Positions 1 to 64,000 of a DNA stretch of 64,000 nt are shown piece by piece. The DNA comes from Asterias amurensis (lineage: Eukaryota > Echinodermata > Asteroidea > Forcipulatida > Asteriidae). Within the stretch, counting starts at the first letter, position 1; every line of letters starts with the position of its first letter. The stretch spans positions 7,069,391 through 7,133,390 of the forward strand of contig NC_092657.1 in assembly GCF_032118995.1 (NCBI RefSeq), in the 5' to 3' direction. The notes beneath the pieces are model-generated. The model saw only the letters and a list, made by a program, of their open reading frames with translations, had not been told where the DNA came from and made no database searches. The position numbers and the translations under genes were made by a program.

Positions 1-187
1 TGATATTTTGAGGTCTCGAAATCAAAATCGTGGAACATGATTTATTTCTCAAAAACTGCGCCACTTCGGAGGGAGCTGTTTCTCACAATGTTTTATGATA
101 TCAACCTCTCCCCCATTACTCGTATTTCAGAAAGGTTCTATGTCACAAATTATTTTGTGTCATTACAAAGTGTCCACTGCCTTTAAA
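1..187 (+). mobile_element. MITE of the TTAAAGGCAGTGGACAC family, left-truncated
   Basis: This is the 3' part of a short inverted-repeat element that recurs through the window. It carries the family's internal half-palindrome (gaggtctcgaaatc), a block around CTCACAATGTTTTAT, and the closing terminus TGTCCACTGCCTTTAA. The full-length copy at 43170-43560 shows both ends. The left end lies outside the window. No coding capacity is seen, so it is non-autonomous. The ends begin and finish with TTAA, which could be a TTAA target duplication of piggyBac type, but this is not proven. Confidence 0.75.
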
Positions 188-289
188 TCTTACAATAATA
201 TTTCTTAGCAAATACGGTGGTAACCAAAGAGGCCAAGCATAAGTCTGTCTAGGTTTTCATTGAGAATCACACATATTATTGGTGACCAG

Positions 290-713
290 TGGAGCATCAC
301 AAAGAATGACTAAATCAGCCCTTTTAATAGACAGTAACCCCATTGCCCGTGGAGCATCACAAAGAATTACTAAATCAGCCCTTTTAATAGACAGTAACCC
401 CATTGCCCGTGGAGCATCACAAAGAATTACTAAATCAGCCCTTTTAATAGACAGTAACCCCATTGCCCGTGGAGCATCACAAAGAATTACTAAATCAGCC
501 CTTTTAATAGACAGTATATAACCCCATTGCCCGTGGAGCATCACAAAGAATGACTAAATCAGCCCTTTAAATAGACAGTAACCCCATTGCCCGTGGAGCA
601 TCACAAAGAATTACTAAATCAGCCCTTTTAATAGACAGTAACCCCATTGCCCGTGGAGCATCACAAAGAATTACTAAATCAGCCCTTTTAATAGACAGTA
701 ACCCCATTGCCCG
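290..713. repeat. 60-bp tandem repeat, seven copies
   Basis: Seven head-to-tail copies of a 60-bp unit beginning GTGGAGCATCACAAAGAAT. The copies are almost identical; the fourth carries a 4-bp TATA insertion. Because 60 is a multiple of three, long open frames appear on both strands, but their peptides simply repeat a 20-residue unit and are not evidence of a gene. The high identity implies recent amplification or gene conversion. No flanking inverted repeats were seen. Confidence 0.95.
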
Positions 714-1527
714 TGTACAAAAACATTTCCTAGGTGTGGTGCAATAGATGGTGACATTTCCCACTGAAATACTCAACCAATCAGAGAAGGTCTGAACGTA
801 CCAGGCGGTACAGTGACACAATCCCTTCCCTGGACGTAAATATTAGCATATAATTGGAACTGCAAATATTTAAATAATACCAAGGGATGCAAGGATATAA
901 ACTAAACCAAGGTTTGTAAGAAACCGCCTCAGCACAGTCAACATTAACAATACCCTGGGGGAAACAAAGGGCAGATAATTGAGTGAAGTTAACTGCAATA
1001 TAAGTGTTTGGGCCATGAAAATACCAAGTGTGTAATAAAGTTGTCGCGAGCTGGTATTGTAGTTTTATGAATGACCATGTAAATAAGAAACGAGTTTCTC
1101 TGGCCGCCGCCTCTTTTTGTTTTTACCCCCCCCCCCGAAAAAACGGGGTAATTCATGAGTGGGGAATAAGTTCCTTATTGTTTGCCTTAAGAACGTGTTC
1201 CCTACGACTCTTTTCACCACACTGCAATACAACAGCCGTTCGTAGTAGTATTCTAAAATTCTACAAAAAGCATGCATCGCATGTGATGAGCCAAGCAGAA
1301 TATGAAGTGAGTGAGCCTGGCGTCTATACTATTTTTTCTACCTCCTTAAATCGTGATACAAAATTATGCTCGTGTTACATTTAATATTGCACTTTTTTTT
1401 TTCGACTTATTTCACAATCCAGTCGCTTGCAAATTTGTTGACTTCAGCTTCGTATTGTGTAACACGCTAGCTGAATTTAAAAAAAATATATAAAACGCCT
1501 GGAAAGTGCGCCTAGCTTTCTGTGCAT
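714..1527. other. No recognisable gene
   Basis: AT-rich single-copy-looking DNA with one C-tract near 1128-1137. Open frames of 70 and 118 codons overlap on opposite strands around 1028-1384. Neither has a recognisable domain or convincing splice context. Confidence 0.5.
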
Positions 1528-1784
1528 TTTGGTTTCCCATTGTTTATTTTTTTCGCACCAAATTACGTGGGTCAGCGATATTTAGGATATCGGTCATCTT
1601 TGAAAAAAATACCTAAAATTTGGAAAATACTAAAAATACAAGCGCCATCTCTAGTGTATGGCTTGAACACAGTTACATCGTGTATGTTATAGAAAGTAAC
1701 GGATAAGTAAGTATGAGTTGTTATCATCGAAGCCTGTTCACACGTAATTTGGTGCGAAAAAAAAGTAATGGGAAAAACAAACCC
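1528..1784. mobile_element. Hairpin MITE of about 255 bp
   Basis: The arm near 1530-1574 (ending CGCACCAAATTACGTG) is matched by its inverse at 1740-1784 (beginning CACGTAATTTGGTGCG), including the run of T/A and the adjacent TTTCCCAT/ATGGGAAA. The middle has no coding potential. Target duplications could not be fixed by eye. Confidence 0.7.
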
Positions 1785-2144
1785 AACTGGTCATGTGTGG
1801 AGGTTTTTTGTGTTGTTTATTCATGCATAACTTTACCTGCGGTTTCACAATACAGATCTGGTTAATAGGTAAGTGATAACGCTGTTGTTTCCAGATTCAC
1901 AAGCTCTATTGGCGTGGAGGATTATTGTTACCCTAAGCATATATATTAACTATTGGAAAGCTCTTGATCTGCAGAATTCAGAAATACCAATAGCTACAAA
2001 AAATAATTCCCACTTTTGGCTCATTTTATGGTGACAGGTCACATACTCCTGTCAGAACAGAGTTCTTTTCAAATTGGACCAGATCCAGCACTAAAAATTC
2101 ATCAATGTACTGCTTGAAATTCAATGACGTAACGACATAATATT

Positions 2145-2408
2145 GGGTGCGTTCGTTTAGCTTCCCTGTGTCTACCCCGCGGTGCTCACTCGGGTGAGCC
2201 CCTGACAAGAGCTAAACGAACGACCACTCACCGCTGTCGTATTGACATCGCGCACCTGGGGCCAGCCCCCAAGTGACCCACTCCACAAGCAGGGCACTGG
2301 GGGCTGACCCAGGTGAGCCCCCCCCCCCCCCTGGAATGACGTCAAAGCTATTCGAACGCACCGGGGGCAGACCGGGATCGACCCAGGGAAGCTAAACGAA
2401 CGCACCCA
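2145..2408. mobile_element. GGGTGCGTTCG inverted-repeat MITE, copy 1
   Basis: The termini GGGTGCGTTCGTTTAGCTTC and its inverse at 2389-2408 bound a 264-bp element with inner repeats around GCTCACTCGGGTGAGCCC and a C-tract of 14. A second complete copy lies at 8973-9220, and separate arms lie at 39349-39435 and 39563-39615. It is non-coding. Confidence 0.85.
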
Positions 2409-3679
2409 TTATTGAGGTGACCTCCAAAGGTTGTTCAACAAGGCCCGATAAGCTTCCGTACACTGAAGGTCGACGGCTCCACATTTGCTGCCCAGGACGA
2501 TGCACCCATATCCTTAAATAGTACTCAGTAAATTCCTCTTCCCTGGCTTTTATATTGGCTACGAAACTTCATAATGCGATTGCAAAGACGGGGGGTTAAT
2601 CGCTCGTTTATTTTACTTGTTCAAGACATGCCCACCTGAAATGACCTATGACATTTTAAAGTGGGGCTAAAGAATGCTCTGAAGTATAAAGTTATTACAT
2701 TTTTCTAGTAGATGGAGTCCATAGGACACAAGAACAAAATATAGCGAGTCTCTTCTTAACGTTCAAACATGGTAAACATGTTTTTTCTCCGAAACACTCC
2801 AAGCCAAAATTCTGAAGAACGCAAGGTCATACAAACCAACGCGGCAAATGAATCATGACGTCATCGGCGCTATTTGATATGGAATAGTGCGCCCTCAATT
2901 GGTCACAGCTGGAGAACTGTGCACAAACCATATGGGAAGTATAGCCATTGACGTTAAGGGGTCAATGCATATCATTATCATACGTAACCCATATCCTCCG
3001 ACCTACGTCAAAATCCGTATCCGGAAACAAATCGCTATACAAACGCCGGGACAAACGGATTTTCCCGTAGAAGATTTGTTTGGTTTTTTTTTCTTCATAG
3101 TTTAACCCTTTGGCCGTCTAAAGACCAGAAATGTATCCCACAATCTTTTGCTGCAATACATTCTTTAGTCACACAGGTTTCGCTGAGTTTCATGACGATT
3201 TTGATCAACGTTTTGGCTGAAAAATTACGGCGGCATCAGCTACGGCTAAAGCTAGATTTCCACGTCATTACGCGTTGAGGTATAGGACGTCCTTAGCAAC
3301 ACCCTCAGCTACAGCCGTAGCCGTAGGTGTAGCAAATTGGACACGGCTTTAGCTTGTTGGTGGTGGAGTGAACTGACTGAAATAGATTTTACATATCTTC
3401 AAGGTTTCTTCTGCTTCTCTTTTTATTGAATCCCGAGCTGAGAGGACGAGGCTCCTTCTGTTTCCTGTTTCAGTATGTTTTCCGCTTCCGATTCACCAGC
3501 AGGTTATCTTTGTAGATCAACGGGGAGATTAACAAAGTTTGAATCGTTTGAACCATTACCTCAAACATATAAAATAACGGTTTGGCAAGTTCTTGCTCAT
3601 TTCACTTCGAACATCTGTACGCAGAGGATCAACGTCAAGAACTCGTGTAGGTTTGTTGTTGAATTGTTAGCTAAGCACA
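2409..3679. other. Upstream region of the fibrinogen-domain gene
   Basis: No coding region is recognised. A local run of GTAGC/GCTAC-rich sequence lies at about 3230-3360. The region should hold the promoter and 5' leader of the gene starting at 3680, but no TATA box or other site could be assigned with confidence. Confidence 0.4.
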
Positions 3680-6600
3680 ATGGGGTTGTTGATCCGTTCA
3701 CTCTTGATCGTTATTATCGTGAAGTCTATAGCTGCACGACAAAGTGCATCTTCCAGCAGTCAGGCAACGGGTTCTTGTGACCAAGAAGTAGAAAAACTGA
3801 AGACTATGCTAATAGATTACCTAGAACTGGTTAACGCTGAAGTAAGGTACACACAACAACAAATAGAAAAGCTGAAAGATTCAATGACTGAAACTCAAGA
3901 AGCTGTTTCAACTGAACTGGAAGACACTAGAGGTAAAAGTAAACGAGTTACAGGTGGCCACTTCTGATAATCGAGAAAAGATAACATCTGAGCTGGAAGA
4001 AACAAGAAGCAAGATGGAAGAGTTAGAGGTCTCAGTGTCTGCCTTGGTGAAGCTCATTACTAATGGTAAGTTCTGTCGCAACTTCCTAATTGTAGACTAT
4101 TTCTGTGACGTCACTCTAATGTTGAAAGTGTAGATTACTTTTACGAATCTACACTTCGCTCCGAATCTACACTAAAGTGTAGACTCGAACACAATCTACA
4201 GTTGAGTGTATCTGTCAACGCCTCAAAGTTGAATTGCAGACACTGGCACCCAGTTAAGCCTGTGGGTTTGAGAAATACAGCTGGTTTGTCCATCAGTGCC
4301 TGAATTGGAGATTGCTGCACCTATACATTTGTTTGATGATACAAAAGTGTTTAAAATAATGTTCTCCCAATAATTACTGTCGATGTCTCCTTAGGATGCT
4401 TGTAGTATCCGTAGAAAGTTAGAAAATACATAATGAAAGTAATGTTTCCACATTCTGAACTCAATTACGATATGCAAGACCCATAATGACTGCAATCACC
4501 AAGCACCGAGTCTATGCGCGCAAAATATAGGTACGCGGGTACTTCCACCACTGTGTTTACTACGGAAGCCCATTAGTGCCACTTTGCGTTCCTCTTAAAC
4601 GTTGTAGTGTTTCTCTTTCACGTGGTAGTGTTTATCTTTCACCTGCATGGTTACCGCCACTTATTAACTGGCGGCCGCCACTAAATTAAAAGGCGGCTGC
4701 CACTTAATAACCGGCGGCCGCCAGTTAATTAAGTGGCAGCCGCCGGTTATTAAGTACTTGTGAATGGGAAACACTACCACGTGAAAGAGAAACACTACAA
4801 CAATAAAGAGAAACGCAACGTGGCACTTATGGGCTTCCGTGGGTTACAGCTCCTCAGCAAGTAATTATTGGAGCTTTCTATTATGATTAGTTTTGTGCAA
4901 ATCTGTGAGGACATTGACTTCATTTTATAAAGGAATAAACAATTGAACAGACCCGAATTACTCGGTATATTTTGAATTTTGTTTGTAGATACCTCCGAAC
5001 CTGACGATTCTGATGCAACTGATGAATTTGCGACCACGACGGAAGGAGGTAAGCGTATAGGATTGGGTTAAGTTACATCATTAACGGATTGGTTAGTATG
5101 ACCATGGTATGACAAGATTATTGTGACGTCATTGGGTCTCGAGTTATTGTAATTCAAAGCTTATTATTATAATAACCACCAGATCTTCATTTAAATGTGT
5201 AAAACACTCAATCTGTATAGTATCATATCTTAAAAAAATACCCAACCGATTTCAAAACTTGTTTGTAACCGAGACCCCATGTTGACCTTTACTTCAGAGT
5301 CAACCGGAAATGGGATCATATCTCAAGAACTGCACAATCGATTTTCAATTTCTTTGAGCATTGAATATCGAACTTAGGTTCGCCTAACCCCAGGTTGACC
5401 TTTACTTACGGGTAAACCGGAAGTGGGACCATTATTTCGAGAAACGACACAATCGAATTTCAATTTATTTTGAGTTCTTGACCCTTTGGGCGTTGAAAGT
5501 TGACTTGGTTACCGTAACTCCACATTGACATTTACTTCCGGGTCAACCAGGAGAGAAACATTAGTTATCTCATAAACTACATGTACAATTTTTTTCAGTT
5601 TTGAGCCCCTTGATCATTGATGATTAGCCTTTGGAAACTATGACCCTAAATTGACCTTTACTTCCGGGTTAACCGGAAGTCAAACCAAAATTGCAAGCAC
5701 TATACACCCAAATAGTTCAATTTCCTTTCAGTTTTAAAACCCATAAGTATTGAAGCTTGAACTCGGGTGTTACCATGGCTCCGTGTTGATCTTATTTCTG
5801 GTCAAACGAAAGTTTGACCTAAATATCTCATGAAGCACATACGCCATTATCAGTTTCTTTTTAGTTCCAGAACCTTTGAGCAATGATGGTTGAACTCTGG
5901 TTACCGTCACCCCATGCTGACCTTTGATGAGGATCAACCGGAAGTAGTTTTTTTTTAGACCCGATGATCATTGAATATTGAAATTGGGTTTACCATGTCC
6001 CCTGTTTGAACTTTATTTATGGGTCGACAAAAAGTTGGACCAGATCTCAAGAACTTAACAGCAAATTTTCTTTTTCTTTTCAGTTATTAACCCGTTTCCA
6101 GTGTCAGGTTTAAAATGAGTTTTGAAGTCAGTATTATAATGAAGTTTGGGTTCAGGTTTATATATAGGCCCGCTTTTAGCGAAAGGGCCTATTACAGATG
6201 ATGGCTATTCTATCCCAGCCAATGGCAGGCTCAATTTAAAGCTCTGGAGCGTCCAATCAAAGCAATACAGCAGTAATTTTAGCAGTTATGTAATGTAGGG
6301 TTTATGTTTTGTTTTCTCCCTACCTCAACAGATGTGTTCCCACGGGATTGTTCTGATATTCTTGCGATTGGTGCGTCGGTGAGCGGTGTGTACATGGTAC
6401 GACCTCTACGCAGAAACAGACGGTGGTGGATGGACGGTAAGATAACACGCTGTAGTGAATGAATGACGTCACAAATTCAATACAAATTTACAACTTCTAA
6501 ATATATTGTGTGAACTTTTAGGTGTTCCAGCGGCGCCAGGACGGCAGTGTAGATTTCTCTTTGGACTATGCCAGCTACAGCCGTGGCTTTGGGAATGTAG

Positions 6601-7864
6601 ATGGAGAGTTTTGGCTCGGTAATGACAACTTGCACCTTCTGACCGCTCAGGGCGAGTACCAACTACGCGTGGATCTTCAAGGTTTCGATCAGGTTACCGG
6701 GTATGCCAAGTATGACTCCTTCACCGTCGCTGATGCGAGTGAGAACTACATGCTGCGAGTGGAGGGTTACACAGGAAATGCATGTAAGACGAATTCACTT
6801 TGTTTAGGCAGGATATAGATTCAATTATCAGCAACCCCTTTATATTGAGTTTTCGGTCTTTACGGCGGATGGTTCTGCCAAGGAAAATTGGTACATTTGG
6901 CGTTATCTGCGCATGCGTCGGCTTGGGTCTAGTGCCCCTCAATTTCTACGAAAGAACTGCGGATGAATCTGCGTTTTGCTGAAAACGACAACGTTAGGCT
7001 GAAAACTAATCACCGTCACCAGAACCATCCGTCGTCGGAAACGAAAACTCTCAAATGCCAACAAAGGAGGGGCAACTTACAAAATGCTTTAAATAAAGCA
7101 TTTCATAATGCCGCCACATAGGTACACAAAATCTCGTTCTTATCGTAAATGTACACAATAACTTATCGTTCATCATGTTCGTTTGGGACTTATCGCGTAA
7201 GCACATGACAAGTTTGGATTTATCTTTTCTGAACACATTAAGTTATCATGTATTTATTATCCACGCTATTTGTTTAGACTTATCACGGAGGGTACACGAT
7301 CAGTTTGAAACTTATCGTGTACGTTCATGAAGTTAATATGTACGTTCACTATTAATGTTGGACTCATCGTGTACGTACACGGTGAAGAGTGATTGGTGTA
7401 CTCATGTGGCGGCAGACTCTTCTTTCAAATAGGCCCTGCAACTGAAGCTGTGTCGGATTGTGAGAATTATCTCACGTCTCTCACATACAATACCCTCTCA
7501 GTTAGTGCATTGTGGTTACCTTGGCAACATAAGAGCCAAATTCAATATTACTCCTTCCCATCCTATATCACGTACTTGTACTCATACAACTATGACCTCA
7601 TGTTTTTATCCTTCAGCCAACGGGTTAAAATCCCACAACTACATGGGCTTCACGACCAAAGACAAAGACAACGACGTCAATGCCTTAGGCAACTGCGCAC
7701 ATGAGTATCCAGGGGGCTGGTGGTTCAGGTTCTGTCTCGCATCTAACTTGAACGGGCTTTATTTCCATCATGCCGATCTCAGTAGTCGGGGAGTAACGTG
7801 GAATGCCTTTGCAAGTTATCGCTCACTCAAATTTTCTGAGATGAAAATTAGAAGCCGAGTTTAG
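3680..7864 (+). CDS. Secreted coiled-coil fibrinogen-related protein, probably disrupted
   Basis: Predicted extracellular lectin-like protein of the FREP/ficolin/angiopoietin-like type. Exons read by eye: 3680-3841 or onward (signal peptide [19 protein letters not shown], then a heptad-like charged coil), 3954-4065, 4989-5048 (acidic linker), 6332-6436, 6522-6783 and 7617-7864. The fibrinogen fold shows DCSDI in the fourth, [17 protein letters not shown] and LRVDL in the fifth, and [19 protein letters not shown] and EMKIRSR at the end. Two anomalies are visible. The coil changes frame between 3842 and 3953, where a GT-AG intron of 112 nt would restore frame but remove coil sequence. Exon 6332-6436 changes frame between GVYMVRP and AETDGGGWT and lacks the usual cysteine there. 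A possible polyadenylation signal lies at 8243-8248. It may be a young pseudogene, a null allele or an assembly error. Confidence 0.75.
4562..4840. mobile_element. GC-centred hairpin MITE in the fibrinogen-gene intron
   Basis: The outer arms ACGGAAGCCCATTAGTGCCA and the inverse ending TGGGCTTCCGT (4830-4840) enclose a second inverted block (GTAGTGTTTCTCTTTCACGT and its inverse) and a core of GGCGGCCGCC-type palindromes. Length is about 280 bp and it is non-coding. It sits within the intron between 4066 and 4988. Confidence 0.8.
5270..6090. repeat. Diverged intronic minisatellite of about 110-130 bp units
   Basis: Roughly seven degenerate units share a core like TTGACCTTTACTTCCGGGT followed by AACCGGAAGT and then ATCTCAAGAAC. 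Cores recur near 5283, 5395, 5526, 5652, 5785, 5917 and 6007. It lies in the intron between exons 4989-5048 and 6332-6436. Divergence between units suggests an old array. Confidence 0.75.
7070..7390. repeat. Degenerate GTACACGATAAGTT repeats in the last intron
   Basis: Interspersed direct and inverted copies of motifs such as ACTTATCGTGTACGT occur through the last intron of the fibrinogen gene. The same array is carried, inverted, in the partial gene copy at 45390-45650, so it predates that duplication. Confidence 0.6.
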
Positions 7865-8324
7865 GCTAGCTCCTAGTGTGGTGAATAACTCATAACAGGT
7901 TACGGCATTCTGGGAAAATCTCCAAATTGAAAAGTTAAAGCCCCTTTTTTAAGGTAATATGCTTATGTAAAAAAAATCCTCCTTTTTATACGACAATCAA
8001 CATGGTAAAATTAGGATTGTATACAGCTCGTAAAATCAAGTAATGAAAAGTGAATGATCACAATTAATGCACAATGTTACGATATCAGTGTTTGGCCTGC
8101 TTTGTCCTCAAGTTAAATTAATTTTGTTATGCTAATTATATCTGAGCTAATTGAAGTTCACTTTTTTATTTTTCAAAAGGTTTGTTGACTACCTATAGTC
8201 TTTTACACAAATTATCTAGCTATAAACTGTAAAACATTTTCCAATAAACCAATTGAATCTGAACAAGACTTCAGGTCTAACGCTATTCACGGGTATCTGA
8301 AGGCACACAAGTTTGTGGAACAAC
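7865..8324. other. 3' flank of the fibrinogen gene
   Basis: About 60 bp after the stop (to roughly 7930) is shared with the inverted copy at 44835-44907. AATAAA at 8243-8248 may be the polyadenylation signal. Nothing else is recognised. Confidence 0.45.
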
Positions 8325-8476
8325 GGTATCTTTTTCTTTCATTTTTTTTCTTTTTCTCGCAACTTTGATGACCAAATTGAGCGCAAAGTTTCACAGGTTT
8401 GTTATGTTTATGTACAGGGATACACCAAGTGTGGTTTTTGATCGTTATACCAAACGTGTCCAGTGACTTGAAGTCA
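8325..8476 (-). mobile_element. TTAAAGGCAGTGGACAC-family MITE fragment
   Basis: Sequence around CTCGCAACTTTGATGACC, followed by CACAGGTTTGTTATG and GATACACCAAGTGTG, matches the same segment of the full copy at 43170-43560. The terminus is degenerate and the left half is missing. Old copy. Confidence 0.65.
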
Positions 8477-8972
8477 GCTAGTTATTTAAATCTCACTATT
8501 AAATCTTGAGAAAGTACTGTTAGCTCTGCCTTTTCGGGCATTTGAAAGATTGGTTGTGTTCTTGAAACTATAGAGGAAAACAGAAATAAAGCTGAAATGA
8601 ACGGACCGCACGAGAATGAGTTCAGCTTTGACTTATTTCCGTTATCTCTGATAACAAAAATCATTGCCCAAAATCCTATCACCTTGACCTTTTTTAAGGT
8701 GAGAAAATAGTTTCTTCACACCTACTGAAATATTTCTCAAACAAGTAAATTTTGTCCCTTTTCTTGTTCTGGTTCTGAGTGTTTGAAACAAGTCAAAGTT
8801 TGCATCAGTTAAGTCAATGCTATAAACATTATAGTATGTTATACGTACTTCTCTAGGAGAACCTCTCAATATTTCATATTATGGTTTTAATGATGCATTT
8901 GTTACTAAGTATCATAGTTCAAATAAATATGTTGTTATTGATGAAAATGGGAGTCCCTGAGCAGCTTTTGAT

Positions 8973-9220
8973 GGGTGCGTTCGATTAGCTTCCCTGGGTC
9001 TACCCCGCGGTGCTCACTCGGGTGACCCCTGCCCCTGACAAGAGCTAAACGAACGATCTACCACCGTTCTCATAGTGACGTCATGCACCTGCCCCAAGTG
9101 ACCCACGCCACAAGCAGTGCACTGGGGGCTGACCAGAGTGAGCCCATGGTATGACGTCAAAGCTAATCCAACCCACCGAGGCAGACCGGGTCGGCCCAGG
9201 GAAGCTAAACGAACGCACCC
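8973..9220. mobile_element. GGGTGCGTTCG inverted-repeat MITE, copy 2
   Basis: Complete copy of the element seen at 2145-2408, with both termini (GGGTGCGTTCGATTAGCTTC and the inverse ending GAACGCACCC). The minus-strand open frames here are also found in copy 1 and are by-products of the repeat. Confidence 0.85.
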
Positions 9221-9270
9221 AACGTGTATTACGCCTATGTACAAGATTTAGACACGCTTCCACAGCGCAG

Positions 9271-9471
9271 AGCAAGTTCGAGTGGGCACATTTTAGTCGA
9301 CCCGTGGTTGACTACTGTTCCCCTCTGCGCTCTACACACGTTCGAGTGGAACATGCTGTTGGGAGCAGTGAAGAAACTATGGGCTCGAGGCCGGTTCCAA
9401 ATGGTCAACCAACCTGGGCTCGAGTGCAAATGGTCAACCTTTAGTTTATATTGTGCACGCTCGAACTTGCT
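9271..9471. mobile_element. Short hairpin MITE, 0.2 kb
   Basis: The arms AGCAAGTTCGAGTGGGCAC (9271) and the inverse GTGCACGCTCGAACTTGCT (9453-9471) face each other. The inside also carries repeated AATGGTCAACC motifs. Non-coding. Confidence 0.65.
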
Positions 9472-9479
9472 CCTATAGA

Positions 9480-10004
9480 TGTCTTTGAGCCAAGAACTTG
9501 ACCGTTATTCCCCCTCCCCAGTGCGCAACCGACAAGTGAGCAGCACAACCCAATGGGCAGTCTAGTCTGGCACCCCGTGTTCGCCCATGCGTTTTTAGGA
9601 ACAAAAGGGCTCCTAATCGCAAATTGTCGTAACTCTCCCAATATAGTAATTTCTTTTCCAAGCGCGAAATTTGGGCCGAGATTTGCATACATTGCTCCCA
9701 TTGGCTTGCGGCGTCTGTATTATAATATCTCCACAGCACCATATCACACAATTTCTCGCAAGGCAAGTGTTCCCCTATTAAAACTATTTGTTTCAGTCTG
9801 CATTCCTTGCTCTTTGGTCTCAGCTATAATGCTGACCCTGCAAAATGACTTACAGACTGCTGGTACACGTATCATATGCAGGTGAAAGCTGGTCTTGCTC
9901 TGGTTAGGTTTCTATATACCAGGGATATAATCAAAATAAATTAAAATCAGTGATTCAGTTTGCTGAAAACCAGATGAGAAAAAATTGTTCCTCGACAGTG
10001 TTGT
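9480..10004. other. No recognisable gene
   Basis: Moderately GC-rich stretch with overlapping open frames of 86-110 codons on both strands and no domain signature. Nothing supports coding. Confidence 0.45.
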
Positions 10005-10140
10005 GGGCCCAATTTCATCATGGCTCTTCTGGATCTGCTCACCGCCAAATTATGCGCTTAGGAGCATCATTCTCCACTTACGTGCTAGCGCTGAATTTTT
10101 GCGCTGGCTTTATAAGCGTAGAATGCCTAGTAACGTAGAG
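10005..10140. mobile_element. GGGCCCAATTTCAT hairpin-element fragment
   Basis: Left arm and body of the element family seen complete at 13972-14228, 28819-29100 and 44573-44806. It begins GGGCCCAATTTCAT and contains the typical GCGCTTA and TAAGCGTAGAATGCC motifs. The right arm is missing. Confidence 0.65.
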
Positions 10141-10170
10141 TAGGCATGCGCATCAGCTAACATTCCCCCG

Positions 10171-10849
10171 TTAAAGACCCTGGACATTATTGGTAATTGT
10201 CAAAGACCAATCTTCTCACTTGGGTATCTCAACATATGCATGAAATAATAATAATAAATAATAATAATTACAACATTTATAGAGCGCTAAATAATAAACC
10301 TGTGGAAACTTGAGCTCAATGGACCCTTCCCATGAAATATGCTAATTACATTCACGCATGCGTACACACCCTGTTGGTTGGCAAACGCCACAGAGTTGTG
10401 CACTAAGCAGACGCACAATCGCGTCTGCGTCACGCAACCATTAGCCGTGTACAAAACAGCGCGATGTTCCCTCATTTTGCCAACCAAAACGTTAGTGCGC
10501 ACGCGCTATGTGCAATTTACATATTTCATGGGAAGGGTCAGTATAATGGAGATCAATGGGAAGGGTCTATTGGTCGTCGAAGTTGCGAGACAATAATGAA
10601 AGAAAAGAAAACTACTTGTCACACGAAGTTGCGTGCTTTAAGAGTCTTGATTTCGAGACCTCAAATTCTAAATCTGAGGTCTCGAAATCAAATTCGCAGA
10701 AAACTACTTCTTTTCTCGAAAGCTACGTCACTTCAGAGGGAGCCGTTTCTCACAATGTTTTATACTATCAACCTCTCCCCATTACTCGTTACCAAGTAAG
10801 GTTTTATGCTAATAATTAATTTGGGTAATTACTGTCCACTGCCTTTAAA
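10171..10849 (+). mobile_element. TTAAAGGCAGTGGACAC-family MITE, interrupted copy
   Basis: Both termini are present: TTAAAGACCCTGGACATTAT at 10171 and TACTGTCCACTGCCTTTAAA ending near 10849. The element is split by an ATAATAATA microsatellite at 10245-10270 and by another hairpin element at 10318-10567. The family's central palindrome (GATTTCGAGACCTCA ... GAGGTCTCGAAATC) is intact at 10646-10692. Confidence 0.85.
10318..10567. mobile_element. Hairpin MITE nested in the previous element
   Basis: GGACCCTTCCCATGAAATAT faces its inverse ATATTTCATGGGAAGGGTC (10522-10540), and a further GGGAAGGGTC follows at 10558-10567, so the right tip is duplicated. The body has inverted blocks around GTTGGTTGGCAAACG. 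The host element resumes at the expected point (TTGGTCGTCGAAGTTGCGAG), so the order of insertion is clear. Confidence 0.8.
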
Positions 10850-11455
10850 GTCATTATACACTTTCGGTACAGAAACAAAATAAAAGTTCACAGATTTACA
10901 AATAATTTACAGGGTTTACAGAAGGTAATGGTGAAAGACTTATCTTGAAATATTATTCCATGAAATGCTTTACTTTTTGAGAAAACATTAAAACAATATC
11001 AATTCTCGATAGCGAGAAATACGGATTTATTTTAAACACATGTCATGACACGGCGAAACGTGCGGAAACAAGGATGGGTTTTCCCGTTATTTTCTCCCTG
11101 CTCCGATGACCGATTGAGGCTAAATTTGCACAGGTTTGTTAATTATATATAAGTTGTGGTACACAAAGTGTGGGCCTTGGACAATATTGTAAAGTTTGGA
11201 ACCTCCCTAATATCTCCCGTCTTAATCGTGAACGGTCTAGGGCGCCAAACATCATTTACAGGAGCAGTCAGTATTGCATTTCTTGTTAGTGCATAATGCG
11301 CACGTAACTTTAATTAAACAAATTTAATTAAAATTGACTGGCTCCTTTGGTACTTTGAAAATGTGTATACTTTATTTAAGAGGGTTACCTGTTTACAAAA
11401 ATTTGTTGTGACAATGATATAAATTCTACTATCAGGGCCTGTTCACACATACACT
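10850..11455. other. No recognisable gene
   Basis: AT-rich. 11090-11180 contains decayed similarity to the MITE body (CTCCGATGACCGATTGAGG followed by GCACAGGTTTGTTAA). No coding evidence. Confidence 0.4.
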
Positions 11456-11459
11456 AGTG

Positions 11460-11805
11460 AAAATAGGGCAAAAACGGTAATTTCTAATTTATGCAAATTA
11501 TTCATATTTCCCGTACATTTTTTTTTATACGTTTTTTATACTTTGTTTTGGAGGGCTTCAAGAGACTTTTGCAACAAAATTTTTTGGTAAAATCGTAAAC
11601 AGTTTATCTATTATCAGGTCGTATGCATGTGGGGGAAAAAAGAGGCAAAAACGGCAATTTTTTTCAATTAATGCAAATTAAGCATATTTCCCCTGCTTAC
11701 TTTTTACGTTTTTGACATGTTGTTTTGGAGGGTTTGAAAAGACTGTTGCAAACAAAACCACATCTATTGCTATTTTGTCAAACAATAGATTGTATACAAA
11801 TATTG
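11460..11805. repeat. Tandem duplication of about 185 bp
   Basis: Two copies in tandem share GGCAAAAACGG, then AATTTATGCAAATTA, CATATTTCCC, TTGTTTTGGAGGG and a terminal AGACTTTTGCAA/AGACTGTTGCAA block. They begin near 11467 and 11650. The copies are clearly diverged, so the duplication is not recent. Confidence 0.7.
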
Positions 11806-13180
11806 ACTGCTTCGAGTGCTATGGTTAAAGATGGACTATAACGGTACTCCTACATTAAAATCACTATCAGAACTTGTTTATGTTGTGTTCAGCTATCAAT
11901 TCATTGTTGTGGTCATGTTTTTCTCCAAATAATTTTGCTACAATTTGACCGAAAAAATTTGACCTCGATTCTTCGATTTTGAAATTTCCCGCCCTGGACT
12001 GGTTCCCGGCTATTAAACCAACACTGAAATCCAAGCGGATTTGTAAACCAGCGGACGTCATGAACGCGGTCAAAAAATGGTGATGTCATACCCATGAAGC
12101 AACGAGAGTAAACAAAGATTACGCCATGTTACTCCGTGTGTTGTGTATGCGTTTTCATCCACACTATAGGCGTGCGTGTGTGCTACGAAGCTTTTTGTTT
12201 CTAATGTATCAGCTATAAATACTGCCGACTATTTGGTTGTTTGTGGATGCACTAGAAGTTTCAAAGTTTGTGTAAGAAGCCTGGATCGATTCCGAAATTT
12301 AAACCTCTAAGCATCGAGAGAATTCAGGGGGATCTTCTACCACCAGGCCCCAGCCAGTGCTGCTTGTGCATGTTACGACGTCGGCGGGGTCCCTCTGCCG
12401 TGGCCCTGGTCGCAAGTGGCCGTGGAACAGCAAAAGAATCAAGTGGCATTACAGAAAAGAGAGAGAGAAAAGCCTGGTAAGTACTTGTTAATAATTTTTA
12501 AAAATCTACTACTGAGAAACTATCTCCATTATTAATTCAGGCCCAATACATGTACATGTAATTGTAATCAGAAAAATAGTAAACAATCTCTACCCTTTTC
12601 ATGCAAGGAACAATCATCTTGTTGTCAAATGACACGATGTGCATGCTCTGAATCTGACCCGACTACCATAAAATAGCTACATAGTGTATTGACTCTGTTG
12701 AGTGATGAATCCATGTAGCCACCCAAGTGCTTTAGGCATGTTTATGCCCTGGTTTACACTTTCTGGCATGTTCATGCTCAACCATGTGTGAACACTATAT
12801 GAATCCATTTAAAAAGTTGATTGTTACAGTTAACAGTTTATTGGCCTCGCTGACATGTATTTATATTGGTCTATACTGGATTGCTGGACATTGTTTTTGC
12901 CAAAGAATTGTTTGCTTTTTTTTTTTAAGGCACAGCTCAAAAATATGTTCAAACTCTCATCCATATAATTGCCCATCCATGGTCATTCAGAATTTTTCTC
13001 TCCTAATTCAGGAATTACCAATTCCAGAGAAGTTTAGTCTGAAGTTTTCCTATAGCTGTGTTTATTGGCTTGGCACGGTTAATTATGGAGTGTTTACTAT
13101 ATTTGCATTTGTAAAATAAGCCCAGTTCTTTTTCAGCACTAGTTTTTTTGTTTATTTATTTATTTTTTGTTTTTATATTT
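11806..13180. other. No firm gene; possible exon with donor at 12479
   Basis: No known family is recognised. The stretch 12268-12478 is relatively GC-rich and open in more than one frame, and ends at a good donor (AGCCTG followed by GTAAGT at 12479). It may be an exon of an unidentified or non-coding transcript. Short minus-strand frames at 11867-12095 lack domain features. Confidence 0.3.
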
Positions 13181-13379
13181 TTTTTGTACAGAAATAACTC
13201 GCAGCTCTACACTACAATGAGAATGCAGGACAAAGACAATGCAGTACGAAGACATGCTAGCCAGAACTAGAAATGGAGACCTAAGATTCTCAATAGCACT
13301 TTAGGTAAGTAGTAGGCCTATGCATGCAAATTTTCAGAGGATCAGATGATTTCTTCATTTTTAGTTTTTCAGCTGCCCC

Positions 13380-13520
13380 TTTGAAAACTGTTCACGGTGG
13401 AGGGGGGGGAGGGGATGGGGTGTTGAATCGCAAACCCCCCCCCCCCCCCCACCCCGATCTGTACCTGAACAGTTTTGTACTAGGTGTAGATCTGGGGGAG
13501 GGGGGTCGTTGGAGGTCATG
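13380..13520. repeat. G/C-tract cluster
   Basis: G-tracts (GGAGGGGGGGGAGGGGATGG), a C-tract of 16 and a second G-tract (GGGGGAGGGGGG) lie within 130 bp, with inverted short arms near GATCTG. Such runs can form quadruplex or triplex structures and are prone to length error. Confidence 0.6.
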
Positions 13521-13889
13521 TTTTCTATCAGACATAAAGAAAACCTGCCCCCTTGGTTTTGTTGCATGTGGACTCCTTTTGTACTGGTTTTGCGTTAACT
13601 CATGTAAGGTTCTTTTCAAAACTACGCAAACTCAAAGAGAGATGGTCAGTACATGGTGTTACGTCAAACCTACCGAGATTGTATTTCTGCCTTGTAAATT
13701 TTCAAGAAATCCCACATAACGATTATTTGGTTTTGTTTTTTATTTTTCATTAAACAGATACGCATAGAATGCATGCACAATGCACTTGTTCATTGTCAGC
13801 AGGGTGACAAGACACGAAAACAACTTCATCCGCAGCTGATGTGTAACCCCCGTGTCATTGACATCAACCTTCACCAGCCGGAAAAGGAT

Positions 13890-14520
13890 GCAACAGCTTT
13901 TTTTTTTTGGGGGGGGGGGGTGGGGGTTCAAAGGTAGTGGGTTCAACTTTGTTTGAAGAAAGAATGACCTGTGTCCAGTTTCGTGGATCTGTTCATCACC
14001 AAATTCTGCGCTTATGATCACCGTTCTCTGCTTACGTCCAAACGCTAAATTTCTGAGCTTACTTTGTAAGCGTAGAATGCCTGGTATAAACCAACTATGC
14101 ACCCATGACCGGCAAAAGCCAAAATTCGCTGGTAACCTGTGAAACGCGCTTGATGTAAGCACAGAATTTCCTGCTTCCGCAAGTGTCGATTCTTTGTTTA
14201 CAGTAAGCAGATCCATGAAATTGGGCCCTAGCTTGTACACATTGATGTGGGTTTTTATTTTATTTTTTATATATATATATTTTTTTTGGGGGGGGGGGGT
14301 AACCAGGGTAGTACAATCAACTTTGTTTAAAAACAGAATGACATGGTCTGTACACAATGATTTTATTATATTCTTTTAATGTACAACTTAATTTACAATT
14401 TACACAGAGAACCACAGCTAACTAGGTACATAACATGGCTTAGGTTTTCTTTTTTGGGGGGTGGGGGCGTTGACAGGGTTGTATAGTTAACTTTTTTTGA
14501 TGACGGAATGTTCAGATGAT
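13890..14520. repeat. Three spaced copies of a T-tract/G-tract module
   Basis: The module, a T-run followed by a G-run, then GGTAGT-like sequence, CAACTTTGTTT and AGAATGACATG, occurs at about 13896-13970, 14275-14345 and 14448-14515. A complete GGGCCCAATTTCAT element (13972-14228) lies between the first two. The minus-strand open frame of 205 codons here is built from these repeats. Confidence 0.6.
13972..14228. mobile_element. GGGCCCAATTTCAT hairpin element
   Basis: The left arm GTCCAGTTTCGTGGATCTG faces the right arm CAGATCCATGAAATTGGGCC (to 14228). The body has the family's TAAGCGTAGAATGCC and GGTAACCTGTGAAACGCGC motifs. Non-coding, about 257 bp, diverged. Confidence 0.75.
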
Positions 14521-14744
14521 TTCGCTATCACTAGACAACCTTTTTTCAATTTTGATATTTTAAACTCAAAAACAAACTATTGTCGTTTGCAAATACATAC
14601 AGTTTTAGTGTTGTCGTTATTATGGAGGTGTACATGGCTTCTATTTTTTGTTTTGTTTTTATATTTCTGCTAACCAAGTTGAATGTTGTTACCATGTTAA
14701 TCATAGTGTATTGTTGACAACAGGGGACAAGTTTATTGCACATA

Positions 14745-14930
14745 AGTGCTAAATTAATCAATTTGAACCACACACCTAATTTTATAAGCCATAGTAATTT
14801 ACATTTTGTGTCTTTCAGAGGGGTGGGTGGTTCAAATTAAATTAATCAATTTGAACCACCCACCCATCTGAAAGAAACAAAATGAAATAATATACATGTA
14901 CATTTATACGTAAATTATTATGGCTTATCA
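14745..14930. repeat. Inverted repeat centred near 14840
   Basis: Arms of about 60 bp (left AGCCATAGTAATTTAC ... CTTTCAGAGGGGTGGGTGG, right CCACCCACCCATCTGAAAG ... GTAAATTATTATGGCT) face each other across TTCAAATTAAATTAATC. Another copy of TTAATCAATTTGAACCAC lies at 14753. Likely a hairpin element. Confidence 0.7.
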
Positions 14931-15723
14931 AATTATTTCTCACTCCCTCCGGATCATTATAACTTCGAAAATTGTTACGACTGAAGACAAATAAACCAAA
15001 GCAAAGCTGCCTAATCCGTTGGTGGATACGAAAATCCTTCCACTGTACTGTACACAAGGGTTTGGAAACGTCCTTCGTGTTGCTGCCATCAAACATGATG
15101 TCAGTGGCAGCGGTTGAACGGACAAGATAGTCCTAAGCTCACCACTTGCTGATAATCATCATTGCAGTGTTTTCTGTAAAACAAAACAAAAGAATTCATA
15201 CAAAATTATTAACAAAAGAATTCATACAAAATTATTAACAACAGATTTGTGGTTTGCATGGTGAAGTGTTAATATTGCATGTGTGTACCTGAATTGCTTT
15301 AAAACTATACCCATGCCAGAAGGCAATCATAATCCAAAGTAGCAGTTACATACATGTACATGAGATATTTGTGTAGATGCACATGTGTCAACCACCATGC
15401 AGTTACTTGGTGGAGAAAAACAACAACATAGGTTATCTACAATATCAGTTTAAATTGATAATGTATGAATTTTGCCAACAAAGTATAAAACGCAAGACAA
15501 AAATGACCCCTCCCCTCACATTTCTATACTGCCCAAGTCAGTGCATGTGTTGTTCACATACATGTATTATAACGTGAATGGAGGTAAACAATAAACCTTG
15601 TCCATCATGTTCGTTCATGTTTTAATTTAGTCAAGGATAGCCTTCAACTATTTTTGGGAGTAGAAATAAACTGATCAAACGAAGCATCATTCAGTATAAT
15701 TCATGAAACGTTTTGTGGCCTTA

Positions 15724-15960
15724 CCAGTCTGTCTTTAGCCGTCGATCATCAGGGTTTGGCTCATCGTCTTCGGCCTGACGATCATCGTCCCCGGGCTGGT
15801 TAACTACATGTACTCATAACACGTCTTCGGCTTCTCTCTCGTCCGGTGAGCTCCCCTTATCGCTAGAGCCCTCACTTTCCTCTGAAGTGCCTCCCTAAAA
15901 TGCCTTTTCCTCATCTATACTGTGGTTTTCCCGAGACCCGCTGCCATCGGACAGTTTCAC
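15724..15960 (-). other. Acidic coding-like remnant ending in a splice donor
   Basis: Read on the minus strand, one frame gives an acidic, serine-rich stretch (GGTSEESEGSSDKGSSPDER, then QPGDDDRQAEDDEPNPDDRR and LKTDW) interrupted by two stop codons, and ends at a GTAAGG donor near 15724. This composition and the final W before a splice site are reminiscent of the N-terminal exon of P2X7-intracellular-domain-like proteins common in marine invertebrates. The cysteine-rich exon that should follow was not found between 15130 and 15720. It could equally be chance. Confidence 0.2.
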
Positions 15961-16297
15961 TGTTTTTTTGTGTCAACAAAAATGCAGCCTATAGTGTCCG
16001 ATGTTATTCCACATTCAATGTACATGTAAAATGCACGCACACGATCGACCTGACACACTGTGTACAGAGCTTCGGTACGTGGTGTGACGTCACACACTGT
16101 GTATGAATGGTTCGTGGGTCACCGGCTTTTGCCGAAACTGAGTTTTCTGGGTCGGAGTACGCCGCGCGAATTCGTGTTTTTTTGCATGAAGGTAAAGGTT
16201 TTATTGAATACTACTAAAATATCAGTCCTTATTTTACATTTCTTGTACAAAAATAGTAATATTGGCTATATCAATAATCTGTTATAGTCCACCTTTA

Positions 16298-16402
16298 AAA
16301 CTATGACTCCCGAGGTGATCCACGGAGCGTTCTATTTTCCCGAGGCGAAGCCGAGGGAAAATAGAACGCTCCGGGGATCACCGAGGGAGTCATAGTTTTT
16401 AA
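16298..16402. repeat. Near-perfect palindrome of about 105 bp
   Basis: AACTATGACTCCCGAGGTGA faces TCACCGAGGGAGTCATAGTT, with the central stem GGAGCGTTCTATTTTCCCGA and its inverse around GGCGAAGCC. It may be the left end of a longer element reaching about 16810, because TTTATAACACCCC (16435) is matched by GGGGTGTTATAAA near 16797. Confidence 0.75.
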
Positions 16403-16638
16403 CCATTGCACGAGTAAAAGCAGTCAATATTTGTTTTATAACACCCCAAACATTTCTAAAACCTGTATTATTATTATTAAGTTACAGACCTGAATGCTAC
16501 AATCCACGGACGACGCGAACACAGATTGCAAACACTTTTACCTACTGTGTTGCATGTATAGTGTCGGACAATCTGAAATGGTTACAGACTATTAATTTAT
16601 CATCCTCGTACACGCAACGGACGTCTGGGTAATGCACG

Positions 16639-16702
16639 CCGTGTGCTAGTCTGTCGGACTAGCGCACGGCGCCATGTGCTAGTCTTCGGACTAGCGCATG
16701 GC
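16639..16702. repeat. Two adjacent stem-loops with related stems
   Basis: GCCGTGTGCTAGTC/GACTAGCGCACGGC is followed immediately by GCCATGTGCTAGTC/GACTAGCGCATGGC. Each stem is 14 bp long, with loops TGTCG and TTCG respectively. The second has a C-to-T change in one arm matched by a G-to-A change in the other, so base pairing is kept. Confidence 0.75.
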
Positions 16703-17112
16703 AAACCGACGCTCTATCACACGGCCGTCGTCTAGCAAAACTAAGACATGTCATGTGACGCGCTCTAAACCAATGAGCAGGCACAATACTTGCAAGGGGT
16801 GTTATAAACTAGACTATTGCTCATGCCCACAACTAAGGTTTTGTTTTAATGATAGGACCCGCTAAGATAAATTATGTACGTGACGGAGTAGAGATTCCAA
16901 ACAATGTTTGAATACACGCCAATCGTTGCATACATCCCCATACTTCGGTGCAATTGGTTGACCATGTATTGTGTCTGGAAAACGCAATTTCACTTGCTGT
17001 GATGTTTAATTCAACTTTGAGTGTTTGTTTTTTCAACGGTATAGTATTACTTAGTTATAAGCGTACATATGCGTCTCAGTGGCGCTCGAGGCGGCTTAAA
17101 TGGAAGGTACAC

Positions 17113-17378
17113 GTTTGGTATAAAACATTGTGAGAAACGGCTCCCTCTGAAGTAGCAAAGATTTTAAGAAAGTGGTAATTTATCACTGAAATAATACAAG
17201 ACTTCTAGCCAGAAGTATTTTTCTTTCAACAAGGGTGTTTTTTCTGTCAACATTTTCTCGCAACTTCGATGACCAATTAAGCTCATATTTCACAGGTTTG
17301 TTATTTTATGCTTATGTTGGGATACACCAAGTGAGAAGACTGGTGTTTTACAATAACCAAACGTGTACCTTCTCTTTA
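17113..17378 (-). mobile_element. TTAAAGGCAGTGGACAC-family MITE, degraded copy
   Basis: GGTATAAAACATTGTGAGAA followed by ACGGCTCCCTCTGAAGT matches the reverse-orientation family body. The centre is replaced or deleted, and the part with CTCGCAACTTCGATGACC and CACAGGTTTGTTATTTTATG follows. The terminal repeats are unrecognisable. Confidence 0.7.
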
Positions 17379-17460
17379 ACAAACGTTTTTTTTTTCCTGC
17401 TAGGTATATATGTTGGACTATGTTTGATGCGAGACCTATACTTCTTTTACACAGCACAAT

Positions 17461-17571
17461 GTAATAGTTAACAAGGTGCTGCTTCGCAATATGCTGCCAA
17501 TGAGACATACTCCTCTTACATATCACCTGTAATAGTTAACAAGGTGCTGCTTCGCAATATGTTGCCAATCA
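17461..17571. repeat. Direct repeat of about 40 bp, two copies
   Basis: TAATAGTTAACAAGGTGCTG followed by CTTCGCAATATGCTGCCAAT occurs at 17462 and again at 17532. A related TTTACAAGGTACCGTGGCGC ... ATATGCTGCCAATC lies at about 31660 and 60230, at the tail of a SINE-like repeat. Confidence 0.7.
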
Positions 17572-17637
17572 AGCATGACAGCGTGTTTTCAAATAATGAG
17601 GCTTGCCCGAAAGGACCACATTGTCTTGGATCGGAAG

Positions 17638-17960
17638 GGTTGGTCTATAAAAAAAGCGTTTCAAACCGTTGTGAAATGTATATGGTTGGAAAGATGTTTT
17701 AAAAGAAGAATATAATGATCCACACAAATATCACTCAAAACTCCACGGTTTTCATTTTACGTCGCGAATTAACACGGTCGGCCATTTATGGGAGTCAACT
17801 TTTTTACTCCCATAAATGGCCGACCGTGTTAGTCGACGAGGTAAAACGAAAACCACGCAGTTTTGAGGCATATTTGTGTAGGTCATTGTATTCTACTTTT
17901 ACATCTTTCTAACCAATCATTTTTATAACAAACGGTTACAAACGCTTTTCTAAGACCAAC
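17638..17960. mobile_element. Full-length hairpin MITE of 0.32 kb
   Basis: The two halves (17638-17797 and 17806-17960) are inverse copies. The outer GTTGGTCTATAAAA pairs with TTCTAAGACCAAC, and the inner CACGGTCGGCCATTTATGGG pairs with its exact inverse across a loop of about 10 nt. Divergence is higher in the outer arms than in the central 25 bp. Non-coding. Confidence 0.85.
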
Positions 17961-18850
17961 TCGACCGATCAAATGCAACGTGTTCATTGAACTTGTGACA
18001 TTACGTTTTACCATTAGTGTGGAGCATAAGCGTTCATTAAGCGCTCCTTGTTAGACATGTTGTCTTAACAAAACAACATCTTGAAACAAGAGTAACACAA
18101 ACGAGGTATATTCATGGTACTAACATCAGCGCTCCCACCATACAAATTGCCGTAACCTTGGCATTTTAAATATCGCACCGGTTTTGGGTGTGTATGTTAG
18201 TGATGTTAATTGCAAATGAACGCAAAATGCCCTTAGTAAGCATTTCAAGCGTCTGGCTCTCGTCTCTTCTGATTGGATGTGTTGTAGCTTATGTGTATGT
18301 TTATTCATGACTCAATGCTAGTGTTGGCCAATCGAAGTGTGCGCATGTTTAGCAGGTGAAACCACAGTTACGCTTGCTTGTGAAACAGAAACAGGAGATG
18401 TCATAACTGCTCTTTGCTACAACCATTTGGCTCGACTTTATCATTTAAAGAAGATCGTCATTCGTACTAGGAGAGATATCATAACTCCTCGGGTCTACTT
18501 TGTCTCTATTTGAAGAAGATAAATTGTACTTATTTATATCATGTCGTGTTAACTGCGACTGTGTGTTCATCAGCGCCAAACTGTTTCGTTTTAAAGGTAT
18601 TTGAAAACTGTTCTTCGAACCGTTCGTGTGATAAACTTAAAAAGTGTTCCGAAATTATCTGCGGCAGTGAGAGGATAATACAATAATTGAAGGAAAACAA
18701 AAGGTTTTAGCGACTTCAATCTAATAAACTCTGTTTAGAAGAACCTGTTTAAATGTTTTAAAATATATTATGTACACTGAATTTTGGGTCGGTTTGAAAT
18801 GACCAAAACATTGATAAATTCGTTAACAACCTAATTTGTGTAAAGAGCCA
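17961..18850. other. Intergenic, upstream of the lectin exon
   Basis: AT-rich. No exon with a signal peptide could be identified for the downstream lectin. The minus-strand open frame at 18126-18308 is short and featureless. Confidence 0.35.
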
Positions 18851-18912
18851 ACGCAATTGCATACATTAGCATCAATATGCTGAGTTGTGTATTCTTGATA
18901 TAAGCCACTGCA

Positions 18913-19398
18913 TTGTTGGATAGCTGTTATTTCAAAGTGGTTGCATCTCAAGAAACGCAGTGCTATACATTTATGAGTCACTACTCCTCCTGTCCGGAGT
19001 CTTGGCATCACTGGGGAGACTCTTGCTACAGGATCACCGAGTCCAACGTTCCCTGGTCCGATGCTAGAGACGAGTGTAGTAAGCTGGATGGTGTTCTGGC
19101 CGCACCCAGCTCAAGTCAAGAAAACAATGTTATATTGGACTTGATTGAAAATAATGAAGAAGTATGGATCGACTGTAATGATCTAGAGGTGGAGGGAACA
19201 TGGGAATGCAGAGAGGGTAACGTGGAGGTCTCCTACAGAAATTGGGGTGAAGGTGAACCCAATAATTACCTAGAGAAGGAACACTGTGCCCTTATTTCTA
19301 AGATGTATGGAAATAGGCGCCAGTGGCTGGATGGGACATGCAATGTAAAGTACTCAGCTGTTTGCAAACTGCCACGCAAACCGATCCTTCACGTGTGA
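18913..19398 (+). CDS. C-type lectin-domain protein (terminal or sole exon)
   Basis: A 161-codon frame encodes one C-type lectin domain filling residues 27-153. It opens with CPESWHHWGDSCY (C27, C38), which marks the long form. C55 probably pairs with C151 and C125 with C143. The sugar-site motif EPN (115-117) fits mannose-type binding; WLD at 138-140 replaces the usual WND. C88 and C99 are extra cysteines close enough to pair. The first 26 residues do not look like a signal peptide, and AG acceptor sites lie just upstream (near 18937 and 18960), so the true protein probably takes its leader from an unseen 5' exon. A polyadenylation-like AATAAA lies near 19590. The frame is intact. Confidence 0.8.
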   Translation: MLDSCYFKVVASQETQCYTFMSHYSSCPESWHHWGDSCYRITESNVPWSDARDECSKLDGVLAAPSSSQENNVILDLIENNEEVWIDCNDLEVEGTWECREGNVEVSYRNWGEGEPNNYLEKEHCALISKMYGNRRQWLDGTCNVKYSAVCKLPRKPILHV

Positions 19399-21029
19399 TA
19401 TGGGCAAAATCAAACTACGCTGGATTAAACTCTAATAATACAATGTTGTGAGTGAACATCTCATTCATAAAAATGCCACCTAAGTCGAGTACTTCTACCA
19501 GTTCAACAGTCGGACGACATTCTACTACCGTATTAATATTCTTTCTGGCCGAAGCGAACGAGCAGCAGGGACGCCTCAGTCAAAGGATAATAAATGAATT
19601 AAATTCATAGAATGACTACTAAAAGCAAACTTGGTATCGCCTCATTATGTTTGAGGAATCGAGATGAATAAGCTTGAAGTTATTATCATTATGAGAGTTT
19701 ATTACGGTTTTTGATACCTTTTGTCTCTGGCCATGATATGAAACACACCCACGTGAATGAGATGTATTCAAATCAGTTTACCTGTAGACGTTTCAGCTTC
19801 AATAGTCGTCAAGTTGTTAAGAAGAAGTAAAATGTTTTCAGGAAAGTCGCGTTAATCTGTTACATGCCAATATAATTTTCTCCCGATTGCGAAGGAAATT
19901 GTTTCCGTGATTTTATTTTACTAATTTCTCAAGAACTACAGCACCTCAGCAAGCATTTTCAAGGTAAGCACTATAACAGCACTATCTTTCAACATTAAGT
20001 TGATTGTAAATCTGTGGACGTTTTGCGTCTTACAAAGAATTTCTAAACCTCTCAAACCAATCATTAATTGTTTCCCCATGTGTTTCCCCATAATGTGTAT
20101 CGAAGGACACAAAATATTTAAAAGCTCAATATTTTTCTTCGTGGATCAAAAGAACAACGAGGTGTTGCTTGTGGCTGAAGTTAAAGACAATGAACACTAT
20201 TTGCACCACTGTAAACAAAGAGGGCGCATGATTCAAATCATTCGCGTTTCTGGCGTGCCCGCAGCTGGACGTGAACTGGTTCGTCTCCGGTTGGAGGATC
20301 AGAAACACATAGAGGCTTTATTGAGCGCAATACTCTGAAGGGATTTCGGGTGATGTATACAATTAATCATGAAGTAAAGTGACTAAGGGTATAACCCCGA
20401 AAAGGTACATGTTTTATTCGGGGTATTTCCGCCGTGTTACAGCCTTAAGTTTGCTGGCACAGGCGAGGGGTTAGTTTACGAAGAAGGATCTTCGGTACCG
20501 CTTTGGTGTGTCTCTTGCTCTATTGTAAAACATGCCCTTGGCACAGCAGTGCGGTTTTAGAGCAGAATGGTTCATACTGGTACACATCAGGGAGTATTAA
20601 CATAGGGGGCACACGGAAAAGTTTTTCTTCAGAGGTGGTAGTAGATACCATCATTTCTTCGTATTTCATTGCCTTTTCATCCATTTAAAAATTATTCCGT
20701 GTCAGCCGGGTCAAATAAATTGCGGCCTTTTGTATGCATCGGGTCCTCCCTTCAGGAGTCTGCCGAGTATCCATCGTATACGAAAACGTATTAAAGGGAG
20801 CTATAGTAAAATGCAGAAAGGAACCCCCTAAAGTAATAGTAAATTCAACGTGCCAGTTTCATCGGCTCATCGTATAAAATAATGCACACAATTTGCGAAT
20901 TGTATTTTCTGTACCATGTTTACTTTGGGGCAATTTTAATTTGAATGGGTTTAGATGGCGTACAAGGGGACCTTTTGTGTACACTGGTTGTTACTTCTTG
21001 AATCTCAGGCCATGAATAGATCACCGGTA
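19399..21029. other. No recognisable gene; one dispersed repeat
   Basis: 19400-20180 shows nothing firm. At 20195-20257 a 60-bp stretch (TTTGCACCACTGTAAACAAA and following CGCATGATTCAAATCATTCG) recurs near 27709-27765 and 56209-56265. It is therefore a dispersed repeat, and the 112-codon frame at 20000-20338 that includes it is doubtful. Confidence 0.45.
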
Positions 21030-22242
21030 TTTAAAGTCACCTGGAAGTGGTATTTTTCTTAAATAAAGCTTTTGTCACTAAAATATGTGTTTTTACGAGA
21101 GGAATGTGAATAAAAAATTAACTAAGGTTTAAAAATCTTAGTTTTGATTGTATATACAAATTTACGAGTAGGCCCCGACCCGAGAGGGCGTTGTTCGTGA
21201 CGTGTTTCAAGGCGCGATATTTGGAGAGAAAATTTGTAGTCGGGCCCCCGTACATTACGTCTGGGAACATGGCACATCAAAACAAATTTAGACACGATTT
21301 TACACACATACGTACATTGAAACTTGAACATGTTGAACGCCTAGTGGTTTTTACAAAAGCTATTGCTGCTACTTTTATTTAACTATGCGACTTTTTAGTG
21401 ACCAAATGGGTTGTAAGATGTGGGTCTACGTATTATTATAGAAAATGGCCACGGAGCAGACTGCACGCACGCACTATGGCTGCTGTATAATGGGCGGACG
21501 GTAACATAGGACCTGCACGCACGGTGAATCGCATGCGGTACCAACACAAAAATCGTGTCACTTGGCAAAAGCTAAAAACATACCCTCAAAGTTCAAACTT
21601 ACCCGATTTTTTTCACGTTTAGCAAATGCTCCTCTGAGTTCGTCACGTCTTTCAGATACCTTCTTCGACTTCCCACTAGCTAGAAAAACTGTTGGGACGG
21701 CGTCGTGTTTAAGAATGGCTCTTCTCGTCATGTCAAATGAGTTGTGTATCCAGGATTCGAAGCACGACGGCTCGAAGTGTTCGCTGCAGCGCTGAAAAAG
21801 ACGTCGGACCGGACCACTTTGCTCTAGTTAATCTGACTTTCGCAGCCCACAACCGCCTATACTTGGGATCTTCAGGAAACAGATGAAGACTGACCCCATC
21901 TTTAGTTGTTTTGCTGCATCCAGCAGCAACACACCTGGTCGGCATTGCCGGAAAAAGACAGAAAAAACCTTTTTCGCAGCGTACAAACTCACGTCTAAGA
22001 ATTACATGTACTTTTGCACGTGTGTTTATCTACGCATCGAGGGGGGTCTATGTTTGATCGAGGAAAAGTCTTCCTTTTCCTACGTCACAAAAGGGGTAGG
22101 CGGAGTCAACCCCCAGTCACTTAATTAATTTTTTTAACATATAAATCGTGACAAACAATTACTCAAAAAATTGTTTTATTGTTAATAAACATATACTCTT
22201 ATGTTTAAAAGAAAAAAAATCCTATTTCCAGTCGCCTTTAAA
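21030..22242. mobile_element. Inverted-repeat element of 1.2 kb carrying a THAP exon
   Basis: The left end TTTAAAGTCACCTGGAAGTG and the right end (inverse of TTTAAAGGCGACTGGAAATA, 22223-22242) are imperfect inverted repeats continuing into T- and A-rich runs. Inside, on the minus strand, is the THAP exon at 21603-21945. The element has no other recognisable coding sequence, so it is probably a non-autonomous or internally deleted DNA transposon. P-element-like transposons carry an N-terminal THAP domain, but no catalytic part is seen. Capture of a host exon is the alternative. Confidence 0.55.
21603..21945 (-). pseudogene. THAP zinc-finger first exon, one frame change
   Basis: Starting MPTRCVAAGCSKTTKDGVSL, the exon shows the THAP signature: C-x4-C, then LHLFPEDPKYRRLW, then in a shifted frame CSEHFEPSCFE and further on AVPTVF, the family's closing motif. 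The frame change lies between FSAL and CSEHF (about 21790), where one extra or two missing bases break an otherwise complete C2CH domain. After AKREKNR the exon meets a consensus donor (CGG followed by GTAAGT; GT at 21601-21602). THAP domains bind DNA in host regulators and in P-type transposases. No second exon was found inside the inverted-repeat element. Confidence 0.65.
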
Positions 22243-22774
22243 TCCTGAATGCACTGAACCGTTTTCATTATGCTTGGCGAACGCGGCTTTTCAGCTCGCC
22301 TACACCGGTCATCAGTGCCTGTCAAATCTGTGGTCACTGAGTCATGGACCTAACTCACAAGAAACGTGTCGGAGATTGTCCAGGTGAGCAGTATTTTAAA
22401 GTCACTATCTTCTTTGTTCGAGTCCCACACATTCGCTGTGGGGTTAAACAATGGTAGGCCTAAGTAGGATTTGAAACTTTGCATGGTGCAAATACGATAT
22501 GGAAAAGTTTGCGGTAACACCATGTAGTGACTAACTCTAATTAGTTCTGAATAGAACTGTTGGTTAAATGGTAAGACTAGTTTGGAAAGCAGTACAGTCA
22601 GTGCCGGTCCTTTTGTTTCTTTTTTATTGTAAGCCTGCTTATCCAACCGGCTTATTTCATTAATAACATGTATGTTTACTGTTATAAACTTACTGACATT
22701 TAACTGTCGATATTTCTCATGGAAGAATGGAAATACAGGTGTATTTGATTCGAATTGAATTGATTTCTTCCAGG
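22243..22774. other. No firm gene
   Basis: 22295-22382 could be an exon: it is preceded by CTTTTCAG and followed by GTGAGCAG. Its three frames give no recognisable domain. The minus-strand frame of 181 codons at 22350-22895 has no domain features. Confidence 0.3.
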
Positions 22775-22902
22775 AATTTCGAAAATGCGGAGGCATAAAT
22801 GGGGCCGCATGTGAGCCATGCAGCATAAGCTTCCGAGGAGTGCTGAAACCTTGGCACAAAGGTTGTGTCATTTGCCGCTCAAAGAAACACTTCATGGTTA
22901 TG
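22775..22902 (+). other. Possible cysteine-rich (LIM-like) exon
   Basis: After TTTCTTCCAG the plus strand is open to a stop near 22902. It reads EFRKCGGINGAACEPC, then SISFRGVLK and PWHKGCVICRSKKHF. C-x2-C followed by W-H-x2-C-x2-C resembles the zinc-binding core of a LIM domain, but the spacing between the cysteine pair and the histidine is shorter than usual. No supporting upstream exon was found. Confidence 0.25.
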
Positions 22903-23049
22903 TAAATGTTACGTCCTTAAATGTAGCCAGCACTGGGCTCGATGGTGACCATTATGGGGCGGCCAATTAAGGGGGCCGTCTTCACATGTACATATGTAAT
23001 ATCATTTACAAAGCAAAGTTGGATGGACAAAGCGGAACGGGCCCAGTCA

Positions 23050-23430
23050 GCTAGGAATCACTTTTGGATGTACTTATAAAAAAAAAAAAATCATAAGTCT
23101 CTCAGGGCATAAAGACATAAATAATTTATGCAATGAGAGAAAAGTGAAATTACAATTAAGCAGATTACAAATCAGCAGTTTCAAACAATGAGTTAAACCG
23201 TGATTTAAAACAGTGAAAAGAATTAGCCTGGCGAATATGCTCAGGAAGACTATTTGAAAGAAACTGTGCAGCATACCAAAGATTTGTGGCCATTTAAAAT
23301 GATAAAAGCTTTTATTGATAGATTTGACTGCATTAGTACTGGCATAATATTAATTTAGTAACAGTCATGAGTGTGAAAAAATCGCTGTAGTGTCATGAGA
23401 CAAGCCTGAGTAAGCAATATGTATTAATTA
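23050..23430 (-). mobile_element. 5'-truncated LINE 3' end
   Basis: The minus strand encodes the characteristic C-terminus of a LINE reverse-transcriptase protein: LWYAAQFLSNSLPEHIRQAN followed by SFHCFKSRFNSLF and a stop. The motif LP-x-x-I-R-x-A ... F-K-x-x-(L/F) is typical of CR1/L2-like and Rex-like lineages. A 3' tail follows with the usual CCTGAGAGACTTATG and a T-rich end, read on minus, near 23080. Only the last part of the element is present, as expected from incomplete reverse transcription. Confidence 0.6.
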
Positions 23431-23939
23431 TCCATTACCTGAAGAGTCACGGGATATAAACATCAGTTTGAGTTGTAGAGATCAGGCTGAGATGACAACA
23501 ATGGGTATGCAACAGGCCTACATAAGTATTACTATACGCCATGTAGATTAACACACCAAAAACATACATTTTGTTAAAAGGATCAAGGCCAATCCTTATG
23601 ATAAAAACGCGGGAGATGTGGGCTTTTTATTTTGTGGAATTGTACATGTCAAACAGCTATTCTTATCAATCCAAAAGATTCACTATCAATCCAAAATATT
23701 CAGCAAATAGTGCGTTTCCGCCGTTTAGCGGCGTGCATCAAAGGGCATTATTTTGTCATCATAGTTGAAGCCTGCTTTGTTTTACTTTTACCAAAGTGCA
23801 ACAACGCGGCTATACAAAACGGGGCACCACAATGTGGTTATAAACTTGAAACGGGCTTTGTGGCCCTTTCTAACTTCGCAAGTTTAGTATCAAAAAAAAA
23901 AAAAAAAAAAATCCACAACGTAGCCCTAAAAAGAGTACT

Positions 23940-24520
23940 ACCCGGGCAGGGTCCCGACATAGTAGGATGGTTTGACCTCACGTATAAATAATAAGAATGG
24001 GCCCCGAAAAATGTGAGTAGATCTGGCCCCGAGGTGGTGAGAAATTTGGCCTCACAAATGAAGTACTATAGGGGTGGGTCCCGAGGCGGTGAGATGATTT
24101 GGCCTCACAGATAAAGTACTATGGGGCTGGGCCCCGAGGTGGTGAGATGATTTGGCCTCACAGATAAAGTACTATGGGGCTGGGCCCCGAGGTGGTGAGA
24201 TGATTTGGCCTCACAGATGAATTACTATGGGGATGGGCCTCAAGGTGGTGAGATGATTTGGCCTCACATAAGTATCAATTTGATATTAAAAATAGTATTT
24301 ATAGTAATGTACTAATTATGGTTAGTTGTAAGTATATATCTAGTTTTACAGACGAAGTTTTGTGGGGACGGGCCCCGAGTTTGTGAGATAATTTGGCCTC
24401 ACAGATTAAGTACTATGGGGATGGGCCCGAGATCGTGAGATGATTTGGCCTCACAGTTTAAGTACTATGGGGATGGGTCCCGAGATCGTGAGATGATTTG
24501 GCCTCACAGAAGTAAATATG
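23940..24520. repeat. 60-bp satellite (GGGCCCCGAGGTGGTGAGAT type)
   Basis: About nine to ten units of close to 60 bp, each with GGGCCCCGAGGTGGTGAGAT, then GATTTGGCCTCACAG and then AAGTACTATGGGG. The array is interrupted by an unrelated AT-rich stretch at about 24270-24350. Weaker copies continue to about 24980 (GAGCCGAGGTGGCGAGATAA). Two central units are identical, so homogenisation was recent. Confidence 0.85.
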
Positions 24521-24732
24521 GTGTTAATAATGATTTTTGTAATAATAATAATAGTCAGATGTATGTTTTGCTCCACAGAGGGAATACAAATACAGTATAT
24601 TACGAAGCCTACAGATTGCGAGGTGATTCTGCCTCGCAGAAAGTTATGAAATGATATTGCCTTAAATTTAAAGCATCTCCCGAGATGGCTAGAGATGAAT
24701 TATATGAGTCCGAAAATAAAGATTTCCTAGTC

Positions 24733-24796
24733 AAAAAAAAAAAAATAAAAAAAATAAATAAAAAAAAATAAAATAAAAAAAAAATAATAATAATTT
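24733..24796. repeat. A-rich tract
   Basis: A run of A with interspersed T (AAAATAAAAAAAATAAATAAA type) and then AATAATAATAA. It could be the A-tail of a retroposed sequence, but no body was recognised next to it. Confidence 0.6.
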
Positions 24797-24979
24797 ACTT
24801 TGGGTTCATAGGTGTGGGGACGGCACCAAATATGCTTTACCGTAAAAAGAGTGCTGGCGGCAATGAGCCGAGGTGGCGAGATAAGTTTGCCTCGCTATAA
24901 ATATTAAGATGCAGGTATTTGTTCTGCGATCGTGTGAGAAATTTGGACTCGTAACAAAATGTGTTATTATTTATAGTTG

Positions 24980-26219
24980 GTTCCGAAATCGTGCGATCAC
25001 TTGGCAAAGAACAATCATCGGTTGCGGCGTTAAACCTTGCTTGGCGCAAGTACGGGCGCAGTCCCTCCGTAGTCTAGTACACGAGTACGAAAGGGCAGTA
25101 AGTGTCGAATAGTATCATGGAATTTTGTAATTTCAATAAATTTGTGTATCTTATGTAAATTTTAATCCGTGCCACGTCAGCAACATGATGCTACGGATGG
25201 CTTGAATCCTCAAAGCCGTTCCATAGAAGCAGGGTAACGGGGCGTACGTTAGTGTATGTTAGCTTAGCCAAACAAACAGAGCAAGATGTTTTAACAAACA
25301 TTATACTTAAAAGTATAATGTTTGCTTGCAGTTATATCAATTCAATTCAATTTATTTATTTCATCACAGAGTACAAGTAAAAAGAGGCTTATATTTACAG
25401 GCAAAGGGAAATACTGAGTGAAAGCGCCGGATATAAAAAAATACGTCTTTTTGCATTGCTTCCCTCTTCTCCCTTGAAGTGGGTAAGCCTAAGAAGGCCG
25501 GTGTTTGCAACAGTTGTGGCTTAGGCACAAACAAAACGCAAATATTTTCACTACAGCGTCCATTGTGTGGCACATTTTACCCGTTCCCAGTACCTCCACG
25601 GTCAACGGGACATGTTTTGTTTTGTTTTTAGGAGTATGGAAAGTACCTTCAAAATACTCAAGGCGCACCTGGGGGAGAATATTTCACCGCTTCAAAATCA
25701 TTCCAGAGGAAACGAGAGAGACGGCGAGCGAAGGGTTGTACACTACGGTAGGAATGTCATGGACGCCGGCTTTAAAGAAGAAAGAAATAAATGGCACGCG
25801 TGTACATAGATTATAGAATTTGCATTTGACAAGGTCTAGGGTGAAGGCAACAAAGGTTTACAACGCGGGTCACCTACACAGATTGTGGTCTTCTAGAATG
25901 GAGGCAGACTTCTTGTACTGTTGAAGTTTTAGAGTACAATCGGGCGAAACCCAGCCAATGGAGTCGTCGAGGAAAGCCACTTTATTCTAAGGGAAATTGG
26001 ACAGACCAGTTTGGCTTTGCATGTTTCTTTCTAAAGATACTTAGGCAGCCTCCAGATCCATATATGAGTAGTGACCAAATCTATTAACGTGGTTCAGTCG
26101 ACGGAGGCTGCGGTCGGCGATAGAAGCTGAATGGTTTTATTTTTATATTATACTTTCACAGAATGTTCAATGGAGCGTGGAAGGAAGGCAAAGAGTGATG
26201 TGTTGGACTGATCGATGCC
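24980..26219. other. No recognisable gene
   Basis: AATAAA near 25134 and a CAATTCAATTCAATTTATTT tract at 25340-25360 resemble LINE-derived 3' tails. The open frame at 25505-25816 has no domain. The left edge of duplicated copy A is at 26220. Confidence 0.35.
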
Positions 26220-26879
26220 ATCTTGTTGTCAAGTAGCCTAACGCGGAGGTTTTGCATGGTGGATATATAACTTAGTCGGTCTATTTGGTTTCGTGGTATG
26301 CAGTCTATCATACACGGTGCCGTTGAAACACCGTTGCGTTGGTCATCCCCAAATTGAGGAAGTTTTGTCAGGACAGAATCTAACTATGGTGACCTTGAAG
26401 CGTTATGGCAATTCTGTTTTCCTTCCCGCAGCTCTCACGAAACAGTCAGGCCGAGCTTAACGGCAGACTCGACGTTTTTCGTACAACCCACGGCCTTAAA
26501 GAGCATAGATTTCTGTTTAGAGCCTAAATATCTGTTTAAATGTCGGTTGCTAGACCATCATACGGTTGGGGATGACCATCTAGACGACAACTCTACCCGG
26601 ATGGTGTAGTCATGTTTGACTGATAGGACACACGTGTAGCCTCATACGGAGGGAAATGACCTTACACGGCAACCTCACAAGGACACGGAGGAACCTTTTA
26701 GAGCTCCATACTATGGATGATTTTAGTTTTAATCGGCTGGGTCCTCAGGTAAAGCTTTTTATTTCTTCCTAATGGCTTGGGTCCAACACGAGAAAAGGGA
26801 TATCACTGAAGTAGTATATTATTTTTATAGGCCGATACTTGCAACGGGTACAGAAGTACATTAAACCTTAGGAGCAGTC

Positions 26880-27560
26880 AGAGGCCCACGTCACGAGGAA
26901 GGAGCTGTCCATACGTTATAGGCGAGACCAGCTCGTTGGTGGTAGGCGAGGTTATGAGCCAGCTCCCATCAGGTCAAAAAAAAGAAAAAGAAAAAAAAAA
27001 AAAAAAAAAAAAGGTGACGAGGTCTGATGGCAGTGATCACTCCTTGGCAAACTCCGCGGGGATGTGTCCTCCCTTGTTTATTGCCCCTAAGCTGGCACAG
27101 TTTGCTTTTTATCAACAAATGAGTTGGTGGATGGGGGTTTTGTTGTTTTGTCATTATGCTTGCTTCATCCGACGATCTTCTATCACAGGAGGCAGTAGAT
27201 TCTAACTGCTTCTCGCAGCATCAGCGGGTCGAGATGACTGCGCATTGTGTGCCCACGTGGTCGATTTTGGGGGTTTCCGAGTTTGGGCAACTCAAAGATG
27301 CGAGAATTCAGCAGACAGTCAGTGGCCATAGAGAAAGTATGAGAAGCATGCATGGGTCTTCTTCATCAGATGAAGATGTTACCGAGCATAGAGCTCAAAC
27401 CTCAGCCTATACAAGTTGGCTATCTAGCTGTGTTGACGTTTGGCGTAGCAGTTTGACCGAATGGCGGGCGTTCCAACCTTTGGGCCGTCATTTAGGTTTG
27501 GGTGAGAAATGGGGAGTTTTGGTAAGAACCGGATGCTTGAGGCGGTCTGGGGTTTGGTGA
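26880..27560 (+). other. Unidentified coding-like stretch, present in both copies
   Basis: A basic frame (KELSIRYRRDQLVGGRRGYE, then PAPIRSK) runs into an A-rich tract near 26990-27012. It is followed by overlapping frames such as MLASSDDLLSQEAVDSNCFS and SSSSDEDVTEHRAQTSA (27156-27560). Copy B (55318-56064) carries the same, with a different A-tract and a 10-bp insertion near 55902 that changes frame. No family is recognised. It may be a decayed element or an unknown gene, and identity between copies reflects recent duplication rather than constraint. Confidence 0.3.
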
Positions 27561-27636
27561 GAGTTGGGAGGTTTAGGGTTTCCTTTGCTTTGTCGGCGTG
27601 AGGAAGCACGCCACAGGGTTAGAAGCGAACAATCGT

Positions 27637-28317
27637 TTACACCCATATCTAAACCTAAATGTAGAGTCTTGAGCCCACGAGTGTGCAGTGGTGCAAATAG
27701 TTTACTATTTGCACCACTGTGAACAAAGATGGCGCATGATTCAAATCATTCGCGTTTCTGGCAGGCTCAAGGTGGAGAGGGGATACGGGAGTCAGTGATA
27801 CAGCAAGTGGTTTGTAGGTTAGCAAGGGGGAAATGTACCCACCCAGTCCCCCCCCCCCCCCCAGACTTCCCGGATCAGTATAAGAACTGTCAACCATCCT
27901 GTTTGGTGTACCCCTCCCTAAAAGTCAGTCTGGCTTTAAGTGAGGGGCACAACTTTCACAAATGGTCCAACACTTTTGGATGGTCCGTGGTCCCCCTAGG
28001 CAAAAGTAAATAGCAAAATCAGTACAATGTTTCATTTTAAATTTAGACGTAACCAGAGAAATTTGTAATGGCCAAATATGCGTACAGTGAGGTTTGGCCA
28101 CTGGGCCGGTTTTACAGTACGTCTGAGTAGGGTACAACACTTTTTTTCTTTTTTTCTTTTTTTTTTGCATCCCACTTACCCATTCCACAGGGACAGTTGT
28201 AACAGAGGGAAAACTCCGGACTCGGGATTCTACACCCCCAATCGTTTACACCCATATCTAAACCTAAATGTCGAGTGTTGAGCCCGCGAGTGTGCAGTGG
28301 TGCAAATAGTTTACTAT
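27637..28317. repeat. 80-bp direct repeats 600 bp apart
   Basis: The block CAATCGTTTACACCCATATC ... CGAGTGTGCAGTGGTGCAAA ... TAGTTTACTAT occurs at 27637-27713 and at 28239-28315 with a few differences. At the first copy it continues into an inverted repeat (GTGGTGCAAATAG/CTATTTGCACCAC). The same arrangement is in copy B (56137 and 56739). The enclosed 0.5 kb contains a C-tract and T-rich runs and no recognisable gene. Confidence 0.8.
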
Positions 28318-28552
28318 CTCAATGAGTCCCAACGTCTTCGGATACAAACTGAACTCGCTTTAAGTACTGCGAGTAATCTTAAGTTAGGAAGAGTTTGGTG
28401 AAAACGAAAACGATGACTGTTCCCCAATGCTTTCAACTACAAAAACTGCGTCCATTTAAAACATTTTGTTTAAAGATTCACGTGCCATATGCAACCACTC
28501 CTTTGTAACTTGCTTAAATATCTACACATTACACCGCCACCAAATTGACAAT

Positions 28553-29186
28553 AGGGAGCTTTCGATTTGGGGCGGGAGGAGGAAGGGGACGGTAACGAGA
28601 GCGCACAAATTGATCAGCGCATGCGAGAAAATGAACAGGAAAATGAGCAGAGTTTGGGAACGGTTTATGGTTGAAATAACGTCCCGTCTAAGCACTACCG
28701 AATGGTTCCGTTAATTTGTACACGTTGTTATGGTTGTTATACAATGCACTTAACCGTGATCAGTGTGGCCGTGTCACCGTCCGGTTCATAGCTAGAAATA
28801 CAAACAGCTTACAAATCAGGGCCCAATTTCATAGCGCTGCTTAACGCTACGCAAGTTTGCGTGCTTACTGTAGCAGAAAAAATGGTTTAGCCTTAGCGTG
28901 TTTCACAGGTTAGCAGAAAATTTGGGCGGCCATATTGCGTGTTTACCGTGGATTTGGATTGTGTTGCATTTATTTTCGTGCGGTAAGCACCGGAAGGTTA
29001 GCATGCCTCTTCGTTTGCTTACGGTTAGCAGCGTTATGAAATAAAAGTTGCACAGTAAGCACAAAATCGGCCGCTAAGCAGCGCTATGAAATTTGGCCCA
29101 ATACGGGAGCGTGAACGCCGGGACCGCCGCGTTCGGTTACTTTTCGTCTTGAACGCCCCACCGTCCCAAATCGAAAGCTCTCTAAA
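28553..29186. mobile_element. Inverted-repeat element with a second hairpin element inside
   Basis: The outer arms GGGAGCTTTCGATTTGGGG (28553) and its inverse TCCCAAATCGAAAGCTCTC (29164-29182) bound the element. Inside, 28819-29100 is a complete GGGCCCAATTTCATAG hairpin element whose right arm is GCAGCGCTATGAAATTTGGC. Copy B carries the same pair at about 57054-57687, so nesting predates the duplication. Confidence 0.7.
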
Positions 29187-29295
29187 ATCTTTTTTTCTCA
29201 ATCAATTCGCTCCCCTTTTCATTAAATCAACATACCAATGATTACCTTCAATATTTCTCCCGAAACATTGTTCTCAGTCGTAGTTTGCCTTGAAT

Positions 29296-29674
29296 AAAGA
29301 CGCTGGACCCTATTGGTCATTGTCAAACACCAGTCTTCTCATATTTAGTGTATCTCAAAATAAGCATGATATTACAATTCTGTGAAAATTTGAACTTAAT
29401 TGGTCGTCGAAGTTGCGAGATAACTATGAAAAAACACCCTTGCCACACGAAGTTGTGTGTTTTCAGATGCTTGATTTCGAGACCTCAAATTCAAATTTTG
29501 AGGTCTCGAAGTCAAATTCTCGGACAGTTACTTCTTTTTTGAATACTACTTCACTTCAGAGGGAGCCGTTTCTAACGATGTTTTATACTATCAACCTCCC
29601 CACATTACTCGCTACCTATTGATGTTTTATGCTAATAATTAGTTTGAGCAATTACCAGTGTTCATTGCCTAAAA
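29296..29674 (+). mobile_element. TTAAAGGCAGTGGACAC-family MITE in copy A
   Basis: Starts GACGCTGGACCCTATTGGTC and ends near CAGTGTTCATTGCCTAAAA, with the central palindrome GATTTCGAGACCTCA/GAGGTCTCGAAGTC. The termini are degraded relative to the consensus, so it is an old insertion. The partner in copy B is at 57796-58180. Confidence 0.8.
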
Positions 29675-30700
29675 TTCCAACACACTAATTGTTATGCTCA
29701 CTGTTTCATTTGAATCTTACTCTCCTACTTTTACATGTGTACTCCATCACCCAATTTTCAAACCGGACTCAGTGGTATGTTAGTTTACATTTACATTTTA
29801 AACGTTTTGAAGATATAAGCTTCCTTTTAAATACTACTTGCTGGTGCTGGTACTGGTGCTGTAGTTTTTAAGACCTGAGCAAGTCATATTCACGGGAATA
29901 ATTTAGGCATGTACAACGGATATACGCGTCTCCCCTAAAGGGTTTGGAGACTTTTTATAACACAAAACACACTGTCTGCAGATTAACATTCAGACACACA
30001 GTTTGACGCTAATGATAGCAGAAAGCCCCCCTTAAAATATCACAGACTGAGGTGCTGTCATTTTATTTATTTTTTTTGAGAAATGAGTAAAACATTGTCA
30101 CAACAATATTTTCGTCTCAATTTAAGAAGTGGTATTGCCATTAACTGGGTAACACGTTTCGCTTTGCTTCATTGGTCATCGTTAAAACCGTCCAAATTGC
30201 TAATTCAAACATCCCAAGGTAATTTACTAGACCTTGTCACTCCACCCGAAACCCTTATTATGATGACCGATTGCTCAAACTGCATGGTTGTAATAAACAA
30301 CCAGTCCAAGTAATATTTTTATAATTTGTAAATTCAGGCAAACATATTTCCTATGAATAATTAATGCACGGAGCGCTTATGCATTAGTTTTATGTTATTC
30401 ACGCATTTCCAACCAATACTAAAGCTAAAAAGGGTCACTTCGCTTAAAGTGCGTACTTGACTGTAGTACGATCATGGGGGACAAAAAGTCAACCAAATAA
30501 CGCAAACGAGTTTGTTGTGACGATGACGTCATTTGCGTCAGGTCGTGTCTTGGTCCAGCGAGGATCAAATTCCTAAAATCTCTTCGATACAGTTCAACAC
30601 TTATTTCAAGTTCCTCAATCAATATAAATACAATGTTTAGACAGTGATACACAAAAATGTAGGACATTGGGGGCCACAACCAATTGGTACAGAGATAGCC
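29675..30700. other. No recognised gene; a small open frame at 30083-30313
   Basis: A 76-codon frame (starting MSKTLSQQYFRLNLRS) is present in both duplicate copies with one residue changed (T to I; copy B 58591-58821). It has no known domain and no evidence of splicing. Given how recent the duplication is, conservation here means little. Confidence 0.25.
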
Positions 30701-30779
30701 TTGTCGGTTACATATGGGTCATATTAAAATCTCTGGTGCAGTATCCAATGGGCGTTTATCACATCGGCCATACCATTTG

Positions 30780-30925
30780 GGACTCATTTCACTTTTCATG
30801 GCTCTTGTGGGAACCATTTCATGGTCCATGTGGGGCCCATGTTATGGCCCATGTGGGAACCACGTCATGGCCGAATTGGGAACCAATTCATGGCCCAGGT
30901 GGGAATCATTTCATATCAATAATGC
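30780..30925. repeat. 24-bp minisatellite (CATGGCCCATGTGGGAACCA)
   Basis: About six imperfect units around CATGGCCCATGTGGGAACCA. Copy B (59328-59470) has one more unit, so the array has changed length since the duplication. Three open frames cross it because 24 is a multiple of three; they are not taken as genes. Confidence 0.8.
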
Positions 30926-31651
30926 GACCTAACCCACTTGGATTTGACACACGGACTGTGGTTACAATAAAAAATAAAAAATAAAACGTTTTCCAGGTAA
31001 AACAATCTTTTTTGCCAGCGTGTTAACCGTTTCGCACGTACAGTGTGCGGTATCAACCACTACGAACACAGCATACAGCAAAGTGTATTAGAACAATTTG
31101 ATTTTGCCGAATAACGTCTACTGCCTTTAAAATAAAGAGGTGATTTTTGCCTTTTTTTCTTCCTGAGAAAATATTAAAACAAAACTTTGTTTTGTCAAAG
31201 GTGCCCAGTAAATAATAAATAGTAATAACTATTATTTTATTAATAATTGAAATTTAAAAAATCACCCGTGTTTAAACTTTAAAAAATCATCCAAGGTGTA
31301 ATGACTGTAATTGTACAAAGTCATCCAAGGTGAAATGACTAATTGTACAACCAAAAAGTCGTTGTTTTGCAAACAAAAGAATAACCGACTTTAAAGTGTT
31401 TGTTTTAAGCTAGTGTAAAATCCCTTGATCAATAGTGAAATGAAAGAATCTCTGAAAAAATATTGTGTTCGTAAAGAAAAGACTTGCCGATTTCCATTCT
31501 CGAAAAGCTCACAGATCAAACAGTAGGTTTTGGATCATGTGAAAATGAGGCCATTGCAACGTGTAAGCATCAAATAATATAATCTTTGGTAAGTGCAGAG
31601 TGAGAGCAACGTTCTGATGTAAGAGACCTACTGCACTCATTTAAATAACAA

Positions 31652-31940
31652 CGTGTAACGGTTTACAAGGTACCGTGGCGCAATATGCTGCCAATCAAAT
31701 ATGGGGATGGATTTGACCCTATCTCGAGTTACGATGAGTTAGGACTAGCCTTTAGTTTTGTATACCTCCTTAGACTAGTCTTAAATTAGGACTAGTCCAA
31801 ACTCTTTTTAAAATCGACCCCAGGAAAAAATTTCACTGGGTTACCATTCGTGCATTACACAGGACATAAAAAGAATGGTGATCAGTAAAGCCGGCTCTTG
31901 AGTAGGTTGTCTTATTCACTTGGTTACGACACGTCAAAAT
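31652..31940 (-). mobile_element. SINE-like repeat lacking its B box (copy A)
   Basis: Partner of the fuller element at 60215-60545. The tail (GATTGGCAGCATATTGCGCC on minus) and the ACTAGTCCTAATTTAAGACT inverted motif are present. About 44 bp including the B-box-like sequence is missing between 31876 and 31880. Confidence 0.5.
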
Positions 31941-32118
31941 AACGCTCAAAGATTCCCGAAACTAGGTGGTTGTGAAAAGCAACTAGAAATGTTAAGTTTC
32001 AAACGAACTGAAATTAAATGTTGTCAGTGTTGATTGCTGTCTATTACGAAGATAATTTTGACAGTTTAGGTCACAAACAAGGACATTTCACTGCTTTTGT
32101 TGTACCAGTCACCGTTAT

Positions 32119-33207
32119 TTACAGTCTAGATTCACCTGTATCGATAGAACAGACGCTCCGTGCAGTTGATTTATTATTACTCCTTGGTTTACTAACTGCA
32201 TTAAGTGAGTTGTCTGAGTACCGTCCACGCCGTCTAACGCATTCAAACGCCTCGGTAAACGCAGCTCTGTATTGTGCGTTAAACGCGCAGTAAATGATTG
32301 GATTAACAACAGTGTTAATCCGTAAAGGACTTTGAACAATCCAATCTGCGTACTTCCCAAGAAGAACACTGATAGGATTATCAAGACCCTCAAAGAATGA
32401 GCAGATCCAACCAGTCAGAATTAACAAAGTGAAAGGAGCTTGACATAAGAAGAACACCACACCATTGACTACCAACATCTTTGCGACTTGGTTACGGACG
32501 TGCCGCGCCTTTGAATTAGATTTTGAATTCTTGCAATCTGCGTTAAAGTCTTTGCGTTTGTTCAGTATGTGGATAATGCGAGCATACATGTAGACGTTAC
32601 CGATCATTGCAATACACCAAGGGATGACAAGAAGAGGCTCGCTGATGTACTGCATCCACTCAGCCCCCGGTATGGGACCGCAAAGTGAAATCTTTGATGG
32701 GAATCCTTTGTACATGTCTTCTTCGGGCCACCGTAGGCATAAGACTCGGTGATTAGCGAAACATGGAGTTATGATTAGCGAAAAACCTACTCCAATGCCC
32801 CAGCAGATTGCAACCATTTTATAGGTTCGTCTCCGACTGCGCATCTTAAGATGCTGGATTGGATGACACAATGCGAGGTATCTTTCAAACGTCACCATGG
32901 TAACCAGTGCAATGGATGTCTCCACTGCCGTGTTTAATGCAAAGTTAAATGTGACGCAGCCAAGAGTACTGCCGAATGGCTGGTGCTTTGACACTTGTGA
33001 GAAAGCAAACCTCCCCAAATCTTTCCCAGAAAACAAGATCAAAAAGAGCACATCGGACAGTGCCAAGTTTGCAAAGTACAAATCAGTTTCCGATCTTAGT
33101 CGGGGACTGCGGAAAAAGACGAACAAAAGTAACAAGTTGGTGAGAAGACCTAGGCCTAAGATTATCGGCACATTTAAGCCCATGTCACACGATTCTGTTG
33201 AACCCAT
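32119..33207 (-). CDS. Class A GPCR, peptide-receptor-like, copy A (short N-terminus)
   Basis: Intronless, 362 codons, intact. Seven hydrophobic segments are seen, with TM2 LALSD, ERYLALCHP at the end of TM3, FFLCQAPF in TM6 in place of the usual CWxP, and NPIIYCAFNAQYRAAF in TM7/helix 8. The tail ends SRL, which fits a class I PDZ ligand. By general resemblance it belongs with neuropeptide receptors (TRH/neuromedin-U-like); the ligand is unknown. Compared with copy B, 26 residues between MGSTESCD and VPIILG are replaced by MGLN. The extracellular N-terminus is therefore about a dozen residues and TM1 is at its minimum length. It differs from copy B at 30 other positions. It may be a functional paralogue or one crippled at the surface. 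Confidence 0.85.
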   Translation of the reverse strand: MGSTESCDMGLNVPIILGLGLLTNLLLLFVFFRSPRLRSETDLYFANLALSDVLFLILFSGKDLGRFAFSQVSKHQPFGSTLGCVTFNFALNTAVETSIALVTMVTFERYLALCHPIQHLKMRSRRRTYKMVAICWGIGVGFSLIITPCFANHRVLCLRWPEEDMYKGFPSKISLCGPIPGAEWMQYISEPLLVIPWCIAMIGNVYMYARIIHILNKRKDFNADCKNSKSNSKARHVRNQVAKMLVVNGVVFFLCQAPFTLLILTGWICSFFEGLDNPISVLLGKYADWIVQSPLRINTVVNPIIYCAFNAQYRAAFTEAFECVRRRGRYSDNSLNAVSKPRSNNKSTARSVCSIDTGESRL

Positions 33208-34732
33208 TGTGAAACAACACTTTTCACGAAAAAATGGTGCGTGAACTTGTAGGTGTAACTGGCTCCTTAGAGTGTAAGTCGGTAATACCCAGATGTAAAC
33301 TCACTGAACAATGGTGTGTTTGTATTGCCTTACGTCCAAGAACATTAACAAAAGGGACAATATGTTCTCACTAGTCGGTTCTTTGTTTTCAGGTGTCCTC
33401 ACAAGTCCTTTGTGTACAAAACCATTGGTGATTGCTTCAATACAGGAACAACAGAAAGTACAATAGGTGTCGTCTAACGTATAGGTGTGATGTAGGGGTG
33501 ATTGTGTAGGTGTGTGTGGCTCCAACGAGTGTAAGTCGGCAATACCCAGCTTGAGTAGCAAAACGAACGATATACGATGTATTAAATGACACTCAAAAAG
33601 CGAAGCACTAAACTTGCGGATTGGTTGTCTGCGTCTGCGCAGAATGTAGTCTACATGTAGTTTGAGTCCGCACTGCTGGTAGCAAGCATCGAGTATCTAA
33701 TAACAAATTACAAAGTCAGTCTATTGTCTGTTTATCTATAAAGGACTGGTCTTTCAATCAACCGAAGTATTGTGAGCTTTCCAAGGGAATCCAGACTTTA
33801 GTTGAATAGATGACATAATTTTCAAAGAAAAGCCACGGTATGATGAAGCTTGAAGGTCAATGTCATATAATCAACTTGTTTTAACAAGTAATTTAAAAAT
33901 TACTTACGCTAATACGCTGGTGCTCACTAATGACTTTCTGGTTTATTGGAAATCGATTGATTACTGTAAGCTGGAAGGCCGTAAAATTCCTGTTTGGCCT
34001 TAAGAGTCAAGATTCTAAAGAGCAATTGCATTCCAATGCGAAATAAGTAAATTAAATCTTTTGAAACTTTTTGAAATGTCACGGCTTTCTTTATTGTTTC
34101 CACTAAGGTTTGAATCCCAAGGTGCACACACCCTCCATTAGGGGAAGACTGCACAAATAAAACCATTCATAGGGGAAGACATTTGTTGATTAACGACCAC
34201 AGACCGGTGGAACAAACAAACAATGGACTGACCCAGCGACTGGTAAGTAAAGACTTGTATAGACGATGTGACCTGTGACATCACTTGTTTACAAAAGAGC
34301 CACAGAGCCTGGACTTCCTGCAGGCACGATTTGTACACAGCATAATGAACAAAAACATTAAGTTGTATTTTTTATGGAGATCTGCACCGTTTAATTCCTA
34401 ACAACTTTTGATATGATCATAGGGGGCACATTTTAAAACTTGTCCAGCTTTTACTTTCATCATTACCCTTGGATTTGTGTGGAAATTATGACACAAAATG
34501 TCAACTTTCCCATAAGACGGACCTTACTAGTGCTTTGCCGGCCAGAATACTCGAAGAGTGTACAAGGCCACATCTGATTGTAAACAAAGTTCACGTGGTC
34601 TACGTGGAATACCAGAAAATACACAGGGGCGGTAGAGGTAGCGCTACTTGTGCGCCACCGACTTTAAAAATATTCCCATTCGACCCTCGTGCCCGGCTAC
34701 TGCACTGGTCGTAAACTGGGCTCCTGTCTTAC
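33208..34732. other. Upstream region of GPCR copy A
   Basis: Contains two related blocks of about 45 bp (TGTAGGTGTAACTGGCTCC ... GTGTAAGTCGGTAATACCC near 33250, and a cousin near 33506). Short frames on both strands (33301-33561, 33927-34166, 34138-34338, 34469-34714) recur in copy B but show no domains. No promoter element is assigned. Confidence 0.4.
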
Positions 34733-36770
34733 TTGATATATAGGTATAATTTGACCCATATCACCCCTGGTAATACCCGATATCTAGGTCTAACTTGACC
34801 CATATCACCTCTGGTAGTTCTTTATATCTAGATCTACTTTGACCCATATCACCCCTGGTAGTACTTGATATCTAGGTCTAACTTGACCCATATCACCCCT
34901 GGTAGTACCCGATATCTAGGTCTAACTTGACCCATATCACCTCTGGTAGTTCTTTATATCTAGATCTACTTTGACCCATATCACCCCTGGTAGTACTTGA
35001 TATCTAGGTCTAACTTGACCCATATCACTACTGGTAGTACCCGATATCTAGGTCAAACTTGATCCATATCGCCCCTGGTAGTTCTTGATATCTAGGTCTA
35101 ACTTGATCCATATCACCCCTGGTAGTACTTGATATCAAAGTCTAACATGACCCATAGCACCCCTGGTAGTACTTGATATATAGGTCTTACTTGACCCATG
35201 TCACCCCCTGGTAGTACTTGATATCTAGTTCTAACTTGACCCATTTCACCCCTGGCAGTTCATGGTAGGACTTGATATCTGGGTCAATAACCCTCTGGAA
35301 GTACTTGATACCTAGGTCTAACTTGACCCATATCACCCCTGGTCGTACTTGATACCTAGGTCAAACTTGACCCATATCACCTCTGATAATACTTAATGTC
35401 TGAGTCTAACTTGACTCAAATCACCCCCGGTGGTACTTTTTACCAAAGGTCAAACTTGACCAAATCACCCCTGGTCGTACTTAATTTATGGGTCAAATTT
35501 GACCCATATTACCTTTGATAGAACTTGATGTCCGAATCCAACTTGACCCATATCACCCCCTGGTAGTATTTGATATCAAGGTCTAACAAGGTCTTACTTG
35601 ACCCATATCACCCCTGGTCGTACTTGATTTCTGTGTCAAACTTGACAAATATCACCTCAGATAGAACTTGATGTCTAAGTCTAACTTGACCCATATCACC
35701 CCCTGGTAGTGTCCGATGTCTATGTCAAACTTGATCCATACCACCCCGGGTAGTTCTTGATATATGGGTCAATCGACCCGTGGTAGTACTTTATATTTGT
35801 GTCAAACTTGACCCATATCACCTCTGATAATACTTGAGGTCTTAGTCTAACGTGACCCATATCACCCCTGGTAGTGTTTGATATGTAGGTCTAACTTGAC
35901 CCATATCACCCCTGGTCATACTTGATACCTGGTCTAACCTGACCCAGCTTGTGATTACAGGTGTAGGTTTATGGGTACTATGTTATAAGTGAAAGTTACA
36001 CGAAAATCCATATCACCCCTGGTAGTACTTTGATATCTAAGTAAAACTTGATCCATATCACCCCTGGTAGTACTTTGATATCTAAGTAAAACTTGATCCA
36101 TATCACCCCTGGTAGTACTTTGATATCTAAGTAAAACTTGATCCATATCAACCCTGGTAGTACTTGATATCTGCGTCAATCACCCCCTGGTAGTTGATAT
36201 CTAGGTCAAACTTGACCCATATTACCCTCCTGTATTACTTGGTATGTGGGTCTGACTTGACATATATATTAAACCCGGTAGAACTTGATATCTGGGTCAA
36301 TCACCCCCTGGTGGTACTTGGTATGTACGTCTAACTTGACAAATATCACCCCATGGTAGAAGTTGATATCTGGGTCAAACTTGACCATAACACCCCTTGG
36401 TAGTACTTGATATCTAGGTCAAACTTTACCCAAATCACCACTGGTAGTGCTTGATGTAGCTGGGTCTAACTTGACCCATATCACTTCCTGGTAGTAGGTA
36501 ATATTCGGGCAAAACTTGAGCCATATCACTACCTGGTAACTTGATATCTGGGTCAAACATGACCGCCGCAACCCATGGCATTACTTGATTTCTGGGTCAA
36601 CTTGAGCCATATCACCCCTAGTAGTTCTTAATATCTTGGTCAAACTTGACCCATTTCACCCCCTGGTAGTACTGGGTTTTTAAAGTAATGTGACCGGAAC
36701 TCGCATTCTGGGTCAGTTTGACCTATCTATGTGTCATTTTGAAATGTATTCCGGGTCAAAATTACCCAGA
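34733..36770. repeat. 44-bp satellite, about 45 units
   Basis: Unit GTAGTACTTGATATCTAGGT followed by CTAACTTGACCCATATCACC and CCTG. The first 10-12 units are well conserved, and there is a higher-order repeat of about 132 bp. Units then diverge toward 36.7 kb. Copy B begins the same array at 63450, but its early units are in a different order and number, showing turnover after the duplication. Open frames inside are artefacts. Confidence 0.95.
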
Positions 36771-37489
36771 ACTTGACTAGGCCACATTTGGGGGCTCGGA
36801 CTTCTTCAGAGTCTACACCATTGACGACCAGGTTACTGTGTGAGAACTTTGTGAAAGTTACTCAAAAATCAATAAACGAGCAAGCCCGCTGATGCGATAT
36901 TTGTTCTCCTTTTCTAGTAGAAGCAATCAATCGTGTTAATTCGGTAACGGTATTCTACTCTGTTTAATGTACCCTTGACAATTATCTGCAAGCAAACAAC
37001 CTCCCATGCATGTCTTTTAAAATAATTTTCCAATTTGGGTTCCTTTACAGCAAGATCCGTAATGGAAAGTCATAGATTATGTTTTGTGAAAGCCGGGTAC
37101 TACCATAAACAGACAATGGACTTACCTTTGGTTCATAAAGGAGCATTTCAATGCAAGAGGGTACGTCAGCAGCCACGATCAGTGAAATTGTCATTCCTTA
37201 ATGTTCAACGATTCGTTGATTGGATCGGCCTAGTTTGGGAAAATTCTTAAATAGAAAACACAATGTGTACCACCAGCAGTGCGGAGACAGCGCAAGTACG
37301 ATACCAGCAAACGAGCAGCCACATCGTATCTATCCGGTATATCATTCGTTTGATAGCTAAACCTTAAACCATTGTTAGGGTCGTTGCCGTGTGATAAAGG
37401 CCCGAGCCGATGATATAGCTTGAAGATCATCACTTATATCAATTTGACGTGTTTAAGGAATTTATACAATCCTTGCTAATGCCCTGCTA
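36771..37489. other. Upstream region of the third GPCR
   Basis: No gene recognised. The 71-codon frame at 37035-37250 has no domain. No promoter sequence could be assigned. Confidence 0.35.
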
Positions 37490-38572
37490 ATGGAAAACAC
37501 CTGTAAGAGTTTATCACAATCACGTACGATGGGATCCGATATAACTGTAGACGATTGCAAGGTACAAGGAGCTATAAATATCACTGAGGAGACTCTTGAG
37601 CAGATCTTTAGTCAAGTTGATACCTTCATAATAACAATTGTGGTACCAATAATCTTAGGTCTAGGTCTTCTCATCAACTTGTTACTTTTGTTCGTCTTTC
37701 TCCGCGTTCCCAGACTTAGATCAGAAACTGATGTGTACTTAGCACACTTGGCATTGTCTGATGTGATCTATTTGATTGTATGTTCTGCTCGCGATATATG
37801 GAGGTTTGTTGCTTCACCGCTGTTATGGGATGAGCCATTCAGCAGTTCTGCTGGATGTGTTCTTTATAACTTTGCATTCCAAACACCATTTGCCGCATCC
37901 ATGGCGTTTGTCACTGTGGTATCATTTGAAAGATACCTCGCCCTGTGTCATCCAATCCAACATCTTAAGATACGCAGTCGGAGACGAACCTATAAAATGG
38001 TTGCAGTCTGCTGGGGCATTGGGGTTGTGTTTGCCGTTCTAATAACTCTGAATTTCGCCAAGTACGGAGTACAGTGTCTACGGTGGCCTAAAGAGGACAT
38101 GTATATAGAACTCCCGTCTCATCGTGCATACTGTACTTATCTATTTGGTTGGACGGAATACATAAGCGAGCCTCTGATAAACATTCCGTGGTGTATTGCA
38201 ATGATCGGAAACGTCTACATGTATGCTCGCATCATCCACATGCTGAACAAACGCAAGGGTGTAAAAGCAGAAGGAAAAACTGTGAAAGCCAACTCAAAAG
38301 CGCGGGAGATCCGTAACCAAGTCGCAAAAATGTTGGTAGTAAACGGTATAGTATTCTTCTTATGCCAGGCTCCTTTCGCTACGTTAAACCTTTCTGCGTG
38401 GATCTGTCAAATATTGGGTATTGATAGTCCTTTAGATGAGGCATTCGGAGTACATGTTGACTGGATGGTGACTATCCCTTTAAGGATCAACACTATTGTT
38501 AATCCACTCATATACTGCAGGTTTAGTTCACAATACAGAGCGGCGTTTATCCAAGCGTTTGGAAACCGATAA
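37490..38572 (+). CDS. Class A GPCR, third paralogue, C-terminal tail lost by repeat expansion
   Basis: Intronless, 360 codons. It shares with the two minus-strand paralogues VPIILGLGLL in TM1, LRSETDVYLA, FERYLALCHPIQHL, RRRTYKMVA, IPWCIAMIGNVYMYARIIH, NQVAKMLVVNG, FFLCQAPF and NP-L-IYC. NIT at 30-32 is a glycosylation sequon in the extracellular N-terminus. Met14 (MGSDITVDDC, 37529) aligns with the start of the paralogues (MGSTESCDD) and may be the real start. The protein ends abruptly at QAFGNR just after helix 8. The stop is created by a 66-bp tandem repeat beginning at 38561; a Cys-Cys/Ser-rich tail remains open in another frame (38590-38775). It is divergently oriented to copy A across the 44-bp satellite. 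Probably expressed as a tail-less receptor, or inactive. Confidence 0.85.
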   Translation: MENTCKSLSQSRTMGSDITVDDCKVQGAINITEETLEQIFSQVDTFIITIVVPIILGLGLLINLLLLFVFLRVPRLRSETDVYLAHLALSDVIYLIVCSARDIWRFVASPLLWDEPFSSSAGCVLYNFAFQTPFAASMAFVTVVSFERYLALCHPIQHLKIRSRRRTYKMVAVCWGIGVVFAVLITLNFAKYGVQCLRWPKEDMYIELPSHRAYCTYLFGWTEYISEPLINIPWCIAMIGNVYMYARIIHMLNKRKGVKAEGKTVKANSKAREIRNQVAKMLVVNGIVFFLCQAPFATLNLSAWICQILGIDSPLDEAFGVHVDWMVTIPLRINTIVNPLIYCRFSSQYRAAFIQAFGNR

Positions 38573-38721
38573 CACTAGACTTTGAAAGAGTGGGGAGTGG
38601 TTGTTGCGTTGAAGCGTCTGTTCTACGGAAACCGATAACACTAGACTTTGAAAGAGTGGGGAGTGGTTGTTGCGTTGAAGCGTCTGTTCTACGGAAACCG
38701 ATAACACTAGACTTTGAAAGA
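38561..38721. repeat. 66-bp tandem repeat at the GPCR 3' end
   Basis: Units start at 38561, 38627 and 38693 (GGAAACCGATAACACTAGAC each time); the last is partial (29 bp). A unit equals 22 codons, so whole units would keep frame. The array, however, begins with a 23-bp partial block placed between GCGTTT and TTTGAAAGAG-like sequence, and this moves the receptor frame to a stop. Confidence 0.9.
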
Positions 38722-38775
38722 TCTTCTTCTTCTAACTCGAGTTATGCCGCTCTAATTATTCAGGATATCATCTAA

Positions 38776-39345
38776 GAGTGCAATAGACGCGCCTTGTTCT
38801 GTAGGGATACACGCATGCCAGTGCGAGCGGCCCAGATTACTCCAACGTACAATATGTCTATATGGCTATATTTAAACTACGGGATCATTAAAGGTACGTT
38901 AAGAGAAAACTATCTCATGACAACGGCTTTATAAGCAACAGTCATGACATTTTTTTTCAATGACTTCATACTCTTAAGTATGAATTTATTTGCATATTAT
39001 GTCAAACTTATGACTTCTAATGATCATCATAATATACAAGTATCTGTTTTTGCAGTTTATTGCTGCATAAGAAAGCATTTTTCAAAATAATGTTGGAAAA
39101 AAAAAACACAACAACACAAGATTGTTTGCACATATATGCAGTTTTGGGTGTTTTAAAATGGCGACAGTGGTGACTTCAATGAACGTACTCAACCCGCTAT
39201 CCAGTCAGTATAATAGAGATCAGTGGTGATCACCCAGTCAGCCGGTATTAGCATAATATCAATGTGAGACTGTTTTGGGGCACTAGGTGGCAGCAGATTT
39301 ACAGAGTAGCACCCTGTGTTGCAGCCTGAACATCTGACGTCACAT
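38776..39345. other. No recognisable gene
   Basis: AT-rich 3' flank of the third GPCR. Contains ACTTCATACTCTTAAGTATGA, an imperfect short palindrome. No coding evidence. Confidence 0.35.
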
Positions 39346-39348
39346 TGC

Positions 39349-39615
39349 GAGTGTGATCGTTCGATTAGCTCTTGCCAGAGGCTCACCCGAGTTGGCACTG
39401 CGGGGTCGACCCAGGGAAGCTAAACGATCGCACCCAAAGATACGCAGTCAAATTCTATTGCGGATGTGACAGCAGTGTGCATTGTACCCAATGGAATCAC
39501 TGGAATCAGGGACCTGTCTTCATCCTCGTGGATAAAGACAGGGGCCCAGTCTCATACAGGGTGTGTTCATTTAGCTTTCTTGAATCGACCCCGCGGTGCT
39601 CATTCGGGTGAGCCC
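39349..39615. mobile_element. Dispersed arms of the GGGTGCGTTCG MITE
   Basis: 39349-39435 carries a right arm (GACCCAGGGAAGCTAAACGA then TCGCACCC). 39563-39615 carries a left arm (GGGTGTGTTCATTTAGCTTT then CCCCGCGGTGCTCATTCGGG). About 130 bp of other sequence separates them. Either two fragments, or one element rearranged so that its arms face outward. Confidence 0.55.
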
Positions 39616-39661
39616 GTGCCAAAAATCGAAACCTCGCTAGTCTTTCCATTTTCCGGGGACA

Positions 39662-39832
39662 TAAGGCCTTTTCGAATCCATGGTTTCGGCTTCAGGCTTC
39701 GTCCTCTCTTCTGAAGCCTGTACACCTGAAGCACGCGTAATATTGTCAAAACAACCGCGTAATATTGTCAAAACAACCGCCGACCAAGCTAGCCTGAGCC
39801 GAATCTAAAACCGAAGCCGTGGTTTCGAAAAG
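39662..39832. mobile_element. Hairpin MITE with an internal tandem repeat
   Basis: The arms AAGGCCTTTTCGAATCCATG and the inverse GTGGTTTCGAAAAGGTAC bound about 170 bp. The inside has further inverted GGCTTCAGGCTTCG/CTTCTGAAGCC motifs and a perfect 22-bp direct duplication of CGCGTAATATTGTCAAAACA at 39734 and 39756. Confidence 0.65.
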
Positions 39833-40535
39833 GTACATAACTCCGGGACAGATTTCACCATTATACTGTACTAGGACTCTCGCACGATTCAAAACGGGAT
39901 GGTGTTGGCTAAGATGTAAAAGTACAACTGAACTCACTTGTTTTCAAATCTCATGGAAAAACTGGTTGAAAGAAGATTATGGACGCTCTCCTCTGGGACT
40001 AGATTCTGCATATTTAACGAAATGGTTATTTTCCAAGTCCATGCACATTAGGACAGTTTGTGTTATTTTTTTTTTACACATATTGACTGGAAATGAGGTT
40101 ACTAGCAGGGGTAACTATTTGGGGTTTCAGTACATAAAGTTGCCTTCCTTTAGGTGGTTTACGTAATGGTATATCTTTATGTGTGTATACTGCATATACA
40201 TGTAGTCACTGATGGTTCAGTCAGGTGACCGCTGTATGGGCATGCATATTTAGTTTGTATGAGTTGTGTTTTGTTTATGCTTCAAGTCACTGTACTTCTA
40301 TTATGTGTTAACCACTTTCTTAACACATTGTTGTAAGCAATAGGATGGTTTTGAAAATGTACCAGTGATCCAGGGAGGAGCTTAAGAAAGCATAAATAGG
40401 AAACTTTTTGCCCGAAATAGAATGGCCGGACTGGGAAGGGACCCGCAAGGAAAAAGGAACATGACCGAACAGGATTTCACCAGGAGGAACAGTGGACGAC
40501 TCAAGGAGTGAGGACTGGATTGGGTCATCGGATCC

Positions 40536-41100
40536 TTAAAGACAGTGGACACTATTGGTAATTGTCAAAGACCAGTCTTGTCACTTGGTGTATCTCAACA
40601 TATGCATAAAATAACAAACCTGTGAAAATTTGAGCTTGATTGGTCGTCGGAGTTGCGAGATAACTATGAAAGAAAAACACCCTTCACACGAAGTTGTGTG
40701 GTTAGATGCTTGATTTCGAGACCTCAAATTCTAAGTTTGAGGTATCAAAATCAAATTCGTTGAAAATTACTTCTTTCTCGATAACTAATAATGTTTTATA
40801 CTATTAATCTCTCCCCATTACTTGTTACTCAATCGGATAATAATGAAAGAAAAATCACCCTTGTCAAACGAAGTTGTATGTTTTCCAATGCTTGATTTCG
40901 AGACCTCAAATTCTAAATCTAAGGTCTCGAAATCAAATTCGTGGAAAACTACTTCTTTTTCTAATACTACATTACCTCAGAGGGAGCCGTTTCTCACAAT
41001 GCTTTATACTATCAACCTCTCCCCATTACTCGTTACCAAGTAAGGTTTTATGCAAACAATTATTTTGAGTACTAATTACCAATAGTGTCCACTGCCGTCA
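40536..41100 (+). mobile_element. TTAAAGGCAGTGGACAC-family MITE with internal duplication
   Basis: Termini TTAAAGACAGTGGACACTAT at 40536 and AATAGTGTCCACTGCC near 41095. The centre is present twice (40665-40820 and 40840-41040), each with the GATTTCGAGACCTCAAATTC palindrome, so the copy is about 565 bp instead of about 390. Either unequal exchange or insertion of a truncated second copy. Confidence 0.85.
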
Positions 41101-41287
41101 AGGACTGTTTAGGGAAAGTGTTGTAATGCCGATACTTGGTACCTCTGTTTGGGTTAAGAACCAACCCACTACACAGATACCGATATCCCAAGGGTTTGTT
41201 CCACTAGGAATCCCCTAAACACTGCGCCATCCATTGTCCTCACCTCAACAGCCGTTTATTGTGAATCCTGGTGGGTCATCACCACAC

Positions 41288-42890
41288 TTTAGCCCTTTTC
41301 ACACTACATGCATTTACCGGGAAAATTCCCGGGAATCGTTTTTTTCGATCTGTTCACACTACAAAAACATTCCCGGGAAATAGCTTATTCCCGGGAAATA
41401 GCTTATTCCCGGGAAATAATAAACCCTGCTCAGTGGTAGGGTAAAAGGAGTTAACCCTGGGGAAAAACGTTTTTTTACCGGGAAAAGCAGCTAGTGAAAA
41501 CGAAAGCGGGTTTAACTTACCCAACCTTTTGCTTCCACTGTGTTGAGACGTCATTAATCTCGAAAGGTTACAGACGTCAAAAATAGCGCGCCAAATAATT
41601 CGCGCGGTAACAATAGCACTTTTTTGTTTCCTCCTTCTGAAAGTGTTAACATTTACGTACGAAAATAAAAGTGAATTACATATGTAGTATACAAATAAAT
41701 ATAATTTATGAATTTAAAAAATATACCACGTGAATGGAATAGGAATAGAATAAAAAGTTGGCGTGAACAAGCTTCCTTCTCGTACACACGACAGGTGTGT
41801 ATGGTATTTCTTATTTACATGTACTTGGCCGTTGGTGGACTTGTGTTGCCCATGAGTCAGATTTGAGTTCTTCTATCGACATTGCTGTGTACCACCTGAC
41901 AGTTAATATTTTAGTTCAATTGTTTTGCTCAATTTCTTACGATGGGTAGAAGTGACCGATGGAGTCATGATGAAATTTTGAAACTAGTTGCATTTTGGGC
42001 CGGCGATGCAGTCCAAAACAGCTAGATGGGCATAGGCCTTCAAGAAACGGGAACTTTTTGTCAACATTGGCTGACTGCCTTCGTGGTGCTGGATATAAAC
42101 GGACCCCTGCCCATTGCAGAAAAAACTGAAAACCTTGGGAAAAAGACTATATGTCGGTAGGATGTAAGTTTTGTTTTTCAATCCCTAAATATTGTCTATT
42201 GCATAAGTGTTCTCCTGCAAAAAAAATGCTAGCCAATATGGGGTTAAAGCCTATTAAGTGTTCATTCTTTGAACAATGGAACATGCTTCTTTTTCTTTTA
42301 CTTCTATTGTCAGATTGTGCAAAATCGACCATGCGATATTTTTTCTATAAAACCTTTATTTACCTTGGCCCTAACATCATGGACATTATTATGCAATCTT
42401 TCGAAAATGCCATTCAGAAAGTTAGACCAGATTGACCTTTGACCAATACTTCCAGTGAGTGCCATGAAACCCGTCATTCGCACGACAAATTCCATCCGAT
42501 TGTTTTACCGCATGTCTTTAAAACACTGTCACAGCAGTCGTCTTTTCCTGCAAGCCGTCAGCGACGTCTTCCCCGAATTGCAAGACTTCTTCTCCGCCGT
42601 AATCAAACAAATATTGGTCTAACAACCCGCAAATACACAATGTGCAGCCATTTGGATCGCATTATGGCAATGCTTTTGCAGCCGGCCGCGTGGCATTGTG
42701 GGAACGGACTTCCGTCCACTAACATTGGTAACTTCCACATGGGCTGACCTGTTTACCACATTTCCTGGGGTTTGATCGTAAGTGTGAAACGACCGTGCAT
42801 ATTCCTGGGGGAAAAAAATGTTACAAACTCCAGGGATTTTCCCGGAAGTATATTTCCCGGGAAATAGCTCTGTAGTGTGAAAGGGCTTTA
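41288..42890. mobile_element. Inverted-repeat DNA transposon of 1.6 kb with Myb/trihelix remnant
   Basis: The left end TTAGCCCTTTTCACACTACA with repeated TTCCCGGGAAATAGCTTA faces the right end TTCCCGGGAAATAGCTCTGT then AGTGTGAAAGGGCTTTA. Such ends, with CCCGGGAA blocks, resemble Harbinger-type non-autonomous elements; this is a judgement by eye. Inside is the plus-strand trihelix/Myb-like remnant at 41940-42170. No transposase was recognised. Confidence 0.6.
41940..42170 (+). pseudogene. Trihelix/Myb-SANT-like DNA-binding domain, decayed
   Basis: ATG at 41942 opens MGRSDRWSHDEILKLVAFWA, the first helix of a Myb/SANT-like (trihelix) domain. After one frame change near 42003 the domain continues QLDGHRPSRNGNFLSTLADC and then LRGAGYKRTPAHCRK. 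An in-frame stop is followed by EKDYMSV. The motif GYKRTPxHC is typical of the trihelix proteins that accompany Harbinger transposases and of related host factors. Two visible lesions make it a pseudogene. Confidence 0.65.
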
Positions 42891-43169
42891 GTCACACCTA
42901 GTACAATTTTACTCAATAAAACAAAATAGTATTGATAATTTTCCCCCTTGATAATGTATACCCTGTTGTTGGAAGTTGAATAAATATAATATCTTTGTTT
43001 CATGTGAAGAGAAGCTGTCCGAACTTATTCCTTTACCTTCTGTTTCGCATGTCTTTAAGGAATTACCCCTTTATTTAAAGTATTATTTATTCTAAATTAA
43101 TCAATACCTCAGACAGTTTCTCTATCCCTATTGGTGGAGAGCGCGTCACGTGGGGTGTTCGAACGGTTG
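42891..43169. other. No recognisable gene
   Basis: AT-rich spacer between two mobile elements. Nothing identified. Confidence 0.35.
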
Positions 43170-43560
43170 TTAAAGGCGGTGGACACTATTGGTAATTACT
43201 CAAAAAAATAATTATTAGCACGAAACCTTACTTGGTAACGAGTAATGGGGAGAGGTTGATGGTATAAAACATTGTGAGAAACGGCTCCCTCTGAAGTGCA
43301 ATAGTTTTCGAGAAAGAAGTAATTTTCCACGAATTTGATTTCGAGACCTCAGATTTAGAACTTGAGGTCTCGAAATCAAACCATCTAAACACACACAACT
43401 TCGTGTGACAAGGGTGTTTTTTGCTTTCATTATTATCTCGCAAGTTCGATGACCGATTGAGCTCAAATTTTCACAGGTTTGTTATTTTATGCATATGTTG
43501 AGATACATCAACTGTGAAGGCTAGTCTTTCACAATTACCAATAGTGTCCAGTGCCTTTAA
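43170..43560 (-). mobile_element. TTAAAGGCAGTGGACAC-family MITE, full-length reference copy
   Basis: Best-preserved copy in the window, 391 bp. The terminus TTAAAGGCGGTGGACACTAT is matched by ATAGTGTCCAGTGCCTTTAA. The central palindrome is TTTCGAGACCTCA/TGAGGTCTCGAAA. Flanking TTAA belongs to, or duplicates at, the ends. Non-coding. Confidence 0.9.
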
Positions 43561-44572
43561 AGACCAGCTGGAACTGTTTATAACCGGGTTGTTTTCAGAT
43601 ATATTTAGATGCATAAATAACTACGCGCTAGTTACGGGCGATGCGGACACGATCGGTGAGTCGCCTTTTAACCAAAACGGCATTGAATTGGAATAAAAGA
43701 GTATAGTGACTCGTTCCGTTTTAAATCTCGGCTCGGGCCTTTATCGCAGGGTCACGACCCTGTCGGTTTTAAACGGCAGTTTAAGAATTCGTCGCTACCC
43801 TTTTATTCCCTTTTTAGTGATAAATCCTGTGTCTTTCCGTCCAACGGATCCGCGTACCTATCTGCTAGCAGCCGGTCGCTGACAAGGATTTCATGGTGTC
43901 AGAAGTTCGAGTAAAATCACCCACTTGTATGGTATCCCTCCTTTCTGCTCGCCGGCGGGAAGGGGGGTAAACAAAACTGTCACATACACACACAGCTGCA
44001 CATGGATTCCCATTTTTATTAATAACAACATATTTTTCTTCAACTACGATATTCAGTAACAAATGCATCATCTAAACCATACCATGAAATATTGGGAAGT
44101 TCTTCAACAGAAGTACGTAACATACCGTTATGTTTAAAGCTATGAGTTAACTGGTGTAAACGTTGACTTGTTTTTTAAACAAACCAGAAGTGTTTTTGCC
44201 CATGACAAGGGTGTTTTTTCTTTCATTGTTATCGCGCAACTTTGACGACCAGTTGAGCTCAAACTTTCATACTCCTTGTTTGAATCTGTTTTAACCAAGT
44301 GCAACTAATTAGTTGCGTGTAAAAGACGAGAAGTAGTCAATAAATTCAAAAAGGGAAATTTAATAAGCTCAGTAATAAGCAAAAAAAATAAATTTAACTT
44401 AAAGACTTCACAAAGCAAGCCGAACAATCTCATAACATTATATAATATCGTGATTAATAATTTTTCATTTGTTACTCGATTTCACGAGCTGTATACAACC
44501 CTAATTTTACATGTTGATTGTCGTTAAAAAAAAGATGGTAAATGTTTGACATAAAGAGATCTGGGCCCAATT
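43561..44572. other. No gene; one MITE fragment
   Basis: A fragment of the TTAAAGGCAGTGGACAC family lies at about 44200-44290 (GACAAGGGTGTTTTTTCTTT, then TTGACGACCAGTTGAGCTCA). The rest is AT-rich with no coding evidence. Confidence 0.45.
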
Positions 44573-44806
44573 TCATAGAGCTGCTTAAGCAAAAATATTT
44601 GCTTAAGCAGAAGCATCCTTGCTTAGTAAAATCAGATTACCTGCCAAGACTCCACTCAATTGTTATGCTAAGTAAACAACAGCTAAATACCAGTCACAAG
44701 CAAGATATATGGCATGACATTTTGGCCAGTAACACGTGTAAAATAAGCGAGCTATTTTCGTGCTTAAGCAAATTGTTTGCTTAAGCAGCTCTATGAAATT
44801 GGCCCC
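44573..44806. mobile_element. GGGCCCAATTTCATAG hairpin element
   Basis: GGGCCCAATTTCATAGAGCT faces AGCTCTATGAAATTGGCCCC. Inner stems GCTTAAGCAAA/TTTGCTTAAGC are nearly perfect. 234 bp, non-coding. This is the least diverged copy of the family in the window. Confidence 0.85.
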
Positions 44807-44834
44807 AGGGCTAATTAAGTTTTAAAAATTTACT

Positions 44835-45650
44835 TAAACTTTTCAACGGGGAGATTTCCCCAGAATGCCGTTACCTGTTATGGGTAACTCACCACACTAG
44901 GGCTAGCTTAAATTCGGCTTCTTATTTTCATCTCGGAAAACTTGAGTGAGCGGTAATTGTTAAAGCTATTCCACATGAATCCACCCAGACGGCTGTATTC
45001 GGCATGGTGGAAATAAAGCCCGTTCAGATTGGACGAAAGACAGAACCTGAACCACCAGCCCCCTGGATACTCGTGTGCGCAGTTGCCTAAGGCATTGACG
45101 TCGGTGTCTTTGTCTTTGGTCGTGAAACCCATTCTCTGGTGGGATTTTAACCCGTCAGCTGAAATATAAAAACACGAGGTCATAGTCATAAAACTACAGG
45201 TATGTGATATAGGATACAGAGGGGTAAGTATGAATCGGGCTCTTATGTTGCCTAGGTTATAACCACAATGCACAAACTGAGAGGATTCTTTTGTGAGAGA
45301 TGTGAGATAATTCTCACAATCCGACACAGCTTCAGTTGCAGGGCTTATTTGACAGAAGAGTATGCCGCCACATGAGTACACCAATCACTCTTACCATGTA
45401 CGTACATGATGAGTCCAACATTAATAGTGTACGTACATAATAACTTCATGTACGTACACGATAGTTTCCAAAACTGATCGTGTACCCTCCGTGATAAGTC
45501 TAAACAAATATCGTGGATAATAAATACATGATAACTTACTGTGTAAAGTTTACATAAATGATAGATCCAAACGTATCATGTACTTATGCGATAAGTCCCA
45601 AACGAACATGATGCACGATATGTTATTGTGTACGTACACGATAAGTTAAT
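44835..45650 (-). pseudogene. Inverted partial copy of the fibrinogen gene (last exon and intron)
   Basis: The minus strand repeats the end of the gene at 3680-7864. The last exon (44908-45159) runs from an acceptor TATATTTCAG through [46 protein letters not shown] and EMKIRSRI to a stop. The upstream intron with GTACACGATAAGTT motifs (to about 45650) and about 70 bp of 3' flank are also copied. No fibrinogen exons lie further upstream, and the copy ends about 80 bp short of the large transposon. The exon itself is open and only moderately diverged. It is a genomic (not processed) fragment; it could serve as an exon only if spliced from elsewhere. Confidence 0.8.
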
Positions 45651-45731
45651 AGGGTTTAATGCGTAACGCAGTAAACCGATTTAACACCAGGAAATATGCA
45701 TAATTATAGTCAGGTTGCACAGTCGGGGCTA

Positions 45732-45800
45732 TAGACAATGGGCCGTGAGGCTAATATCTCTTTAGTTTTCCAATTCAATGACCACCATCTGGGGTGGGGG
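45732..45800. repeat. Left terminal inverted repeat of the large transposon
   Basis: TAGACAATGGGCC followed by imperfect similarity to the right end through about 45790 (CAATGACC ... GGGGTGG). The left flank is GTCGGGGCTA. Confidence 0.7.
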
Positions 45801-47331
45801 TGAAAAGTGGATAATATGGGACCCAATACCCTTCTCAGCAACATATTTTTTTTCACAGTCGCAAATATTGCACATGAGCGAGAATGGCTGGCTCAAAGTT
45901 TAAGTTAACATCAAGTGTATGTTATAAATTCATTACAAAAAAACCTTAGTTACTAAGAAAAATTCAAATGAAATTTCATCATGAGAGCAATGTTTATTGA
46001 TTTTGATGAAGGAAAACATACAAAAATAGTTGATTCTTTACATTAAATCAATAAAATAGTGGTTTTTAAAGTTTAAAAAATGTTGTATTTTACAACGTGT
46101 AGTTCATGTTTTTTTAGAACAAACCAAGAATGTATGCCTTAAACAAAAGTGAAAAACTCGCTCTAAAGGCATACAAATGTAGAATCTTTGTAAGGGGTGC
46201 TATATTATGCAACTACAGACTGCTTAGACTGCTATGGTTAAATCTCCAACTCCAGCGGTCAGCTTTGGAAGCGTAGCCTGATGAGAAATATAATGCTCTG
46301 GGGTCGCCATTGGATGCAAAGTTTCAACCACAACACTTCAAGCACTCAAAATTTTTTTTAACACCCCATACAGTTGTCCTATTGCACAACGCGCATACAC
46401 GGGCATCTCCTGTCGGCCAATAGGGGTCGAAATGTGCGCAAGAGGATGGTACACGTGTTTACACACAAATGCGCATGTAAACATGTATGCCATCCCTAAC
46501 CTTAGTGCATGTTTGACCCCTAACCTGGCCTAAATTTCATTACAAACGCTTTAAATCTCACAGTATGCTACCCTTGTCCAAGGCTTTTACGTAAGCACCC
46601 TGCCGCTTTGAATTCATTCATGCATTGCAGTAAAAACTTGATACAGTATACATGTACCCTGGGGATTGAAGCAAGTTTTTTAAAAAAAAATTTGCTGTAT
46701 ATCATGAGGTTGAAAAACCACTATTCGATCCCCCAGTCTGTATAACGGGCAGTACTGCGGTACTGCGCCAGAATTGAGCAGTTCGTCGTCCAACATGTGA
46801 TTCATGCTACTAGTGAATTCAAAGCGGGATGCTTGAGTAAAGAGCCTTGGACAATTTTCAAGATGCTGAATGTTACACCATTTTCTGATTAATCTTTTTC
46901 AATTGGTAGATGATTTGTTGTTAGAGGATATCAGCAGATGAATAAACAACTTTTTGTACCCGAATAACTTTAGTACTTCCTGAGGTTATTTAAATCAAAC
47001 TACATAAAAAGAGTCCATCCACTCTATTTAAACTTTTCTCTTCAGGATACAATGATGCAAACCTTAATGGGCCATTGGCACAACCTACATAGTATATTAA
47101 GTATATTTTGTTTCATTGACGCAGCACTGTGGCTTATTGATGCAAGTCTTTGTACTCACATTCTTATAAAAGCAGCTTTTCAAGTCCATCTGTGCGATTC
47201 TGTAATACTAGGAATTAGAAAAATAATCCCTGACACAAGTGCCTCAAATCAACAAAATATACTTGGCTATCAAGCATATGGCCCCAGTCTCTCTACTGTA
47301 ATCATAGACAGTCAACAGTCAAATAGTTGCT
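45801..47331. other. 3' region of the large transposon
   Basis: About 1.5 kb downstream of the minus-strand stop. AT-rich, with no recognised gene. The plus-strand frame of 159 codons at 47052-47531 lies mostly antisense to exon 3 and is rejected. Confidence 0.5.
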
Positions 47332-50300
47332 CTAATCTTCTTCAGGATCAGATAACTCATCATCTTCATCTTCATCATCGAGGTGAGCATGTCCAGTTAT
47401 ATTGTTACAGTTCTCTCTGGCACACTTACAGAGATCAGTACATGGAACATTGTTCTGCAAACAAGTACAGGTGTTGGTATCACTGCATTTGTTCTTCGTG
47501 CAACTTCCAGAACAGTTGGCAAACTCCATGACACTATCTGGTGCTGGTGGAAGGGTCATCCAATTGATGAGAAGGTTACCATTTTCCATCTTCCATCCAT
47601 GGTTAGAAGGTAGTGGGATCTCTGGAGTGGGTTGAAGGCTTCTCTTCCATATACCTGCCAAATCAAAACAATGAGTCATAATTACTAAATAGGTATTTTT
47701 TGGTAAACAGTAATTCCACGAATTACATGTCTGCAAATTATTAAATTTGAGAAAAAGGGCAACATGCTAGCCACAGACGATTGCACATCTAGAGTCATTT
47801 CCTTTTTTGCCAAAACGTTCAATGTGCTATAAAAAAAATTAGTTTCACACTGTTTTATGAGAGTTGATTGTGGATTTTAGGGTGATAAATTGCTTTGCCT
47901 CATTGATGAATTCAATTCAGAATTTGAAAACAACGCATGTTGTGGATACAGGGTACACTTTCATTTTATTACATGGAATATGTAATAATGAGAGAACCTC
48001 TATGCTTTAAACCATGTAAACCAATAATTTAATTTCATCTTATATAGTAAAATGATAATTTTAAAGCAGAGAGGTTCTATCATTATGTAGAAACTCCATG
48101 GAATTGAAGTCATAAAACCACTATCCATTGCAAAGTAATAACTGAGCGAACACTTCAAAAGCGGCACACAGTTGATTGTGTCCAAAATTAATCAATATCT
48201 TCATGCAGCACACACAATACACAGTTACAAAGTGTTTGTTCAATAGTAATCTGATAAATACAAGAACTTCAACATACCTGCTTGATAGTTTGCTCTTTTG
48301 ATGTGTTGTTCAAGTGAGTCATGGTTGGGAGGCATGGCTATCTCTGACTTCCTTGATAGACGGAACATGTTATACCGGGCTTCGTTCACTTCAGTGGCAT
48401 TCTTTTGTCCATAGAGCTTGCACACAAAAGTCTCCAGTGATGCTACCATGTTATGATCTTCTTCGAACCGCTCGCCAAGGTCTTTGAATGCATCACACAG
48501 CTGGCTATCTTTGAGCAGCATTGTTAATGCCTTCTTCTTCCCTTTCCCTTTAAAAGCACTGATGCTATCGCACCCGGTGAAGCAATGCAGCCCAATCAAG
48601 GCATTACAAACTTCGGCTCCTACAACCTCTTGGATGGCTTTTAGGTTTATTGTCCTAAGGTCAGTACCTCTCCCAGTATGAAGATACAGGTTGGCATTAA
48701 TTCGTGGCAGTAGAGTGAGACCAATTATGAAGACATCCGTGTCGGGACTGATAATGACGACTTCAGTGTTGGTAAGTGCTGCATGAGCTGCATGCAGAAA
48801 AAGCCGGGTGTCCGCTTCTTCCTGTGTTGAGTGCAGAGATGGAACTTCAGCCACTTCGACTATCTGGTCTGCGGCAGTCCCTGGTGTGAAAGAGTGACAC
48901 TTTTCACCGTGTGCCAAGAACACTTGGACACCTTTCAGCTCTGATGAATTAACATTGCTCCATGTCTCGAACAAATACTCTATCAGAGATTCTTTGCTCT
49001 CCCCATTTGAAAGGAACTTCTTCCACTGGTGAAGAGGGAGTTGTTGGCCATAAACCCGCGTCACTCGATCTACTCCGTCTGCAGCTGCAGCTCGTTTCGC
49101 CCTCTCTGCATTTTTAATTGACATCTTGGGGTAGGTGTCAATCACAAAATGTATTGTACCAGAATTGACTGCCTTTGCTCGATTGACTATCCGCTTCAAG
49201 ATGATGAGGGCAAGATTGCGGAATGTTGGTTGACCTGGAAGCTTAGTCACATTGACCTGTTGAATCAGTGCCATCCCATCCACAATATAAACACTACCAG
49301 CAGGAATATCAACAACTGGCTTCTGTTCCGGCTGACTTTCAAGGGCATGAAGAAGATTGGCCTTGTTGGTCTTAACAAGACATCCCTGTGCAGTGGCCAA
49401 TGAAAGAGGTAGAGGTCCGAGAGAAAATGACATCAGTTCCTGTAGGTTTATATTGCGATAACGACCAATGACGACAAGCCTTGCTAGGAGATTTCGATCA
49501 GCCTGTAGAATTACCTCCTTTCCACGTATTTTCCGCTTCAAGCTTTTGACCATGCTGGTGAATGTCTTCAACTTCATCTTTTTGATAGGACAAAATAGGT
49601 CGACTTCATCAGTTTGTAGTCGAGTCTTGCAGAGTTGGATGACCTCTGCATCTCCCCTATCATAGGCAGTAGACAGGTCATGCTGCACATCAATATTTGC
49701 TACCAAACCTGATGTTATCTGAATTAATTCAGCTCCCTCATACACGAATGGATTTGCCATGTTATTTGTCGTATCAACTATTTTCTGGACATCTTGTTTA
49801 TCACGCTTCTTATGACTTGAAAGGAGGTCATTATGTGTAGAAGAATGCTCCCCTCTATTGGCCATGGCCTCACACTCTCGTGTTATAGCTCCTCTCGCAT
49901 GATGTGCCCATATCCATCTGTTGACAGTGCCTTTGCTGGTTGTAATTCCAACCATTCCTCCTTTAGTTTTTGAGTCTCGATTGGCGGTTTGTTCAATGGT
50001 CTGGTCACAGGCCGTCTGAGCAAATGTATGCTGGCTTCTCTGTGATGTAAAATCTCCTGCCATAAAACTTGTATAAATGGCTGGATGGGATGTCGCTACA
50101 TTGGCCATTTCGAGCCAATACACAGGAAGATATCGGGCGTAGTTGATGTGGTCATAAGCAAATATCCATGGCAGCATTGCTCGTGTGCTTGCAAGGTGTA
50201 GATTCCAGTCGGCCTCTCTGATGGATCTGAGGAAGAGTAGAAGGATTTGAACCATGTCGATGTATGTGGACCAATATCTAAAGGTCTCCTTTGTGTTACC

Positions 50301-53300
50301 AGCTTCTATAAATTGCTGATAGGAGGATGTCAGCTGATGAAACTCATCACTGTCCATATGTTTATTATAGTCCGATGTCGGGAAGTCTGCAGCCATGATT
50401 TTCATGAAATCCTTTGTTTTCTTTGCCTTTTCATCTGTTATAGACTCCAGATACGCATCTAGGCGCATATGTTCCATAGCTTCCATCATAAGCTTGTGGG
50501 CACGAACTGATCGATTGTAGTGTTTACCACTGATTACACCATTCACTGATCCAGTAGCAACAACCTCAGATTCTATGAGAATGTCTTCAAGACCCCCATC
50601 CCGGAACCGCTTGCCTATGCATCCAATAAACGACATAGAAGTATGGAAAGCACCAAGGCGAATCACTAGTCTCTTCATGAAGACAGCATTTCTCCATCTA
50701 ATCAGCTGGGCTTTAGAGTAGATGGCCTGATCCATAACAATGACAAGTGTTTCTAAAGCCAGCTTGTCTGCAATTTCAACACTTCTTTGTAATATTGTCA
50801 GGACTGTGCTCATCTCAGTAGGGCTTGCGTCAATGACTGGCAGATAACCGATCACTGATTTGGGTGGTACTTCTACACTTGAAATTAGTTGGTTGTACCC
50901 AGTCCATGAAGGTATCACGGGTGTCTCTGTGGTCCATCGTGTGAGGTGATAGGCGAGGTCTCTCTTCTTGGGGCTTCTTAGTAATGGTGCATACACCGAC
51001 AGCTCCAAAGATATCTCAGTTTCCGCAAATGATGGCGGCCCTGACTTCTTTACCCCTAAGTATGTAGCAAGGTTTGGTGGTGGTGGTTGCATGGATCTTT
51101 CTCGGGTACGCTTTAATCTAGCCTGAGGCACATTCGACGGAGAATCTTTGTCGGATGAAGATGGTCTTTGAATTACAATACCATTTGTATTGTGTGTTGT
51201 ACCATGGCCAGTTGTCGTCTCTTCTCCGAAGTCATTATTGTCCCAGACCAGAGTTGTGTGCCTGCCTGGCAGTATTGTTGATGGTAGAGCACCTTCCCCG
51301 TGGCTTAGTTCCTGCTTGGCAATAGCTGTGTCAAGATTTAAGATGACAGAGTGAGAGACACAGTGACCAAACCCATTCAGCAAACCAATAACCTGTGCTG
51401 AACCTGTCAAATGACGGACTGCCATAGCCAATGACATGTGTTTCGGCGTTTGTTTTTTTCCTTTTCCCTGCAGATAAACAATATCCTGAGCTATTGACAG
51501 GATTTTTTTGTGAACTCCATCTGCTACCTTCACAAATACATCAGTCTCAGGATTATCAGAAGCCCCAACAATCCAAGCGATGAAGTTGAATAGGCAGGGG
51601 GGTGTCATTTGTTCAGCAGTTTTAGTAGTTAGGTGCTCTGATGTTGGGGGCCATGGCATTTTATTCTGCACAGCTGCTATGGCATTTCTCATCATTAATG
51701 CCGGCAAGAAGCCATCTTTCATGTGCGAATTTTCTTGATGGTCTGGCGGCGGTGGTGTTGATGGTGTTGATGGTTCTTCATTGTCAGTAGCACTGTTGTC
51801 CACACTGGTGGTATCATCATGTATAGCCTCTTTGCTGACTTTTTGTTCAACTAGCAATGTTTCCGTGGCGATGTCATTGACGAAGACAATATCTCCTTGA
51901 CTTCGCATCCGAGGAGAATGGAAACACAGCTGCGGAAATGTTTTCTGTAGGCGGGTTTTGAGATTGCCTGTCTTATAACTGGAAGCGTCTATTCCATGGC
52001 AGATTCTAATTTGTTCGACAAACATTCTGGTCAGTCTTGTCAGTCTGTAGATCTCTTTCTGGTCGATGATGACTGACTTGACCATAGTGCAGAAAGCAAG
52101 ATAAGCCTCAGCATACCGATGGTCTCCTCTCTCCAGCTCGGTTGGTGTCTGTTTGGATAAGTACCTTGTGTACTCTTTGTAACAGCGTGGATGGTACCTT
52201 ACTTCGATGGCCACACAATCCTTGCTCTCAATTTGAAGGAGAAGAGCAGTGTTGTTGCTGTCCTTTGCTGCTTGTTGTAGATTCTTGGCCTCGATGGTTG
52301 AGCATGTGGCGAGCCTTTCTCTTTTCCTCTTGCGTGAATGAGCCTCTACAAAATATCGCTCCCTCTGACAGATCACACATATTTCAGGTAAAACATGCTC
52401 AGTCCTTGCTTTCCCTTTCAATTCCATACTTGAACGCAGAACACGTTTCTTCTTGGGTCTTTCTTCTGTACACACAAAAAAAGAAAGTAACACAACAAAT
52501 AAATTGCAGGGAAAGATATCAAATTTACCATAAGTACGCAAAGCATTTCAAAACAGGCTATTTTGATTATAATCCAGGCAAAAGAATAAAAAACTTGGTC
52601 TAAAACCAAATTTTTACCAGATCTGGTATGTATATGTATGGTAAAATAAAATTATTTTAGCATCTACAACTTACTTACCAGTTCTGGTACATGTATGTAA
52701 ATGTTAAAATAAAATTGTTTTAACATGTACACCGTATAACCAGTTGTGGTAACCAATGGTAAAATAGAATTATTTGAGCATGTACAACGACACCAGTTGT
52801 GGTACGTAAATGGTAAAATAACATATTATTTTAGCATATGTACAACAACACCAAATGTGGTACGTACATATATGGCATGTACAACGACACCAGTTGTGGT
52901 ACGTTAAACGGTAAAATAAAAAGTTATTTTAGCATGTACTTGTAGACTGCATATTAACCAGTTCTGGTATGTACATGGTAAACAAAAATTATTCAGCATG
53001 TATAGCAACACCAGTTCTGGTATGTTAATGGTAAAATAAAATTATTTCAGCATGCACAGTGAAAGTGTTTATCAGTTTTGGTACGTACATGTAAATGGTA
53101 AAATTAAATTATTTTATTAGCATGTACAACGATACCAGCGTACATGGTAAAATAAAATTATTTTGTTAGCATGTACAACGATACCAGTTGTGGTACGTAC
53201 ATGGTCAAATAAAATTATTTTATTAGCATGTACAACAACACCAGCATACATGGTAAAATTTAATTATTTTAATAGCATGTACAACGATACCAGTTGTGGT

Positions 53301-54384
53301 ACGTACATGGTCACATTATTTTATTAGCATGTACATACCACGATACCAGCGTAAATGTTAAAATTAACTTATTTTATTAGCATGTACATGTACAACGATA
53401 CCAGTTGTGCGTACATGGTAAAATTTAATTATTTCGGCATGTACAAAGTGATACAGTTTTGGCAAGACATGCCAGGGTACTACATACATGCTAAAATAAA
53501 ATAATTTCTGGCATGAACACTGTATGTACCAGTTCCTAGTTCCACTTGTGGATTAATTTAGCATATTAATCTGTTCTGATATAAAAATTAAATATTTTAG
53601 CAGTTGCGGTTTGTACATTTCTAGTAAATTGTAGTAGAACTTCTACCTAGTAGAAGTAGGCGTAGGCCCTCTATGCTAAAAATACAATAAACTTTAAAAG
53701 GGAAGCTTTCACAGTTTCAGTTTTACTAGAACAACCATATTAACAAACCGTGTTAAAAACAACTGTAAGTTTAATGGAAATCTTATGATGGTGTTGACAT
53801 TGTGTATTTTGTCCTACAACATGTACAACAAGTACCCAAACCCTTTGTAGGCTATTATAATTAAGTTTTTGCTTGCTGCTTGATCTGTCCTGACTCTAAT
53901 TGTAGTATTATTGTGTTGCCAGATCGGAAAGACTAAAATTCCATTAGTTAGACCTATCAGAGATATACCTGTCATGCTTGTAAAAAAATACATTTGACAT
54001 ACCTGTACAAGCAGAGCTGCTGGCAACCATTTCTCTGCTCTTCGTCATCCGTTGAGTTACTCGTAAAATGTGTTGCTTGTCGGTAAATCTCGAATAACAA
54101 ATGCGGTGGAATCCTGCATCGCTCGGAATTGCCATCGCCGATGCAATGTTGTCGCCATGTCTGTTGAACTCGGCAGCATGTTTGTTGACGAAATCTTTTG
54201 CTATTTCGGCCTGATCGCCCTCTAAATGTTGCCATTGAAGAACAAACTCTACAAAACGAGCCCATGTCTTGCTATTACATTTCACTACCTTGGGTTTTTT
54301 GGCCGGGAAAGTACACATAAAACATCGTTTCTGAAAAAATTCTTCGTCGCTCGATAAAATTTCGTCCGCAGACGAGTCGGCCAT
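47332..54384 (-). CDS. Transposon-encoded 1630-residue protein with XPG/FEN-like nuclease
   Basis: Three exons: 54003-54384, 52465-48278 and 47654-47332, all GT-AG. Phases agree and give 1630 codons without a break. Residues 21-24 and 93-96 form C-x2-C ... H-x2-C (CFMC, HRIC); 157-160 and 219-222 repeat the pattern (CVIC, HPRC). A basic patch KKKR follows the first splice, at about 133. The central region includes VIDASPTEM (D673) and VIVMDQAIYSK (D706), possible transposase aspartates. Residues about 1187-1440 look like a FEN1/XPG nuclease: VDGMALIQ (D1190), QEEADTRLF (E1343 on), SPDTDVF (D1369, D1371) and GCDSISAFKGKGKKKA (D1427). RANYQAGIWKR spans the second splice; LPPAPDSV precedes nine cysteines at 1571-1606 (CXC/TSO1-like) and an acidic tail. 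Probably nuclear and catalytic for transposition. Related proteins are, from memory, common in cnidarian and echinoderm genomes as uncharacterised products. Confidence 0.85.
52610..53480. repeat. Minisatellite in intron 1 of the transposon gene
   Basis: About 16 imperfect units of 50-66 bp: ACCAGTTGTGGTACGTACAT, then GGTAAAATAAAATTATTTTA, then GCATGTACAACGA. Some units lack the GTTGTGGTACG part. Unit starts such as ACCAGTTCTGGT are perfect 12-bp palindromes. It occupies more than half of the 1.54-kb intron (52466-54002). Confidence 0.85.
53481..54002. other. Intron 1 sequence proximal to the donor
   Basis: AT-rich intronic DNA between the minisatellite and the first exon's donor (minus-strand ACAG followed by GTATGT). 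The short palindrome TAGAACTTCTACCTAGTAGA lies near 53636. No gene. Confidence 0.5.
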
Positions 54385-54699
54385 TTTGTGCTATCCCGTC
54401 CATCCTGATGCCGATAGTAGAGCGCTTCTCATTGGTCCGCACGGACAGTGGGATTTTCGTCGGAGTTACGGCTTTTCTGATTGGCTAACCATTTTAATGG
54501 AGGCTCGTGTATTTTACAAAAGAATTGTGAAAATATTGAGACGTTCTTTGTATCATTGTGAAGTCAAAAGCCGGTATCTATCTTGTGAAAAGCTATGGTA
54601 ATTAAGATTTATTTTTCTCATTACTATAATGGTTGTCCGACTTCCACCCCTTTCCTGGGTCATTAACTGAAAAGATAAACTCCCAGGGCCCATTGTCTA
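54385..54699. promoter_or_regulatory. 5' region and right terminal inverted repeat of the transposon
   Basis: 315 bp between the start codon (54384) and the element's right end must hold its promoter. No TATA box is evident in the expected place. The terminal part (54630-54699) is the right inverted repeat, ending CCCATTGTCTA. The next base, 54700, starts the duplicated copy B. Confidence 0.55.
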
Positions 54700-57053
54700 A
54701 TCTTGTTGTCAAGTAGCCTAACGCGGAGGTTTTGCATGGTGAATATATAACTTAGTCGGTCTATTTGGTTTCGTGGTATGCAGTCTATCATACACGGTGC
54801 CGTTGAAACACCTTTGCGTCGGTGATCCCCAAATTGAGGAAGTTGTGTCAGGACAGAATCTAACTATGGTGACCTTGAAGCGTTATGGCAATTATGTTTT
54901 CCTTCCCGCAGCTCTCACGAAACAGTCAGGCCGAGCTTAACGGCAGACTCGACGTTTTTCGTACAACCCACGGCCTTAAAGAGCATAGATTTCTGTTTAG
55001 AGCCTAAAATCTGTTTAAATGTCGGTTGCTAGACCATCATACGGTTGGGGATAACCATCTAGACGACAACTCTACCCGGATGGTGTAGTCATGTTTGACT
55101 GATATGACACACGTGTAGCCTCATACGGAGGGAAATGACCTTACACGGCAACCTCACAAGGACACGGAGGAACCTTTTAGAGCTCCATACTATGGATGAT
55201 TTTAGTTTTAATCGGCTTGGTCCTCAGGTAAAGCTTTTTATTTCTTCCTTATGGCTTGGGTCAAACACGAGAAAAGGGATATCACTGAAGTAGTATATTA
55301 TTTTTATAGGCCGATACTTGCAACGGGTACAGAAGTACATTAAACCTTTGGAGCAGTCAGAGGCCAACGTCACGAGGAAGGAGCTGTCCATACGTTATAG
55401 GCGAGACCAGCTCGTTGGTGGTAGGCGAGGTTATGAGCCAGCTCCCATCAGGTCAAAAGCAAAAAGAATAAAAAAAAGAAAAAGGAAAAAAAAAAAAAAA
55501 AAAAAAAGTGACGAGGTCTGATGGCAGTGATCACTCCTTGGCAAACTCCGCGGGGATGTGTCCTCCCTTGTTTATTGCCCCTAAGCTGGCACAGTTTGCT
55601 TTTTATCAACAAATGAGTTGGTGGATGGGGGTTTTGTTGTTTTGTAATTTTGCTTGCTTCATCCGACGATCTTCTATCACAGGAGGCAGTAGATTCTAAC
55701 TGCTTCTCGCAGCATCAGCGGGTCGAGATGACTGCGCATTGTGTGCCCACGTGGTCGATTTTGGGGGTTTCCGAGTTTGGGCAACTCAAAGATGCGAGAA
55801 TTCAGCAGACAGTCAGTGGCCATAGAGAAAGTATGAGAAGCATGCATGGGTCTTCTTCATCAGATGAAGATGTTACCGAGCATAGAGCTCAAACCTCAGC
55901 ACCAAAAGGCCTATACAAGTTGGCTATCTAGCTGTGTTGACGTTTGGCGTAGCAGTTTGACCGAATGGCGGGCGTTCCAACCTTTGGGCCATCATTTAGG
56001 TTTGGGTGAGAAATGGGGAGTTTTGGTAAGAACCGGATGCTTGAGGCGGTCTGGGGTTTGGTGAGAGTTGGGAGGTTTAGGGTTTCCTTTGCTTTGTCGG
56101 CGTGAGGAAGCACGCCACAGGGTTAGAAGCGAACAATCGTTTACACCCATATCTAAACCTAAATGTAGAGTCTTGAGCCCACGAGTGTGCAGTGGTGCAA
56201 ATAGTTTACTATTTGCGCCACTGTGAACCAAGAGGGCGCATGATTCAAATCATTCGCGTTTCTGGCAGGCTCAAGGTGGAGAGGGGATACGGGAGTCAGT
56301 GATACAGCAAGTGGTTTGTAGGTTAGCAAGGGGGAAATGTACCCACCCAGTCCCCCCCCCCCCTTCTTCCCGGATCAGTATAAGAACTGTCAACCATCCT
56401 ATTTGGTGTACCCCTCCCTAAAAGTCCGTCTGGCTTTAAGTGAGGGGCACAACTTTCACAAATGGTCCAACACTTTTGGATGGTCCGTGGTCCCCCTAGG
56501 CAAAAGTAAATAGCAAAATCAGTACAATGTTTCATTTCAAATTTAGACGTAACCAGAGAAATTTGTAATGGCCAAATATGCGTACAGTGAGGTTTGGCCA
56601 CTGGGCCGGTTTTACAGTACGTCTGAGTAGGGTACAACACTTTTTTTCTTGTTTTCTTTTTTTTTTGCATCCCACTTACCCATTCCACAGGGACAGTTGT
56701 AACAGAGGGAAAACTCCGGACTCGGGATTCTACACCCCCAATCGTTTACACCCATATCTAAACCTAAATGTCGAGTGTTGAGCCCGCGAGTGTGCAGTGG
56801 TGCAAATAGTTTACTATCTCAATGAGTCCCAACGTCTTCGGATACAAACTGAACTCGCTTTAAGTACTGCGAGTAATCTTAAGTTAGGAAGAGTTTGGTG
56901 AAAACGAAAACGATGACTGTTCCCCAATGCTTTCAACTACAAAAACTGCGTCCATTTAAAACATTTTGTTTAAAGATTCACGTGCCATATGCAACCACTC
57001 CTTTGTAACTTGCTTAAATATCTACACATTACACCGCCACCAAATTGACAATA

Positions 57054-57687
57054 TGGAGCTTTCGATTTGGGGCGGGAGGAGGAAGGGGACGGTAACGAGA
57101 GCGCACAAATTGATCAGCGCATGCGAGAAAATGAACAGGAAAATGAGCAGAGTTTGGGAACGGTTTATGGTTGAAATAACGTCCCGTCTAAGCACTACCG
57201 AATGGTTCCGTTAATTTGTACACGTTGTTATGGTTGTTATACAATGCACTTAACCGTGATCAGTGTGGCCGTGTCACCGTCCGGTTCATAGCTAGAAATA
57301 CAAACAGCTTACAAATCAGGGCCCAATTTCATAGCGCTGCTTAACGCTACGCAAGTTTGCGTGCTTACTGTAGCAGAAAAAAATGGTTTAGCCTTAGCGT
57401 GTTTCACAGATTAGCAGAAAATTTGGGCGGCCATATTGCGTGTTTACCGTGGATTTGGATTGTGTAGCATTTATTTTCGTGCGGTAAGCACCGGAAGGTT
57501 AGCATGCCTCTTCGTTTGCTTACGGTTAGCAGCGTTATGAAATAAAAGTTGCACAGTAAGCACAAAATCGGCCGCTAAGCAGCGCTATGAAATTTGGCCC
57601 AATACGGGAGCGTGAACGCCGGGACCGCCGCGTTCGGTTACTTTTCGTCTTGAACGCCCCACCGTCCCAAATCGAAAGCTCTCTAAA
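57054..57687. mobile_element. Nested inverted-repeat elements in copy B
   Basis: Partner of 28553-29186: outer arms GGAGCTTTCGATTTGGGG and inverse, with the GGGCCCAATTTCATAG hairpin element at 57319-57601 inside. Only scattered single-base differences from copy A. Confidence 0.7.
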
Positions 57688-57795
57688 ATCTTTTTTTCTC
57701 AATCAATTCGCTCCCCTTTTCATTAAATCAACATACCAATGATTACCTTCAATATTTCTCCCGAAACATTGTTCTCAGTCGTAGTTTGCCTTGAG

Positions 57796-58180
57796 TAAAG
57801 ACGCTGGACCCTATTGGTCATTGTCAAACACCAGTCTTCTCATATTTAGTGTATCTCAAAATAAGCATGATATTACAATTCTGTGAAAATTTGAACTTAA
57901 TTGGTCGTCGAAGTTGCGAGATAACTATGAAAAAACACCCTTGCCACACGAAGTTGTGTGTTTTCAGATGCTTGATTTCGAGACCTCAAATTCAAATTTT
58001 GAGGTCTCGAAGTCAAATTCTCGGACAGTTACTTCTTTCTTGAATACCACTTCACTTCACTTCAGAGGGAGCCGTTTCTAACGATGTTTTATACTATCAA
58101 CCTCCCCACATTACTCGCTACCAATTGATGTTTTATGCTAATAATTAGTTTGAGCAATTACCAGTGTTCATTGCCTAAAA
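57796..58180 (+). mobile_element. TTAAAGGCAGTGGACAC-family MITE in copy B
   Basis: Partner of 29296-29674, with the same degraded termini and a 5-bp tandem gain (CACTTCACTTCACTTCAGAG region). Insertion predates the duplication. Confidence 0.8.
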
Positions 58181-60214
58181 TTCCAACACACTAATTGTTA
58201 TGCTCACTGTTTCATTTGAATCTTACTCTCCTACTTTTACATGTGTACTCCATCATCCAATTTTCAAACCGGACTCAGTGGTATGTTAGTTTACATTTAC
58301 ATTTTAAACGGTTTGAAGATATAAGCTTCCTTTGAAATACTACTTGCTGGTGCTGGTACTGGTGCTGTAGTTTTTAAGACCTGAGCAAGTCATATTCACG
58401 GGAATAATTTAGGCATGTACAACGGATATACGCGTCTCCCCTAAAGGGTTTGGAGACTTTTTATAACACAAAACACACTGTCTGCAGATTAACATTCAGA
58501 CACACAGTTTGACGCTAATGATAGCAGAAAGCCCCCCTTAAAATATCACAGACTGAGGTGCTGTCATTTTATTTATTTTTTTTTTGAGAAATGAGTAAAA
58601 CATTGTCACAACAATATTTTCGTCTCAATTTAAGAAGTGGTATTGCCATTAACTGGGTAATACGTTTCGCTTTGCTTCATTGGTCATCGTTAAAACCGTC
58701 CAAATTGCTAATTCAAACATCCCAAGGTAATTTACTAGACCTTGTCACTCCACCCGAAACCCTTATTATGATGACCGATTGCTCAAACTGCATGGTTGTA
58801 ATAAACAACCAGTCCAAGTAATATTTTTATAATTTGTAAATTCAGGCAAACATATTTCCTATGAATAACTAATGCACGGAGCGCTTATGCATTAGTTTTA
58901 TGTTATTCACGCATTTCCCACAAATACTAAAGCTAAAAAGGGTCACTTCGCTTAAAGTGAGTACTGCACTGTAATACGATCATGGGGGACAAAAAGTCAA
59001 CTGAATAACGCAAACGAGTTTGTTGTGACGATGACGTCATTTGCGTCAGGTCGTGTCTTGGTCCAGCGAGGATCAAATTCCTAAAATCTCTTCGATACAG
59101 TTCAGGACAACACTTATTTCAAGTTCCTCAATCAATATAAATACAATGTTTACAAAGTGATACACAAAAATGTAGGACATTGGGGGCCACAACCAATTGG
59201 TAAGCACAGCTTGTGGGTTACAGAGATGGCCTTGTGGGTTACATATGGGTCATATTAAAATCTCTGGTGCAGTATCCAATTGGCCTTTATCACATCGGCC
59301 ATACCATTTGGGACTCATTTCACTTTTCATGGCTCTTGTGGGAACCATTTCATGGCCCTTTTGGGAACCATTTCATGGTCCATGTGGGGCCCATGTTATG
59401 GCCCATGTGGGAACCACGTCATGGCCGAATTGGGAACCAATTCATGGCCCAGGTGGGAATCATTTCATATCAATAATGCGACCTAACCAACTTGGATTTG
59501 ACACACGGACTGTGGTTACAATAAAAAATAAAAAATAAAACGTTTTCCAGGTAAAACAATCTTTTTTTGCCAGCGTGTTAACCGTTTCGCACGTACAGTG
59601 TGCGGTATCAACCACTACGAACACAGCATACAGCAAAGTGTATTAGAACAATTTGATTTTGCCGGATAACGTCTACTGCCTTTCAAATAAATAGGTGATT
59701 TTTGCCTTTTTTTCTTCCAGAGAAAATATTAAAACAAAACTTTGTTTCGTCAAAGGTGCCCAGTAAATAATAAATAGTAATAACTATATTTTATTAATAA
59801 TTGAAATTTAAAAAATCACCCGTGTTTAAACTTTCAAAAGTCATCCAAGGTGAAATGACTGTAATAGTACAAAGTCATCCAAGGTGAAATGACTAATTGT
59901 ACAACCAAAAAGTCGTTGTTTTGCAAACAAAAGAATAACCGACTTTAAAGTGTTTGTTTTAAGTAGTTACATGCTAGTGTAAAATCCCTTGATCAATAGT
60001 GAAATGAAAGAAACTCTGTAAAAATATTGTGTTCGTAAAGAAAAGACTTGTCGATTTCCATTCTCGAAAAGCTCACAGATCAAACAGTAGGTTTTGGATC
60101 ATGTGAAAATGAGGCCATTGCAACGTGTAAGCATCAAATAATATAATCTTTGGTAAGTGCAGAGTGAGAGCAACGTTCTGATGTAAGAGACCTACTGCAC
60201 TCATTTAAATAACA

Positions 60215-60545
60215 ACGTGTAATGGTTTACAAGGTACCGTGGCGCAATATGCTGCCAATCAAATATGGGGATGAATTTGAATCTCGAGTTACGACGAGTT
60301 AAGACTAGCCTTTAGTTTTGTATATCTCCTAAGACTAGTCTTAAATTAGGACTAGTCCAAACTCTTTTTAAAATCGACCCCAGGAAAAACTTTCACTGGG
60401 TTATCATTCGTGCATTACACAGAAGGACATAAAAAGAATGTTTAAGTACACAACTGTCACGACTGGGATTCAAACCCGCAATACGGTGATCAGTAACGCC
60501 GGCTCTTGAGTAAGGTTGTCTTATCCACTTGGTTACGACACGTCA
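60215..60545 (-). mobile_element. SINE-like repeat with tRNA-type promoter boxes
   Basis: Read on minus, GTCGTAACCAAGTGGATAAG (A-box-like, about 60522-60541) is followed about 45-50 bp later by GCGGGTTTGAATCCCAG (B-box-like, about 60463-60479), as in a tRNA-derived SINE head. The body contains TTAGGACTAGTC-type inverted motifs, and the tail ends near GATTGGCAGCATATTGCGCC. Copy A has lost the B-box segment. No tRNA fold was demonstrated, so this is not called as a tRNA gene. Confidence 0.6.
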
Positions 60546-60724
60546 AAATAACGCTCAAAGATTCCCGAAACTAGGTGGTTGTGAATCGCAACTAGAAATG
60601 TTAAGTTTCAAACGAACTGAAATTAAATGTCAGGGTTGATTGCTGTCTATTACGAAGATAATTTTGACAGTTTAGGTCACAAACAAGGACATTTCACTGC
60701 TTTTGTTGTACCAGTCACCGTTAT

Positions 60725-61879
60725 TTACAGTCTAGATTCACCTGTATCGATAGAAGAGACGCTCCGTGCAGTTGATTGATTATTACTCCTTGGTTTACTA
60801 ACTGCATTAAGTGAGTTGTCTGAGTACCGTCCACGCCGTCTAACGCATTCAAACGCCTCGGTAAACGCAGCTCTGTATTGTGCGTTAAACGCGCAGTAAA
60901 TGATTGGATTAACAACAGTGTTAATCCGTAAGGGACTTTGAACAATCCAATCTGCGTACTTCCCAAAAAGAACACTGATAGGATTATCAGCACCCTCAAA
61001 GAATGAGCAGATCCAACCAGTAAGAATTAACAAAGTGAAAGGAGCTTGACATAAGAAGAACACCACACCGTTAACTACCAACATCTTCGCCACTTGGTTA
61101 CGGACGTGCCGCGCCTTTGAATTAGATTTTGCATTCTTGCGATCTGCGTAAAAGCTTTTGCGTTTGTTCAGTATGTGGATGATGCGAGCATACATGTAGA
61201 CGTTTCCGATCATTGCAATACACCAAGGGATGACAAGAAGAGGCTCGCTGATGTACTCTATCCAGTCAGCTCCCGGTATGGGACCGCAACGTGAAATCTT
61301 TGAGGGGAATCTTTTGTACATGTCTTCTTCGGGCCACCGTAGGCATATGACCCGATGTTTAGCGAATAGTGGAGTTACGATTAGTGAAAAACCTACTCCA
61401 ATGCCCCAGCAGATTGCAACCATTTTATAGGTTCGTCTCCGACTGCGTATCTCAAGATACTTGATTGGATGACACAATGCGAGGTATCTTTCAAACGTCA
61501 CCATGGTAACCAGTGCAATTGATGCCTCCAATGCCGTGATTAATGCAAAGTTAAATGTGACGCAGCCAAGAGTAGTGCCGAATGGCTCATGCTTTAACAC
61601 TTGTGAGAAGGCAACTCTCCCCAAATCTTTCCCAGAAAACAAGATCAAAAAGAGCACATCGGACAGTGCCAAGCTTGCTAAGTACAAATCAGTTTCCGAT
61701 CTTAGTCGGGGACTGCGGAAAAAGACGAACAAAAGTAACAAGTTGGTGAGAAGACCTAGGCCTAAGATTATAGGCACACCTACGGTAATGATGAAGAAAT
61801 CCACGGAATCGAAGATCCACTCTGACAAATACTCTTCCGTGATGATTCTGTGGTCGTCACATGATTCTGTTGAACCCAT
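60725..61879 (-). CDS. Class A GPCR, peptide-receptor-like, copy B
   Basis: Intronless, 384 codons, intact. An extracellular N-terminus of about 27 residues precedes TM1 (FFIITVGVPIILGLGLLTN). LALSD is at 70-74 in TM2, C106 at the TM3 top with C179 or C198 as loop partner, ERY at 130-132, IPWCIAMIGNVYMYARIIH in TM5, FFLCQAPF at 274-281 and NPIIY at 324-328. C345 after helix 8 could be palmitoylated, and the C-terminus ESRL fits a class I PDZ ligand. It is the more complete version of copy A, from which it differs by 30 substitutions and 22 more residues net, although the flanking DNA of the two copies is almost the same. General resemblance to TRH/neuromedin-U-type receptors; ligand unknown. 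Confidence 0.9.
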   Translation of the reverse strand: MGSTESCDDHRIITEEYLSEWIFDSVDFFIITVGVPIILGLGLLTNLLLLFVFFRSPRLRSETDLYLASLALSDVLFLILFSGKDLGRVAFSQVLKHEPFGTTLGCVTFNFALITALEASIALVTMVTFERYLALCHPIKYLEIRSRRRTYKMVAICWGIGVGFSLIVTPLFAKHRVICLRWPEEDMYKRFPSKISRCGPIPGADWIEYISEPLLVIPWCIAMIGNVYMYARIIHILNKRKSFYADRKNAKSNSKARHVRNQVAKMLVVNGVVFFLCQAPFTLLILTGWICSFFEGADNPISVLFGKYADWIVQSPLRINTVVNPIIYCAFNAQYRAAFTEAFECVRRRGRYSDNSLNAVSKPRSNNQSTARSVSSIDTGESRL

Positions 61880-63449
61880 TGTGAAACAACACTTGAACTA
61901 TTGTAAACACCGATGCCTATTCACGACAAAAATGGTGTGTGAACTTGTAGGTGTAACTGGCTCCTTAGAGTGTAAGTCGGTAATACCCAGATGTAAACTC
62001 ACTGAACAATGGTGTGTTTGTATTGCCTTACGTCCAAGAACATTAACAAAAGGGACAATAGGTCCTCACTAGTCGGTTCTTTGTTTTCAGGTGTCCTCAC
62101 AGGTCCTTTGTGTACAAAACCAATGGTGATTGCTTCAATACAGGAACAACAGAAAGTACAATACCGGTAGGTGTCCTCTAACGTATAGGTGTGCTGTAGG
62201 GGTGATTGTGTAGGTGTGTGTGGCTCCAACGAGTGAAGTCGGCAATACCAGCTTGAGTAGCAAAACGAACGATATACGATGTATTAAATGACACTCAAAA
62301 AGCGAAGCACTAAACTTGCGGATTGGTTGTCTGCGTCTGCGCAGAATGTAGTCTACATGTAGTTTGAGTCCGCACTGCTGGTAGCAAGCATCGAGTATCT
62401 AATAACAAATTACAAAGTCAGTCTATTGTCTGTTTATCTATGAAGGACTGGTCTTTCAATCAACCGAAGTATTGTTAGCTTTCCAAGGGAATCCAGACTT
62501 TAGTTGAATAGATGACATAATTTTCAAAGAAAAGCCACGGTATGATGAAGCTTGAAGGTCAATGTCATATAATCAACTTGTTTTAACAAGTAATTTAAAA
62601 ATTACTTACGCTAATACGCTGGTGCTCACTAATGACTTTCTGGTTTATTGGAAATCGATTGATTACTGTAAGCTGGAAGGCCGTAAAATTCCTGTTTGGC
62701 CTTAAGAGTCAAGATTCTAAAGAGCAATTGCATTCCAATGCGAAATAAGTAAATTAAATCTTTTGAAACTCGACCATTGATTTCAATGTCACGGCTTTCT
62801 TTATTGTTTCCACTAAGGTTTGAATCCCAAGGTGCACACACCCTCCATTAGGGGAAGACTGCACAAATAAAACCATTCATAGGGGAAGACATTTGTTGAT
62901 TAACGACCACAGACCGGTGGAACAAACAAACAATGGACTGACCCAGCGACTGGTAAGTAAAGACTTGTATAGACGATGTGACCTGTGACATCACTTGTTT
63001 ACAAAAGAGCCACATAGCCTGGACTTCCTGCAGGCACGATTTGTACACAGCATAATGAACAAAAACATTAAGTTGTATTTTTTATGGAGATCTGCACCGT
63101 TTAATTCCTAACAACTTTTGATATGATCATAGGGGGCACATTTTAAAACTTGTCCAGCTTTTACTTTCATCATAACCCTTGGATTTGTGTGGAAATTATG
63201 ACACAAAATGTCAACTTTCCCATAAGACGGACCTTACTAGTGCTTTGCCGGCCAGAATACTCGAAGAGTGTACAAGGCCACATCTGATTGTAAACAAAGT
63301 TCACGTGGTCTACGTGGAATACCAGAAAATACACAGGGGCGGTAGAGGTAGCGCTACTTGTGCGCCACCGACTTTAAAAATATTCCCATTCGACCCTCGT
63401 GCCCGGCTACTGCACTGGTCGTAAACTGGGCTCCTGTCTTACTTGATAT
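61880..63449. other. Upstream region of GPCR copy B
   Basis: Same content as 33208-34732, with about 35 bp extra near 61890-61920 just upstream of the start. No separate gene recognised. Confidence 0.45.
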
Positions 63450-64000
63450 ATAGGTATAATTTGACCCATATCACCCCTGGTAATACCCGATATCTAGGTC
63501 TAACTTGACCCATATCACCTCTGGTAGTTCTTTATATCTAGATCTACTTTGACCCATATCACCCCTGGTAGTACTTGATATCTAGGTCTAACTTGACCCA
63601 TATCACCCCTGGTAGTACCCGATATCTAGGTCAAACTTGATCCATATCACCCCTGGTAGTTCTTGATATCTAGGTCTAACTTGACCCATATCACTACTGG
63701 TAGTACCCGATATCTAGGTCAAACTTGATCCATATCGCCCCTGGTAGTTCTTGATATCTAGGTCTAACTTGATCCATATCACCCCTGGTAGTACTTGATA
63801 TCAAAGTCTAACATGACCCATAGCACCCATGGTAGTACTTGATATATAGGTCTTACTTGACCCATGTCACCCCCTGGTAGTACTTGATATCTAGTTCTAA
63901 CTTGACCCATTTCACCCCTGGCAGTTCATGGTAGGACTTGATATCTGGGTCAATAACCCTCTGGAAGTACTTGATACCTAGGTCTAACTTGACCCATATC
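63450..64000. repeat. 44-bp satellite at the end of copy B (cut by window)
   Basis: Same GTAGTACTTGATATCTAGGT units as 34733-36770. The order and variants of the first units differ from copy A: several A units with CTCTGGTAGTTCTTTATATC are missing or moved. The array continues past the window. Confidence 0.95.

Follow-up and report, generated by a model that had tools for sequence, protein, structure and literature searches.

A probable AcademX-like transposon across a deletion in a tandem receptor-gene array of Asterias amurensis

Results

A large gene between perfect inverted ends

The window analyzed here is a stretch of 64,000 nucleotides of the Asterias amurensis genome, C10:7069391-7133390, where C10 denotes the window's contig. 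It lies in a tandem array whose units are 95-100% alike, and the neighbors include genes for rhodopsin-type receptors (7tm_1, E = 1.6e-34, 4.5e-32, and 5.7e-37) as well as one for a C-type lectin (E = 7.1e-18). The receptor-gene segment has tandem repeats in both of its copies, at 34726-36673 and 63440-64000. Within this array we find an element bounded by 13-bp terminal repeats that match perfectly in inverted orientation (Table 1). A first-pass annotation had placed inverted ends around about 9 kb, and this description holds, with 13 of 13 bp exact, the coordinates right, and 8968 bp between the boundaries. Past the first 13 bp, the two ends resemble one another imperfectly to ≈83 bp on the left and ≈67 bp on the right, a similarity whose score was reached by 11 of 500 shuffles.

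Table 1 Features of the element, its flanks, and the surrounding array. Positions are those of the window unless C10 is given.
Feature	Position	Strand	Remarks
Whole element	45732-54699	- (gene strand)	8968 bp; both ends coincide with flank breakpoints
Left terminal inverted repeat	45732-45744	+	TAGACAATGGGCC; imperfect similarity to ~45814; end common to L050 and L060
Right terminal inverted repeat	54687-54699	-	Imperfect similarity to ~54633
Exon 1	54003-54384	-	Encodes aa 1-127 and opens codon 128 (one base); CxxC motif at residue 21
Intron 1	52466-54002	-	Degenerate tandem repeat ~52610-53446 fills much of the intron
Exon 2	48278-52465	-	From the rest of codon 128 through one base of codon 1524
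Intron 2	47655-48277	-	Homology support for junction
Exon 3 and stop	47332-47654	-	Coding 47654-47335, stop 47334-47332; cysteine cluster aa 1571-1606
Transposase candidate region, D536-D706-E952	49992-51242	-	Candidate DDE residues, with H735 likewise conserved
FEN1/XPG-like nuclease region, D1190 to D1427	48567-49280	-	Conserved acidic residues and FEN1 profile alignment
Left flank (LR)	45482-45731	+	Array DNA and first 86 bp of a young repeat, broken off at the element's left end
Right flank (RR)	54700-61778	+	96% copy of 26220-33172, starting exactly at the element's right end
Array unit A	C10: LR 6881137, inverted marker 6902284, M 6917402, RR 6924771		
Array unit B	C10: LR 6975384, inverted marker 7004370, M 7024262, RR 7031755		
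Array unit C	C10: LR 7057554, inverted marker 7076529, M 7090890, RR 7095610		
Window unit	C10: LR 7114822, RR 7124087		Element alone between; inverted marker and M missing
Fifth unit	C10: LR 7142464, inverted marker 7163150		RR absent among the matches listed

Three exons on the minus strand, joined at GT-AG junctions, give 1630 codons without a stop, with codons 128 and 1524 split between exons. In all four relatives compared (L019, L024, L036, and L041), a single reading frame runs straight through the exon 2/3 junction, and L040 contains both exon-1-like and exon-2-like stretches, so that both junctions are supported. The complete three-exon gene with agreeing phases that had been annotated earlier is thus a supported prediction. 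Downstream of the gene's stop, the element also contains two short dispersed repeats at 46383-46529 and 46778-46854, the first of which has matches on both strands at 68-89% and looks like a small inverted-repeat element.

The 13-bp end also occurs elsewhere in the genome, which we searched as 491.5 Mb in 23 contigs, with repeat counts being lower bounds. Exact copies lie at 16 sites, two of which are the element's own ends, compared with five for a reversed control pattern. On its own the 13-mer is not a usable family marker; several sites fall in a satellite (L008 and L009) or in another repeat family (L002, L003, and L016). The satellite, on C8 at ~8.13 Mb, contains sequence like the element's end in units ≈71 bp apart. 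Members of the other family, to which L005 is distantly related, are ≈800 bp long and appear non-autonomous, with TAGACAATGGGCC at one end and an imperfect inverted copy at the other. Target duplications in this family are not clear when judged by eye, and it may be mobilised by a related transposase. Separately, positions 1502-1742 of L011 hold a 241-bp inverted-repeat element with ends resembling AGACAATGGGCC.

Candidate transposase and nuclease regions

Pfam returned no family for the 1630-aa protein at E up to 1, NCBIfam gave none for the two ORFs that contain exon 1 and exon 3, and a profile of the whole protein (A1) had no match in the PDB. Conserved residues are evident in an alignment of 13 rows, some of which are near-duplicates. 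Among rows with letters at the position, D536 is kept in 8 of 8, D706 and H735 in 12 of 12, and E952 in 11 of 11, and D539 is an alternative to D536 as the first residue of a candidate DDE triad. DDE transposases with a long insert ahead of the glutamate are a known pattern, which the conservation of D536, D706, and E952 would suit.

Closer to the C terminus is a second series of acidic residues, conserved in 11 of 11 rows with letters (D1190 and D1237), 10 of 10 (E1344, D1346, D1369, and D1371), or 9 of 10 (D1427). Using hhalign, a seven-row profile of this region aligned with a 21-row profile of archaeal FEN1 over 200 columns (E = 7.5e-4, probability 25%), as did a trimmed profile over 91 columns (E = 7e-4), whereas the transposase region, used as a control, reached only E = 0.42. 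The alignment places D1237 on the FEN1 VFD motif, D1369 and D1371 on DYD, and D1427 on GTD. Searches of the PDB with profile A2 put Exonuclease 1 at the top with a nonsignificant E of 1, and this match was missing with the trimmed profile A3. A single-sequence test with T5 flap endonuclease (E = 0.093) was uninformative because an unrelated T5 protein scored no worse (E = 0.025). Pfam detected no XPG family in seven members of the nuclease region, and single-sequence structure prediction of the region yielded no usable fold (pLDDT 34.9).

The region thus resembles FEN1/XPG 5' nucleases in the order of its acidic residues, with the element's DTD in register with FEN1 DYD and its GCD..GKGKK with GTD..GIGPKK. 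It differs in that the similarity is at the detection limit, E1344 aligns with just one of the FEN1 glutamates, the second, and the first conserved aspartate, D1190, falls outside the alignment. The XPG nuclease link made in the first-pass annotation is supported, though not proven, by these moderate matches.

Related families and copies in the genome

The protein has 39 genome matches, three of which are its own exons. Among them are four sets of near-identical relatives, A (L019, L020, and L022), B (L024, L025, and L029), C (L037 and L039), and D (L027, L030, and L032), whose main aligned pieces are 97-99.7% identical within each set. In family A, L019 measures 6258 bp and has inverted repeats of ≈420 bp starting TAGACTGGG. 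Both family A copies that were read to both ends have 3-bp target duplications (GTG and TTC), and for the third only the left end was read. Left ends read TAGTTGGG in two of two family D copies and TAATAGTAAGG in three of three family B copies, the latter showing no clear target duplication. Sharp ends with differing flanks are found in families A, B, and D, as well as at the left end of the window element's own family. Family A resembles the window element in its protein (≈29-30% identity over ≈1200 aa) and in ends that open with TAGAC and reach a GGG shortly afterwards, but it is shorter, has the inverted repeats of ≈420 bp and target duplications, and carries a 1544-codon open frame continuous across the exon 2/3 junction. 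Beyond this genome, scans of viral and prokaryote contigs confirmed no relatives, and tblastn found none in phage.

Copies of the window element itself are few. Its left end recurs at C8:20595676 and C8:5894154, starting at the same base with AGACAATGG and lying in differing flanks. These are the two left-end matches (80 and 82%) of 45732-46631, whose other matches are ≈37-190 bp of dispersed repeats. Exon 2 sequence (49300-52400) matches one relic at C8:12315006-12316126 at 91%, a broken internal fragment of 1.1 kb, in addition to one 54-bp stretch. Segments 48300-49300 and 54380-54699 match only themselves, and 46632-48299 matches, besides itself, short stretches of dispersed repeats. DNA searches covering 45732-52400 and 54380-54699 found no second full-length copy.

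Most of the element is therefore single-copy as DNA, as expected of a host gene with unshared ends, although other loci carry its left end and an internal fragment of 1.1 kb. The search for same-end copies proposed in the first-pass annotation accordingly gave the left end at two loci with differing flanks and no second full-length copy. The annotation's transposon reading is supported by the related multi-copy families with sharp ends, the 3-bp duplications of family A, the end shared elsewhere, and the broken second copy; judged from these sequence features, the element is a DNA transposon.

The element joins two different sites of the array

The left context of the element is array DNA, and its 300 bp have identical copies at C10:7142464 and C10:6881137, in sister units without the element. 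The left junction interrupts a young repeat (45646-45731) that starts with TTAA and recurs as 85-93 bp at 98-100% identity in at least 31 further places among 40 matches listed. In four of four other LR copies read, this repeat continues GGGGCTATAAGCG, whereas the window reads GGGGCTATAGACAATG. On the right, GATGCC precedes ATCTTG in three of three other RR copies read. Read along C10, LR is followed in turn by the inverted marker, M (window 21500-23499), RR, and the receptor genes, with LR and RR 43.6, 56.4, and 38.1 kb apart, start to start, in units A, B, and C, respectively. The window unit likewise has receptor genes downstream of RR. The first part of M, 21500-22242, is a dispersed repeat of ≈742 bp, 95-97% identical at 37 or more further places among 40 matches listed.

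With its left end at LR and its right end at RR, the window copy has flanks drawn from two different sites and does not represent a simple insertion. The simplest account of the sequence is a deletion of ≈38-56 kb bridged exactly by the element. No LR-RR join lacking the element was seen elsewhere, in that, with the two flanks searched as one joined sequence, none of the 47 matches listed crosses the junction by more than three bases. The description of an intact transposon copy consequently stands for gene and ends; an ordinary insertion does not, and the two-site flanks had not been foreseen.

No target duplication is found at the window copy in any register (CTA versus ATC, and TAT versus AAT in the next). 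With ends read as TAGAC, AGAC, or GAC, there is no 3- or 4-bp duplication, the best being two of three bases or a 2-bp TA. This absence follows from the element bridging a deletion between two sites. A deletion that came first, followed by insertion of the element at its junction, would also yield two-site flanks, but the insertion would have to fall exactly at that junction and a target duplication would be expected, making this order of events very unlikely. Units this alike are difficult to assemble, which would speak for an assembly error; such an error is likewise very unlikely, as two wrong joins would be needed, each exactly at an element end.

The age and constraint of the gene

An unbroken frame of this size had been taken as a sign of recent activity or domestication. 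Against the relic, 360 codons could be compared after setting aside four stop codons, in an alignment whose four internal gaps are each 1-10 bases long, giving dS of 0.21, dN of 0.048, and a ratio of 0.23. Five comparisons within families A-D, each with few changes, gave ratios of 0.27-0.51. Because intact related families give similarly low values, the ratio is not decisive; it fits an active transposon and a host gene alike and separates neither.

A former transposase retained by the host, with its ends persisting, would explain an unbroken frame in an element present as one full-length DNA copy, as well as the low ratio against the relic. On the other side, the 13-bp ends are still perfect, related intact families show similar ratios, and the left junction cuts a young repeat. 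Moreover, two sister units that lack the element carry all 300 of 300 bp of the junction's context unchanged, indicating a short residence of the gene at its present place. We thus consider domestication very unlikely, and recent placement is the part of the earlier suggestion that is upheld.

Discussion

The best explanation of the locus, and one we regard as likely, is an autonomous cut-and-paste DNA transposon, probably AcademX-like, of 8968 bp, whose left end lies at LR and whose right end lies at RR, bridging a deletion. In such an element, the transposase region would bind and cut the element ends, and the FEN1/XPG-like nuclease would process flaps. The element is probably a member of a known but little-studied animal transposon family, and its unbroken full-length gene for a poorly studied transposase-nuclease fusion offers a test case for the role of the nuclease in transposition.

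The placement of this copy is of more interest than its intact frame. Its position across a deletion in a recently duplicated receptor array ties this kind of element to gene-cluster change and suggests that such elements contributed to receptor-array loss, and both parent sites can still be read in sister units on the same chromosome. The deletion probably arose by recombination between copies or by aberrant transposition. Two directly repeated copies, one each at LR and RR, could have recombined to leave a single element across the deletion; to this homologous recombination we give about an even chance, and against it stands the lack of any second full-length partner in the sequence searched. 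Alternatively, an Academ-type transposase could have joined the ends of two copies by alternative transposition, removing ≈38-56 kb and again leaving one element, a route that is possible but distinctly less probable. Either would leave no target duplication. The remaining likelihood is divided among an insertion into an earlier deletion, an assembly error, and other causes. If the deletion was indeed transposase-made, the Academ superfamily would actively reshape tandem receptor-gene arrays. Alternative transposition is known to produce deletions in maize Ac/Ds (PMC3744419). The literature we found on alternative transposition and adjacent deletions makes no mention of Academ, which does not prove that reports are absent. 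The present case resembles the maize one in that the element lies at breakpoints of array rearrangements, whereas the events described there were isolated de novo (PMC3744419) and the route here is reconstructed from one assembled genome.

The assignment of an XPG nuclease-bearing Academ element is plausible given the FEN1 alignment, though that match is moderate. A transposon of another superfamily is accordingly unlikely rather than negligible. It gains from the moderate FEN1 link, from an Academ likeness that draws on descriptions rather than compared reference sequences, and from matches to DUF6589, weak and below threshold, that 7 of 13 relatives show; in a further search the two relatives that gave this match scored 17.7 and 14.2 bits, where the cut-off is 27. 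The 3-bp duplications of family A and the nuclease-like region, however, agree with AcademX as described in PMC10045372, and by likeness to such described features the AcademX-like label is the probable one for our element.

In that description, AcademX target duplications are 3 or 4 bp and those of AcademH 9-10 bp, a difference tied to nuclease versus helicase (PMC10045372). In a bivalve library, Academ is one of 17 DDE/D superfamilies and its elements average 5565 bp (PMC10294476), so that the window element, at 8968 bp, is longer. It also departs from AcademX in that the window copy has no target duplication, and the likeness is by description, not by alignment with Academ proteins. What the element appears to share with AcademX is its large gene, with candidate DDE residues and a region like FEN1/XPG, together with, in the related family A, target duplications of 3 bp, in keeping with the 3 or 4 bp described for AcademX (PMC10045372).
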